From Panopea generosa (Eukaryota; Mollusca; Bivalvia; Adapedonta; Hiatellidae), in the NCBI GenBank assembly GCA_029582155.1, contig CM055905.1, positions 9,501,495 through 9,565,494 of the forward strand: a stretch of 64,000 bases of DNA, given 5' to 3'. The notes under the pieces were generated by a model that was not told the origin of the DNA, did no database searches, and saw nothing but the letters and a program-made list of their open reading frames with translations. Positions 1 through 64,000 of this stretch are shown here, in pieces; position 1 is the stretch's first letter, and the number at the start of each line of letters is the position of its first letter. Made by a program: the position numbers and the translations under genes.

Positions 1-737
1 TGTTCCCGCTGCATTAATGCAACGGGCGGGTTTAGTGCATGACGCGAAGTCGGTGAGCCCTGTTTCACCGAATCGAGCTTACACGGCATCTCGTCTACAT
101 CTTTCTCGGTGATGTCCAAACTGTTGACAATTAAAGCACCGAAGTGGATTTGGGATAAACTGATCAACAGGTAAAGACAAATATTCGATCTTTACTGTTT
201 TTGGAAGATTGGGGTTATTGAACGTAGAGATGAATGTATTCGTAAATTTAACAATGCCATCCTTCCTGGTACTAATTCGTGTCACTTCTGAGACCCCCTG
301 TGATTTCAAATTAACACTCATTTCCTCAATAGTGCATTGTTCTAGTTCCCTAGAACGAATGATTCCTTTGGAGGAGTTAAGTGTGTTGTGTGGACAAACC
401 TCTACCGGTATTTCTATAAAGATTTTGACTGAAAGTAAATTGTCTGAGTGACTCTTTTACAAACATTCCATTAGTATTTTGCATGATTTCATTTTTTTCA
501 CTTCTCGCAGTTCACCAGCAAAACCAAGTATTGCCTTGTGAATCGCAAAAGGTGAAAGCTTTGTTACAGGTTTTAATTCATCTGTTGAAGAGATTGTCAA
601 AAATCGTGACCAGTTTTATTCATTGAATTCGGCATCTGATTCAGTCTCTGTCGAATCGTGTCTAGCACGCTTGTGCAAAGACTGAGCAGACACAGGTCTA
701 TGTAGTATTGTTTTGGTGTCTTTTTTGGAAGCCATAA
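1..737 (-). pseudogene. Decayed gag-like ORF1 of a non-LTR retrotransposon (CCHC zinc knuckles), cut by the window edge
   Basis: The minus strand opens with ATG at about 735 (MASKKDTKTILHRPVSAQSL...). It breaks at a stop, then recovers text typical of gag-like LINE ORF1 proteins: VTKLSPFAIHKAI, then IPVEVCPHNTLNSSKGIIR, then an 80-aa open stretch (79-321) ending in the zinc knuckle CFNCQQFGHHRERC (CX2CX4HX4C). Past a TAA at about 79 the same frame still shows decayed second and third knuckles (ARFGETGLTDFASCTKPARC). The order is thus an RRM-like region followed by three CCHC knuckles, which would bind element RNA. At least three nonsense or frameshift lesions make it a pseudogene. The rest of the element, including any RT, lies left of position 1. 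The family assignment (Jockey/I-like gag) is from memory of motifs. Confidence 0.7.
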
Positions 738-1660
738 TGTGTTTGTGTCTGTTTTGTTATTCACGTTTCTCACCCGCCTCGGAGCCCAACAAGGGGACAC
801 ACGCTGTGGATATCCGACAGACATGATGCCAAGAATACGTGAACAATATACTCAAGCAAAGCAATACATAAGATCCCGCATACCACCCGATAGATGTAAA
901 TTCAAGTCCCGACAAGTCAAGAACCGCACCAACATCCATCTAAAAATGGCACACGTATAACCATATAGTACTTTACTTTACAACATTAGCCCATAAGCCA
1001 TAACAGTTTTCAAGAATTTGGAAATAAGAATACTGGAAGTATATTCATTGAAAATTGATATAGACAAGTACATGAGAATTGAAAAATTCAATGGGGATGA
1101 AATAATGGAGAAAGGATGATACTTGATAAAATATAATCCAAGAAAATTATCATGACAGACCGATTGATCAAGACCGGGCCCATCCGACCTACCGTTTTGA
1201 CTTAAAATCCGGACTAAAGTGGTGTGTTGCGTCGCAGACTCCTGCGGCACTCAACCACCAGGACTCCTTCATCCAACCGCACGGGTCGCCACCCACGGTC
1301 AACAGGTGGGTTCCTTTTCGGGGAGAATCTTACCCATCTGCTTGGAACGAGCAGTCGGTAAATTCTAATCCCTACCGACAGGGTGTAGGCTTTACAAAAC
1401 CATTGAATTTTAAAATAACAACAATAAAAAAAGGCCAAATTATGATATTTTGGTTAATAATTGCAGATCTTGAACCAGTGAAGATTCGGAACCACGACAC
1501 ATATTTCAGATTTTGTTTTTGTAATGTTTTGTGGACATTAATTTTACAATGGGACCCTACAGGAAATATAATTGTGGTGTGGCACCTAATGTTACTATCT
1601 ATTAACAACAATAAGGTTAGTTTATACTATGGAATTTAATGTTACAGGACGAGAAAAATA
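738..1660. other. Non-coding stretch upstream of the gag-like ORF; possible LINE 5' region
   Basis: There is no supported gene. Positions about 1190-1385 are clearly richer in G and C than the surroundings, which could be the 5' UTR/promoter of the minus-strand LINE ORF1, but the element's 5' end cannot be fixed. Short ORFs on both strands look like chance. Confidence 0.3.
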
Positions 1661-1736
1661 TGTAGCCAGTCCGGGATTCGAACCCGGGACTTTCACTTAC
1701 AGGGCGAATGCTCTACCGTCTGAGCTAACCGAACCG
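1661..1736 (-). tRNA. tRNA-Thr(TGT)-like sequence, probable pseudogene or SINE head
   Basis: On the minus strand a D arm (GCTC...GAGC), an anticodon arm TTCGC/GTGAA around loop CCTGTAA (anticodon TGT), and a perfect T arm CCGGG-TTCGAAT-CCCGG are visible, so pol III A and B boxes are present. The acceptor stem has one mismatch and several GU pairs, and position 33 is C instead of U, so a working tRNA is doubtful. No clear SINE body follows it. Confidence 0.4.
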
Positions 1737-1994
1737 CTTACATAAACACCTCTCACAATAGGTTACATACACACTGTGACATTTATATCACCTTACTATC
1801 TGATACTCTGATTATTCATGTAATTTCATTCAAATTCTAAATTTTATTCATTTTAATGGCTTTGAATTCATATTCAAATATTAACATAAAAGGGAAGTAA
1901 TTGCAGTTAGTCATATGCTTATATTTGTAAAACACAGAACCGTACCTTGATTATAATTACTAAGAGTAATAATCGAAGTAATAATAATAATTTA

Positions 1995-2235
1995 AACTAA
2001 ACTGTACGGAACAGCTAACCCGTCACTTATCTTCGTCAAAATATTGAGTAGGGGTATTAAACTTTGTATACGACATTAACAGACAAATTTCATTTTACGT
2101 AACCCAGTTGGTCATTATTATCCTAAATTCTTTCTTATTAAAGTCCAAATTTTAAAAAATTGCTTCCCTACTTTTTATGAAAATATATAAAACGTCAGGT
2201 GGCAAGTAAGCTATTCCGTTCAATATAGTATTTTA
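1995..2235. mobile_element. MITE, family 1 (about 240 bp, terminal inverted repeats)
   Basis: The left end reads CGGAACAGCTAACCCGTCAC and the right end reads GTGGCAAGTAAGCTATTCCG, imperfect inverted copies of each other. The interior is non-coding and includes a block with GACATTAACAGACAAATT. The same ends recur at 25539-25950 and 27743-28165, and the interior plus right end recur at 2612-2748, so this is a dispersed non-autonomous DNA transposon. The superfamily is not recognised. Confidence 0.65.
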
Positions 2236-2611
2236 GGTAACAGCATTATCAGAAGGTTCGGTGTTATACACGTTTTCAGAGTTGTAGCTTGTTTAAATTT
2301 CAATGAAAACTTAACTCTTTATCCTAAACTAATAGAAGACGACCTCGAAACATATTATTCACATGTCAAACATATCACTCACGGTGTCATGGCGTAATAT
2401 GTTGTCCTAAATAATTTTGCTTCACAGTTTTTAAATCAACTGATTATGTTTCAATGGGTTATTTCGACGTTTACTGAACAATGTGTCATTTTGTAAGAAT
2501 TGCGTTTGCTGACTCACTTCTTCCCCGGAAATCCGTTAATATCACCAAATCCGGGTGTGAACACGAATTTTCCGTGAGACATTGATTCTGAATGATGATT
2601 GAAGTGTGCGA

Positions 2612-2748
2612 CATTGTATATGACATAAACAGACAATTATGTATTTTTGCAAAGCTAAATGTTCTTTATTATTCAAGTCCAACTTTAAAAAAATGACATT
2701 GATACTTTTTAAGAAAATATATAAAATGTCAGGTTGGCTGTTCCGTTC
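2612..2748. mobile_element. MITE family 1, partial copy (right half)
   Basis: This shares the internal block (GACATAAACAGACAATTATG) and the right terminus (GTCAGGTTGGCTGTTCCGTT) with the element at 1995-2235. The left terminus is missing. Confidence 0.55.
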
Positions 2749-2936
2749 AGTATATATGGTTCACGCCGCTGATAACGTCATGATAAATGGTTAGAGCTAT
2801 ATGTGATATTCCAGCCATCCGTGTTCGAGTCAACGAAGTTTTACTGTAATAGTCTAAAATTATATCATATTCATATTTGACATATAAATTATATTCATCT
2901 TTTTACGATGTTCTCATGTGAACAAAAATGTAAACT

Positions 2937-2942
2937 TTATTT
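2937..2942 (-). other. Candidate polyadenylation signal of the PPT2-like gene
   Basis: AATAAA on the minus strand begins 63 nt past the TAG stop of the PPT2-like gene (3005-3007), a normal position for a short 3' UTR. No transcript evidence is available. Confidence 0.4.
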
Positions 2943-3004
2943 TTTCCCCCGTAATGTGGTTGAATCTCTGCTTAGGGTCATCTTGTTACATATACGAACA
3001 CATA

Positions 3005-3148
3005 CTAAGTAAGGTATGGTAATATGTAATCCTCGAAAATGCGTTTATTATCATGCCACTGAGTGTGGTTAATCCCCGGAACACTATGGATAATCAAATC
3101 CCCTCTCTCATCAAGGGTTCGTAGCCCGAAGGAGTCGTCGGTGTACCA
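3005..3148 (-). CDS. PPT2: PPT2-like exon 9 (terminal; catalytic His)
   Basis: The acceptor TTTTGCAG at 3149-3156 precedes TGG TAC ACC in phase 0. The exon encodes residues 238-284: [16 protein letters not shown], then [12 protein letters not shown], then DYILPYLT and TAG. H265 in GINHTQWH aligns with the family's catalytic histidine. Confidence 0.92.
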   Translation of the reverse strand, partial: WYTDDSFGLRTLDERGDLIIHSVPGINHTQWHDNKRIFEDYILPYLT

Positions 3149-6100
3149 CTGCAAAATAAAAAAATATTGAAATCAATGAGGCTTGCTTAAAAAAACTGGG
3201 TTAATGGAGTATATAAAGCGTTTAGGTCTCACATCACAATTATCTCCCTTGAATTCTCCGGAAGGAAGAAAAAAAAGTTCCATTTCTCTTGTTTTTCATG
3301 ACTTACATTACAATAGTGCAATAATTTGTTCCTACTATATGTTAAATGGTCAGTTTTTATGAAATCAGCACAGAAAAATCGATGCTGATACATATTTTCT
3401 AGTGTCATTTGAGACTTGATGGGTCGAATCGCATCGTGGGAGAAAATATAGCTCTTAAAGTATACCATCGTTAAATAAACTGCAGTTGTAAAATTAGCGT
3501 TTAATATTAAATGAGTATATTTGTATAAATATTAATATTTCTATTATATTTTATATTCATGTTAAATTTCTATAAACAATAATTTTATACCAGTATGCAT
3601 TTTTCATATATTGAACACAATATAAGAGACAAGGTATGTCCGTAAATGAGTGTGCCATCCGAAACAGGGTCAGTTGTGGTGTAAAAGTATGTAGTGCCAC
3701 TGGCAGGTCTGTGTTCCATCATCTCACCCAAACTAACATAAAACGCAGTTCCTTTTCGATATATATATGTTTATTCTACATATACACATTTCGTTTAAAC
3801 TGTAATGGTCACTACTTAAACACGATATACGCTTCAAAACATAGTTCAGACAAAGTTCCCATCTTTTTTCCTGCCTAAAAAACTAAACTTCTCTGTTTGA
3901 CTCCTGATCTAGACGTCCTCACTCCAAAACTAAAAACTTTTTTTTTTCCATCTAAAAATCCTTCTTCTATCCTGTATCTCTCTCTACCCACTTATTATCA
4001 TAAAAGTGACAGTTAGTTCTTAAACAAGTCATTTTTTCATATATGTGCTGAACAGATGTTCATTAACTCAGTTCACATCTCTATATTTAGACCTGTTTAC
4101 GCTATATTCGTGACACGGTCATTCATCATAATGACCTCTGAAATATCCCCCAATTGCCCAGTGCAGATATACTAATGATTGTGCTGCCTTGCCTTAAACA
4201 CGAAATAGCCCACATAAGTACAATATATTGGGTTTAATTTTTACATTATCAAACTAATAAAATCAATAATTACTGAGCGACTGACTATGAAACAGTGTGG
4301 ACAAAATCGCATCCCTTTGCGCGGAATTGGTGGGCATGAAAAATTATAGAAAACGTCTTTAATACAAGGGTATATTTTGTTTTTTAGAACATAAAACTAT
4401 ATATTTAATGTTCAACTAGTTAGCCTTATTTTCAAATTGTGTATGAATTTCTTTCGTTAAAATAAAGAATATGTCGGTTTTTAAATTTTTTAGCATACAA
4501 TATGACTGACTGGTGCAAAATACCGTTGTATATTGTCAAAAACAGTTACTACCCTCACAGTCACTACCCTTGCAGTCACTACCCTCACAGTAACTAACCT
4601 CACAGTTACTACCCTCGCAGTCACTACCCTCACAATTACTACCCTCGCAGTCACTACCCTCACAGTCACTACCCTCACAGTCACTACCCCCAGTCACTAC
4701 CTGACAGTCACTACCCTCACAGTTACTACCCTCACAGTCACTACCCTCACAGTTACTACCCTCACAGTCACTACCGTCACAGTCACTACCTTCAGTCACT
4801 ACCCTGACAGTCACTACCCTCACAGTTACTACCCTCACAGTTACTACCCTTGCAGTCACTACCCTCACAGTCACTACCCTCAGTCACTACCCTCACAGTC
4901 ACTACCCTAACAGTTACTACCCTAACAGTCACAACCATCACAATCACTACCCTCAGTCACTACCCTCACAGTTACTACCCTGACAGTCACAACCCTCACA
5001 GTCACTACCCTCACAGTTACTACCCTCACAGTCACTACCCTCGCAGTTACTACCCTGACAATCGCTACCCTCAGTCACTACTCTCACAGTTACTACCCTG
5101 ACAGTCACTACCCTCACAGTTACTACCCTGACAGTCACTACCCTGACAGTCACTGCCCTCACAGTTATTACCGTCACAGTCACTACTTTCAGTCATTACT
5201 CTCACAATTACTACCCTGACAGTCACTACCCTCACAGTCACTACTCTCAGTCACTACTCTCACAGTTACTACCCTCACAGTCACTACCCTCACAATTACT
5301 ACCCTCACAGTTACTACCCTTCTACTATACATTACCTGCACATGCTTTATCTCTGGCAGTCTAATCTATACAATTCATCTAGTAATCACAGTTAGTTCAT
5401 AGAGCAATAATAAATAGTTAGAACACAATATATTGTCGTTTTGTATTATTCCCAGAAGTAGAAACAATAACATTACAGACCCGTTGAATAACGTCAAAGG
5501 TTTAGTCAGATATTGAATATATACGTAAACGTTCGGAAGTTTCCGGTCATCATCGCTTAAAATGAATGACATCCCGGGTAAAACCAGGCTTATAAATACT
5601 GTTTATATACTTATAGATCAGTGGTTATAGCTGCTGATTACCGCTCCAGCGATAAGGGCTTAAATACCATTAAAAGTTGCGGAGAGGGGGGGATTGTTGT
5701 TGTTTTTATTTTGTTGTTCATTTTATTAGCAATATAATTTTTCCTACAGTATTCCTTAATTGCTTCTCATATCCAAGAAATATTTTATTCTAAAAGTATG
5801 CAAGAATATTAGTTCATTTATGCATTTATACTAGATCTTTTTGTGTAATCTTTTGGTGTTATCTTAAAATGCATCTTTGAAGCTTAGCTTTTACCGGGGG
5901 GGGACGGATTTTGCCGAGAATGTGCGATGAATGTGCAAATATCTTCAGATATTTTACGATTATTTCCGTCAGTGAAGCAGCTAATTTGCATATTATAATT
6001 ACACTCAATAAATATATTTGTAAAACACGATTTATACACGTGTCAGAGAGAATTCGGATGTTATAAATTCACGGACGTCGATTAAACTACATGAACATGT

Positions 6101-9100
6101 TTCTATTTCCTAACTTTCTACCAACGACTGATAACTATGTCATTCTTAGCGTGAGTATGTAAATGCATTCGATCGTGTGACATTTAATTGTTGTCGTATT
6201 TTTGTTTATACATGATGTGATGTTAAGTCCGGTTTAAGAAAATTATTAATATATTACAAAATGGCACATCGTCCTAGCAGTTATGGAAACCAGATACAGT
6301 TTAAATTACTTTTACAATTTATCATAGTGTTGCGTTTATTATTACGCTCTCTATAGTAAAGCTTCCGCCTTGAAAGGACACACGGACTGTTATCTATACC
6401 TATAAAAACTGATGAAAATAGAATTACACTTCATTGTCAAATATGACCACTGCAAACATGCAAAATAATTTACAGGAGTTATTCCCCTTTGAAATAGAAA
6501 CTGAATTATCAGCCATATATATTATAAGTAGTCTAATTTCAGATTTGCTTGCATTACGTTGATAGAAAGTGTTTGTTAAGCATTCCTCAAAATTACCGTG
6601 TGTCCCTTTAAATTGTGTTATCGTATGGTGTATAGCGTCACTTTCAATAACAGTTCAGTTATATCGCTACGGTGTCTGCTTGAGACAGTATTTTGAGCGC
6701 TGCCACACTGGAATATCATGCCGCAGACACCGATCAGACCTTGAATTATCCTCTAAATTCTGAGCGCCAAGCGAGGAAGCTTCTAGTACCATTGTTCAAG
6801 TCTTTGGTATGAACCGTATGCGAGGTGGACGCTCTACCACTAGACCATTGCTGCGGTCCCTTTAACTTAAAGTTAATGCTATGAATTTTAAAATAAGTTG
6901 ATAGTGTAATTTTAGTTGCAGTGTTATTAAAACACCATAGAACTATCTTGTGATCAGATTGTAGTACATGTAAATATAAAGCATAACAAGTTATATGGTT
7001 TACCTTTTGGTTTCTCATTTCAACAACATTAAAGTTTTCGTCATAGAATCCAAAACAGCTGTAAATGAATAACAAAAGGCATGTTTAATAAATGCATATA
7101 ATTGATATAGATTTATTAAATAACAAGTTTGATGCAGAAGATGAATGTCATGTGGTATAAATGGGGGGTTATATGAGAGAACTTCTTTATTTTGATCATC
7201 ATTTCCTATCACGAAAGCGCTCCTATCAACACAATGATTATATATAACTATTATAATTTGTTATATCTGCGGACTGTCGATTGGTCGATCCGAGTTCGAA
7301 TTCAGTAACAAAAAATAATTGTTTTTTATTTCCCTTGTTACACTATTTTTACTACAGTGCTTCATAAACGGCGTCTGATATAAAAAAAACATAATGTTCC
7401 AACAAAATGAACCAAAGATATTTGTCCGTTTATGCATTTATATCTTTGCATATACATGAATCTGGCAGCGATCATTCTAATCCTGAAGTATGACGGAATA
7501 TGCCGAGTATATACAATTGAATCGGAAATATTTCGGTAATCGCCGTCAGCAAAATAGCTTATTTGCATAATAATTAGAATAACTGATCAGTTTAGATTTA
7601 AAACATGATTAAGAGAGGTATCAGCCATTATAAATGCATCAAAGACCATGAGAATATTCATTATTCTATGTAGAGTCGAATCTACGATTGCGAAAAGTGG
7701 ATTTTTTTAGTTGAAGAAACGAAACAACGATGGTGAAAAGTCGAATATACGATGATGAAAGTTTCGACCTTTCACCATCGTTGTTACGACTTTTCACCTT
7801 CGGCATTTCGATTTTTCTTAATTTAATAAATACACTGGCCGCGAATGCCCTAACTGGACACCATAAGAACTCGTCGTCTATGTTGAGCAAATAATAAAGT
7901 CTCGCACGGAAAGAATATACCATTCAGGATTGTCATTGATATTTTTTCTCATATACAAATTAATCTACAATAACGCAACATTCTCCGTTTCAGGATTCTA
8001 TATACCTACAGTTTACTAACACAAAGTTATTGGAAACCCTACTTAAGTAAATGGTACTTTTTATTCTTTACACTTGTTTATTTTACATCAATTGTGAATT
8101 AGATTCTTATAATTTAGATAAAACATGCTGGGTAGAACCAGTATTTAGCATGTGCGGAAACACTAGTTTTGCTCAAGGACACACACTGTAAACGTGGCTG
8201 AGGATCAAACCCACGACGCCCCGATTCCGATCTACCACTGAACCACGCTCTCAAGTGGGTTCTTACACCATATTCTGATGAACCAGGAGATCAGTGATAT
8301 TTGAGTCTGTTTTCCGTGTCAAACAAGGATGCTGAGATTTCCTCATGACATGTCGGTCAATCGACCAATTCAATATGTACTTGTTAAAACTAGGATACAA
8401 ATAGTTTATGCACTGGGCGAATAAATGATATTGCATTACATTGTTGCTAAACAGGACGTGTGGAGGATGCTAGCCACTTATATAATAATAGTTCACAATA
8501 ATTGATTTTACATCGATTGTGAAACAAATTTTTAAAACTTAGACAAATCTCACACAACGTATTCCTGTGTAACAGTAGTACTGCAGCGTTATTAAACATA
8601 TGCGGCTAAACGTCTCAATACACAGTTACGTCCCTTTTTCCCACGGTAGTATGATTCTTACGCTTAAAAACAAGGCTTATGTAATTTGGTTTTGATATAG
8701 CATATATTGCAATAAGACATCACTGGTGTTAAAAAGCTGACTTTTATAGGATTTCAACATATGCATGTATTTATAAGCATTTGAGGACTTCTTTTTTTAA
8801 AAAAACTCAGGGTGTCACTGCACACTCTTTAAAAAAACAACGTTTTCAACCTACCAGTTGTGCACTTGTATGTGGACTTACATTCCAACTTAGGGAAAAA
8901 AATATAATTTTATGACGAAATCCCTTTTTACAATAAAATCCTAGACCTAATTTTATATAGAACAAAGAACAAAATTCAACTGTGTATTAAGACTTAAAGG
9001 GTCTTGCTCAAGGACAATACATTATAGTATGGTCTTATTTCGCCTCCAACAATTATCCTGTCTTTTCATTGGATGAGAGTGGTCACATATTCACCTTCTG

Positions 9101-12100
9101 TTTTTCTATAAAATGTCAGTAAATTTTCGTTGAGGGCAGCCAAATCGGTATATTCAACTTGTACAAGAATTGTATACTATACTCGTATAAGGTCCACCCT
9201 TTTGATAATGCGTAGGACTGTTATTTCATATATTTAAATTCCATTAACAAACTGGAAACGGGCCTCGCAATAATTTTGATATGATTATCACTCAGTGCAT
9301 GTTCAAATATGTACGAAAATAATACAATATTCTAGCGCCGTTGTTTGAGCTGTAAGATTTGTTTTTGAATCTGAAAGTTATACTTAAAATCTTGAAAATT
9401 AACATTTAAAAGCAAGAAATTGTGTTTTTAGAATCTAGATGCATACAAGATATCTATAGTGTCATCTTCTCAAAAACCTGAACAATGAAAAGCATCAGCT
9501 ATGATGTTATCTGGAGAAACATAAAATATATTAATGCAACATAAACGACAAAAAACACACTTGCTATTTAATGCATATTTTCGATACCGATTGTCAAGTA
9601 AAATGTTGTTTACTGATAAAAAAAAACTGGCACCAGTTTTACTAAATATCTCAACTTGAGATTTCCCTTAATACAATTTTTGAAATTTTATAACTTCCTT
9701 TACATTGATTAGTTTGCACGTTATACTTTACAAATGCGTACAGGTTTGTTCCAACTTCAATCATGTGCGGTCATTTAATATATAACGAGTTCAAGTCTTT
9801 ATTTAGAGAAATTGATTTTTTTTAGTTGAGAAAAATCTTAGATTGAGATGTTAAGTGACACCGGCCTTAGATATTAAAAAAAACATTACCTCGATTGCCA
9901 CGGTCCTATCACATCGTCGTTTGGTCCGCCGAGCATTACTAGTTTGTTGAGGCGAAGGAAGTTGGATTTGAACACTAAAACATAACAGCTCATCTTGAAA
10001 TGAATGTTAAACAACAGTTACTATATTCTTTATGTTGATAATAATGATGTTATTGGCATCTATCACTCTATCATCAAGCTCACACTCTCGTGCTATCACT
10101 CTATCATCAAGCTCGCACTCTCGTGTTATCACTCTATCATCAAGCTCGCACTCTCGTGCTATCACTCTATCATCAAGCTCGCACTCTCGTGCTATCACTC
10201 TATCATCAAGCTCGCACTCTCGTGCTATCACTCTATCATCAAGCTCGCACTCTCGTGCTATCACTCTATCATCAAGCTCGCACTCTCGTGCTATCACTCT
10301 ATCATCAAGCTCACACTCTCGTGCTATCACTCTATCATCAAGCTCACACTCTCGTGCTATCACTCTATCATCAAGCTCACACTCTCGTGCTATCACTCTA
10401 CCATCAAGCTCACACTCTCGTGCTATCACTCTATCATCAAGCTCACACTCTCGTGCTACTCTATCATCAAGCTCACACTCTCGTGCTATCACTCTATCAT
10501 CAAGCTCACACTCTCGTGCTATCACTCTATCATCAAGCTCACACTCTCGTGCTATGATATTACGACGGGGGAAGGGCGAGCTCGGATCCTCCAGTAAACC
10601 AGGGGTGGTATTCACCAAACATTCTTAAGCATATTCTTAGACTTGAACTCAAGAATGAATTTTGAAAAACACACTTAGAGACCGTTGTTTGACACCAAAA
10701 TTTGCAAGCATGTAAAGACATTTAATATATAGTCAAATAAACTCTCACACTTATTATTTATGTAATAAGAAACTAGATATCTAAGGATGAAATTCAAAGA
10801 AGTCTAAGAATATTTTCAAGAACGGTTGGTGATTACGACCCAAGGTATAAGCTTCCTAAGAAGGATTTTGCTAATGAATGTCCCAAGGCTGTAACCTCCT
10901 CTGTGTAAGTATTGCAAGATGATAATTTTATGTCATTGCTTATGTTTATGCTGTTCTGGTGGTCGATTTCTTTGAAAGCTACTTCTAATAATGGATATTT
11001 ATTTTCTGACTTTAAATTAAAAGGTCTTGGTTAACGAACATAAAATGAATAAGAAAAGCCGCAACAGAGTCGGTTCGTAGATGTTGTATAAAAATTATAA
11101 CTCGATTATGCAAGCGAGTGATTGTTTGCAACCCACACCACCCACTATTACTTTGAGGACACTACAGTATAAAAATGAAAAATAGATAAAGGACCGAACT
11201 GCACGTCTAAACTAAGGTAAACACCGTTTGCTTTCAGATGAATTTACGACTGGGACTTGAACTCAAAGTTTCACCATTATTAAATACTGTGTAACTGCCA
11301 ACTATTTTTGTAGAAAATGCAATGTGATTTTTAATAATTTTCTGTTAAAGTGGCAATAAAATGATAATTTTGAATTGCCTTTATTTTTTTTTTAAATTCA
11401 CTTTCTGTGTTTACAGAAATACGTGCTCGATTTTACATATTTCAATGAAACTATTAATTGTAAATCAAAAGTATATGCTTCCTACGTATACGTAATACAA
11501 GTGATTCCTGAGCAACGGGCTAATTGATATACAACTTACTTTGACTCTGTGAATTGTAGGTTTCATTATTCAGAACTGGTAGAAATGTGCATTTTCTTCT
11601 GTATAAATCTTGGTGCAAAGGGTCTGATTAAAAGAAAAATAGATAACATTACTTTACTCGTTGTAATGCCAAAATGTCATCAGTTATTAAATATTCTTCA
11701 ATGATGCAAACATAGTTATGGTTATTAACTGAATAAGAAACTTGTCGGTAACATTAAAGGTAGTTCGCGGCGTTCCTATCAGATTTTTGACATCTGGCGT
11801 AAATTATCAAAAATCTGTACACATATACTATGAACTATAAGCTTTCGTTTTAGCTTTGTCCATTTATTCTAATTGACCTGACGCTGCCTGTCAATCAAAC
11901 AAGTCGATAATCCAATCAGCGATCGATACTGTTTCAAGAGCCGCCATTTTCCTTAGAACGGTCTCTGTTAAACGCTACACTGTATTTACAACTTGAGCAA
12001 ACAACGCCACGTGGGCAGTAGATGGAGCGACAGCCGCTCTCACGCCAGGTCACTCATATTGTGTCATGTACACAGATAGTCCGAGTTTATGTGTTGAACA

Positions 12101-13604
12101 AAATATGTATCATATTAAAAACCTACTGACCTTTCCAATAATTGAAGACGGAAACGAGCTGCCCAAACCACGTATATGCTATTCTGAAATGAATATGAGG
12201 CACGTCAGGCCAGTTTCTAGAATTTATTATATTTCTGAATATTTTTATAAGCGAGGTTCAACTTCATTATCCACACATGGCATTGGTTATATGTCCGGTT
12301 TTAATGGTTAAAGAAGACTTCAAAATGAATCTGAGCAGCAATCTTTCGAGCATAACGTTTTTAGACCGAGCTATGTTCGAATCCACGACCTCAGCATTGA
12401 GAGGTCAGAGGTCAGTAATCGACAACGCCTTAGACTTTCGGCGGAACAGGAAATTGGAATACAGGGCATATGTGTATAATAATAACATTAAAGTGATGAG
12501 CAAAAACATGGCTTTCGCTATTAATCTGATTATTTTCTTAAATTTGTATTAGAAGAAAAATATATAAATATTTGTATTTTTAAAATGGAATCGTTTCGTA
12601 TTCAAATCAAATAAATAACTCTTTAACGTAACCTAAATTAGAATTTTATTTCAAGTTCCAAAAGTTCTTATTTTTTCCACCGAGAAAGATGTCAACAGAC
12701 ACATTCACACATGAACTACCCAAGCTACATGATATCTACGTTTTATTAACAACGTAGTACAATCCAATAAAACTATTTTCTAGAGGTAGACGATTCCGAT
12801 CTCTTAGTGTTGCACACAGAACAACCCAATAACATTGCGTATTGCCACTTACTCCATAGCTTAAGCGTATCATTTTGTTTAAAGGGATTACATTGGCATA
12901 TTACCGTCAATTTCCTGTTCTAAATACACACGCCCAGCATGAAGATACACTTATAACTTAGAGATATACGCGTCTAAAGTGTCTAATTGCATAACCTCTT
13001 TATTACAAACATCGGGGTTTCTGAAGCCACGTTTTTGTTTTTGTTTACATTTGCCATTTTTTACGAACCGCTTTCGGGTTTCCGATCAATCTTCGGATAA
13101 CATCGTGAAGACTCGTTCCCGATCTCGTTTTCGAGGCTTTGTTCGGGAAGTTTACGGAGTTCAATGTAAACATTGCACAATACTTTATTGCTGGACGTAT
13201 TAAAGTTTTGGTCAATATTCAATTACTGTTAATTTGATAACTTTCAAATAAATAAAGGTTATTCGTCAATACATAAGCATTATTTTGTGCACACTGCATA
13301 CAGGAAAAAATCTGGATTAACAGCGTGTTTGTGTTACTTGCCAATGTAATCCCTTTAACTGCTCTAAGAGTCACGTACTCAAAAACAGTGTTTTATTTAA
13401 ATACAGTAATTGTCAATCGGAATGTTTTTTTGCACAACTTGTGATAGACGTTTGTTTTTTAGAAAAGCAAGCGTCGTATATGATCAAGACTATCCACTTA
13501 CTTGTAAACGTCCTTTATCGAAACCGCCAGTAAAGAGTCGATGTATTTGACAGCTGAAAGTTATATCATAACATGATTATTATTATTAGCCTCAACCCAC
13601 CCCC

Positions 13605-13640
<36 letters not shown>

Positions 13641-16600
13641 CACACACACACAAATAATTCTGTGTTTAGGGCAACGGTCTCAAACAAGCGAAGTAGGGTA
13701 GACATTGAGTATGTCGAAACAGTCACGAATTTTTAAGGCGACATTTTACTATGTTCTATGACAGATGCCTGTAAATCATTCAGAAAGCACATCAGATCCA
13801 GATTTTTTTGCCATGCATACACATTCTAAGTTGACAGTTGTTTGAATTTTTAATTAGGAAAAAATGATGTTTAAGATATACGGTATGAATGCATTATATT
13901 TTTACTTTCGCTTTCACACTGAACAAGATAAAAACTCTCTCGGATAAAACAAGGCTCCTAATTTTCTAATGATATTTTGGCACTATATAAATATATGAAT
14001 AAGCAATAAAATGTTCACAGTAAGTTTCCCTTCTTTTAATTGGGTCTTTCTGTGAATGGCAAGGTTTCAAAATGTTTCTTTCACTATAGAAATAAGATTG
14101 ACTGATTGATTGCTTGAATATTTAGCGTCATTTTTATGCCATCGAGGGCTAACAGACGATCAGTTAACCTAACCACTGTTTCCTGGGATAAACCAGTACT
14201 CGAGCACACCCCATCTCCGCAAGTAACTGATAACTTTTCCACTTGAATCAGTGGTGAGAGACGAATGATAATGAGGCACAATGTCGTATACCAATCATTA
14301 CGGAGACTGTTGCCGGGCGGGGATTCGAACTCACGACCCCTGGATTGATAGTCATTAGATGAGCTAATCGGACCCGGCTATAGAAATAAGAAGGAAAATC
14401 AATGGTAGACTTAATTTAACCAGAAAGTAAATGATAAGCGGACAACTATTCAGGAAGAATTGGAGAAACACAATTTAATTGAAGTTTAAGAAAATCACTG
14501 TTTGGAAAACATTCATTTGTACATTGCTATATATCTTTTTGTCATTTTTCAAAATCGGTTTTCAATAATCTCTATTAAAGTCCTTGTTTTAAAAAAAATG
14601 TAAAGCCAATTTGTAGTACTTTGAGAACTTAAAGTGTTTTTAAACATTGTATGTGCACTCTTTCAATGTATGTACACAAGGTATACATTTCAATCCATTA
14701 ACTTTGAGAAAACGTACATTTTGAAAATCGCGAAAACACATGACATTAACGCATCGCTAACGTTGACCTGCAAAAAAATGTTTTGTCGGTTTAAACTATG
14801 AACATAAATAGACCTGTACGATTATTATGGGTTTCCAACCAAAATATTTAACATTATTCTTTTTCAGTTAAAAAGGTTAAAATCTTGTTTAAACTATGAA
14901 AGCAAAATGTCGAATTTGTAACCGCAGCGAATAGTTTTGAAGTTTGTGAAATTAATATTGAGATTTGTTTTTGTTTTGAGTGACAAACTTTGAAGTTTCA
15001 CTTGCTCCTTTATCTGAGAGCAGACCATTAAAGTTATAATAAATAAGCATTTTTTATCACAGGTATATCTGATACCATCTAAAATCTGACTGGCTTACTA
15101 CTGTTAAGGGCGGAGTTTATCTTTACGATTATGATTGTGTGCCGCATAATTACTCCATCCCCATTAAGTTATCTGTTGATGATTTTATATTGGGAATAGT
15201 GTGATTTAAAGGGATTAACATATTATGTTTACGTATCATATACATAAGATATGCTGACTGTTGGGAAATAGGATTTTTTTTTATGTTTTACTGGGCTTCT
15301 GAAATAGAATTCACTGGTAGCGCGGAACAAACATTCGTAAAATCGTAAAAAAACAATTTCTAGGGTCGGGTTTTTTTGCCAGGTAGGGTCGGGTTGCCCG
15401 AAACACAGAACTTTTTTTTAGTCCTCGTCACAATAGCAGTCTGAGCCGGGTTCTTTGTGACTTCCGCAAAAAAGTAGCCCCACTACATTGGCTCAGTTTT
15501 ATTATTTCTGATTTTGTCCGATATTGCTCAGGGATGTCTGTTAAGCCGGTGTCAGGGTGTATAAGTGGTGCTGTATATTTCATTACCTCTCGTTGTTCTC
15601 AAAAATCAGTCTGCTAATTTCTTCTTTTAATTACGTTATGAATTCAGTCGTGTACTGTGAAACATTTTAAATTCGCGTGAATTTTATTTCGCGATTTTGC
15701 TGATTTGTCCTATTTTATTTATTCGCGAAATGTTGAATCCGCGACGTAACTCTAACATTTATTCCTTTGTTGACCTTTTGTTCGCATATTAAGAAAGTAA
15801 GACACATTAAGTCAATCTTTATTGTTTTCCTTTTCAGCTAAAACAACTTTGAATATCATTTTTATATATAAATTTTGGAATGGGTTTTATAGCCGTTTTT
15901 AACATATTTTATGTTAAACATCTATATGGCATATCCAGTTTTAACTGGTAGTTAAATACCTAAGTGTGGATTTAAGTAGAACCACCGTCCGTCAGCACGT
16001 AATTTGCAGACTTTCTTACACAAAGTTGTTTTTGGAGCGAGCGGGACTTGAACATAAAACCTTAGCGGTGAGAGGTAAGTGATCTTGAGACAGCGACTGA
16101 GACCAATCGCCCACGGAGGAAAAGCAATGACCACTATATATGTGTGTCGTATGTACCTATGTATTCATGTTGCTGCGTGCGACGAATGAATACCAGTGTA
16201 TTATATAATAGGGTGTTGGGATTCAGGAAGGGATTCCGTTGCCAAATAGAAAGAGACGCTATCTGGGTATCACTAACCTTTAATCGTTTATGGCCTTGGT
16301 TAAAGCATAGCTGGGTCAAAATACTTTATGTGAGAATATTTGTAAGCTACTTGTTTACACTAATTTATTTTAGCTTTATTGCGAAACAATCCCAGAGCTT
16401 AATTTATTACTCGCTCTCGAGTCTGATTTCTGGGTAGAACTAGTACTTATTGTTGTTATTTGAGAGGCCAACAGGTCGATCTGAAGTTCAAACCTTCAAC
16501 GTCCAACTTGAGTGGCCCATACTTTCTTAGTTGTTTTACGCATACTCATTGAGGTTTTTCTCAATCAATAAAACTGTATGTCATTTCTTGTATTAATCAT

Positions 16601-19600
16601 TTCAAGGTGTTGGAAATAGCATTGGCCATTATTTCTTCATTTCTACTATAATACGGAATAAAAGAACGTACGTGCGAACTGTCCCGCTTGCGGACTACTG
16701 AGGGAGATAAATGTATCAGCATTGTGCCGTATAGTCTCCAGTACCCCACGGCATATCAGTCCACCTACAAAATATGTAACGAAAAATAAGATAGCAAGCA
16801 AATAAAAATGCTGTGGTAATATGCACCTGGCTATCAATCCAGCGGTCGTGAGTTCGCTCCCTCCCGTTCACAGGCTCCTTAATGATTGGTATACGACATT
16901 ACGTCTCCATGACGTTCGTCTCTCACAACTGATTCAAGTGTGAAATATATATTAGTTACTTGTGGAAATGTGTGTTCTCGAGTACTGGTTTATACTTTTT
17001 ATGATTCCAGGAAAGAGTGGTTAGGTGAACGGATCATTTGTTAGACCTTAATGGCAAAACATTACGCTAACTATTCGAACACACACTCCGGAAAACACAT
17101 GTATTATACAAAAGACGCAAGGTTAATAATTATGATGTAGCCTAACTTGAGTGATGTCAAACATTGTGCTAAAAATGCGATATGATCATAACGAGTATTA
17201 TACTGCATGTTAGTACCAAAAAAGGGATATTTAGATTGTATACATAAACCAACCCAGGGAGTAGGGATACATAGATTGTATACAACCTTGCAACAAACCA
17301 ACACTGGAAGTAGGGATATTAAGATTGTATACAACCTTGCTATAACATTTATACATAAACAACCCTGAGAGTGGGGATATGTAGATTGTATACAACCATG
17401 CTATAACGTAAATATATATACATAAATCAACACGGGGAGTGGGGATATGTCGATTGTATACAACCTTGCTATAACGTACATATATATACATATATCAACA
17501 CCGGGGGTGGGGATACGTACATTTCATACTACTTTGCTATAACGTATATACATATACACAGCCTGGGAGTGGGGATATGCAGATTATATACAACCTTCCT
17601 ATAACGTATATACATATACCAACACTGGGAGTGAGGATATTTAGATTATATACAACTTTGCTATAACGTATATACATATACAAACCCTGGGAGTGGGGAT
17701 ATGTAGATTATAAACAACCTTGCTATAACGAATATACATATACCAACCCTGGGAGTGGGGATATGTAGATTATAAACAACCATGCTAATACGTATATACA
17801 TATACACAGCCTGGGCGTGGGGATATGTAGATTATAAACAACCTTGCTATAACGTATATACATATACACAGCCTGGGAGTGGGGATATGCAGATTATATA
17901 CAACCTTGCTATAACGTTTATACATATACACACCCTGGGAGTGGGGATATGCAGATTATATACAACCTTGCTATAACGTATATACATATACAAACCCTGG
18001 GAGTGAGGATATGTAGATTATATACAACCTTGCTATAACGTATATACATATACACACTCTGGGCGTGGGGATATGTAGATTATAAACAACCTTGCTATAA
18101 CGTATATACATATACACAGCCTGGGAGTGGGAATATGCAGATTATATACAACCTTGCTATAACGTATATACATATACACACCCTGAGAGTGGGGATATGC
18201 AGATTATATACAACCTTGCTATAACGTATATACATATACACACCCTGGGAGAGGGGATATGTAGATTATATACAACCTTGCTATATTGTATATACATATA
18301 CACACCCTGGGCGTGGGGATATGTAGATTATAAACAACCTTGCTATAACGTATATACAAATGCCAATACTGGGAGTGAGGATACGTAGATTATATACAAC
18401 CTTGCTATAACGTATATACATATACCAACACTGGGAGTGAGGATATTTAGATTAATTACAACCTTGCTATAACGTATATACATATACAAGCCCTGGGAGT
18501 GGAGGTATGTAGATTATATACAACATTGCTATAACGTATATACATATACACACCCTGGAAGTGGGGATATGTAGATTGTATACATCCTTGCTATAACGTA
18601 TATACATATACACACCCTGGGCGTGGGGATGTGTAGATTGTATACAACCTTGCTATAACGTATATACATATACACACCCTGGAAGTGGAGGTATGTAGAT
18701 TATATACAACCTTGCTATAACGTATATACATATACACACCCTGGGAGTGGAGGTATGTAGATTATATACAACCTTGCTATAACGTATATACATATGCACA
18801 CCCTGGAAGTGGGGATATGTAGATTATATACAACCTTGCTATAACGTATATACATATACACACCCTGGGAGTGGGGATATGTAGATTGTATACAACCTTG
18901 CTATAACGTATATACATATACACACCCTGGGAGTGGGGATATGTAGATTATATACAACCATGATATAACGTATATACATATACACACCCTGGAAGTGGGG
19001 ATATGTAGATTATATACAACCTTGCTATAACGTATATACATATACACACCCTGGGAGTGGGGATATGTAGATTATATACAACCTTGCTATAACGTATATA
19101 CATACACACACCCTGGGAGTGGGGATATGTAGATTGTATACAACCTTGCTATAACGTATATACATAAACAAACCCTGGGCGTGGGGATATGTAGATTATA
19201 AACAACATTGCTGTAACGTTTATACATATACACAGCCTGGGAGTGGGGATATGTAGATTATATACAACCTTGCTATAACGTATATACATAAACAAACCCT
19301 GGGAGGGGGGATATGTAGATTATATACAACCTTGCTATAACGTATATACATAAACAAACCCTGGGAGTGAGGATATGTAGATTATATACAACCTTGCTAT
19401 AACGTATTTACAAATGCCAATACTGGGAGTGAGGATACGTAGATTATACACAACTTTGCTATAACGAATAAACATATACCGAAACTGGGTGTGAGGGTAT
19501 GTAGATTATATACAACCTTGCTATAACGTATATACATATACCAGCACTGGGAGTGTGGATATGTAAATTATATACAACCTTGTTATAACGTATATACAAA

Positions 19601-22600
19601 TACAAACCCTGGGCGTTGGGATGTGTAGATTGTATACAACCTTACTATGTCGTATATACATATACCAACACTGGGAGTGAGGATATTTAGATTGTATACA
19701 ACCTTCTTATAACGTATATACATATACAAACCCTAGGAGTGGGGACATGTAGATTGTATACAACCTTGTTATAACGTATATACATATACCAATCCTGGGA
19801 GTGGAGGTATGTAGATTGTATACAACCTTGCTATAACGTATATACATATACACACCCTAGGAGTGGGGACATGTAGATTGTATACAACCTTGTTATAACG
19901 TATATACATATACCAATCCTGGGAGTGGAGGTATGTAGATTGTATACAACCTTGCTGTAACGTATATACATATACCAGCCCTGGGAGTGGGGATGAACCA
20001 TGCTATAACGTATATACAAATGCCAATACTGGGAGTGAGGACACGTAAATTATATACAACCTTGCTATAACGTTTATACATATACCGATACTGCGTGTGA
20101 GGGTATGTAGATTGTAAATAACCTGGCTATAACGTATATACATATACCAGCAATGGAAATGCGGGTGTGTATGTAGTTTATATACAACCTTGCTACAACG
20201 TATATACAAATACAAACCCTGGGAGTGGGGGTATGTAGATTATATATAACCTTGCTATAACGTATATACATATACCGATACTGCGTGTGAGGGTATGTAG
20301 ATTGTAAATAACCTTGCTATAACGTAAATACATATACCAGCACTGGGAGTGGGGATATGCAGATTATATACAACCTTGCTATAACGTATATACATATACC
20401 GATACTGCGTGTGAGAGTATGTAGATTGTAAATAACCTTGCTATAACGTATATACATATACCAGCACTGGGAGTGGGGATATGCAGATTATATATAACCT
20501 TGCTATAACGTATATACATATACCGATACTGCGTGTGAGGGTATGTAGATTGTAAATAACCTTGCTATAACGTATATACAAATGCCAATACTGGGAGTGA
20601 GGATACGTAGATTATAAACAACCTTGTTATAACGTATATACATATACCAACACTTCGTGTGAGGGTATGTAGATTATAAATAACCTTGCTATAACGTATT
20701 TACATATACCAGCACTGGGAGTGGGGATATGTAGATTATATACAACATTGCTATAACGTATATACTTATACCGATACTGCGTGTGAGGGTATGTAGATTG
20801 TAAATAACCTTGCTATAACGTATATACAAATGCCAATACTGAGAGTGAGGACACGTAGATTATATACAACCTTGCTATAACGTATATAGATATACTAGCC
20901 CTGGGAGTGCGGGTGTGTATGTAGATTATATACAACCTTGCTATAACGTATATACATATACAAACCCTGGGAGTGGGGATATGTAGATTATATACAACCT
21001 TGTTATAACGTATATACATATACAAACCCTAGGAGTGGGGATATGTAGATTATATACAACCTTGCTATAACGTATATACATATACAAACCCTGGGAGTGG
21101 GGATATGTAGATTATATACAACCTTGTTATAACGTATATACATATACAAACCCTAGGAGTGGGGATATGTAGATTGTATACAACATTGCTGTTACGTATA
21201 TACATATACCAGTCCTGGGAGTGGGGATAAACCATGCTATAACGTATATACAAATGCCAATACTGGGAGTGAGGACACGTAGATTATAAACAACCTTGTT
21301 ATAACGTTGATACATATACCGACACTTCGTGTGAGGGTATGTAGATTGTAAATAACCTGGCTATAACGTATATACATATACCAGCCCTGGGAATGCGGGT
21401 GTGTATGTACATTATATACAACCTTGCTATAACGTATATACATTTCAAAACCCTGGGTGTGGGGATATGTAGATTATATACAACCTTGTTATAACGTATA
21501 TACATATACAAACCCTGGGAACGGTGATATGTAGATTGCATACAACCTTGTTATAACGTATATACATATATCAACCCTGGGAGCGGTGATATGTAGATTG
21601 CATACAACCTTGTTATAACGTATATACATATACACACCCTGGGAGTGAGGATATGTAGATTATATACAACCTTGCTATAACGTATATACATATTCACACC
21701 CTGGGAGTGGGGATATGTAGATTATATACAACCTTGCTATAACGTATATACATATACACACCCTGGGCGTGGGGATATGTAGATTATATATAACCTTGCT
21801 ATAACGTATATACATATACCGATACTGCGTGTGAGGGTATGTAGATTGTAAATAACCTTGCTATAACGTATATACAAATGCCAATACTGGGAGTGAGGAT
21901 ACGTAGATTATAAACAACCTTGTTATAACGTATATACATATACCAACACTTCGTGTGAGGGTTTGTAGATTATAAATAACCTTGCTATAACGTATTTACA
22001 TATACCAGCACTGGGAGTGGGGATATGTAGATTATATACAACCTTGCTATAACGTATATACATATACCGATACTGCGTGTGAGGGTATGTAGATTGTAAA
22101 TAACCTTGCTATAACGTATATACAAATGCCAATACTGAGAGTGAGGACACGTAGATTATATACAACCTTGCTATAACGTATATAGATATACTAGCCCTGG
22201 GAGTGCGGGTGTGTATGTAGATTATATACAACCTTGCTATAACGTATATACATATACAAACCCTGGGAGTGGGGATATGTAGATTATATACAACCTTGTT
22301 ATAACGTATATACATATACAAACCCTAGGAGTGGGGATATGTAGATTGTATACAACCTTGCTGTTACGTATATACATATACCAGTCCTGGGAGTGGGGAT
22401 AAACCATGCTATAACGTATATACAAATGCCAATACTGGGAGTGAGGACACGTAGATTATAAACAACCTTGTTATAACGTTGATACATATACCGACACTTG
22501 GTGTGAGGGTATGTAGATTGTAAATAACCTGGCTATAACGTATATACATATACCAGCCCTGGGAATGCGGGTGTGTATGTACATTATATACAACCTTGCT

Positions 22601-25600
22601 ATAACGTATATACATTTACAAACCCTGGGTGTGGGGATATGTAGATTATATACAACCTTGTTATAACGTATATACATATACAAACCCTGGGAGCGGTGAT
22701 ATGTAGATTGCATACAACCTTGTTATAACGTATATACATATACACACCCTGGGAGCGGTGATATGTAGATTGCATACAACCTTGTTATAACGTATATACA
22801 TATACACACCCTGGGAGTGAGGATATGTAGATCATATACAACCTTGCTATAACGTATATACATATACACACCCTGGGAGTGGGGATATGTAGATTATATA
22901 CAACCTTGCTATAACGTATATACATATACACACCCTGGGCGTGGGGATATGTAGATTATATATAACCTTGCTATAACGTATATACATATACACACCCTGG
23001 GCGTGGGGATATGTAAATTATATACAACCTTGCTATAACGTATATACATACACACACCCTGGGAGAGGGGATATGTAGATTATATACAACCTTCCTATAA
23101 CGTATTTACATACACAAACCCTGGGAGTGGGGATATGTAGATTATATACAACCTTGCTATAACGTATATACATATACACACCCTGGGAGTGAGGATATGG
23201 AGATTATATACAACCTTGCTATAACGTATATACATACACACACCCTGGGAGAGGGGATATGTAGATTACATACAACCTTGCTATAACGTATATACATATA
23301 CACACCCTGGGAGTGAGGATATGTAGATTATATACAACCTTGCTATAACGTATATACATATACACACCCTGGGCGTGGGGATATGTAAATTATATACAAC
23401 CTTGCTATAACGTATATACATACACACAACCTGGGAGAGGGGATATGTAGATTATATACAACCTTGCTATAACGTATATACATATTATACACACCCTGGG
23501 AGTGGAGATATGTAGATTATATACAACCTTGCTATAACGTATAAACATATACACACCCTGGGAGTGGGGATATGTAGATTATTTACAACCATGCTATAAC
23601 GTATATACATATACACACCCTGGGAGTGGGGATATGTAGATTATATACAACCATGCTATAACGTATATACATATACACACCCTGGGAGTGAAGATATGTA
23701 GATTATATACAGCCTTGCTATAACGTATATACATACACACACCCTGGGAGATGGGATATGTAGATTATATACAACTTTGCTATAACGTATATACATATAC
23801 ATACCCTGGGAGTGGGGATATGTAGATTATATACAACCATGCTATAACGTATATACATATACACACCCTGGGAGTGGGGATATGTAGATTATATACAACC
23901 TTGCTATAACGTATATACATATACCAACCCCGGGAGTGGGGTGTGTAGATTATATACAACCTTGCTATAACGTATATACATATACACACCCTGGGAGTGG
24001 AGATATGTAGATTATATACATCCTTACTATAACGTATATAGATATACCAGCCCTGGGAGTGCGGGTGTGTATGTAGATTATATACAACCTTGCTATAACG
24101 TATATACATACACACACCCTGGGAGAGGGGATATGTAGATTATATACAACCTTGCTATAACGTATATACATATACACACCCTGGGAGTGGGGATATGTAG
24201 ATTATATACAACCTTGCTATGGCGTATATACATATACCAACCCTGGAAGTGGGGATATGTAGATTATATACAACCTTGCTATGACGTATATACATATACC
24301 AACCCCGGGAGTGGGGTGTGTAGATTGTATACAACTGTGCTATAACGTATATACCTATACCAGCCAACGAGTGGGGTGTGTAGATTGTATACAACTGTGC
24401 TATAACGTATTTACATATACACACCCTGGGAGTGGCAGATCAGGTGGACTCCGTCTGGATGTTTTGCCATGAACGCCGCCATCTCGAGTTTGATGTTCTT
24501 TATCTGTGTGTGCATATTTGTGAAGCTCCGATATCTCTGATAGCTGCTTATAGCGAGCGTCTCTGTACCCGGGTGGGCCTGAATTACATGACAAACCACT
24601 GTTTAAGATATATTTACGCTGAGAAAAAGACAATATCTCAATAGCAGAGAATTTCCACAGTATTGTTTTTAAACTTGATTATTTTACGTCGACTGAGGAA
24701 AAAGGTCGAACCCACGACCCCTCCTGGGTGTGAAGCTTGTTTCAAGTGATGTTTGTGTTTCGTCTTTCAGTATTCAATATGAAACTATAGTCAAACCTGT
24801 GTAAGCGGTCACCTCTATTAAGCAACCATATTTTCTCTTTCCTTTGACTGACTGCTTAAGACAGGTTTAACTGTAACCCAATCCCTCTCGGCCTCCTATA
24901 TTAAAGAGTTGTATATTTTAAGTCTGGAGCCTCCGTTGCCGAGTGGTCTAAGGCGCTGTCTCAAGATCACTTACCGGTTCGAGTCCCGCTCACTTAAAAA
25001 ACTTTATGTGAGAAAGTTTGCCAGTTACTTTCGGAAGGACGGTGATTTTACTCAGTCTGAGGTCTTCCTCCACCAGTAAGGCTGGATATGCCATATATAA
25101 CCTGATATGTGTTGAAAATCGCGTTAAACCATATTAAAAAAATGAAAATGTAAGCCAAAGACGACAAATAAATATCAGACTCCTGTGTTTGCTGTTACAA
25201 TAATAATGTGTCTAATGGCTAATTACATAGCTGATCGCTGAAACGATCATTATGTTCGCTGACAGTCGTTAAATAACTGAAAATATTGTTGAAAAGGAAC
25301 AAACACTGATATGAATAGACATTGTCCATCGTATATAATCAATTAGAGTTATGATTAGTAGTACAAATTTATTAAACACTGGTATGTTTTTATGTCATTG
25401 TAATAGAAAACAATATTTACTGTTCGCAAAACCCCAGATTTAAAGTCGCATTAACAATGTTTTAATTAATGCATTATCTCGACATGTACATAGCCTTTAT
25501 ATCAATATCTTAAAATATTGTTTTATATACATATTTACTGAACGGAACAGCTAACCCGCCACCGGACATTTTTTGTTAGTTGAACGGAACAGCTAACCCG

Positions 25601-28600
25601 CCACTGGATATTTTTGTTAGTTGAACGGAACAGCTAACCCGCCACTTGATATTTTTGTTAGTTGAACGGAACATCTAACCCGCCACTTGATATTTTTGTT
25701 AGTTGAACGGAACAGCTAACCCGCCACCTAACATTTTATGTATTTTCTCAAAAAGTTTATAAGCCATTTCCTTGACATTTGGACTTGACTTGAAGAAGAA
25801 ACAATATTAAGGATAACAATTACCAAATATGTATTAGTAAATGACAGTTTATGAAATAAATTCAATGTCATTGAAATGGGTAAGCTACTCAATATTTTGA
25901 CGAAGATTTTGGAGATATAAAAGTGGCTGGTTAACTGTTTCGTTCAGTATATATATAGTTTTATTTTGTAAATCGCGCGAATTGTCTAAATTATAAGTCA
26001 ACAAAGGTATAGCATTTGTTTGAAGCTGCTGAAGGCTTTTTGTGTACCCTTTACAAGTATTGCTTAACTGCTCTCGGCTCTGCAGCAATGTCATCGATCT
26101 TATCGTACGTATGGCACAACTAATCTTTTTTTTAAAAAAATATATGTGCCTGAGCATTTTTGTGTTTTACACAAAATACATGTGCTTTCTGTCGTATTTG
26201 TAATAGAAACAGTATGGCTGGGATACTTTTTTTTAGACGTTGTCGTTTGTATTTTGATGTGATGACAAGGAAAGAGCGAGGTTGTCCGAACACGTTAATG
26301 GGTTTAAGCGACCCAGTGGCGGCTTTTGCTACTTGCTACTGATCGCTCCGAGGCGGCAACCTATGCTGTCATTTATATGTATGTATGAATTGTTCTCGTG
26401 ATTAGTATGCATACATGTGTCTAGAATGTTTATAGACTTTTATATATTATATTATTATTTTATATATCATAAAAGTTACAATAATTTGCATATATAAAAT
26501 ACAATCAAACTTTCATATCCGGCCGTAATTACGACCTATGAGACACTTTAAACAATTTTTATTCACAATATAAAACGTATATACACTTTTACATATATAT
26601 GCTTACATATATACATATAAGTAAACATATAGATAAATACACACATAGTACACACATATATATTGAATAAATTATACAATTAAGATAAATAAATGCAATG
26701 AATTCATGCGATTAAATAGTTATATTTTCTAAATAGTAAACGTTCATTTACACACTTGTAATGTGATAAAACTAAAAAAAGGCGTCGTCTAATAAAATTA
26801 TGTTAAAATGAATCAGATAAGAAAGGTAATAATTTACTAAAAGAAAGAGGTGCATAAATAACTTAGTATTCAATATTAGTTTCTATCTTAGATAAGTCCT
26901 ATATAATTTGCCAAAACACCAATAAACACTAATAATCACATTTATTTTGATTAGATTTCAAACAACGAGATACATTCTTAAAGAAAAAAACATTCAAAAA
27001 CTAAAAGGAATAAATGTACAATTAAAGAGCTAAAAATCTTCTTCTATACATTTTAAAAAGTCCTTTTGCTAAATTGTATTGTAATAAATCACATTTTATT
27101 AAAAACAAAAAGCTATCGTTAATATCACGAACTTTCTTAAATAGTGAATATCTGAGGTCAGAATAAAAGGCACAATCAATTAGAACATGAGTTTCATCTT
27201 CAACTTTTGGCGTAGAATAATATTTTCAGAGTCTTTCGTTGATAGGTGTTTTCGGTCAAGTATATCTCCCAGTTTCTACCGCTAGAGGAAAATTGCAGCT
27301 TCGAAATTTTGCTAGAACGCGCTGAGTGCCCCTGCCCATGTTGCAGTTAACATAGTATTCAGAATTTAATCCAGTTTTATACAAACGGTATGTTCGCAAT
27401 TAATTACTATTTTGACCATTTCTTTTGTCATTCATTGATTGTTCAAACCACAAAGTTTTTCTTTTGCATTTAAATACTCTCGTGTTTTACGTATACGTAT
27501 ATAAACTTTTGGCTTTGTACACATCATATATTCATTAGCATCTGTCTCTTGAATAAATTTAAGCATGTTACTCTCCCATGTCTTTGAAATATTCATAGAT
27601 ACTTCATGCACTTTAGGGGTATTATTCTATCGACTGGCATGTTTTTAATTCTACACTACAGACAAACTTAAATTGGATGTGTCCTTGGAATGCTATGGCT
27701 ACTGCTAGCCTGCAATGCCTTAGTTTCAGAGCTAGTTATATACTGAACAGCTAACCAGCCACCTGACATTTTATGTACCTGACGGTTTATGTATTTTCTC
27801 AAAAAGTATTAAAGCAATTTCCTTGATACTTGATCTTGAATAGAAAAAGAATGAACATTTAGGTTATGTAAAAGCAATACACAATGTCTGTTAATGTCAG
27901 ATAAACCTGTCTTAAGCAGCAAGTCAATGGAAGGCACAAAAGTGGCCTTTTAAGACAAGTTGTTACTTATTACAGGTTAATTTAATTTACTCTTAAAGCA
28001 TAGGAATGAGAATTAGGAAATATGGTTGCTAATGACAGGTGGCGGCTTAATAGGGGTGACCGCTTACGCAGGTTTGACTGTATATACACATTTTGATAAC
28101 GCTATTGGATAATTGGAAATTCACAAATGGCGAGTTGGCTGTGTCGTTCAGACAAAATACATATACAGATATCAACGTTTATGTTCACCAAGTCAATATA
28201 GTCGAAATATTTTCTTGTTTGTTAACAATTAGCAAATGATTTAAAAATTTGACATTATTGCTTCTTAACTCTGAATATAGGGTATTTGAAATTACAAACA
28301 ATTAAAAACAATTAATATTTCAAATAACATACATGCTTTATAAATCGCCGCTCGAATATTGCAAAGCAATAGCAGATTCATATAAGCTTAACAGCCTTTT
28401 TTCTAAATCCAAATTCTTAGAACTGGATCCAAAAACTTTTATATTGTACAATTAAAAAATCAAGATGGCATTTAAAAAAAAAAGATTTTTTTAGAAGAAA
28501 TTTAAAAGATTAAAATAGTGATAACGTTAAGAAAAATGACAATGACGTTGAGAAAATCAGAATGCCACTTTGAACTTTCGCTTTAATTAATCTTGTTTTT

Positions 28601-29071
28601 TTTCTTTACACTTTTGATAACTTTCTTTCATATTAAAGTATAGAAGAAAGAGATCATTTTACAGTGTTTTATACACTATGGGAATATATTGTACTCGAAC
28701 GTATTATGGTGAAAACCATAGTGGACGAGACGACGTATATGTATTCCCATATTGTACAAAACACTGTAAAATAACCCAATAATGTACAATTCTTGTAAAA
28801 AATATTGTTAAAACCAATAACAATCGATATTCATTCATCCATTTTTTTGTAGCAACGAATACAAAATCTCTCAATTATTGTTTATATATCACAGTAAATC
28901 TTTGTATAAAGCTTTAACTATTAATATTTTATTTACCTCTTTTATCCATTGAAATATCTTGGTTGCCGATTGAATGCTTCCTGTAACTCCGTGCATGAAA
29001 ATGATAGGTTTGTAGCACTGGACACCGACACGCAGCAGAGATAGCCATGTGAATATTTTGACAAAAATCAT
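3005..29071 (-). CDS. PPT2: PPT2-like lysosomal thioesterase, nine coding exons, 284 aa
   Basis: The nine exons are listed separately. Joined, they give 852 coding nt plus TAG, with all phases compatible. The product starts with a signal peptide ([19 protein letters not shown]) followed by YKPIIFMHG, as in palmitoyl-protein thioesterases. It has nucleophile elbow HLICHSQGG (Ser95), then [37 protein letters not shown] (catalytic Asp, probably Asp210), DDSFGLRTL and GINHTQWH (His265). Spacings Ser-Asp 115 and Asp-His 55 match my memory of human PPT2 (117 and 55; 302 aa). N-X-T sequons occur at N182 and N264. The family removes thioester-linked acyl groups from lipid-modified substrates in lysosomes; PPT2 is preferred over PPT1 because of GGPxD and SSPQxGQ. 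No lesion is seen. Introns 2, 6 and 8 contain tandem arrays. Confidence 0.93.
3149..4537. other. PPT2-like intron 8, distal part: no recognisable feature
   Basis: AT-rich intronic sequence. Short ORFs on both strands lack codon structure or known motifs. I see nothing to annotate. Confidence 0.5.
4538..5330. repeat. 15-bp minisatellite in PPT2-like intron 8 (about 50 units)
   Basis: The array repeats CACAGTCACTACCCT with variants (GTTACT, CTGACAG, CTTGCAG). Scattered shorter units such as CAGTCACTACCCT shift the frame. The long ORFs here ([14 protein letters not shown]) exist only because 15 is a multiple of 3 and the unit lacks stops. Confidence 0.92.
5331..6659. other. PPT2-like intron 8, middle part: only a decayed tRNA-like trace
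   Basis: Around 5615-5680 a pol III A-box-like GATCAGTGGTTATAGC is followed by tRNA-like text, probably an old SINE. A poly-G tract lies near 5895. No gene is seen. Confidence 0.4.
6660..6865 (-). mobile_element. tRNA-derived SINE, family C
   Basis: On the minus strand the head GGTCTAGTGGTAGAGCGTCC is an A-box region. The body includes GAAGCTTCCTCGCTTGGCGC and ATTCCAGTGTGGCAGCGCTC. The same head and body order recurs at 49735-49930. No clear target-site duplication was found. Confidence 0.65.
7004..7058 (-). CDS. PPT2: PPT2-like exon 8
   Basis: The acceptor ATTTACAG precedes C TGT TTT GGA, completing Ser219 from exon 7. The exon encodes [18 protein letters not shown] and ends at AAG with donor GTAAAC, phase 0. 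This matches the family stretch following WQSS. Confidence 0.92.
7059..8119. other. PPT2-like intron 7, proximal part with an inverted repeat at 7724-7785
   Basis: Arms 7724-7745 (ACAACGATGGTGAAAAGTCG) and 7762-7785 are inverted copies, with a third related direct copy from about 7670. This looks like a small dispersed repeat. A decayed B-box-like sequence lies near 7290. No coding sequence is recognised. Confidence 0.4.
8120..8255 (-). mobile_element. tRNA-derived SINE-like sequence, family D
   Basis: On the minus strand GCGTGGTTCAGTGGTAGATC resembles an A box and GGGTTTGATCC a B box, 30-40 nt apart as in a tRNA. The downstream body contains TGTCCTTGAGCAA, also found near 9005-9022. It is too short to fix the ends. 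Confidence 0.5.
8256..9889. other. PPT2-like intron 7, distal part: no recognisable feature
   Basis: AT-rich sequence without supported genes; only the short TTGCTCAAGGACA repeat fragment near 9005 is shared with 8160-8180. Confidence 0.45.
9890..9974 (-). CDS. PPT2: PPT2-like exon 7 (catalytic Asp)
   Basis: The acceptor ATGTTTTAG precedes TG TTC AAA TCC, completing Met191 from exon 6. The exon encodes [20 protein letters not shown] then VIGPWQS, and ends TCG AG with donor GTAATG. D210 aligns with the second D of the family motif GGPDDG. Confidence 0.93.
10060..10555. repeat. 33-bp minisatellite in PPT2-like intron 6 (15 units)
   Basis: The unit is CTATCACTCTATCATCAAGC followed by TCGCACTCTCGTG. 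Unit 1 and units from about the eighth on carry A where units 2-7 carry G (TCACACTC versus TCGCACTC). One unit at about 10456 has a 3-nt deletion. All frames stay open because 33 is a multiple of 3; this is not coding. Confidence 0.95.
10602..10841. mobile_element. MITE, family 2, with about 42-bp terminal inverted repeats
   Basis: The left end GGGGTGGTATTCACCAAACA...TTCTTAGACTT is matched in reverse complement by the right end AAGTCTAAGAATATTTTCAA...GATTACGACCC. The interior is non-coding and AT-rich. It sits immediately beside the 33-bp array in intron 6. Confidence 0.7.
11540..11623 (-). CDS. PPT2: PPT2-like exon 6
   Basis: The acceptor TTAATCAG precedes AC CCT TTG, completing Asp163 (KDP) from exon 5. 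The exon encodes [20 protein letters not shown] then TYNSQ, ending CAA A with donor GTAAGT (phase 1). N182-E-T is a sequon. Confidence 0.93.
12131..12183 (-). CDS. PPT2: PPT2-like exon 5
   Basis: The acceptor TTCATTTCAG precedes A ATA GCA TAT. The exon encodes [17 protein letters not shown] and ends AAA G with donor GTCAGT. FGQ..S.FNYWKD is the family's conserved block. The plus-strand ORF overlapping it (12066-12311) is a shadow. Confidence 0.92.
12879..13358. mobile_element. MITE-like element with perfect 20-bp inverted ends, flanked by TTAA
   Basis: TTAAAGGGATTACATTGGCA at 12879-12898 is exactly inverted at 13339-13358. TTAA could be the target duplication. The interior holds a block at about 13111-13165 that recurs at 31147-31199. 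It lies in PPT2-like intron 4. No transposase is encoded. Confidence 0.6.
13502..13553 (-). CDS. PPT2: PPT2-like exon 4
   Basis: The acceptor TAACTTTCAG precedes CT GTC AAA TAC. The exon encodes (P)[16 protein letters not shown](K) and ends TAC AA with donor GTAAGT. It is the least conserved exon, supported by the Y-x-x-x-L pattern and by exact phase fit on both sides. Confidence 0.86.
13604..13653. repeat. (CA)n microsatellite
   Basis: A run of about 24 CA repeats with a single AA interruption, in PPT2-like intron 3. Confidence 0.95.
14098..14377 (-). mobile_element. tRNA-derived SINE, family A, full length with 14-bp target-site duplication
   Basis: The minus-strand head is tRNA-like (GTCCGATTAGCTCATC, then GGGGTCGTGAGTTCGAATCC as B box). 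The body contains CAGTCTCCG, TGATTCAAGTGG and GGTGTGCTCGAG, and the tail is a (TCAA)-like run. CTATAGAAATAAGA flanks both ends at 14084-14097 and 14378-14391 without mismatch, proving a retroposition and suggesting a fairly recent one. Related copies are at 16803, 50688 and 51161. Confidence 0.88.
15920..16127 (-). mobile_element. tRNA-derived SINE, family B
   Basis: The minus-strand head CCTCCGTGGGCGATTGGTCT and B box TTCAAGTCCCG resemble a Leu/Ser-type tRNA. The body has TGTGTAAGAAAGT and the 3' part CTGGATATGCCATAT. It is the same family as 24928-25130 and 48696-48800. Confidence 0.72.
16672..16764 (-). CDS. PPT2: PPT2-like exon 3
   Basis: The acceptor ATTTTGTAG precedes GT GGA CTG ATA, completing Gly97 of the GxSxG-type elbow. 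The exon encodes [20 protein letters not shown] then [10 protein letters not shown] and ends GCA C with donor GTACGT. ISLSSPQxGQ is highly characteristic of PPT2. Confidence 0.94.
16803..17060 (+). mobile_element. tRNA-derived SINE, family A, 5'-truncated
   Basis: It begins within the tRNA-like head (GGCTATCAATCCAGCGGTCG) and continues through TGATTGGTATACGACATTAC and GTTCTCGAGTACTGG to the family tail. It is diverged from the copy at 14098-14377. Confidence 0.72.
17224..24435. repeat. 62-bp satellite array filling PPT2-like intron 2 (about 115 units, 7.2 kb)
   Basis: The consensus unit is ACACACCCTGGGAGTGGGGA, then TATGTAGATTATATACAACC, then TTGCTATAACGTATATACAT, then AT. Successive TATAACG motifs lie 62 nt apart. 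Units are most uniform in the middle and right parts and decay toward 17224. A 1.2-1.3-kb block is duplicated (about 20750-21500 and 22050-22670) and a 124-bp dimer recurs at 20270-20540. The right end reaches 24435, so it overlaps the last 11 nt of exon 2. Many short ORFs on both strands ([16 protein letters not shown]) are repeat artefacts. Confidence 0.95.
24425..24578 (-). CDS. PPT2: PPT2-like exon 2 (catalytic Ser)
   Basis: The acceptor GTAATTCAG precedes GCC CAC CCG, in phase 0 after exon 1. The exon encodes [20 protein letters not shown], then [20 protein letters not shown], then [11 protein letters not shown], with Ser95 as nucleophile. It ends CAG G at a weak donor, GTGTGT; exon 3 begins GT GGA, restoring SQGGL. 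The last 11 nt (CCACTCCCAGG) and the donor are also the core of the 62-bp satellite unit. Confidence 0.94.
24787..24877. repeat. Dispersed repeat with inverted ends (AAACCTGTGTAAGCGGTCAC type)
   Basis: It runs from GTCAAACCTGTGTAAGCGGT to CTTAAGACAGGTTTAACTGT, an imperfect inverted repeat. A longer relative is nested in a MITE at 27897-28085. It is probably a small non-autonomous DNA transposon. Confidence 0.5.
24928..25130 (+). mobile_element. tRNA-derived SINE, family B, near full length
   Basis: The head GCCTCCGTTGCCGAGTGGTC with TAAGGCGCTG resembles a Leu/Ser-type tRNA; the B box is GGTTCGAGTCCCG. The body has TTTATGTGAGAAAGTTTGCC and the 3' part GGCTGGATATGCCATATATA. Confidence 0.78.
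25131..25537. other. PPT2-like intron 1: AT-rich, nothing recognised
   Basis: No coding, RNA or repeat feature could be supported here. Confidence 0.4.
25538..25950. mobile_element. MITE family 1 copy whose left terminus is repeated five times in tandem
   Basis: TGAACGGAACAGCTAACCCG followed by CCAC...TTTTTGTTAGT is repeated with a period of about 42 bp from 25539 to about 25740. The ordinary interior (TATTTTCTCAAAAAG) and an inverted right end (GGCTGGTTAACTGTTTCGTT) follow. It lies in PPT2-like intron 1. Confidence 0.75.
25951..27044. other. PPT2-like intron 1: AT-rich, nothing recognised
   Basis: Low-complexity TA-rich runs around 26420-26700. No gene or repeat family was identified. Confidence 0.4.
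27045..27610 (-). pseudogene. Decayed 3' end of a LINE ORF2 (C-terminal region after the RT)
   Basis: The minus strand reads, in broken frames, [12 protein letters not shown], then [45 protein letters not shown], then [20 protein letters not shown]...LxxETGRY...ERxC..C...xEDExHxLxxCxxYxDLR is the usual C-terminal zinc-knuckle region of several LINE clades; here the first two cysteines are degraded. Several stops are present. No RT is recognisable upstream. It is inserted in PPT2-like intron 1. Confidence 0.65.
27743..28165. mobile_element. MITE family 1 copy interrupted by a second repeat
   Basis: The left end CTGAACAGCTAACCAGCCAC and the right end GGCGAGTTGGCTGTGTCGTT are the family ends. 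Between 27897 and 28085 lies a copy of the repeat with ends AAACCTGTCTTAAGC and GCTTACGCAGGTTTGAC, nested inside. Confidence 0.65.
28166..28653. other. PPT2-like intron 1: AT-rich, nothing recognised
   Basis: No feature could be supported. Confidence 0.4.
28654..28773. repeat. Imperfect 60-bp-arm inverted repeat with 4-nt loop
   Basis: The arm starting TCATTTTACAGTGTTTTATA is matched in reverse complement by the arm ending ACAAAACACTGTAAAATAA. The centre is TATGGT-GAAA-ACCATA. It is either a foldback transposon or a hairpin transcript from PPT2-like intron 1. Confidence 0.7.
28937..29071 (-). CDS. PPT2: PPT2-like exon 1 (signal peptide and HG loop)
   Basis: ATG at 29071-29069 in context CCAGGATGA gives a hydrophobic signal peptide [19 protein letters not shown], then [20 protein letters not shown] and FQWIKE, ending GAG with donor GTAAAT (phase 0). 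The frame stays open for about 25 codons upstream but holds no ATG there, so this Met is chosen. HG contributes to the oxyanion region in the family. Confidence 0.9.
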
Positions 29072-29304
29072 CCTGGCCAAGCAACCAATTTCTAGACCTT
29101 TGCTATCAAGATTTGTGACGACAATGAAACAAATGTTTAACTTTATTTCTTATACTTAGAGTCTCCACGAACGGATGTACTCAAGCAGATCCGCATTATT
29201 CAATTAATGGCGTGCACGTATTACAGGATACAATTTGATAATCTTTTTACAATGATCGAACTTGAGTGGCATTTAAGGATATATGGTGGACGAAACAATA
29301 TGGA
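29072..29304 (-). promoter_or_regulatory. PPT2: Upstream region of the PPT2-like gene
   Basis: About 230 bp separate the start codon from the mollusc-type repeat at 29305. No TATA box or CpG-rich promoter is evident. Placing the promoter here is inference from position only. Confidence 0.25.
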
Positions 29305-30470
29305 AAGCCAACGGTGTCAAAATTATACCTTGGGTGACCCTCTACCTAGTTTGTTCAAGCCATCTAGATTCGTAAAAAAAAATGGCCGCCAGGGGGCGGG
29401 GCAAGTTTAATTAATAAAAACTTAAAAAATCTTCTTGTCAGAAACTACTGGCTTGATTTTAAAACAATTTCGCAGAAATGTTCCTTGGGTGACCCTTTAC
29501 CAAGTTTGTTCAAACCGTAGTGATTCCTAAAAAAACATGGCGGCCAGGGGGTGGGCTTATTTTACTATATAAGCTCTCCCAAGTTTGTTCATGCCATCTT
29601 GATTCATAAAAAAACATGGCCCCAGGGGGCGGGGCAAGTTTAATTAGTTAAAACTTAAAAAATCCTTTTGTCAGAAACCACCGGATCGTTTTTAAAACAG
29701 TTTCGCAGAAATGCTCCTTGGGTGACCCTTTATCAAGTTTGTTCAAACCGTAGTGATTCTTAAAAAAACATGGCGGCCAGGGGGTGGGCTTATTTTACTA
29801 TATAAGCTCTTCCAAGTTTGTTCAAGCCATCTTGATTCATAAAAAAATGGCCCCAGGGGGCGGGGCATGTTTAATTAGTAAAAACTTAAAAAAATCCTTT
29901 TGTCAGAAACCACCGGATCGTTTTTAAAACAGTTTCGCAGAAATGTTCCTTGGGTGACCCTTTACCAGGTTTGTTCAAGCCGTTGTGATTTGTTAAAAAA
30001 ACATGACAGCCACAGTAAGGTTCTACTTTACTATATAGGCAGCTATAGTAAAAACATCAAAAGCATTCTTGTCAGAATCTACTGACCTGATTTCGATGTA
30101 ATTTCACTGACATTTACCATGGGTGAACCTCTACCAAGTTTGTGTCAGCCATTGCGATTCGTCGAAAATCATAGTCGCCAGGAGGAGAGGCTAGTTTTCT
30201 TTATATGGATATATAGTGAAAACTTTCTTTCGATATCTGATATCCAGATATCCGCATAAGGATACTATTGTTATCGCACAACTCTTCTACGCATCTGTTA
30301 CATCTTCAAAACAAATCAAAATTCCAACTACTCGCCCATCTCGTTTTTCTGGTATTTTGAATGTACATGTATTAATCTACTTAAATTGGGTGTCTCGAGG
30401 TCACTCAGGTGAGCGATATAGGGCCATCTTGACCCTCTTGTATATTCTTTATAATGATTTAGTAAAACCA
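29305..30470 (+). repeat. Dispersed element with about 232-bp internal tandem units
   Basis: CCTTGGGTGACCCTTTACCA, AAGTTTGTTCAA and AACATGGCGGCCAGGGGG recur; the CGCAGAAATG motif recurs at 29471, 29704 and 29936 (period about 232). The right end carries GAGGTCACTCAGGTGAGCGA then TATAGGGCCATCTTGACCC, a repeat end I associate with mollusc genomes. No protein is encoded, so it is a non-autonomous element or satellite-like repeat. Confidence 0.7.
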
Positions 30471-30479
30471 AATTCATGA

Positions 30480-32731
30480 TGAATACTTTATTCTTAATGT
30501 TATGTGTTTATTTGCTTAATATTTAGCTATTTAGTCCAATTTTTGTAATTGATTAATATAAAGCTTTTTCTGTGTTTTTAATGTAAATGATGAATTATTC
30601 ATACAGTTTCGTACCTAATGCGTAATTGTAAATGTTATTATTTCATTTGCTTAAGACGTCTTTACAATGTCATATTCATGTTTACAGATTGTATATCTTA
30701 AATTAAAGTCTTTATTTATTTTAAGAACCATTATCTGTGTTACAGTTTTATGTATATGATTATTTGCATTGAACGACTTAAGGATTTACAATTTTATTTT
30801 TACATAAATAAAACTATGAATATACAATTAAACAATATAATACACGAGATTTACTTAAGATGAAAAAACAATAAGCCGGTCTAATAATATTCTAAGCTCT
30901 ATCATTAATACTTGTCCACTTTGCTACTCTTCAGTTCACTAGTGTTTTACTGATGTCGCGATACAAACTGCTAAGAAAAATAAGCATACTGTATGCGATG
31001 TACTCCATACTAACCTTAACAATTTTAATTATCTAGCAATGTTACACATACAAAACGAGTGTTGGTTTGAGACTCTCTTTTTCGTTAGAATGTACACTGT
31101 CAAGGATGGTCGACGCAGGACAATCACGACAGTACAGAATTAAAAACTCGTTCACGATATCGTTTTCGAGGATTTATTCGGGAAGTTTACGGAGTTTACC
31201 TTAATTAAAACAACCAAATATATGCTATACATAATACACATTGTTACGCCGATGAATCTGATTAACCCATGTATAATTTTGTATTTCAACCAAACTTTAT
31301 GGCTGGAAGTATGTTGTGATATATCTTAAAATGCACAGGTTTATGTAGTTTCGACAGCTATCTGAATTTTCGATAAGTTCAATTTACATGTATATGTTAA
31401 AATGGAGATCAGACTTGATGCTTGTATTAACGAAAGTGTAAAACATTTCCAAGTACTTAAGTGCACTAGTAAGGAAATATTTCCAATATTATCTGAAAAG
31501 GAATCTTCCCTACCAGCCGATATTTTCCAAGTATAACCATTTTAAGTGGACTACGATATGAAACAGTTTAAATGATATCTGAAAAGGAATCTTCCCTATC
31601 AGCTAATTTTGATCTCTAAAGTACGTGACAGTTATTACTTACATTATAGAAATTGAACGCGTTTTCATGATTTTATTTAAACTGAGCACACTGTGCATCC
31701 TTTATTTTCAGAAAATCTTTAAACTTTCATGTATCCCTTAGTTAATTTATTTCATCTGTTTGCAATAATTACCTGTCCTCTTAACTTGCTAATCAAATCC
31801 ATAATCTACACTATTGTAACAATTGATGATTATCACAATTTAGATAACACAATGGCATTTGATGAAAGGTGGCAGTCGAATCTTACAACTATGCCTCAAG
31901 CCATCATTTGATGTGACACTAGCTTGTGTAATATCGAAAATCAAGAAGAGATTAAGATATTCCGGTTTATGGAGGTAAATTAATGTACAAAAATGCTGAA
32001 ACCCGTCTGTTTTTCGAATAGAGAGGTTCCGGTTCACAGAGGTTTAAAGGGTATTCCGGTTGACATAGATATTACGGATATTTCACTGTATAGAAAGGAT
32101 AGTCTCCTCATAAGTTAGATCATGTTCATTTAATTTTTATTACCATTTACTAATTTTGTATTGTATATGTTATCATCTGCCATGAAATACACTTGATCTG
32201 CCAGGAAATACACATGACCTATGGCTCGTTCTAAATTATGTGACCTTAGTGACCAGCATGCTTTTTATGTATTGCTATGTTGGTTTCTTTAATTAACTAA
32301 TTCACTGTTACAATACGCGTTCACTTGAATGAGTGTAAATCACGGAATTAAGATACACTTATGTATCTGTTTCTCAGTGGCTTGATGTAAGAAAGATAAC
32401 ATCCCGTCCATCACAGTGAATTCTCCAGTTGTGATAATTTCTATATTCATGTTCCAATGTAGTCATCAAGACATCCGACAAAACATGTTTTCATATTTGA
32501 GTAAGACCAAGGATTTTTTTCCAATTTACTGATCATGCAGTAACCATACCTTAACAGCAGAGTCTTTAAGGGATTCATTAGGGTGTGTTGAAATGATCAT
32601 GTGCTGCTAACCTTCATTTGACTGTTTTAAGATTGACAAATGATACTTATTGTTTGTATGAGAAACAACACCTATATGTTGTCTTTACTTTTATCATTTT
32701 CTATCCATCATACTTGTATATTAATTCCTGC

Positions 32732-32765
<34 letters not shown>

Positions 32766-33083
32766 AGATATTTATTTGTGAATAACCATGACATAAATGA
32801 ACAGACCAGACTACGGCGGGTGCGCCTAGCTACAATGCAAACCATAGATACAATATCAAGGCCTCTGCCAAACCAATAAATTTGGTGTCGACCATGACTT
32901 ATATACTATGGAATTACATGCAACACATCTGGACAGGGTGGACAAATTTACATACATGAACTGATAGCTTTATATGAGTAGGATCCAGTTAAGGATTCAT
33001 GACTACTCACATGCTATATAAAGGACATATTTATAAACCCGTTGGATCATATAGATACAGTGAATTCATATATATTTAATTTC
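30480..33083. other. AT-rich intergenic stretch with minor repeats
   Basis: It contains a 50-bp block at 31147-31199 shared with 13111-13165, a direct duplication of ATCTGAAAAGGAATCTTCCC at about 31491 and 31579, a MITE-like stretch around 31950-32100 (ATTCCGG repeats) and a (TA)n run at about 32737-32762. No gene is supported. Confidence 0.45.
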
Positions 33084-33251
33084 ATAAAAGGAGATAATTA
33101 AATTCACAACAACGGAATTTACGATTTTTGGAATCTTTTCAGATTCTCATTCACAATCTCCATCTATATATCATGCATTGTGAATGAGAATCTGAAAAGA
33201 TCCCAAAAATCGTAAATTCCGTTGTTGTGAATTTAATTATCTCCCTTTATA
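33084..33251. repeat. Near-perfect palindrome: 74-bp arms, 19-nt spacer
   Basis: The left arm 33084-33157 (GGAGATAATTAAATTCACAA...TCTCATTCACAAT) and right arm 33177-33251 match with about two mismatches. No direct target repeats are obvious. It is a foldback MITE or a long hairpin RNA locus. Confidence 0.9.
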
Positions 33252-34043
33252 TGCACGGTACATGTTGTGTTCCTTTAATGAATAATTAATATATTAAATA
33301 AATGTTATATCAATGTGGTCCCTTTTGCACCATGAATATAATATCAAAATAGCAGTAGTGTAATAAAACAGAAAAATAAAATGAAACTCTCCACTACCAC
33401 AAATTGAGTTGATTTTCTATTTTATAAAACACGTAAGCAGCCAGTGGCTGCCATTTGTGCGGGAATCTACGGATTTAATGTGAAATAAGGGTGGAAATGT
33501 ACTACCCGAAGATGTCAAGGTAATATTTGTAAAGTTGCAGTACTGCCTTTAGTTATATGTTTCCATATATGCTCTGCAAATGTTTTATGCACTTCCGCAA
33601 CACCGGCAAGTGCGATCTTTGAAAATATAGGTCAAGTTCATCATAGGGAGTCATCGAACGCTAAAAATAGAATCGGCTTGTTTGTTTACATCGTACAGTA
33701 GTCTTGATCATAGGCGACGCAAAGACAAGCAAGTGCGCCTGTGATCAAGACTAATCGTACAGACGACAATTTTACAATATTCCTTAAATATTGGTAATTG
33801 ATTTTCATTAACCATGAAATTGATTATGTATGTAATTCAATATATAATTTGGCAAAAAATGAAGATAAAAGGCGTTTGTAACAACATTGCTCGTCACTGT
33901 CTCAGTCTGTGCGAAAACTTTTCAGGACAATAGCTTCGGGCTATAGACTTTCCAAAAATGTATAGCCCGAATTCATTTTTTTGTAGTCCATTAAAAAACA
34001 AAGACTTGAACTTTACAATATATATATTTTTTTACTTTATCAT
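33252..34043. other. Non-coding stretch with a 25-bp inverted repeat at 33691-33760
   Basis: TCGTACAGTAGTCTTGATCA...GGCG (33691-33716) is inverted at 33736-33760 with a 19-nt loop. The flanks also contain GGGCTATA / TATAGCCCGAA fragments like those at 36970-37010. No gene is supported. Confidence 0.5.
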
Positions 34044-36682
34044 TTAATCACAATTTTTTTCAAAGAAATGGCGTAAGTTTTTTGCAACATCTTTAGATAA
34101 TTCCATTTCATCTTCACCACCATCATAATCGGGTCCATAGTCACTGTCCTCAGCCTTTCCAGTGCTCTTCTGAAATTACATATGAAAAATTATAAAAACA
34201 CTGACCCTGTAACAGTAAGAGAATAATTTCGGTCAATGAACATTAACATTAATCATTAATATTTATGATTCAGATTGCATATGAAGTTACATGTATGTGT
34301 AACGTGTTTCGAGCTAAACACAGATTATTAGTTTTATTTTAACATAAACTGAACAATGATATTTTCTCAATCACAGACAGAGCATAGAACGGCTCCTAAA
34401 TATAATGATTACCGTAATTATAAGAATTAATCAACCAATAAATCGACAAACAACTATAACTAGATAAACGTGGGAACCCCCAGATAATTTCTAGGGACTG
34501 AGTGATTCAATCACATATTGGTACTCACTCTAAAATGAGACGCGCATGAGTTATCAGTTAATATTAATGAAATGAGATAATTGCTAGAACTGTGTCTGCT
34601 TTACACTATACCGTACGTGACTGAGCTAATTTTATTAAACATATATGTGCTCTCAATGCAAACACCTTGCTCACCAACAGTTCACCGATTGATTAACACG
34701 ACGATCTCGTCTACAGGACAACTAAATTAATGTTCACATGAACAACCTGCAACAACGCAGAAACTTGTACCGTTAAACGGTACCTATGTATACACTGTCT
34801 CACAAAGAGACAAAATAACTGCTCATAAAGAGCAAGCTGCAACACCATGCAGAAACAGTACTGACAAACAGTACTCGTATACATACAACGCTCACAATGA
34901 GCGGACAGTTATTCCTGTAGCAAAGAGCAGCGCTCAGTCGAACTGCAGCTCATTCACACACCTTTACTATATAACAGCTCATTCACATGCGATGTAAATG
35001 CACTAAGCAACTTTAGCTCATTGTGTTTTAAGTACAATATTACATACGATATAGTATATACAAAACAAGGTTCCCCGTATAAGATTGTTAATTAAAACAG
35101 TCAGTCTTTAGGTAACCTCGTTTTCAAATCTCTGCATCTAGATTCTACGGTGACTTGAAACAGACTGCTAAATTGTGTCAGCACAGCGTCTTTTATAGCC
35201 TTAATTTGGATCGGTTTTAGTTGTTTTATTGTAGTCCGGCCTCCTTGAAAAGTAGGTGCGGGAACCCGTCGATTAACTAAGTATTGGTTCCTAATATGTG
35301 AACAATTTAAATAAAGAAGCCGGTAATCAGACTGAAAGAAATTCTAGATAAGTTGCCCGGATGATGCATCTCATTATTCAATGCAGAATGGATAGAGGTG
35401 GGGTATGTTTTGACTAAGAACAGTAAGTTATCGATCATCTTTAATAAAACAAAAATGAAAATAAACAGAATCATCACATATGTCTAATATAGATGGGAGA
35501 TGAAAATATTAAAAAAAAAAACAACATTTTTATAAATAAAATTATTTTGAAACAAATGAAAATCAGATGCATTGTATTTGTTATGTAGTTGTACGTCACC
35601 TGTTCTACCACAAGTTCTATTTGATCTTGTGATGGGCCAGCTTCTGGTTCATCATCATGTGTATTGGTTCAAGCTGATATCCTTGGTCTGCAGATTCCAA
35701 CTGTAAATCCGGTTTTTGTTCTGTGTTTGTGTCAGCATCAGCCTCAGGTGTCTGAATATAAGAAATTCAACAACTGATCGGGCATTGATGATACAGTGAT
35801 CATACCATACATTTAGAAAAGGGAAGATCTAGTACTGCAATTAAACCAAGTACTTTCATAAGTACAACATGAAGTTTGCAGATTATTTTTATTCATGATG
35901 TTCACATTGACTTACTTTGTAATTAACTGTGATTGGTGTTGCAATCAAATTGAAATCACCGCTAGTATCTAGTGCTAGAGTACTGCATTCAGCTACAGGT
36001 GACACAGTCTCAACATATTCAATCTCAGACTCTGACTGGAAAATTGGTTCCAGTTGAGATGAACCTAGGTTAGAAATTGCGTCTTGTTCTTCTTTTCTTT
36101 TGTTTATCTCTACATCAGGTGTTAGGATATAAGATTATCATTAAAAAGTCATAATAACTGACTAAATCCGTTGATAGTATATAAATTCAGAAAAATGGAT
36201 CCTTTAAAACTAAAGAACACATGTAAAACAAAATGGTTGCTGCTAGTCATGAGAGAGAATGGTGAATTGTGTAAAGTATTCATTCTTTAAGAATTGTGCA
36301 CAAAAGTGAGCTAAAGACAGTTATTATTACTGTTTAATATCAAAATGAAAACAATGAATTACTTACATTATAATCATGAGTTGGTTTGCAGTCTCTTTTC
36401 GAGATGCTTGAATGTGACTCCTGCTGTTTGCATATGCGTCGACGGCTTATTTAAAATTTACACACCCCATGACAAAATTGTTAGCGATGTCCCCGTTTAG
36501 CTCGCACATGGAACAAAACATTTTACCGTTCTCAAACTTTTAACCAGTCCCGATCTTTCGTCCAGTGCTTCTGGAATGTACGAACACGATTCGTACTGTT
36601 TTTTCTTGTCAGGCGAATCTGTAACAGGTAACTTTTGTTTTTTTCCTAGCTTTGCACCAGGTGACCATTTCAAGGTTGCCAT
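34044..36682 (-). pseudogene. Spliced zinc-finger gene, broken (TTF/BED-like finger as in hAT-derived ZNF862-type proteins)
   Basis: Four minus-strand exons are visible. Exon 1 (36682-36367; MATLKWSPGAKLGKKQ...) holds, in shifted frames, HWTKDRDWLK and FENGKMFCSMCELNGDIANN then FVMGCVNFK, resembling a single CxxC...H zinc finger of hAT-derived proteins; donor GTAAGT. Exon 2 (36122-35916; TPDVEINKRKEEQ...) is open for 69 codons with donor AAA/GTAAGT, but its expected acceptor reads CTAAC. Exon 3 (35751-35600; TPEADADTNTEQK...EAGPSQDQIELVVEQ) has good splice sites but a 1-nt deletion. Exon 4 (34169-34044; KSTGKAEDSDYGPDYDGGED...HFFEKNCD) is intact with TAA. Exons 2-4 join in phase 0. The acidic tail function is unknown. 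The frameshifts are either real decay or assembly errors. Confidence 0.6.
34700..34945. repeat. Cluster of about twelve short perfect hairpins in 246 bp
   Basis: Consecutive small palindromes: GACGATCTCGTC (34700), TGTTCACATGAACA (34731), CTGCAACAACGCAG (34747), GTACCGTTAAACGGTAC (34767), GTCTCACAAAGAGAC (34797), TGCTCATAAAGAGCA (34820), CTGCAACACCATGCAG (34837), AGTACTGACAAACAGTACT (34857), CGCTCACAATGAGCG (34889), ACAGTTATTCCTGT (34905), GAGCAGCGCTC (34925), CAGTCGAACTG (34935). The sequences differ but the geometry (4-7-bp stem, mostly 3-6-nt loop) is constant. It lies in the last intron of the broken zinc-finger gene. Confidence 0.85.
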
Positions 36683-36964
36683 CTTGTTTGATTTACGATA
36701 ATTTACAATTTGGTAGTTTCCGGCATCATTTATAATCACATATTACGGATTTTAGCGGTAATAAGCAATTCATAACGGAAATTATCGCATGCCGGGCAGA
36801 AGGAAATGACGCGTTCCGACTGGTTGTAAAAAAGCAATACCCCGCAATTTGATCAATAAGAATATCCCTCTGAGGGTATCTATTTTAAAAATAAAATTTC
36901 CAGAATTTGGTCTTTTGTGATATAAATACTTTAATAGTCCGATCGGACTACAGGTCTGGGAAAG

Positions 36965-37425
36965 TTATGTAGCCCGAACAAAAAAGTTATAGCCTTGGTC
37001 TCGGACTATATCTTTATTTCGCAGACTGCTGTCGGTGCCACCACGGACGCCAGCAAAGAAGGCAACTTTCTCTAAAAGTGCAGCAGTTCTGGTCTGCTGC
37101 TCCGTTGCTGTCTCATGTGACACACCCCCATCTCCACCACCACCACCAGTCTTCCTCTTCATGACCTTCTCCCGTGTGCCTTCTTTTGCCTCCCTTTTAA
37201 CTTGTTCTGACACTCCTGTCCCGATCTTTCAGCATAGACCAGAGAAGAAACTGCACTAGCTATTGAAGCCCATGTCTCTGCTTTAAGTTTGTTTGTCACA
37301 GTGGTGGTAAGTTTTCAGTTTAGCAACTGAAAGGTGTCTTCATCTGAAACTAACTCTTCCAACTTTAACACCTCATCATTTGAGAAGTTTAAACTTCTTT
37401 TTCTCTTAGTTTGTTGTTCAGCCAT
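36965..37425 (-). pseudogene. Myb/SANT-like DNA-binding domain fragment (Harbinger/NAIF1-type), broken
   Basis: From ATG at 37425 the minus strand reads MAEQQTKRKRSLNFSNDEVL, KLEELVSDEDTFQLLN, stop, KLTTTVTNKLKAETWASIAS, AVSSLVYAERSGQECQNKLK, then a frame change into KVMKRKTGGGGGDGG. This fits the trihelix SANT domain of NAIF1-like and Harbinger transposon ORF1 proteins (F..DEV..L.E.V.., TN..K...W..I...V, R...E...K...L...KK, K..TGGG). One nonsense codon and at least one frameshift make it a pseudogene. It lies head-to-tail, about 280 bp upstream of the zinc-finger pseudogene. Association with a Harbinger element is inference; no DDE transposase is visible. Confidence 0.62.
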
Positions 37426-37564
37426 TTTTTTTTGGTAACACAAGTTTCAGATTGAGTGGCTTTATGGGTAAATTAATTAACAGTGGATTTTAATCCCTTT
37501 TTTAAAGTTAATGTAAGTGTAATTTAACGCTAGCGTTAAAACCCTTTATACAACACGTATTTAA

Positions 37565-38215
37565 CGTGGCGTTAAGACCTTGACCTTCGAAGTGGGAGTC
37601 TGGGTGTTACGCGCGACACGTCGTCATGTTATGTTGATCATTTGTAGCAGGTATTTATAAAATTCATCTATGCATGACAAAGTTACAGGTCGGGCACGAA
37701 ATCTCAGACTCGAAGTGTTGTCAAATAAACTCAAAGTGACATTGACCTTTGAGGTATGGGTGTGGGTTTTACTCGCGACAAGTCGTCATGTTATGTTAAT
37801 CATTTAAAGCAGGTATTAACAAAATCTATCCCTGCAGGACACGAACTCTCACAGACTCAAAGTGTTGTCAAACAAACTCAATGTGTGACCTTAATCTTTG
37901 AGGTATGGGTGTGGGTCATTGTTCTGTTATGTTGATCATTTGTAGCAAGTATAAACAAAATCCATCTAAGCATGTCAGAGTTATAGGCCGGCCACGAAAT
38001 CTCACACAGACTCAAAAGTGTTGTCAAATAAACTCAAAGTGTGACCTTGACCTTTGAGGTACGGGTGTGGGTCTTACTCGCGACACGTCATGTTATGTTG
38101 ATCATTTGTAGCAAGTATTAACAAAATCCATCTATGCATGACAAAGTTACACGCCGGCCACGAAATACCGGACGGACGGACGCTGCGATTACTATACTCC
38201 AACGCAATAGAAAGT
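37565..38215. repeat. Four imperfect tandem units of about 150-170 bp
   Basis: GACCTTGACCTTCGAAGTGG-type starts recur near 37571, 37742, 37889 and 38048. Each is followed by CGCGACACGTCGTCATGTTA-like text, AGCAAGTATTAACAAAATCC and GGCCACGAAAT. It ends with GGACGGACGGACGCTGCGAT, a terminus often seen in mollusc dispersed repeats. Confidence 0.7.
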
Positions 38216-39617
38216 GTGCATTTTATATTTTTTGATTATTTAATTCTACAAAGTATAAAGTTGTCAAATTTGAAACATAAGAATATCGGTCGTTACGGTT
38301 TATAGCGACAACGAAAATCAGTCAAACTATGGCTAGTTGTTACGTAATAGCCCGAATTGCGATTTTTCAGGATTTTCACGTGGAATAATTATACATAAGT
38401 ACAAGTGACCAAACTTGTTTTCTCTACATTCTTTCACACATGTATAGTTGTAACAAAATAGTTAGGTTGTTGTGGCCTAATTTAGTAGTGTCAGCTAGTA
38501 CGTGTCCATTGTAAAAATATAGGCTATATTTAGAACAGGTAGCTTGGAACTGTTAAAACATACCGATAGCTCGATAAGAGTAACGTTTTTAAGATCTTTT
38601 TACATTTTCATTCTTTGATTAAAGAATAAATCACTTTGAAGTTTATTTCATCAAATTCCATTAAGTATTAATAAGGTTAGATTAATTAAACGGCTATTTT
38701 GTCATAAAACTAATTTAAGTTTACATTGGCCTATTAGCGTAAAATGAGCATCGGACGATATTGGAATGTTTGTTGTTTCATGATTTGCACGAAATTCACT
38801 AAGGTATGTGGACTGTTTTGCTATATATTCTGACTGTGTTATGGGGAAACTGTCCAGTTAGCAGAATCATCTTTGGAGTTGGCGTGACGAGAAAGATTGA
38901 GCAGGTTACTGTTCCAGTACATAACGGCAGATGGGTATGTGAATTTTATATCATGTTGTATTTAAAAGTCCGATACATGTATATATCTTTTTGACATAAT
39001 CAGATCTAAGTAAAGTTGTATAAATTGTTCATATCCATTCCGAAAATAATGTCTGTAATTTAATATACATATAATGCACTACATTTTAGTTACATAATTT
39101 TATATTATATTACGTAATTATATTATATAATATATTTAGAGAATATATTGGTCTCTTCTGTTACCTTCTTTAATGTTTTTTTTTCAAACTTAATAACTCT
39201 GATAACAATTTGATTGAGAAGTTGTATTAATTGATTACTGTAAATACTTAACATATAGCAGGCAAGCAGGGGTATTTTGTTGAAGTAAAACATTGTTTGT
39301 CTATACTATCCAGGTAACATTCTTCAATTAAGTTCTAAAAACATACTTAATCACTGATGTCCACTGTCACATAATATTTGTCACCTTAAACTATTTTACT
39401 AATGGAAAGTTAATTGCCTGGCCAAGCCAAGGTGCAAACATAAGCCAAGTATTTCCTGTTTACAAAGAGGTGTCACAGCTAACTTGAGACCGAAATCTCT
39501 GTTAAGCAGACGATATCAATACAATTTGTAATTAAGTAAATTCTTGTTGTCATAATGGTTATCGCACCTGTACTGGGTTTTCGGTATAAAATACAAGACG
39601 GTGATGTTCAAAGATCA
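38216..39617 (+). other. Possible but unproven exons; otherwise AT-rich
   Basis: Donor-like GTATGTG occurs after TTCACTAAG (38801) and after GCAGATGG (38934). The ORF from 38806 (MWTVLLYILTVLWGNC, then VGVTRKIEQVTVPVHNGRW) has a signal-peptide-like start but no recognised domain or acceptor. I would not call a gene without transcripts. Confidence 0.2.
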
Positions 39618-39683
39618 TACCATTTCTACCTACATACAATAAAGGATACGTTTGGAGATCTTACACATTGTCTTATATTATTC
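39618..39683 (+). repeat. 66-bp segment duplicated exactly at 40410-40475
   Basis: The two copies (TACCATTTCTACCTACATAC...TATATTATTC) are identical, 792 bp apart. The first copy is followed by CAG and donor-like GTATGTG; the second continues AAGAAAAAAAA. Confidence 0.9.
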
Positions 39684-40409
39684 CAGGTATGTGAAATTAT
39701 CATTTTTCATTTTATTCTTTTAATCTTCTATTTTGCTTTGAATATGCTTGTTCTCACATATGTTTTATTACATTGTTTAAAATGCGGATATGTTGTAATT
39801 GAGAGTTTACTATCTATTATATATCATTCAACACATAATGTTGCTCAGTGCGGAAACTCTGCTACTAAAATATGTTCTAGACATTTCGGCTTTATTTTCA
39901 ATGGTTAAATATTATTACTTATTTTTGAATGAATACTTTGTTCTTTAATGAATATTAACATAACTACTTTTTTCAAGACAACACATAGTTAGATTTTTTG
40001 GTATATCATACCTTAACATTATTATTGGAGTTTACAATTATTTCTTTATTATATTGAGATTAGTAAATTATTAACATAACTAGGTTTCGAAGACAACCTA
40101 TATTTAGATTTTTATTATTAACATAGCTAGGTTTTGAAGACAACTTATAATTAGATTTTTTGGTAAATCATATTTTAATGATATTATTGGAGTTAACAGT
40201 CATTTCGTTGTTAACTCAATTATTATATTGTACGAACGCTTTTCCGATAAAAATACGGTTTGAAATGTTTTAACGAATACAAACTTATTTGGATAATGCA
40301 TTTTCATTTCATATAGAAACCAGGATTTTGAAGGTAGTGAGCAATAAGGGTTACCCTGAAACCCTAGTAACCAGCATTGCGCTAAAGGGGCTTGCCATCA
40401 ACTACCAAC

Positions 40410-40475
40410 TACCATTTCTACCTACATACAATAAAGGATACGTTTGGAGATCTTACACATTGTCTTATATTATTC
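40410..40475 (+). repeat. Second copy of the 66-bp exact duplication
   Basis: See 39618-39683. Here it lies in a 78-codon ORF (40289-40525) in a different frame from the first copy, so neither frame is convincing as coding. Confidence 0.9.
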
Positions 40476-40739
40476 AAGAAAAAAAACCCATAAATCAAGA
40501 GCATAAAATACATCCACGGTATTGAGAAGCGTTTTGTTAGAATATAGGCCGACGAATCTGAGAACGTATTTTGAGCTGTTAATGTTGTGTTTACGGTGAA
40601 GTGTTGAAATTCACAATGTTAGAATTGATTGATATGTGTAATTTGTCTGTAATTGTTCATATTATAAATGACAATTTATGTAGAGATATAATTGCTATTT
40701 TGAGATTGACGGAAGGTTGTATATGAGATGTTTAAACTG

Positions 40740-40960
40740 CTATGAAACTGCATATAGTAAGAATTGAATGAAATGTTATCATATATTGATAAATCTACCA
40801 TGAAACTGTTAGATGGTAAGATTTGATTGCACTGTTATAATATGTTGATAAATCTACCATGAAACTGTTAGATGGTAGGAAATGAATGCACTGTTATCAC
40901 ATATTGATAAAAATACCATGAAATTGATAGATGTAAAGTAATAGACGCCATGTCATAACA
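40740..40960. repeat. About 70-bp tandem repeat, three units
   Basis: TTGATAAATCTACCATGAAA followed by CTGTTAGATGGTA and a GCACTGTTAT stretch is repeated with drift. Nearby, 39960-40210 holds another imperfect duplication (TAACATAACTAGGTTTCGAA-like). Confidence 0.65.
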
Positions 40961-40998
40961 TATTTGAGTTACTAGTAAATCTGAGTTTATATATATAT

Positions 40999-41617
40999 TG
41001 TAGCCGTTTTAAGGCGTAAGCGAGGTATGTGTCCGCTACGTCAACGACGTATCTAGACGTGACAGGAAGTCAGCTGGTGGCAGTACCGTCATAAGGACAG
41101 CAACCCACATAATCGTCATATGGACGACTTGACGGTCCTGACGTCGGAGTACGGTCGACAGTCGGTACGAGGCGACGTAAAGCCAGATACTCAGTCTAGA
41201 GTTCTAGGGAAGATAACCCAGTTTATATAGCCACCGCCGCAAGGCACAAGTGATGCTAAATCTACGATAATCCGGACGCGGTAGTAGTATCTTAAATACT
41301 AATATGGCATTTTAGATACTATATTAGTGCATTTTTAAAAACAGTTTTACGTTCAAAATATATAAGCAGTTTGGATCGCGATGTACATTACGTAACGTGT
41401 AGGAGATAGAACTGTGTGAAAAAAAGTGTTAATACCATCATAGGACTTTGTTAAACCAACTGTGTTTTGTTTTGTTGAGTAATTATCTTTAATTTGTATA
41501 TATTGTATAATTATATTCGTAATTTTATTCATGTAAAATTAAAATTGTAAATTTTACCTTGTGTATATGCTTGTATTCTACCCTCGTGAGTTGTCGGCCC
41601 TTGGTCATTTTGCTACA
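40999..41617. mobile_element. Probable solo LTR (619 bp)
   Basis: The sequence starts TGTAGC and ends GCTACA, the perfect short inverted ends expected of an LTR. It contains a GC-richer 5' part, a TATA-like TTTATATAGCC at about 41221 and a T-rich 3' part. No flanking gag-pol is present. A clean target-site duplication is not visible, so confidence is moderate. Gypsy-type is a guess from length and ends. Confidence 0.5.
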
Positions 41618-41974
41618 ATAGTAATCAGTTATAATTTATAATAGCGAAAATCCCACGACTATCAGCGTATTAACGCCTTAATGATGCTGGGCAGAGTTGA
41701 CACTACGTAAGAAAACAGCCCTTTGGCTATTTGTGTATTTTTTATTTTGACCCCTAGTCCACGTAGCCGCGTCGTACGTTTTATCCCAAATTCAAAACAA
41801 TAAAATACACATTGGTAAGAAATATAATTGAATGAGCTAAAAATTGATACCACACATGATAGTATTCCATCATTGGATTTTCAGAAAAATCAAAAATATA
41901 AATGTGCACACTTTCGTTTGCGTTTAAGTATATATGCCACCTTAAAAAAAATGCGGCGGCATAAAAATAAAAAT

Positions 41975-42445
41975 CGGAATTTGAATAATGAACCAGGTCT
42001 GAGATCGTAGATCGACATTCAAAATAAAGTCAGAATTTGAATAACGAGCCAGGGGTTAGATCGTAGATCAACATCCAAAAGAAATAAAAGTCTGAATTTG
42101 AATAACGAGCCAGGTCTGATATCGTAGATCGACATTCAAAATAAAGTCAGAATTTGAATAACGAGCCAGGTCTTACATCGTAGATCAACATCCAAAAGAA
42201 ATAAAAGTCGGAATTTGAATAACGAGCCAGGTCTGATATCGTAGATCGACATTCAAAATAAAGTCGGAATTTAAATAACTATCCAGGTCTGAGACCATAG
42301 ATCAGCATTCAAAATAAAAGTTAGAAAACTTGCAGAACTTGAATAACGAGCCAGGTCTTAGAACGTAGATCAACATAAAAAAAAAATAGTCGGAATTTGA
42401 ATAACGAGCCAGTTCTAATATCGTAGATCGACATTCAAAATAAAG
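41975..42445. repeat. Tandem array of about 59-bp units, organised as 118-bp dimers
   Basis: GAATTTGAATAACGAGCCAG followed by GTCTGATATCGTAGATCGAC recurs eight times. Units ending ACATTCAAAATAAAG alternate with units ending ACATCCAAAAGAAATAAAAG, giving a 56/62-bp alternation. Confidence 0.88.
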
Positions 42446-42770
42446 TCGTTACATTAACGTTAGTGGAAACAATTGAAAGGAAAATATCTCGACTGGTTTT
42501 CAGAAGCTAGTAAAATTCGATAAATATATTTAAATAGAGGTGAATGGTCGGTAAATAAACGTTTTTTCAGAACAGTGGACGCTAATACGACATATGCCCG
42601 GACACATTCACTTACACTCAATTGCCGTTGTCAGGTCTCTGTCAACGTCACCGTGTGACATTTTTTGCTAATAAAGTTAAAATTATGATATATTATTTAC
42701 AATTCAATAGTGCTCTTTAAACGATAGTACTGTTATGGCAACCCACAACTATTAAGATATTACGAAAGTA

Positions 42771-43835
42771 CGAGGGGTGATCCAAACTTAATGAGACTGA
42801 TTCTAGTATGGAAAAGCTATTTGGAATATCAAACTGAAACAAAGACGAAATGAAGTCCAGTCTTTATTCAGCAACTTCACCAAATATCAACTCATTTGTA
42901 TTGAAATTGATAAATTCATGAATTTTACACCTGATACAAAACGTCGGAGCGGGGCAGCGCGATACTAACACGTGACGCCGAACAACGTCAACTTCTTTAA
43001 TTTTCATTCAGCACATCAACGTTTCTTGAAAATCTCTCCATCACAGGATACACAAACAATTTCTGTTGTCTGTCCATCCAATGTCTGTCCATACCTCTGT
43101 GCCACCGTGCATTTAGAGCAGATTCAAAGTTTTGTGCTGCATATGAAAGTTCTTTGAATTAGTCAAATTTGTTACCTTTCAATATTTTTCCTATTGGTAT
43201 GGCATGATGTGGTATCATCCCATCAATGTCTGTTTTTCCCGTTGACTTGGCGGCACGAACTTACTTAGGTGGAGGTGATGTCAGAGTCATCCAGTGTTTT
43301 GATTGTTCCTTCGTTTCTGGGTCTTATAAAAGCAACCAAATTTCATCCATAGTGATGATTCACCGCAGAAACCTGTCGCCTTCATTACGATACCGCTTAA
43401 AATAGTCCTGTCACATTCATGGTAATTTGATAATAGTTGCGGTATCCACCGAATACCTACTTTATGCATATTTAAATGTGTCTCTAAAACATTGTAAACA
43501 GTTCTGTAACTGTCCTGTTACATCACATATGCCTCAAAATAGTCCCACGGCGATCGGCATAAATAACATGTTTACGACGCCGTACAATATGCAGACGAAA
43601 TTGCGCTACATTCGAGTTTGTTAAATTTTAATTGTAACGATCTCTTCACAGAAGATATTGTCTACTCCGCTCTTCAATTTATAGGTTACTGAAGCAACGT
43701 ATCAAATGAGCTTATGCATTTTTAAACTTATAATTATTTACGTGTCGTGTGGATGATGTACAGACAGTATCTTAATATAAAAACGACAGCTAAATATTTA
43801 GAGCAAAAGTCTCATTACATTTACATCACCCATCG
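42771..43835 (-). mobile_element. Mariner-type DNA transposon remnant, both ends present (1065 bp)
   Basis: TA dinucleotides flank both ends (42769-42770 and 43836-43837). The terminal repeats CGAGGGGTGATCCAAACTTA...GAGACTGATTCT and CGATGGGTGATGTAAATGTA...GAGACTTTTGCTC are imperfect inverted copies. The minus strand still shows transposase text: THLNMHKVGIRWIPQLLSN, then in shifted frames RYRNEGDRF, ITMDEIWLLL, DPETKEQSKHWMTLTSPPPK and VRAAKSTGKTDIDGM. MDE.W is the second catalytic Asp block. At least four frameshifts and stops and a short length (usually about 1.3 kb) show it is dead. Confidence 0.85.
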
Positions 43836-46013
43836 TATATCAAGTCTTTAAAGTTGAATGAAGTTCAAAAAGGAAGTTATAACCTCAAAGACAATAACCA
43901 ATTCTCACATGTGTGTGAAACGCATACATAGTAAACATGATAATAAACATGGTCTGATTCAGTGAAATAATTTATATTACTGTTTTCAGGATATTAAATA
44001 TATAGTTTTGGGCATATTTGCATTGTACTAGCAAACTGTACCAATGTTAGAGAAACAAACAAACAAGGCAAATATGAACTGGAAGTGGAAAAATACATCT
44101 GGTTTTAAGTAGGCATTGATTAAAACAAACCTTAAGTGTTTTATATTGACCCAGTTAATTTTTTTCAGCCAGAGAAATTGGCATGCAAACTGTGGCCATG
44201 TGCCAATATGATAGTCATTGGTCGGATAACTTGAATAATATAAATACACTTGCTTATAATTGCATTATAATACTGATACTTTCTCACCTGGTGATAGGTA
44301 CTGTAACAGTTAAAATGGCAAATACAAGACAAAACAAATCAGAGATAAAAACTCAAAATATCCAAATTGTGATCATTAAAGTATTGACATATACTAATCT
44401 TACACTTACATTTCATGACTAAAATAACTGAAGCATGCGTGTTTGACCAAGCAAATGTACTCAATAATAACCAATTGGATTAATCAATTTATTTTTGATA
44501 CTTTAAAACACTACTTTATACTGAATATGTGTCGTAAAATAAAACAAAGGCATCTTGTTCTTGTGGCAAGTAAAATAGCATAATTACTTGTTTACAAATT
44601 TTGTGAGATTCTATGTTAATCTAACATTCACAAAATTTAAAATAGATGGAACAATTTTTAAAATAACTCTAAAGAGCTTAAATATGAGAAAACTGAGATG
44701 TATTCGTTTCCTCATAACCTTCCCGTGAAAAATCAAAGACAACTCAGTGGGCTCTTATTAACCGTATATTCTTCGTTTGAAATCCGTTCTCAATAGAGAC
44801 AATTTATACACAACATTTATACAAAAATGTACCAAAAATGGCTCGTTTAACTTAGTTCTTGAGTGAAGATTTTTTTTTGTAAATTTAAAATTTTATTCAT
44901 TTTGGGCCACTGCTGGCTCGTTATCGATATTTAATTATCTTTATAGTCTCCTGCTCAGATCAAACAATTATTCAGATATCAAGGTGATTAAAATAATTCC
45001 TAAAATAAATGATAGAAAGAGAATTTACTGGTTTCCAATATTATTTCTATGTAAAAATCAAAGTCCCCCTAATAGGTTCCAATATCCTAAGCCTTAAAAC
45101 TCTTTCATTATTTATACCAAATATGAAAACGATTTTTAAATGTCGCAATGAGTTTTGGATACGTGGTGACCCCTCATGGATATTAAATCCCCAATGTAAA
45201 GGATACATCCTCAACTATTATCACGTAACATTATTCCAGGCACCCAGATGATTAAAATAGTTCCAAAAATAGATGATAAAAAAAAAGAATCTCTGTTTTC
45301 CCGTAGTATTCCCTCGTAAAAAATCAAAGTCCCCTGATTGGGCCTCATTAGAACACAGCATCTTAATGTATGTCTAAGAAAAATTGTGACACCATTTAAA
45401 AATACAAGAACTAACAAATCGAGTCCTGTCAATCAGTTTAATGGTTTAATGTTTTCCACAGAATTTATAACTGTGCATATTTTCGTGCGCTCAAAATTGA
45501 CGTACAATGCCGTTGACGTAAGATAAATATGCATTCGTTACTATGATAATCTGCAAAAAAACATAAAACAGCTGTACGTCTTATAAATTATGATTAAAAT
45601 TGGCCTGAACAGTATAACCAATACGAAGTTGTGTGTGAAAACAAACTATGACAGAATGGTACATGTATTTAAGTTGTGTTAAATGTTTATAACAGGCAGA
45701 ACCTAGACAGTCGTGATGTAAAAATATAATGTGAAATATACTATATGACATGCCATACGTGACACCATCAGATCCATAAAGTATGTTAATGATAGGCTCC
45801 AGATACTCATATACGCGTATTTAACATTATTTGATGCATGAACATGGCGTGTGTTCCATAAGGTGATGCAGGAATGTTACTTAATACAAATATCCCCAAA
45901 AGGAAAATAACGTACTCTTTCTCTTACATCGGTAGCAAATAAATAAATGATGATAAATACCTGATGTTTATTATATGACGACTCGGGATTCTTCGAATGG
46001 CTCTGGACATCTA
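43836..46013. other. AT-rich intergenic stretch with a diverged repeated motif
   Basis: Related segments near 44690-44770, 44990-45090 and 45250-45350 share GATTAAAATAATTCC..., GTAAAAATCAAAGTCCCC and GGGCCTCATTA, apparently three copies of one repeat. No gene is supported. Confidence 0.45.
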
Positions 46014-48030
46014 TCACTGGAGCACACTTGCGTAGTTAATCATATATGTACACTCATTGTTGAAGAATTGTTTGAAAAAGTCAGACTCGTCGCCATAAAG
46101 GTTTGTTTGTGCCTTTTCCGTGTAGTTACTCCAAACTAATTTTGCTGCTGCAAATTCTTCTTTCGACATCAATTTGAACACTGTCAAAAAAGTTTGATGA
46201 ATCTTTTCAGTTTTTTTCCTCAGGACATCCCGAAACTTTTCAGATTCTAAATATCTGAGATATAAAATAGTCAGGCCATCGTCTATTGTACATGTGTTAA
46301 CGACTCTTTCCTCTCCCTTTTGGCTCTTTTGGAAAGCGGTCGTCAGGTTTTCCTACTGCAATTTTACTTCCTTTTGATTTTTCAAATACACGATTCGTTG
46401 TTTTGTTTTTTCCTATTTTTTTCTTGTCTTTTTCTTTCAGCTGCCGGGAAATAAATGTTCTGCTATTCTGCTAGGCACTGCCTTTCCGAGGCGAATAACA
46501 CATTGGGACGGACGAACATGGTGTTTCAGTCCAATGTCGTTTTTAACCAGTTTGAACCAGTTTTCTGTGGGTGAATTGGCATCTCTGGTTGTTTTTGGTT
46601 CGGTTTCCGATTTGTGCATATTGAGCATTATTCCAGTCCATAGAGGAAGCAGATACACGAAACTGTTCAAGAGACATGTAACCACCTCTGTTTTTTTCTT
46701 TATTAAATATGTTTGTAAATGGAGACGATTCTTTAACTGTTTTATCCCCAACAGAAGTATCAGTTAAATTAAGCTCAAGGGCAGTGTCCTCTTGTTCCTC
46801 GGATGCATTCTGTTGTTCATCATATTCGCATTCAATGTCATTCATTTTATCCTTCAGGTTGTCAAATCCCGTTTACATATGCGGGCAGTGTTCCTATTTA
46901 GAAAGATAAAGCAAATGTCTTTGAAACCCTGTTTTGACTCTTTTAAGGTAGTGACATTTTGCAAGACAGCAAACATTTGTAGATTAATTTTCTTAGTGCA
47001 TGGGATAGTTTTGGAAGTTCCTTTTTTAACTGCCTCAAGAAAACTCGAACAATGTGTGCGGTGGATCGTCAGATGCTCGTTGTTACTGTCAGATATTATA
47101 CTATCATAACACTTCCTCAAGTATGTTTTAATATTCAAATCATTGAATGTTTTTAAACACGCTTGTATTAAAGCAAGGTTGTAGTCCGTTTCCACCTTAT
47201 CGATTTTTAGCTTCTTTCCTGTTAAACAGATCTCTTGACGGCCGACAACAATACATGTAGTTATATTCTTGGTAGTGTGTGCTGAGTAGATATCATATCC
47301 GCAACTGAAACAGGGGTAACTTGCGGGTTTGGCTTCGCCACAATTGAAAACAGATATGGTCTTTTTTGCCCAACAATATTTTTATGACTGACCCTGTTGC
47401 GTCTATTTAAAGATTTAGGTCACTTCCTGACGAATAACCTTTTAATAATTTAATTTGCTTGTCTAAAAACAGTATCAAATAAAAAGGGTCCAGTCCTATA
47501 TTCCAAATGTATGGATCTAATTAACTATCATTGTTTGTTTTCATAATTTGTAGTTCGGCGGTAATATTTTGGTGTAAGTTTTCCTTTTGAATTTATTCAG
47601 AAACTATTTTCGTAATTCGATTGGATCCGGTACCATAGTAAAATTTCCTTCTTCCATTTCAAACGTAACAAATGTTTTAGGCTTTATGCATTCCAAATAT
47701 CTTTGGGAATATAAATCTCATTTGGTTGGTTGATGTTGACTGTTTCTTGTTCATTATCATCTGAACTGCTGTTTATTGACTTCTGGCTTGGAATAAATTG
47801 ATTTTCTGTCTGTTAATTTTTGTCCGTGTTCATATTTACCTCCTTGTGTGTTCTTGGGTTAGATTCATGTTCTTCGTCTGTTGAGCTTAATAGTATATGA
47901 TCTTTCTGCATATGATAGTTCTTCTTCTTCAGTTTCCTATTTGTTAATTCAATCTCTGCGTTTGTGATAAAATCATCATCGTTTACATTTACTTTCGAAT
48001 AATTTGTTTCTTACATTTGCCATTGAATTG
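46014..48030 (-). pseudogene. Broken gene of an uncharacterised transposon-like protein family
   Basis: The minus strand carries a coherent but frameshifted protein. An acidic N-terminal part (SSTDEEHESNPRTHKEV; SINSSSDDNEQETVNI; IPKDIWNA) is followed by TISVFNCGEAKPASYPCFSC, a CxnCxxC-like cluster, then KVETDYNLALIQACLKTFN, YLRKCYDSII, LTIHRTHCSSFLEAV, KINLQMFAVLQNVTTLKES, SPFTNIF, LLPLWTGIML, RDANSPTENWFKLVKND, and a tail ending at TGA (46014-46016). I recall a recurrent fish/invertebrate family with TDxxxALI, IH..HC..xFLxAV and R(D)xNxPxENWFxxVK; its function is unknown and it is probably transposon-derived. At least four frame breaks are present. Confidence 0.6.
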
Positions 48031-48695
48031 CAAAGAAACATATTTCCACATCAAAACTATTTGATTCCGTCACATATATAAAATATATATGAAGAAAACA
48101 GTATAATTACCAGAAATGGCGGCCATCTTGACAAACAGGCCACCATTTTGAATTTCCACGTGGCTAACGGGATTTTTCTAGTAAGTAGTGCAAGTGTAGG
48201 AATGCCAATTTTGGTGCTTGTATCAAAATGTAAGTAAATGTTTCATTAATCTGCTGGGCTACATGTACTGTGCCCTGCAGGGATATAACAAGATCGGACA
48301 TATAAATCTTAAGTTTAAACTTATCCGCTGACTCGGGTTTAATCGATGTCCTGAATTTCCGAACGGTTACGAATGTACTTGAGATTATTTATAAACTAAA
48401 TTATTTACGTTATTCTACGGGTCAGGGGATAATAGCGAGTTTAGATAAATTTTGACGAAACACAACGGTATTTTATCCAGACAGCCAAAGTGTTATGGTA
48501 AATAATACAATTATAATGATCAGTGTTCCATTGAATTAAAACGTTAGATGTCGCTTTCAATTCATAGTGATAGCACATGATAGATTATTTTGGCTGCATG
48601 TGTTTACAGGTCTGACAGGCTTGAACTTTGACTTCTCATGTGACCCGATTACTTGTCCCGTTGCAAATTAAACTAGAATGACCAAGTAAGATGAG
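48031..48695. other. AT-rich stretch, nothing recognised
   Basis: GGCGGCCATCTTGACAAACA near 48118 resembles text in the repeat at 29.3-30.0 kb, but no element ends can be defined. Confidence 0.35.
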
Positions 48696-48800
48696 GGTCC
48701 TCCGTGGCCAAGTTGTCTAAGGCACCGTCCCTATCACCGCTAAGGTTGTAGGTTCGAGTCCGTCTCGCACCTAAAACTTTATATGAGAAATTAATAATGA
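48696..48800 (+). mobile_element. tRNA-derived SINE, family B, partial
   Basis: The head GGTCCTCCGTGGCCAAGTTG, then CTAAGGC, and B box GGTTCGAGTCCG, followed by TTTATATGAGAAA, match 24928-25130. The 3' part is missing. Confidence 0.7.
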
Positions 48801-49580
48801 TGTCGATACTGACCAGTTATTGCTCATATGCTCGTTTGGATGTGTTTTCCTATTCTGCTTTTATATGCTTATTGCTCTGGAACCCGGGACTTTTGTCACT
48901 TGACTATAAGTCCAATTTCACCAGGACTATGATTATACTTTACTTTACTAGGTAAATCTCCTTTAATTTCATATTTATAAATACATTAATGTAACCATAT
49001 CTGAGATAACTTGACGCAGCATAGACGGCCGGTAATCTGATTTGAGATGCATATCATTAGATGATCAGTAAATAAGCAAGGACAGTAGATAAACCTCGTA
49101 TGTGAAGTGTTTGTTTTGCGTCTGAAATACTCGCGGTATAATATAAGTATACCAGTAGTATCAACAACGGATAATTAACGGAGCCCAGGAAAGTTCACCA
49201 ATAGTGCCTTGATACCACAACAAATAATCAGAATTGAGAGATACAGGAGATGGCGCCAAAATGTAAGTTAGTTATATATTGTTTGTTTTTTCTATAAAAG
49301 TAAAGTGTTTGTTTACCCGTAGTTGTGTCACCCGTATTGAAAGGGCCAGCCACACTGGGCTTATGAGACACCTTTATGCTGTATACAGTTACTTCCTGAA
49401 AGCTATCATTGCCAGGCGTCAGGTTGTTGGACATTCGATACCCCTCAATTTAACTAGCTGCTGGGTGAGCAACCGGTCGCATTGGGAAAAATTCCAGGTG
49501 CTTCCACCGAGAAAAGAAATAAAAAAAGTGAAGTAGAAAATGAAACTGGAAGGCCCCGCACAAGCACATCGAGGGGATTG
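48801..49580. other. Stretch with an unexplained ORF on each strand, not called as genes
   Basis: A plus-strand 85-aa ORF (49279-49536) overlaps a minus-strand 68-aa ORF (49228-49434). Neither shows known motifs or splice signals. Confidence 0.3.
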
Positions 49581-49934
49581 ATCATGCTGATATTGAAGGT
49601 ATACGAAGCAATATGAAATCTTGGAACCACACCTGGTTGAATGATGGTGTTGAAGTGGAAAAGTGTCGCATCAATGAATTATTGTTGTATGGTGTTTGGC
49701 GACACTTGCAACAATTGTTCAGTTATATTGCCAAGCCGTTTACTTGAGACAGTAATCTAAGCGCTGCCACACTGGAATATCCTGCTGCAGAAACATGGTG
49801 TGATACCACACCCAGTCACATTATACTGAGACCAAACCTAGAACTATTCTCCTCTAGACGATGAGCACTAAGTGAGGAAGCTTCTAAGCCAATTTTCAAG
49901 TATCCACCACTAGACCACCGCTGCAGTATTGCAT
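49581..49934 (-). mobile_element. SINE family C copy, with a flanking repeat
   Basis: From 49934 leftward the minus strand reads GGTGGTCTAGTGGTGGATAC, AGCTTCCTCACTTAGTGCTC and ATTCCAGTGTGGCAGCGCTT, matching 6660-6865. Positions 49581-49720 (AAATCTTGGAACCACACCTG) are repeated at 50030-50140, a separate repeat whose family is not known. Confidence 0.6.
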
Positions 49935-50148
49935 CAAGAAGATCGAATTATTACAAGTATATCAATATTAAAAGGTTTACTTGTCACCATTGACGTATTG
50001 TGATTGCTGGTGTTCGGATTCTGTCAATATTAAAGGTATATGTAGATATATCAAATCTTGGAACCGCACCTGGTTAGTTCTAAAAGTGACGTGTCGCGTA
50101 GATTTATTACTTGTATGACAATAGTGTTCACCATTGGCACAGCACTTT

Positions 50149-50328
50149 AGGCCATCCTTAAAAAATAGTTGTCTGCTATGCTGTGGTCCAGTTGTTTTTT
50201 TTCATGTGGGTGAGTAGGTAGGTAGCTTTCTTGTCTAAATTATTGATTTTTCATAGTCATTTCAAATAAAAATGAACAGAAATCATGAGTAGGTAGGACC
50301 ACAGCAATTTATTTTTAAGAACGACCTT
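50149..50328. mobile_element. MITE, family 3 (about 180 bp, inverted ends)
   Basis: The left end AGGCCATCCTTAAAAAATAG...CTGTGGTCC is inverted at the right end GGACCACAGCAATTTATTTT...AAGAACGACCTT. GTGAGTAGGTAGG and GAGTAGGTAGG also occur inside. Confidence 0.65.
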
Positions 50329-50687
50329 GTAAATGTTGGTATTGAAGTTACAAAAAATATGTGGTTACAAAGTAACAAATCAGACACAAAATTAAGATTT
50401 TTTTTCTTTTTTTTGCATTAATGGAGATTATTGTACTTTCGTTTTAACATGACAAAGAAGAAGCTACTGAATAACGTGTCAAAAGGACAGAGGAAAATAA
50501 TTAAACTTTACAAAACTAGTAAACGGGATACAGAACAAAACATACGTATGTCATACCACCGGAGATTTGAATATACAAAATGAGAAAAGAAACAATGGCC
50601 AACAAGTTAATTAAAAAGAAGGAGAGCTTTGATATATGAAAAATAACCGTGCAAAAAATATAATACGAATCTGTAGAAGTGTTATTA

Positions 50688-50935
50688 GCCGAGCCCGGTC
50701 AGCCCAGTCGATAGCGCGTGTGACTATCAATATAGGGGTCATGAGTCCGAATCCTAGACGCAGTCTCCGTGATGATTGATAACAAACGACATTGCGTCTC
50801 GTTGTCATTCGTCTCTCACCGTTGATTCAAGTAGGGGTGGGAATTATCGGTTATTCAACTACTGATTAACCTTCTAGGATCTCGGAAAGAGTTGTTAGGT
50901 TGACTGCTTTCGTTGAGGTTAAATATTCAAACAAA
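50688..50935 (+). mobile_element. tRNA-derived SINE, family A, diverged
   Basis: The head GAGCCCGGTCAGCCCAGTCG, AGCGCGTGTGACTATCAAT and the B-box relic ATGAGTCCGAATCC are followed by the family body (CAGTCTCCGTGATGATTGAT, GTCTCTCACCGTTGATTCAA). Confidence 0.78.
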
Positions 50936-51160
50936 CTTCAAGTGATATTTATTCATTGTTTTCCATGATATCTTCTTGCCAGGGATTAAAAACAACACAA
51001 TGACTAATAATGTACACTAAGCTTATTCAGGCTATCTACGATCACATGCACATACACTCACATACGCATGTCTTTGGTTTCATATTATACAATTAGCACT
51101 GCCAGTACCATTGCATCGAAACTATGTATGCATGCACAGTCATTTAGACATTAACATATA

Positions 51161-51435
51161 GCCGGGCCCGGTTAGCTCAGTCGTTAGCGCGTCTGACTTT
51201 CAATCCAGGGTTCGCGAGTTGGAATCCCCGCCCGGCAGCAGTCTCCTTGATGATTGATATACGATTGTGTCTCCTTATACTTCGTTTCTCACCGCTTATT
51301 CAAGTGGGAAAGTTATCAGTTACTAGCGAAGATGGGGTGTGCTCGAGAACTGGTTAAACTTCTAGGATTCCAGGAAACAGCGGTAAGGTTAACTGATCCC
51401 TCGGTGGCATAAAAATGGCGCTAAATAGTCAATCA
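51161..51435 (+). mobile_element. tRNA-derived SINE, family A, full length with 11-bp target-site duplication
   Basis: The head GCCCGGTTAGCTCAGTCGTT, B box GAGTTGGAATCC, body and (TCAA)-like tail are all present. ATTAACATATA flanks it at 51150-51160 and 51436-51446 without mismatch. It is a second clearly datable insertion of the family. Confidence 0.88.
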
Positions 51436-51524
51436 ATTAACATATAACATATATAATAAATAGTGCTAACAACCGATTTATACTCAGGTACCGGTCACAA
51501 TATCTAGCCACAATGACTATATAT

Positions 51525-51700
51525 ACTAACAAGAGCACCGCAAGCGGGTGCAGACGCTCGTCTTTTTTCCAAATCTATTAAGTAGGTCAAAGGCAGTGAA
51601 GTAAACTTTAAACTTGATGGTGATTAGTTTAAAAAAGCAATACTATTACTGGAAAAGAAACAGATTTAAAAAAATCACAAAAAAATGGAGATGTCGAAGA
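51525..51700. repeat. Dispersed-repeat end (AACAAGAGCACCGCAAGCGG type)
   Basis: AGAGCACCGCAAGCGGGTGC followed by AGACGCTCGTC is a terminus I associate with mollusc dispersed repeats. The other end is not identified. Confidence 0.35.
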
Positions 51701-51939
51701 ACAGCGTTAACTCGACTATTCTAGCCTTGTCGATCATAGAACAGTATATTATAATGTACCATCAGAAAAACAGATATATCTACATATCTGTATGAATGAA
51801 ACCATCTTTCATATCAGCAAAATAGTAGATACATGTGTGTGCAAGTAGGAATATTAGGGCAGAATATACACTTTATCTATGTCTGGCTAAGACTAGCTAG
51901 CCAGTACTTAAGCTAAATGTGTTTAATTTAATTTTAAAA

Positions 51940-52470
51940 TTTGGGTGTGGATGTGGGTGTGTTCGTGCCAAAGTTTAATAAACAGGACTGTTTAGTTTAA
52001 TACAAGAAAAAAAGTTGGAGGGAGAGTGTGTCTTGGGGTTGGTAACAAAGTTGAAAAGGGACAGTGTATCTACTTCAATACAGAACAAAATTTTAAGAAA
52101 AAAATTTGAAGGGGTTGGTAAGTGTGTATGTGTGTGTGTGTGGGGGGGGGGGGGGGGTCTTTGGGTTGGTTACAAAGTTAAAATGGAACAGAGTATTTGG
52201 TTTAATACAATACAAAATTTAAAAAGAAAATGGAGGGGATGGGATGGGGGGAGGAGGGGTAGGGTCTTTGGGTCGGATACAAAGTTGAAATGGGGCAGAG
52301 TATTCGATTTAATACAAAATAAAATTTTAAAAAAAAATGGGCGGGCGGAGATGGGATGTGGAGGGTGGGGGGTCTTTGGGTCAGTTGAAATAGGGAAATA
52401 GGGCAGAGTTTTTGATTTAATACAAAACAAAATTTAAAAAAAAGTTTTAAAAAAATGGGCGGGGAAGGGG
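51940..52470. repeat. About 110-bp G-rich tandem repeat, four units, abutting LINE A
   Basis: GGGTCTTTGGGTCGGATACA, AAGTTGAAATGGGGCAGAGT, ATTCGATTTAATACAAAATA and AAAATGGGCGGG recur. Embedded are (TG)n and a G run of about 17 at 52141-52157. The plus-strand ORF 52015-52401 is a repeat artefact. Confidence 0.85.
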
Positions 52471-52474
52471 TGTT

Positions 52475-52659
52475 TCTAGATTGTTTCTAGTGATTTTCTA
52501 TATAACTGAAATTTTAGTTTTCTCATAATATTTATTCTAGACCAAGTTTTTTTCTTAATATAGTCAATATGAGTGTGCCAACTGCAGTTATTTGGTAAGT
52601 ATACTCCTAGATGTTTGTGAGATGACACATCTATAATTTGTTGGTTCTGCATAAAAAGT

Positions 52660-52690
<31 letters not shown>

Positions 52691-55040
52691 GGGTGAATGG
52701 GTTGAGTGCGTTTGCGAGTTACATGCATTGATTCTGTTTTGGATAGATTAAAAGTAGCCAGCCATTTATTTGACTATTCAGATATTTTATTTATGGCAGA
52801 ATTTAATGTCTGTGCAGAATTAACAATAGCATTATTATGATTAATTATAAAGTAAAGGCTTGTATCATCGGCAAAAAGTCGTATGTTGGGAGTGAATATC
52901 AGATACTATGTCATTTATATAAACTAAAAACAAAAGAGGACCTAATATAGATCCCTGGGGAACACCGGCTTTAATTGGTCTCCAATTAGACCTCGCGCCT
53001 GGAATGACAACACATTGGGGTCTGTCTTTAAGATAGTCAGTTAAAAGATTCAAAAGTTGACAAGATATACCAGCTGCTTTCAATTTAGCCAACAACCCTT
53101 TGTGCCAAACTCTATCAAAGGCTTTACTTATATCAAAAAATACAACTCTGACCTCTTTGCCATCGTCAATCGCTTTGCAGAAGGTAATATATAGAAATGA
53201 GAGCTGGTTTATAGTTTAATAACCAGGCACAAAACCAGATTGAAATGAAGAGAGAAAGTTACTATCTCGAAAATAATCGAACATATGCTTAAATATGAGC
53301 CTTTCAAATACTTTATTCAATACACTAAGAAGTGAAATTGGTCTGTAATTATTAGCCAAAGACGGGTCTCCTTTCTTGTAAATAGCACATACGAACGCTT
53401 CCTTCCAAACTTTAGGATAAAAACCGTTTGTTGAACAAGTGTTAAACAAATCACACAGTGGGGTCGATAATTCATGACTTAGTTCACGGAGCACATAATT
53501 ATTAAATTTATCGGGACCTGATGTTTTTCCAGCTGGTAACGACTTAAGAATACTGCACACATCGATGGGTAGTAAAGCAAGATCTAGTAAAATTGGGATG
53601 TTTTGTCTAGGTATCAAAATAAGTGGTTCAATGTTATCGTCATTTAAGATTGTCTGAGAATGGAAAAAATGAATTTAGTAAGTTGGCTTTTAGCTCAAAA
53701 TCGGAAATAATAGTTCCATTGTCATTCAGTGGAGGAATTGCTAGCTTGTCATTTGAAGAGATGAACGACTTTAATATTTTCCACCAGTCTTTGGGAGAGA
53801 GAGATACAGAATTAAGTTTACTTGCTAAATTATCATAGTATGACTGCTTTGCTAGGCGTATAAGTTGGACGACCTCTTTACGTTTTTTTTTTAGATCTGT
53901 TCCAGTGGTATATTTCGTTAGATCTCTTTGCCTTCTTAAAAAGCCTTTTACGGGCCCTAATATTCTTTTTTAACTCAGTGGGTATCCACGGAGGTTCATG
54001 CGGTTTAATTTTAATGATTTTATTTGGAATACATATATTTGAATGTTCATTAAATTTATTAGCAACATTGGTAGCATACACGCCTACATCATCGCTAGAT
54101 AGTTCGTTCCAGTTAATGTGAATAATTTTATTTTTTAAAAGAGCATAGTCACCAAGTTCATATTTCCAAATATGTCTCTCAAAAGCTAATTGTTTGTTTT
54201 TCTTGAATTTAAATATACCGTATATCGGACAACGGTATCGGATATCTTGATTTAGAAACGGATCTGCGACACCACTTTTAATAAGGCTGTCTTTATTACT
54301 TAAAATTTAAATATCAATTAGAGACGATGAATTCTCAGTAAAGTTGGTGGGATCTTTAATAGATTGAAATAGACCAAACTGTTGACATATATTGTCAAAA
54401 CTTTGCAATGAAACATCATTCAGCATATTATAGTTCAAATCACCAGTAACAATTATGTCTTTGATACCAGTATCGACAGCAAGATTTAAAGAATCTTCAA
54501 TTAAGTAATTATAAGCAGCGTCACAATTTGGAGGTCTGTAAAAAAACACCTAAGCATATGTCTGTGCTTAATAGTATTTCAACCCATACGCATTCTAGAC
54601 GAGTGATTTCTAAGTCATTTCTACGAGAAAAATGAATTGTCTCTTTAATATACATAATAACACCACCGTGGCTATCCCCAATGCGATCTTTTCTTATTGG
54701 TTTATGGAATGATGGAAATTCTAGATCAGCTGACGCAACAGTATCATTAAGCCAAGTTTCGGAGAATGTTAATATTGCAAACCCATACAGTTCAGAGTAG
54801 ATTGTATCTAATTTGTATTTGATACTTTGAACATTATAACGAACAAGAGAAAGATTATGTGAAAAGTCGAAGGCTTCCAAACTATCTGATAGGAACGAAG
54901 TAGATGAAACTGAGATGTTATTTGCAGTTGAGCCTACAGGACCTGGGTTTGGGTGAATATCTCCACAAGTCAGCAACAAAATGAAGATCCATTTTAGCAG
55001 TGTTGTTAAACAAACGGAACGTATTAAGCATTTTGTAAAA
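52475..55040 (-). pseudogene. LINE A ORF2: 2A-like start, APE endonuclease, reverse transcriptase (CR1/L2-like), broken
   Basis: Read on the minus strand. A hydrophobic start and 2A-like GDIHPNPGP (about 54960) lead to the endonuclease: LVRYNVQSIKYKLD, SETWLND, SHGGVIMYI, frameshift, RPPNCDAAYN, IVTGDLNYN, SLIDI, in-frame TAA (about 54306). Then come PPWIPTELKKNIRARKRLFK and the RT: SLPAGKTSGPDKFNNYVL, YKKGDPSLANNYRPISLLSV, SFQSGFVPGY, stop, VFFDISKAFDRVWHKGLLAK, AGVPQGSILGPLLFLVYIND, frameshift, RLFADDTSLYF. The thumb (SSHKHLGVYLPNNCSWHTHI) follows after a TG/G microsatellite. The element ends abruptly near 52475 without its 3' part. At least five lesions; not functional. Confidence 0.85.
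52658..52696. repeat. (TG)n(G)n microsatellite inside LINE A ORF2
   Basis: About 8 TG repeats followed by a G run of about 20 interrupt the RT thumb coding text of LINE A. Confidence 0.9.
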
Positions 55041-57448
55041 AAAACAAATTATTTTTAAAATGTTTGCCTAATAATATATAAGTTTATTGGGATATACAAT
55101 CTCAGAACGACACTGCGAAGCGCTTTTAATGTATATAAAGAACGAAATTGTATAGACTAAAGAGTGGTAGATAAACAGTAAAACAATAAACTGCAGTAAG
55201 GCTGAAAATTTGACTCTAACATTTATCAACGGTGTGCCTGTGCCAGAATATGTTTTCAAACAAATCATGTAATTGAAGAGAGGTAAATTAGAAACAGATC
55301 TTACACCAGCACAAAGTCGATCTTCAAAGGCAAAAAAAAATAGAGATTTCTAGAAATACAAACATAGGTGTTAAGATCAAACCGTCGCACAAGTAGTCCA
55401 TACATGAGTTCAGAACTTCTAAAGAAAAAAAATAGTGAAGAAAGCAAAAACTGATGTTATGAAAAACATGAAAATGTTCGGCATGTAAAAATGGAAAGGA
55501 GGTTAGCTGTAATATACATAATGCATTTTGTGTATGTAAGGATAGATACTTGGACTAAACAAGTAAGTTATACAGTACTTTCTGAAGTTGATAAACAACA
55601 CTTTGAAAAAAAAACAATAACTGAAAATCAACATAAAGTTATTTGCACAATGTCAGTTTAAGGTATTTTCAATGTTTTCAAGAAAAGTTTATACCTCAAT
55701 GATTGTAGGCACTTGATGTCACATTGTAGTGATAGATAGAACAACTAATTTAAGCTTAGGGATTAAAAAACATTAGCAACATAAATGATATGTTTTTTTG
55801 ACACTGCAATAAACATAGAATAATTGGTTCCAAAACAACTACATACAACGTTATTTTAAGATTTAGATATATGTGTAACATGATAACATGACGTATGACA
55901 GAGCCAACGTTAATACAATGGTCAGTTAAACATGTGACGGTGCCACTACGAACATAACAACAATGAAACAAAAACAAAACAAACAAAAAAACATCGCCAT
56001 GTTATATATAAATCCTTAAACACTAAATATTCAGGTTGTGCAAACGCAATAAAAAAATGCACGCTGGTCACCCAATCAACTGACCGTATAGACGTATATA
56101 GTTGTAAGTGATCAACTTTTCCAGGCAAACTTTCATGGGACAAGTTTATGTTATGATATATATAAATCCTTAAAAATACATATTTAAGCTAGGCAAACGA
56201 AAAAAAATCAACAACATAAGTGCACTCTGGTCATATAATCAATTGACCGTGTAAACCGTATATAGTTGGTAATCAAAATTTCAACGCAAAGCTTTCAAGG
56301 TACAAAATTTTATATGTTATATATATAAATCCTTAAAAAATGCATATTTAAGTGTGGCAAACGCAAAAAAAATCAACAACAACATAAATGCACTCTGGTG
56401 ACACAATCAATTTGACCGTTGAAGCCGTATATAGTTAGTGATAAAGTATCAAGGAAAAACTTTCAAGGTACAAGTTTATATAATGTTATATATAAATCAT
56501 TAAATATACATATTTAGGTTTAACAAACAAAAAGGATAACAATATAAATGTACCCTGGTGATACACTCAATTTGACCGTGTAAACCGTATATAGTTCGTG
56601 CCTTAGAAAATACATATTTAGGCTAGGCAATCGTAAGAAAAATATCAGAAACAACATAAATGCACCCTGGTGACTCAGTCAATTTGCCGCTTAAGCCGTA
56701 TATAGTTAGTGATTAAGTATCAAGGAAAAACTTTCAAGGTACAAGTTTATATAATGTTATATATAAATCATTAAATATACATATTTAGGTCAAGCAAACA
56801 AAAAGAACAATATAAATGCACCCTGGTGATACAATCAATTTGACCGTGTAAACCGTATATAGTTAGTGCCTTAGAAAATACATATTTATGCTAGGCAATC
56901 GTAAGGAAAAAAATCAGCAACAACATAATGCGCGCTGGTCATACAGTCAATTGACCATATAAACCGTATATAATTAGTGATCAACGCAAAACTTTCTCGG
57001 TACACGTTTACGTGATGTTATAAATAAATCCTTAAAAATACATATTTAGGCTAGGCAATCGTTTTACAAAAAAAAAAAAAAAAACATAAATGCATCCTGG
57101 TTACACAATCAATTTGACCGTCTATAGTTAGTGATCAACGTTTCAAGACAAAACTTTCAAGGTACAAGTTTATAAAGATAGTGTGTCAACTGTTAGCAGA
57201 TGTACAGGTATACTATATATAACAATTGAAATGGTTATTATGCAATCGATGTCAACTACATCACTATACAATTACACCGTTATGTGTCCACGGATTATAA
57301 CAGAGCGAAGTACAAAGCGGTAACTACTCTATACTGTTCAAAAAAGTCATTGTCACATAGTAATATAAAACTTAACCAATGTGAGACTGGACATCAGCAT
57401 ATAGTAAAGTTATTGTGATGTCTGCGGGTAACCAGACAAATCGTAAAC
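55041..57448. repeat. LINE A inter-ORF region containing a 160/110-bp tandem array (about 56000-57190)
   Basis: GACCGTGTAAACCGTATATA recurs eight times at spacings of about 163, 169, 161, 109, 159, 110 and 163 bp. Units share ATAAATCCTTAAAAATACAT and GCACTCTGGTG-like text. Long and short units alternate, giving a higher-order repeat of about 270 bp. Positions 55041-56000 are plain AT-rich sequence. Confidence 0.82.
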
Positions 57449-58261
57449 TCATGTCATTTTATGCACGGCGTTTTTATTGTCTTTGATGAGAATAGTTTCA
57501 TCCGATGACCATGCTCCCAACAGACATTTGTTTTTTTACTAGGTTACGGGCCTGATAAAACAAGTTATTGCGATACGTCGTAAGGTCTTCATTGACGTAT
57601 ACTCCCATATAACCACGGCCCTTAGCAATCGAACGTGCACGGTAGAATTTATCACGAGACCTGTATGTAGCAAACTTCACAATTACAGCGCGTTTCTTGG
57701 TGGAGTTGGATGGCCGGCCTTTCCTGTGGCTCCTGTCAATGTTGGTAATTGACAGATCAACGTCCAGAGCTCTGGCCATATCCATGACCAAAGTGTCTGT
57801 GGATTCGCCAGGTGCCTCCGTCAATCCAGAAATACGCAAGCAGTTTCTACGGCTATACTGTTCGCTTGCATCAGCAGCCGTTTCGAGCTCTGCTACTCGG
57901 GCCTTTAAGCTTTCGTTTTCGGTTTTGAGAGAATTTAATTCGCCACGGAAGCCGTCAAGAACACCACTGACAATATGTTGCACCATATCGGACAATTTAA
58001 ATTCAAAGGTATCTTTTAGTACTGAACTTATTTTGTCTATGTCAGATTGACTCAAAACTATTATGTTCTCAATGGCTTGAGACCCTGCGGGGTTGTCCTC
58101 TTTAATATCAGAATTATCTGAGGTGACTGATAGTGCTGGTGAAGCTCCTGCTTTAGACTTTTTCAAACTAATGCGTCAAGAGGTGAGGATAGAAACTTTT
58201 TCTTCTGTTTAGCATTTAATGGAGTTGAAGTATTACGGTTTGTTGTACGACCGGCAGGCAT
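57449..58261 (-). pseudogene. LINE A ORF1: coiled coil plus L1-type RRM RNA-binding protein, two frameshifts
   Basis: ATG at 58261 (MPAGRTTNRNTSTPLNAKQK) runs to DALV, where a missing T shifts the frame. The 222-aa open stretch then includes a coiled coil (LNSLKTENESLKARVAELET), the RRM-like core EQYSRRNCLRISGLTEAPGE, DIDRSH-like NIDRSHRKGRP, VIVKFATYRSRDKFY and YVNEDLT. A second shift near 57505 separates it from a C-terminal end AWSSDETILIKDNKNAVHKM and TGA. This is the transposase_22-like ORF1p class, a trimeric RNA chaperone that coats LINE RNA. It shares strand and order with ORF2 at 52475-55040, so both are assigned to one element. Confidence 0.82.
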
Positions 58262-59086
58262 GTTTAACCTCCTAAACTTTTTTGAGCACTATACTTCAAA
58301 AAAATTGTCGAGCGACTTGGCTAGTTATAGCTATTACAAAGTCAGTGGAATAAAAGACTATATTCATATAAAATCAAAGCGAGATGAGGCTATCACTGTG
58401 TAAACAAACGAAGTAATTGAAGAAAACGGCTAGAAAAACGTCGAGAGAATCCAAATTTTGGCATAAATCATCACAGTACGAGAGTTCCAAACATACTTGA
58501 ATCACCTCCAAATTTCCACAGCCTTATTAAGAACTGATTAAATCATTATGACAATATATTTTGTTGCGAGAAAAAAAATTACTGTGTTTCCGCCATCTTG
58601 TCACGTGAAAGAGATGAAGTGGGGGTTTGGCCTCCATCAAGAAAATTTTGAAAATTAGAAAGCAAATGTTGCGTTATCGTGCTATATTTCAGCGTAAATA
58701 TGGCATTTAATATGGTCAAGGTCAAGTAAATAGAACGGTGGTGTTTATTTTCGGTCGGATAATTTTGAGGATTTAAGGCAAAAACCATGAGGTAGAACTT
58801 TTTTTAAGTAGATACGCTTGTTTGTGAATGTGTATAGACTCTATTTCAAATTCAAAATTCAAACAGACACAGCAACTATGGCTGTAAGTCGACGACATAA
58901 AATGTAAATCAACACTAATATATAGCGCAGGGAGCCGCCATTTTTATAAACATGAAAATGTGTGTATGAATGACTAACAGTAAAAAAACGATAAAGTACA
59001 ATAGTAAACGACCCACGCACGGACAATTCAAATGTATACTGTGAGGCAAAAGATACGCACAGGTATTTATAAAAGCAATGTGAAAA
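58262..59086. promoter_or_regulatory. Shared upstream region between two divergent LINEs
   Basis: The two ORF1 starts (58261 minus and 59087 plus) face away from each other across 825 bp, so both 5' UTRs and promoters should lie here. No specific promoter motif is recognised. The junction between the two elements cannot be placed. Confidence 0.35.
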
Positions 59087-60112
59087 ATGTCTACTAAAGA
59101 CAAGCGTAAGAGATTAGATGATTCCAGCATTAGTAGCATTAGTAATTGGGACAATAGTCTGGAAACAATAGTAGAAAACATAAACGAAGGTGGGAAGAAG
59201 CTTAATAAGAAAACTAAAAACAAAAACAAGAATAAAAAGCAGAAAAAAATTGAACAGATAGAAACTCAAGAAGACAAAATGGCAGAACGACATGAAAGTA
59301 TGTCTATTGAAAAAAAACTCGATGAAATGAACGAAAAATTAAGTAAAATGCTGACAAAAGACGATAAAGCCATTTTTAGAGAAATAATAAAAGACATCTT
59401 TAGAGAAATGAAAGATCAATTTCTCGAGTCAATCACCAAAAGAGTAGACGTTCTAGAAGGTGACCTACATGATAAAGTTGTGGAAAATAAAAAGTTAAAA
59501 GTCGAACTAGATAAGATGAAAAATGAAATAAACAGTAAAAATGAAGAAATACAGAAGGTTAAAGAAGAAGTGAAAGTAGAGTCAGAAAAAAGTAAAGAAA
59601 GGCTAAACGACATTGAGCAATACGGACGAAGAAACAACATGCGTATAACGGGCCTTCAGAACGACGGGCCATATCAAAGTTCACAAGAAACAGCATGGCA
59701 CGTAACCAATTTTCTAAATGAGAAAATGCAACTTGGGATATCTGTGCACCAAATAGATATAGCTCACCGGCTTGGAAAACACACTCCAGGTAAAAATAGA
59801 CCGATAACTGTAAAGTTTGTGTCGCGTCAAGTAAAAAGTAACATCTTCTCACATGCAAAACTCCTAAAAAATTCAGGAGTCTACATAAATGAAGACCTGA
59901 CGCGTCTTAACCAAGAAGTGTTGTCATCAATGCGATTAAAATGTAACGATAAGATAGAAAGAGCATGGTCTTTTGAGGGCAAACTATACAAAAAAACAAA
60001 AGAAGGAAACAAACCAGAAATCGTTTCATACAGTCAGTATGCCACGTGGTTAAATCTCCCATGGCCGGCAAAGAAGACCTCAGCCGAAGTATTACAAAAG
60101 AAGCAAAAGTAA
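59087..60112 (+). CDS. LINE B ORF1: intact 341-aa L1-type RNA-binding protein
   Basis: The uninterrupted ORF has a lysine-rich start (NKKTKNKNKNKKQKKIEQIE), a long coiled coil (about residues 65-185, e.g. KLDEMNEKLSKMLTKDD and ENKKLKVELDKMKNEINSKN), an RRM-like core beginning IEQYGRRNNMRITGLQNDGP with IDIAHRLGK, RPITVKFVSRQVK and YINEDLTRLNQ, and a C-terminal domain ending KKTSAEVLQKKQK. This is the ORF1p class of L1/Tx1 LINEs, expected to trimerise and bind element RNA. It has no lesion, unlike its neighbour LINE A, suggesting a younger insertion. Base composition is strongly A-rich on the coding strand, as in L1-like elements. Confidence 0.9.
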   Translation: MSTKDKRKRLDDSSISSISNWDNSLETIVENINEGGKKLNKKTKNKNKNKKQKKIEQIETQEDKMAERHESMSIEKKLDEMNEKLSKMLTKDDKAIFREIIKDIFREMKDQFLESITKRVDVLEGDLHDKVVENKKLKVELDKMKNEINSKNEEIQKVKEEVKVESEKSKERLNDIEQYGRRNNMRITGLQNDGPYQSSQETAWHVTNFLNEKMQLGISVHQIDIAHRLGKHTPGKNRPITVKFVSRQVKSNIFSHAKLLKNSGVYINEDLTRLNQEVLSSMRLKCNDKIERAWSFEGKLYKKTKEGNKPEIVSYSQYATWLNLPWPAKKTSAEVLQKKQK

Positions 60113-62594
60113 ACTTTTCGATACAGTGTAGTATGTGATATAATTATTTTACAGTGTCACGCTTTAGGCAAAATATCGGAGGAAAATACCGATTCGGTAA
60201 CATTTAAACACTTCAAACGGTGTTGTCACAATCTTGATGGACCACCTGTGTTAAAAATATTGATAGAAAAGTTATTACGGTCAGATACATTTTACAAAGA
60301 AAAGGGACATAAATCGTGTACGAGTGTGGTTTAAAAACATATGAAGCAACCATTATTTTAAATGGTATAAAAACAGCACTATCATAATAAATATAAAATA
60401 AAACAAAAACATACCATAATAGACAAAATTTTACGTGGCTTATAAAATAAATGTAAGCGATGTTTGTATACGCTTGGATATATATATATATATATATTTT
60501 TTTTTTTTTTATGATAAACAATTTTAAAAATCCGTTTGCTTATTTAAACAATGTTATTAAAAGTATAAACGTAATATTCACAAATATAAATCTTGCGTTT
60601 CGTTTTCTGCAAGATTTGTAAAGATGAATATACGTTAGAATGTGTGTACGATATATGTAATTAATTTCCCTTTTGCAACTCTTTTTATTTCGTTTCGCTA
60701 AGAGAAAAAAAGCGGGGAAGATTAAGGAGGACTAAACCAATAATTAAGTCAATAGGTTGATACTTTATTTCTGTGCTTGTAATATGGGTGATATCATATT
60801 AGTATATGTATGTGTGTATATGTATATGTATGTGTATAGGTGTATGTATATGTATGTGTATGTATAAGTGTATGTATATGTGTATATGTATATATATATA
60901 TATATGTCTGTATATATGTATGTGTATATGTGTGTATGTATGTATGTGTATGTATATATATGTATATATATATATGTATATGTTTTCAGCCGATTATGTG
61001 ATTGAAATACACAGGTACGGCCTAACTACTGAGTAAGTACAAAAAAAAACAAAATAATTATGATTTTGTAACATAATAATTACAAAAAACAGAATAATTA
61101 TGATTTTGTAACGTAATAATATGACGACCAGGTAATTAATGTACATTTACGGGTGCGTGGTAAAATTATGGTTACATGTGAACATGGTTTTATATTATGT
61201 AATACAGATTAACAATGGTTCTTTGAAATAAAAATTATTTTGTTATGTATCAGCAAAGATGGAATGTGACTATCAAAATATTAAAATATAATTACGTGTG
61301 TATATGAGTGTTAGCAAGATAAAGTATGACTGTCAATACAATAATGTATAGTCACACATGTGTAATAAGACTTTAGTTATGTAATTATATGTGTTGATAA
61401 TATATGACAATGAAAACATATGTGAAATATGGTACGGTTTCATCTGTTAGGGTTTTAAAACAGGTATGTGACAATATAAACATAAGTAAAAATAGGATAA
61501 GGTGTATCTATTAGACATTTAAAAAATGAAAGGGGACAATTTTGTTAATATGTGTAAGCAAAGATTAAATATGATTATTAATATAATACCCTATGTGTAG
61601 AAAATAATTTGTTAAGTGGGTATACATGTATGTGCTGATACATGTATTCAAAAAAAGGAGAATTTTTTTTTGGTATGTGTAAAAATATGAAACAGGTTAT
61701 TGATACAGTTTTTAAAATGTATAAGCACATAACTTTACCATAAAAGAAGATGGAGCTACTATACAACACAAACATAAGTAATTATATGATTCTGTTTAAC
61801 TATTAGACATTTAAAATAACAAAGGAGAAAATATTGGTAAATGTAGGCAAGGTAAAATGTGAATATCAATATAATAATGTATATTCACATATGTACATAC
61901 ATTTTGTTATGTGGGTATACTTTTTGATGTTATGTGACAGTATAAACATATGTAAAATATGATATGGTTTATATACTACGGTTTCTAAACAGAATAACTT
62001 TTTGATGTACCTTTTGTTATGTGGAAAAAACATATGACATATGCTGGGTTCTTTTGATAAAATTTTGTTACTGAAAAAAGTATGAAGTCTTTTAAAATGT
62101 TTTAGTCCAAGACTCTATACGAATGTAGAGGGATTTTTGTTAGTAACACAACTTTGTTGTACGTTGTTCTTTAAAATGTTTACATATTTATTTGTATACG
62201 TATTAATACAGACATGGAGTTGGAACCTAAATGATTATCTAAAGTGGGAAAAGGTGTTATATACACAATTAAATAATTATACAATATGAAAATAATTTTA
62301 AAGGATTTAAAAAAAAAAATGTAATAAATTATTTTAAAAACATTATTGCAAATGTCGGACTAAAATTATACGTGGATAAAAAAAAGTAACTGTTATGGAA
62401 AAGGCTTAACTGTAGCTATAGTTTTATCTCTGTAAAAATATGTTTATCTTATTCACACTAAAACTATATATGACGCTATTCTCTTTACTTGTTGACCTAC
62501 TCCTTTACTCGACTTATCTGTTCCTACTGTTTGAATGCTGCAGAAATGCACATAGTGCTGTTGTGAACCGCTTTCTCTTCCTGCTCATGTATAA
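60113..62594 (+). other. LINE B inter-ORF region, AT-rich, with (TA)n and TATG-type microsatellites
   Basis: 2482 bp separate ORF1 and ORF2. A (TA)n/T run sits at 60478-60510 and a TGTATATG-type microsatellite at 60803-60985 (source of a spurious cysteine-rich ORF). Short motifs such as AATAATTATGATTTTGTAAC are duplicated near 61055-61110. No gene is recognised. Confidence 0.6.
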
Positions 62595-64000
62595 ATGGCT
62601 ATGGATATAAAAGTTTGCACCTTTAACGTGAATGGTGCAGGTGAATATAGGAAAAGACGTCAGATTTTCGAATGGTTAAAGCATAATAAATATGACATAT
62701 GTTTTTTGCAAGAACTACATTATAAAGAAGAATTTATGGACAAATGGAAACAAGAATGGGGAAGCAATGCTTACTTTAGTGGCAATAGTTCAAACAGTAC
62801 TGGTATAGGTATCGTATTTAGTTCTAAGATAGTTTTCACTGTTTTAGAATACAAGGAAGTTATTTCTGGGCGAATGCAAGTTTTAAAAATTCACATTAAT
62901 GAAATGGAAATAGTTTTAATTAATATTTACGGACCAAATAATGACGACACAGAATTTTTTTTAAGTTTAGAAGATATAATTAAACAATATGAGAATCAGA
63001 CACTTATAATAGGGGGCGATTTCAATACCATAATTGATAATGAAAAAGATAAGAAAAATGGACGAACAAACACTAACAAAAAAAACAGAGAAAAAATAAA
63101 TGCTTTAATAAATGAATATGATTTAAATGATATTTGGAGAGTTTTTAATACAAACTCGAATCATTATACATGGCATTCAAATCATAAACCGCCAATATTT
63201 TGTAGGCTTGATTATTTTTTAACGTCATCAAACATAATAAACAAAACAACAAAATGTAAAATTTCCTCAGGAATCAGATCAGACCACTCACTAGTATATT
63301 TCACGTTTAGTCCTTTAAATGAACAAAGAGGTCCGGGTTATTTCAAAATCAATAATAGCATTCTTTTAGATAACAACTACCAAAAAAAAATCCGAGATAG
63401 TATTAAATATATTGCTGAAATAAATAAAGAAGCAAATGCAAATACAAAATGGGAAATTATAAAAGGATCAATAAGAAACGAAACAATAAAATACTCCACT
63501 AAATTAAAGAAAGATAGTATTGAGATAGAAAATAATCTTACAAAAGAAATCGACAAATTGGAAATGGATTTATTAAATGATACAAACAATAACGAACTTT
63601 TAGAGAAAATAAACGAATGTAAACAAAGAGTTATCAAACATTAATAAAAAACGAACAAATGGCATTTTAATCAGAGCAAAAGCAGAATGGATTGAAGGAG
63701 CAGAAAAAAATACAAAGTACTTCTCAAATCTAGAAAAAAAGAATGCTGAAAATAAAAATATATCCAAGCTTATCAAGAACGACATAGAAATTACCAAAAC
63801 ACCAGAAATTTTATCAGAAACAAAATCTTTTTATGAAAAGATTTATAAGAAAAATAAAAATGTAATAGATAGCAATGATTTTTTTAATAATGGGGATTTT
63901 AAAAAGTTAACAGATAATCAAAAATATACATGTGAAGGAAAATTAACGTCATATGAATGCACTGCAGCCTTAACAGAAATGAACAATAATAAAAGCCCGG
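62595..64000 (+). CDS. LINE B ORF2, N-terminal part: APE endonuclease, L1/Tx1-type, one frameshift, cut by window edge
   Basis: The ORF starts MAMDIKVCTFNVNGAGEYRK. Endonuclease motifs are in order: FNVNG, DICFLQELH (catalytic Glu), VLINIYGPN, IIGGDFN, NDIWRVFN, YTWHS, RLDYFL and IRSDHSLV (catalytic Asp-His). At about 63630 the frame shifts by one base: after NECKQRVIKH the text resumes as NKKRTNGILIRAKAEWIEGA, EKNTKYFSNLEKKNAENKN, and reaches MNNNKSPG, the first RT block, at position 64000. EKNTKYFxNLEK is characteristic of L1/Tx1 ORF2. The single frameshift is a real lesion or a homopolymer error. The RT lies beyond the window. Confidence 0.88.

Follow-up and report, generated by a model that had tools for sequence, protein, structure and literature searches.

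A 117-unit tandem array across the exon 2 end of a PPT2-like gene in Panopea generosa, a probable product of exon-intron boundary duplication

The second intron of a PPT2-like gene in the bivalve Panopea generosa is largely taken up by a satellite that reaches into the preceding exon, at the codons around the presumed nucleophile serine. How did the array come to lie across a splice site, and has it affected the splicing or the coding of the exon that it touches? The window analyzed here is a stretch of 64,000 nucleotides (assembly GCA_029582155.1, contig CM055905.1, positions 9,501,495 to 9,565,494), and all coordinates refer to it.

The gene, called gene A below, lies on the minus strand. 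Exons 2 and 3 match human PPT2 (1pja, E 4e-18, PDB) and the Pfam family Palm_thioest (E 5.1e-17). Intron 2 is 7,660 nt long and 94% of it is array. The parts of the gene are the following.

28937..29014, minus strand: PPT2-like exon 1, coding part up to the donor
24425..24578, minus strand: PPT2-like exon 2, with the presumed nucleophile Ser in its end part
24419..24424, minus strand: authentic intron 2 donor, GTGTGT
16672..16764, minus strand: PPT2-like exon 3, with acceptor AG at 16765-16766
12135..12188, minus strand: part of PPT2-like exon 4
3008..3145, minus strand: PPT2-like last exon, which holds GINHTQWH, the presumed catalytic His region

A preliminary description of this DNA reported a 62-bp tandem array that shares 11 nt with the end of exon 2, followed by the donor. 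The alignment confirms this arrangement.

17225..24435, minus strand: 62-bp tandem array of 117 units, most of intron 2 plus 11 nt at the end of exon 2
24425..24435, minus strand: final 11 nt of exon 2, CCACTCCCAGG, which are the opening 11 nt of the exon-proximal unit
24315..24435, minus strand: two exon-proximal units with private variants in common
17225..17374, minus strand: distal, most diverged units
20467..22362, no strand assigned: recent duplication within the array, offset 1,296 bp (99% over 600 bp)
21042..22813, no strand assigned: recent duplication within the array, offset 1,172 bp (98.7% over 600 bp)

The 11 nt code for the third base of Cys, then His, Ser, Gln and the first base of Gly, and from the exon end the array runs straight into the donor GTGTGTATATG (sense strand). 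The 117 units were delimited by wrap-around alignment; the exon end itself counts as the first of them, and three degenerate units close the array. In the second exon-proximal unit the exon-like part has decayed (CCACTCGTTGG) and the donor columns are without GT. At the distal end the automatic alignment, which allows no internal deletions, halts in the middle of a unit. Read by eye with such deletions allowed, the array ends at a unit junction, sense ...AAATATCC, and both of its ends fall at the same unit phase.

The exon end is copied less exactly than had been thought. The 11-mer has 33 contiguous exact occurrences and the 22-mer consisting of the 11-mer and the donor has 12, the real boundary included in each count; copies of the donor 9-mer AGGGTGTGT number 36 with the real one. 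That most of about 115 units repeat the string was thus an overcount. Counted by alignment column, which ignores insertions (16 units have one there), mismatches to the 11-mer are absent in 40 of 117 units and number at most one in 84 of 117. GT is present at the donor columns of 79/117 units, and CAC at the His codon of 100/117, the exon's own included; two units, both at the distal end, read TAC.

Paralogue B, 41 Mb away, has a homologous array at the equivalent exon end, with a 49-bp unit in about 35 copies. When the A and B units are aligned, the A string being a composite of A variants, 45 of 49 aligned columns are identical, and the score of 31.5 compares with a maximum of 9.0 in 1,000 shuffles. 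With the arrays masked, the second introns of A and B did not match each other at E 0.01. Exon 2 of B ends in TTC TCC CAG G and overlaps its own array by only 8 nt. CAC is found in 31 of the 34 B array rows other than the exon, and the B exon itself has TTC. An exon first taken as the last of B for a dN/dS estimate was dropped; it lies upstream of B exon 1 and belongs to a neighboring copy.

Five paralogues have the intron 2 position in common, and three of them, C, D and E, have no array at that boundary. The intron is therefore not new, and its gain by AGGT duplication is rejected.

Repeats that span a boundary are also found at other exons. Among 52 exon loci, a set that contains A and B because they led to the test, four carry such repeats (the E <= 1e-10 class, the weakest at 1.3e-10); outside PPT2 the figure is 1/42. 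The four are A, B, exon 3 of PPT2-E and a dynein exon; one further match is at chance level (E 0.016). Reversed queries subjected to the exon-overlap filter matched at 6 of 52 loci, all at E 0.002-0.018 and none below 0.002. Without the filter 18/52 matched, including one locus at E 1.2e-7 that was gone after filtering. The PPT2-E duplication comprises 43 nt of exon plus the donor, with the copies 81 bp apart. An apparent copy series can be drawn up, from 2 at the PPT2 exon 3 donor and 3-4 at the dynein acceptor to about 35 in B and 117 in A, and the dynein and PPT2-E repeats look like earlier stages of array growth.

Tandem duplications of this kind are known as mirages in amphioxus, where minisatellite-like duplications of exon-intron boundaries occur in Adh3 and in the globins BflGb6 (6 and 3 units of 150-160 bp) and BflGb9 (157 bp), the Adh3 units measuring 10-72 bp (PMC3087553). 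The amphioxus units span the boundary on either its 5' or its 3' side, AG/GT signals are present in many of them though not in all, and units are homogenized within a cluster and less so at its edges (PMC3087553). Array A has corresponding features. Its units include the adjoining exon part and the splice site (11 nt of exon, as against 8 nt in B), the splice signal is present in many but not all units, and the interior is homogenized with the edge units excluded, as judged from the unit table and the internal duplications rather than from a unit tree. Array A, with its 117 units and its near filling of the intron, contrasts with the small unit numbers given for the globins (PMC3087553); it also has a paralogous homologue with a different unit length and belongs to a bivalve, not a cephalochordate. 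In lancelet PGBD5, imperfect repeats of 60 bp and 108 bp in 2-7 copies abut 5' splice sites, and the authors liken them to the mirages of Adh, the globins and troponin C, which are said to leave splicing undisturbed (PMC3902484). These repeats resemble array A in their position at 5' splice sites; they overlap exons (PMC3902484), whereas array A is almost wholly intronic. A potato case likewise involved a tandem duplication across an intron-exon boundary that copied the splice signals, but there a new intron arose and in gene A an existing one was lengthened.

The array is thus very probably a mirage, a minisatellite that arose by tandem duplication of the exon-intron boundary, and the same strength is given to the full account of its origin in A and B. 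In the ancestor of the two genes, at least 8 nt of the exon 2 end, together with some 40-54 nt of intron 2, would have been duplicated in tandem, probably where short direct repeats allowed slippage or end-joining. Unequal exchange would then have amplified and homogenized the arrays separately in A and B, as the unit patterns suggest. Coding selection would keep the exon copy, and the intron copies, which show no trace of splice constraint, would drift. Most likely the spliceosome stays with the first, exon-defined donor, the array mainly lengthening the intron. Boundary duplication would be a recurrent event in this genome, as the dynein acceptor and the other PPT2 donor suggest. Seeding by duplication across the exon 2/intron 2 boundary had been proposed for all 11 nt. 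The tie to the boundary holds, given the local unit, the B homologue and the two other exons; the 11-nt extent is not supported. A seed of that length is not required because B matches its own array over 8 nt only, and an exon contribution of about 8 nt may be enough. The exon stretch in common is short, 8-11 nt, and its homology to the exon rests on position and probability, a point against the mirage reading.

Could an ordinary intronic or mobile-element satellite have spread to the splice site and come to match the exon by chance? Arrays near donors do exist: at locus L052 one begins at about intron +13 and abuts the donor without exon sequence in common, which favors the chance reading and counts against a mirage. 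In a genome search the 62-bp unit matched at the A locus and nowhere else. The 49-bp unit matched B and A and, less well, arrays on C7 (E 1.1e-10), C1 (E 5.8e-8) and C14, the genome-wide unit and core counts being lower bounds. The C1 array is near the shuffled level, with 23/500 and 34/500 shuffles scoring equally high. The C14 array, which has no recognized exon beside it, aligns over the whole unit with A and B (scores 40 and 56, shuffled means near 14, better than 500/500 shuffles) and holds 5 of at least 25 genomic copies of the 17-nt core; a 102-aa open frame that ends at it matched nothing in Pfam or PDB. This array may be related to those of A and B, an observation that also weighs against the mirage reading; a genuine relationship would mean that the satellite could predate contact with the exon. 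Against a chance match, the probability of meeting the exon 2 end at exon 2 base composition is about 5e-7 for 11 nt and 2e-5 for 8 nt. The core occurs at least 7 times outside A, B and C14 versus at least 10 times for the reversed control. Moreover, A and B are both anchored at the equivalent exon end, and boundary duplications are clear at other exons. A chance origin is judged improbable. Still less probable is a regulatory role in which identical decoy donors would tune exon 2 splicing and expression through array length. It draws on the 35 downstream copies of the donor 9-mer, none of which outscores the true donor by a position matrix, and on an in-frame stop shortly after the boundary. 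The 9-mer density is 5.0 per kb in the array versus 0.42 in the remaining gene; on the antisense strand, 12 sites in the array reach the score of the donor (mean 3.4 in shuffled arrays). The frame past exon 2 reads HSQGVYM and then TAA, and use of a decoy would therefore truncate the protein. The earlier description of the donor as weak is not supported, since with the matrix it scores 7.97, within the range of six other gene A donors (5.68 to 8.42). What speaks against regulation is that the donor GT is kept in just 79/117 units, that the exon-like columns are no better conserved than the rest (0.89 vs 0.92, 114 units), that three paralogues do without an array, and that amphioxus mirages are reported to leave splicing intact (PMC3087553, PMC3902484). 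Strict recursive splicing, with a zero-length AG/GT at the boundary, is not supported; the units read CAG-G/GT, one base off the strict site. AGGT strings are numerous in the array, but 91 of them are AAGGT, located mid-unit rather than in the exon-like part. There is likewise no support for selection having weakened the decoys closest to the real donor: the full 9-mer is missing from units 2-4, and with a frequency of 36/117 a run of three units without it has, by simple arithmetic, a probability of about one third.

The His codon beside the catalytic Ser raises a separate question within the boundary-duplication account. In none of 120 listed homologues does His precede the Ser; 63 have Tyr there, 56 have Phe and one has Cys. 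The codon at this position is TTC in paralogues B and E and TAT in C and D. CAC in both arrays implies, if the arrays are homologous, that it predates the A/B split; with His absent from all 120 listed homologues, the CAC of the arrays is probably older than that of the A exon. The exon codon was probably acquired later and perhaps derived from the array. It is quite possible, if short of probable, that a seed of about 8 nt was followed by a short conversion tract that turned a Tyr or Phe codon into CAC. The homologue and paralogue codons and the high frequency of CAC in both arrays favor such rewriting; against it, a single substitution from TAC would be enough if the ancestor had Tyr, the two distal TAC units permit a Tyr-type seed, and genes A and B have many further residue differences. 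Rewriting is compatible with the mirage reading, with the match lengthened from 8 to 11 nt and a nearly invariant residue altered. The wider proposal, that an exon-born satellite fed CAC back into the exon by conversion and edited the active-site motif, with two-way exchange between exon and array in the lineage, is offered tentatively. It is unlikely that the complete end CCACTCCCAGG of a His-bearing exon seeded the array, with a later change from His to Phe in B. All 11 nt match in A and CAC is present in both arrays, as that seed predicts, but it requires a His ancestor, which the listed homologues do not provide, and a two-base change in B, and the B array has TACACTCCC, not CCCACTCCC, ahead of the common part.

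Among the papers found in a literature search, mirages are described only in cephalochordates. With an apparent copy-number series within one species, the growth of introns and the tolerance of spare splice sites become directly testable. Should the array be the source of the His codon of gene A, protein active sites can be altered through the concerted evolution of intronic DNA.

The PPT2-like gene of the window, referred to as A, was traced in the following pieces:

29014; 24578-24425; 16764-16672; 12188; 11624; 9975; 7060; 3145-3008, minus strand, recognisable pieces of PPT2-like gene A

Among the protein matches listed from named organisms, those closest to A include proteins of the bivalves Mactra, Dreissena and Mya (52-54% identity), with a fish (42%) ranked between these; the source genome is thus probably bivalve. 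A counterpart of human GDTDYLKWLFP was sought in the gene and was not found, so the gene may be incomplete. The intron preceding exon 9892-9975 holds, at 10060-10555 and about 85 bp from that exon, an array whose 33-bp units correspond to 11 codons each and in which several frames are open on both strands. Elsewhere in the window, long open frames at 59084-63999 and 52868-55048 have, by eye, the look of reverse-transcriptase-type retroelements.

Tandem Repeats Finder placed 62-bp (also 186-bp) arrays at 17297-24435, in intron 2 and the end of exon 2, with a degenerate start from 17246. Wrap-around alignment divided this array into 117 units, the exon-proximal one being the end of exon 2 itself. 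The automatic alignment left internal deletions of the last units unplaced; when these are allowed for by eye, the distal end falls at a unit junction, where the sense strand reads ...AAATATCC and then CTTTTTTGG. The start and finish of the array therefore share one phase. The preliminary description had most units repeating the exon string, which overstated the count: with the real boundary included, the last 11 nt of exon 2 recur exactly 33 times, and 84 of the 117 units match them with at most one mismatched column. Two internal duplications of 98.7-99% identity show recent turnover.

The array is also rich in spare donors. The 9-mer of the authentic 5' splice site occurs 36 times, counting the real boundary, and no GT site of the array outscores it under an approximate scoring matrix. 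Donor density is 5.0 per kb in the array versus 0.42 per kb in the remaining gene; sites of such score number 12 on the antisense strand of the array and average 3.4 in shuffled arrays. The exon-like columns of the units are no more conserved than the others (0.89 versus 0.92 over 114 units, three degenerate distal ones excluded).

Searches were made against a genome of 1.47 Gb in 39 contigs, with the window at G000:C12:9501495-9565494. A protein search identified five PPT2-like loci, A to E, that carry exons 2 and 3 with the intron position identical in all five (an eleventh match, on contig C1 at E 3.8, was disregarded). In paralogue B (contig C12, 50.85 Mb) a 49-bp array adjoins the matching end of exon 2; its alignment has 35 rows, the first taking in the exon and the last partial. 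No array was found at the exon 2/intron 2 boundary of C, D or E; an unrelated 46-bp array lies deeper in the intron of C, and a GTA microsatellite deeper in that of D. The units of A and B are identical in 45 of 49 aligned columns and differ in length by 13 nt, and one distal B unit matches A in 42 of 49 columns against 40 of 49 for the B consensus. Once the arrays had been masked, no match was left between intron 2 of A and that of B. Therefore either the array predates the A/B duplication or the two genes exchanged sequence. A and B group together, with weak support (87/47), in a tree of 82 columns. Their exons 2 and 3 differ by a dN of 0.14 and a dS of 0.76 (240 nt), values consistent with purifying selection. 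Several PPT2-like copies lie on contig C12 (50.84-50.88 Mb and 52.8 Mb), B and E about 22 kb apart, and the last exon of another copy sits upstream of B.

The sole match of the 62-bp unit was the window locus, such counts being lower bounds; the 49-bp unit matched B and A and, less well, arrays on contigs C7 (E 1.1e-10), C1 (5.8e-8) and C14 (7e-7). The array does not look like a widespread, dispersed satellite. In favour of a satellite origin, the C14 unit, itself selected by the genome search, outscored every one of 500 shuffles when aligned over its length to the units of A and B. The C14 array (L035 2906-3353) consists of 60-bp units containing GTTGGTATATGTATATA and ends next to a 102-aa open frame; an exon beside it was sought and none was recognised. 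This 17-nt core has at least 25 genomic copies, all counts being lower bounds (8 of them in A, 5 each in B and in the C14 array, and 7 at other places), versus 10 for the reversed control. The C14 array may be one distant relative of the PPT2 arrays, and a satellite origin is improbable.

Repeats covering an exon edge were looked for at 52 loci, several of them from one gene and so not fully independent: 10 PPT2 loci (including A and B, which prompted the test), 30 of 32 dynein matches and, from 126 matches to kinesin, the first 12. Boundary-spanning repeats at E 1.3e-10 or better were present at four (A, B, exon 3 of PPT2-E and a dynein acceptor on contig C19). Of the 42 loci outside PPT2, one had such a repeat. 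A fifth match had E 0.016; reversed queries matched in 6 of the 52 loci at E 0.002-0.018. At the dynein acceptor (L047 1297-1530, G000:C19:32273822-32276992), TTTATAG and, across the boundary, AACTGTCAC, the beginning of NCHLAASWM, are repeated in 47-bp units with an exon part of about 9 nt; Tandem Repeats Finder counts 3.4 copies, and the boundary sequence is matched at three places in addition to the real one. In PPT2-E (L018, G000:C12:50871970-50875074) a two-copy duplication takes in 43 nt of exon 3, the donor and the intron start. The copies start at 50873508 and 50873427, offset by 81 bp, and agree at 92% over 63 nt; the frame is open across both, the three exon-part differences are all synonymous, and use of the second donor would add 27 codons. 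As a counter-example, about 26 copies of a 35-bp unit (L052 568-1488, G000:C5:51137894-51141028) form an array that begins near intron position +13 past a dynein donor and has no sequence in common with the exon.

The preliminary description had the array seeded by the exon 2/intron 2 boundary. This was right in kind, though probably not for the His codon: among the 120 homologues listed of 414 over threshold, 63 have Tyr before the nucleophile Ser, 56 have Phe, one has Cys and none has His. At this codon the exon of A has CAC, those of B and E have TTC, and those of C and D have TAT. Of the 117 units of A, counting the one in the exon, 100 have CAC, as do 31 of the 34 B rows that remain when the exon row is set aside; TAC occurs in two A units, both distal. 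In the simplest order suggested by these codons, the ancestral exon and array would have had about 8 nt (CTCCCAGG) in common, the array would have carried CAC, and exon 2 of A would have gained its His afterwards, which may have come by conversion from the array or by mutation. The two distal TAC units leave room for a seed of Tyr type.

Tandemly duplicated exon-intron boundaries of this type are named mirages in the available sections of two amphioxus papers (PMC3087553; PMC3902484), and array A is larger than the amphioxus mirages described there. No report of molluscan or bivalve mirages was found in the open-licence literature, an absence that is weak evidence; the available text of one abalone paper has a 27-bp minisatellite in intron 3, not placed at a boundary. 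Array A is very likely a real mirage. It was probably passed down through a gene duplication, and mirage formation happens repeatedly in this genome.

Follow-up and report, generated by a model that had tools for sequence, protein, structure and literature searches.

The window, by which we mean the whole stretch of 64,000 nucleotides analysed, carries on its minus strand a gene (gene A) that the original prediction had called PPT2-like. This assignment was confirmed: the peptide of exons 1-5 and 7 contained the Pfam domain Palm_thioest (E = 3.4e-33) and was related to human palmitoyl-protein thioesterase 2, PPT2 (chain 1pja, E = 1.2e-36), as would be expected of a PPT2 gene. The coding part of exon 1, from its ATG, lies at 28937..29071, and exon 2 (24425..24578, 154 nt) has the nucleophile elbow (C-H-S-Q-G) at its end, which is in phase 1. 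Exon 3 (GLICRGVLE...) starts at 16764 and ends at 16668 if joined directly to exon 4 or at 16672 if an exon intervenes; it is followed by exons 4 (12131..12183) and 5 (11540..11623), by exons 6 (9892..9972) and 7 (7007..7060), both with approximate edges, and by exon 8 with the stop codon (3005..3148). Residues are present at what we take to be the positions of the catalytic Ser, Asp and His, the last two placed by eye at GGPNDD of exon 6 and NHTQWH of exon 8, respectively. A further exon coding for GDTDY... was looked for in gene A and in its sister gene B (see below) and was not found in either.

Intron 2 of gene A is mostly taken up by a satellite with a 62-bp unit, which occupies positions 17224..24424 of the minus strand in sense orientation and continues into the exon. 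Its units begin with CCACTCCCAGG, followed by the donor-like GTGTGTATATG or a variant of it. In unit 1 these are the end of exon 2 itself, i.e. the last 11 nt (24425..24435), comprising the His-Ser-Gln codons with one base on either side, and the true donor GTGTGT with the rest of the intronic portion of the unit (24376..24424). The span of 17224-24435 read from the sequence agrees with an array abutting and overlapping the last 11 nt of exon 2, as had been predicted, and Tandem Repeats Finder placed the repeat at 17246-24435. The array could be cut into 115 units, the exon unit counted, in line with the previous estimate of roughly 115, and runs out distally into a degenerate tail; the spacing between units was exactly 62 in 98 of 114 cases.

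Within the array, the sense strand holds the string CCACTCCCAGG 33 times; the remainder of the window lacks it on both strands. Counted over the 114 units in register other than the exon unit, the match to the exon end was exact in 31, had at most one mismatch in 77 and at most two in 94, and thus the statement that most units repeat the 11-nt string stands if two mismatches are tolerated and fails if identity is demanded. As for the elbow codons and the 5' splice site, of which about a hundred copies had been estimated, the nine bases CAC TCC CAG were present in 56/114, GT at the donor position in 69/114 and the exact hexamer GTGTGT in 35/114. The last 30 nt of unit 1 were identical to the same positions of unit 2 and its first 22 nt to those of 11 other units; exchange between units therefore apparently extends as far as the edge of the exon.

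When 187 bp of the array were searched against the 1.47-Gb assembly, very common words being skipped, 51 matches were returned, all within the window array. Searching with the exon edge revealed, apart from the window array, a single further place, the sister paralog B, situated 41 Mb from gene A, where a related array of 34 units of 49 bp (exon unit included) starts at the same exon 2 boundary. The exon of gene B shares 8 nt, CTCCCAGG, with its units, exactly so in 17 of the 33 others, and 27/33 have GT at the donor position. The longest exact string common to both arrays was 26 nt and included CACTCCCAGG; with the exon string masked it was 22 nt, compared with control values of 14 and 16 nt for the B array and the remainder of the window and of 18 nt for the B array and an AT-rich array on C7. 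The latter was the one other array matched by B units and was rejected as a third member, having a unit of 25-26 bp in which neither strand contains CCAGG, and a PPT2 exon was not found in the 20 kb covered there. In a tree of units, one branch (support 0.937) separated 34/34 units of B from 115/115 units of A. The sister relationship of the two genes had moderate support (86/93, below the star of the tool). Over the 83 codons of exons 2 and 3, dN was 0.135 and dS 0.699; judged by this sequence comparison, these exons of A and B are under purifying selection. The calculation was restricted to exons 2 and 3 instead of 1-5 because exon 1 differs in length by a codon, and gene B was examined without exons 7 and 8, which fall beyond the DNA region covered.

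Intron 2 occurs at the identical site and in the same phase in five paralogs, of which A and B possess the array and C, D and E do not. It is therefore older than the satellite and has only grown, and the link to intron gain that had been drawn earlier was not borne out. Furthermore, exon 2 ends in Ser-Gln-Gly in all five paralogs, the array-free ones included, from which it follows that copying went most simply from the exon to the array. The original proposal that a tandem duplication spanning the exon 2 / intron 2 boundary seeded the array is well supported, the satellite being found only there, in A and B. Such a duplication would likely date to the ancestor of these two sister PPT2-like genes and would cover at least the 8 last nt of exon 2 (CTCCCAGG) and, on the side of intron 2, its first 40-50 nt. 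Satellites frequently disperse together with mobile elements, and several other minisatellites reside in introns of this PPT2-like gene family, which would suit insertion of an unrelated satellite or mobile element at the boundary, the exon match being due to chance or to a target-site duplication. We consider this very improbable: no copy of the 62-bp unit was found in the remainder of the assembly (very common words skipped), the exon end belongs to coding sequence that is conserved and is seen in array-free paralogs as well, and a chance match of 11 nt at one fixed place has a probability of about 4 to the minus 11.

As for the intronic part of the unit, the single-copy intron start of paralog E bore a weak likeness to the A units, with 12 of 6713 GT sites scoring as high in one set and 21 of 2384 sites, E's own site counted, in a second. 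It was hardly alike the B units (292/6713 and 134/2384 sites as high), and the intron starts of C and D were unlike the A units. By sequence likeness, the E intron start as the unmultiplied ancestor is a lead only, suggestive against the A units and weak against the B units, and the intronic source of the unit stays putative.

The codon preceding that of the catalytic Ser is CAC (His) in gene A, TTC in B and E, and TAT in C and D, hence among the five paralogs His is found at this position in A alone. Of 311 homologs found, 120 were listed, and among these the residue was F in 68, Y in 52 and His in none. Conversely, CAC is the commonest codon at the corresponding position in both arrays (94/114 other A units and 30/33 other B units), and the exon of gene B retains TTC although its units mostly have CAC. 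The donor of gene A, GTGTGT, is also the commonest type among its own units (the 35/114 given above) and was seen in 0/33 other units of B, while GTTGGT, the donor of gene B itself, is present in both arrays (9/114 in A, 13/33 in B). We therefore favour, with a probability of roughly 55%, the reading that the boundary satellite was seeded in the A/B ancestor and that one of its units later overwrote, by copying back, the end of exon 2 and the donor in gene A. The 11-nt match, previously regarded as exon-derived, would then be so for CTCCCAGG, with the CA before it probably a later copy from the array.

For this to happen, the exon-adjacent unit would have to join the homogenisation of the array through gene conversion, unequal exchange or template switching, and a former decoy exon end and donor would have become the real ones in gene A. 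Since at this place the units keep register with the reading frame, copying back would keep the frame, the Ser, the Gln and a usable donor; the change from F to H and the array-type donor GTGTGT would be its only traces. In most units C also precedes CAC, as it does in the exon (the C of TGC), so that the left end of a copied tract would not be visible.

The codon match could nevertheless have arisen by chance in an exon-seeded array without copying back. TTC would become CAC through TAC by two point mutations, the Tyr intermediate being allowed, as the 52 homologs with Y show, and His before the nucleophile Ser is common across alpha/beta hydrolases. We hold this to be unlikely, albeit a serious competitor, as His was seen in 0/120 homologs listed and 0/4 other paralogs, and as the array-type state flanks the conserved CTCCCAGG on both sides, with CAC before and GTGTGT after. 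The prevalence of CAC in both arrays would suit an A/B ancestor whose exon already had CAC at seeding, with all 11 nt exon-derived and gene B having reverted to TTC, for which exon 2 of paralog E (TTC), about 22 kb from that of B, might have served as donor. That history appears distinctly less probable again: it requires F to be replaced by H and afterwards regained, at the cost of four changes or a donation, and the codons that follow in B, TCC CAG, agree with A and not with the TCT CAA of E. Should copying back be accepted, the satellite may be regarded as a reservoir of spare exon ends, the exon end of gene A as a recycled unit and the residue beside the catalytic Ser as one replaced by repeat turnover; we advance this wider reading tentatively, at somewhat short of an even chance.

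The true donor had been called weak, and its predicted pairing with U1 (-7.5 kcal/mol versus -14.0 for the consensus) agrees with that; however, the donors of the array-free paralogs are no stronger (C -6.6, D -5.6, E -6.1). If a donor in unit 2 or beyond were used, translation would meet a stop within unit 1, at the fifth codon past the Gln (HSQGVYM-stop). Decoy donors, if chosen, would hence be expected to give the transcript a stop and make it liable to decay, and nearness to exon 2 would select the true donor over its identical decoys. Among the columns of the A units, those of the donor rank with the least conserved (3 of 62 rotations as low), which was not repeated in B (13 of 49 rotations), and selection against decoys is therefore not claimed.

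The closest known system appears to be the "mirages" of amphioxus, described in two papers (PMC3087553, PMC3902484) as tandem repeats across an exon-intron boundary in Adh3, the globins BflGb6 and BflGb9 and PGBD5, in which many of the units, though not every one, have AG/GT splice signals and the clusters are homogenised internally. Units of 10-72 bp are given there for Adh3, and 6 and 3 units in two haplotypes for BflGb6, the cluster edges of which are said to be excluded from homogenisation (PMC3087553, PMC3902484). Mirages are further marked by instability of length between haplotypes or cells and by leaving regular splicing undisturbed. As far as these descriptions go, the arrays of A and B, examined in one assembly, are alike to them in three respects: unit 1 reaches across the boundary, with 11 nt on the exon side and the donor on the other, GT is retained in 69/114 units of A and 27/33 of B, and the units of A and B fall on separate branches, as expected from concerted evolution within each cluster. 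They differ in that the window array is probably from a mollusc and the mirages from a cephalochordate, in the number of units (about 115 versus 6 and 3 in BflGb6), in the recurrence of the boundary array in two paralogs with diverged units, and in the exon edge, which in gene A apparently lies inside the homogenised region, with a coding change.

The gain of introns through tandem genomic duplication of AGGT, reviewed in PMC3443670 and reportedly seen in potato (PMC4974935), likewise involves a duplication carrying an exon end and a splice signal; in gene A, by contrast, the intron predates the duplication, as the five paralogs attest, and the array lengthened an old intron and created no new one. 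Intronic minisatellites that differ between tandem gene copies are known from earthworm metallothionein genes and resemble our case in differing between gene copies, but a unit with an exon end or splice site is not described in the accessible part of that paper (PMC12783039). In the accessible portions of the open-licence literature, no bivalve repeat across a splice site was found, and none is described in the available text of clam globin, earthworm and cone-snail gene-structure papers. By their titles, Zhuo et al. (2007) reportedly dealt with introns from tandem arrays in human genes, and Nassif and Mackinlay (1996) with a globin intron in the bivalve Anadara that holds hypervariable repeats.

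Within one genome, this boundary satellite allows the direction of copying to be read from array-free paralogs, most simply from exon to array first and probably from array to exon later. The array of gene A also offers a natural test bed for how the spliceosome chooses a single donor when dozens of identical decoys are present. The case would extend the mirages described in amphioxus, probably to molluscs. If the step from array to exon is true, concerted evolution of non-coding repeats can cross a splice site and alter the surroundings of an enzyme active site; and if the exon end of gene A is indeed a recycled unit, an intronic satellite edits a protein through an intact splice site.

A 62-bp satellite reaching position 24435 (Tandem Repeats Finder) occupies intron 2 of the minus-strand PPT2-like gene of the window (gene A), and its unit 1, with a lower edge at 24376, opens with the last 11 nt of exon 2, CCACTCCCAGG, followed by the donor GTGTGTATATG. 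When cut at the exon-like anchor, the array comprises 115 units, the exon unit counted, plus a degenerate tail, and 98 of the 114 spacings are exactly 62. Within the array the 11-nt string CCACTCCCAGG was counted 33 times; the rest of the window has none. Among the 114 other units it is matched in register exactly in 31, with at most one mismatch in 77 and with at most two in 94; CAC TCC CAG is present in 56/114, GT stands at the donor position in 69/114, and the hexamer GTGTGT in 35/114. The original prediction of about a hundred copies of the nucleophile elbow (His-Ser-Gln) and of the donor was right in kind and, with 31 exact strings and 35 exact donors, too high for exact copies. It should be added that higher-order duplications were seen at 19990-22450, where blocks of 19-20 units (approximately 1.2 kb) repeat, each with one 48-bp short unit (units 33, 52 and 72).

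The host gene was identified as a PPT2-like thioesterase by Pfam Palm_thioest (E = 3.4e-33) and by the human PPT2 chain 1pja (E = 1.2e-36), the best named protein matches being from Mactra, Ruditapes and Dreissena, which points to a heterodont bivalve as host. Eight exons were located from 29071 to 3005, and residues are present at the positions of what we take to be the Ser/Asp/His triad, Asp and His having been placed by eye. An exon for a conserved segment of about 20 residues (GDTDY...RDNVYR), seen in bivalve homologs and paralog E and weakly in paralog D, was not recognisable in A (16668-12183) or in the sister paralog B (locus pieces L009/L010); direct joining of exon 3 to exon 4 between CGTAC and GTT keeps the frame in both genes. 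Exons 7 and 8 of B fall outside the sequence examined. Over exons 2 and 3 (83 codons) dN between A and B is 0.135 versus a dS of 0.699, and the pair has therefore been under purifying selection.

Searching the 1.47-Gb eukaryote assembly, in which the window occupies C12:9501495-9565494, with 187 bp of the window array returned 51 matches, all within this array; as the search skips very common words, the evidence for uniqueness is strong, not absolute. Use of the exon edge as query revealed one further place, gene B at C12:50.85 Mb, where a 49-bp array of 34 units, including the exon unit, starts at the equivalent exon 2 boundary. The longest exact string common to both arrays is 26 nt, including CACTCCCAGG, or 22 nt once the exon string is masked. 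In control comparisons, the B array has at most 16 nt in common with window sequence outside the satellite, and 18 nt with an array on C7. The latter, matched by B units, was rejected as a relative: its unit is AT-rich, 25-26 bp long and lacks CCAGG, and no PPT2 exon was found in the 20 kb examined near it. In the tree of units, the 34 B units split cleanly from the 115 A units (support 0.937).

With an E-value cutoff of 1, a protein search of the assembly gave 10 matches and recovered exons 2 and 3 for five paralogs, A to E; A and B group as sisters, moderately supported (86/93). Intron 2 has the identical position in all five, in phase 1, with CAA or CAG plus one G before the GT, and no array was found at the exon 2 boundary of C, D or E; paralog C carries a different 46-bp array inside intron 2, and a GTA microsatellite is present in D. 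The satellite is therefore younger than the intron and made it longer, and the tandem-duplication route to intron gain outlined in PMC3443670 does not apply to it. Since exon 2 of all five paralogs also ends with the codons for Ser-Gln-Gly (TCC or TCT, CAA or CAG, G), CTCCCAGG would most simply have been copied from the exon into the array.

For the intronic part of the unit, the array-free intron 2 start of E is a lead as a possible source: of the 6713 GT sites that the window has apart from the array, 12 score as high against the window unit, as does 1 of 1000 shuffles. In the paralog loci 21 of 2384 sites do so, a count that includes the site of E and is based on every third 62-bp unit. Against B units the resemblance is weaker (292/6713 sites, 154/1000 shuffles, 134/2384 in the paralog loci), and the starts of C and D show none to the window unit, with 1423 and 2566 of the 6713 sites scoring as high. 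Because several introns and queries were tried, E may be considered a lead only.

Of the 311 homologs found, 120 were listed, and in these the residue preceding the catalytic Ser is Phe (68 homologs) or Tyr (52). The corresponding codon is TTC in B and E and TAT in C and D; CAC (His) occurs in the window gene only. CAC nevertheless stands at this position in 94/114 other window units and 30/33 other B units. Most simply, therefore, the ancestral unit already had CAC at a time when the exon still read TTC, its CA probably deriving from the distal edge of the duplicated segment; the window exon would have come to match the array later. The donor side of CTCCCAGG gives the same picture, the window exon end being of array type: GTGTGT, the window donor, is the commonest type in its array and absent from the 33 other B units, whereas GTTGGT, the donor of B, is found in both arrays (9/114 and 13/33 other units). 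Over its last 30 nt unit 1 has the same sequence as unit 2, and 11 other units share its first 22 nt exactly. A single exchange placing an array unit over both exon end and donor of A would be the simplest single account, though two point mutations via Tyr in the window exon, or an ancestral His lost in B, are also possible.

U1 pairing of the true donor (-7.5 versus -14.0 kcal/mol for the consensus) agrees with its earlier description as weak, yet it is no outlier among paralog donors (-5.6 to -7.8). Equal or better pairing at the same slice was calculated for 40/115 units, the true donor counted. When the sequence is read past the true donor, the fifth codon following Gln is a stop (HSQGVYM-stop), so that use of a later donor would yield a protein cut off just past the elbow. 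Donor columns are among the least conserved in window units (3/62 rotations as low) and not in B units (13/49).

Other repeats were also observed. Two minisatellites, with units of 15 bp and 33 bp, sit in later introns of A (4542-5320 and 10060-10555) and touch no located exon; long ones with 25-bp and 46-bp units occur in introns of B (L010, 590-3380) and C (L022, 1483-3483), suggestive of a widespread load of arrays in the introns of the PPT2-like family. B and E stand in tandem on one strand within approximately 50 kb (C12:50.827-50.876 Mb; pieces L025, L009, L010, L011, L026 and L024). By eye, a tRNA-headed SINE-like element was noted in intron 1 of A (24935-25130), with similar copies in L011, and a minus-strand open frame at 79-456, ending in a CCHC zinc-knuckle-like stretch (CFNCQQFGHHRERC), is probably a retroelement remnant.

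Amphioxus mirages, as portrayed in PMC3087553 and PMC3902484, are minisatellite-like duplications of intron-exon boundaries (Adh3, globin, troponin C, PGBD5), with many repeats bearing AG/GT signals and regular splicing seemingly undisturbed. In the structural features tested the window array fits this class. It differs in size, probably in its molluscan host, and in being present at the same boundary in two paralogs whose units have diverged. Unlike the BflGb6 mirage, whose cluster boundaries are described in that literature as exempt from homogenisation, in the window gene homogenisation has likely spread into the exon.
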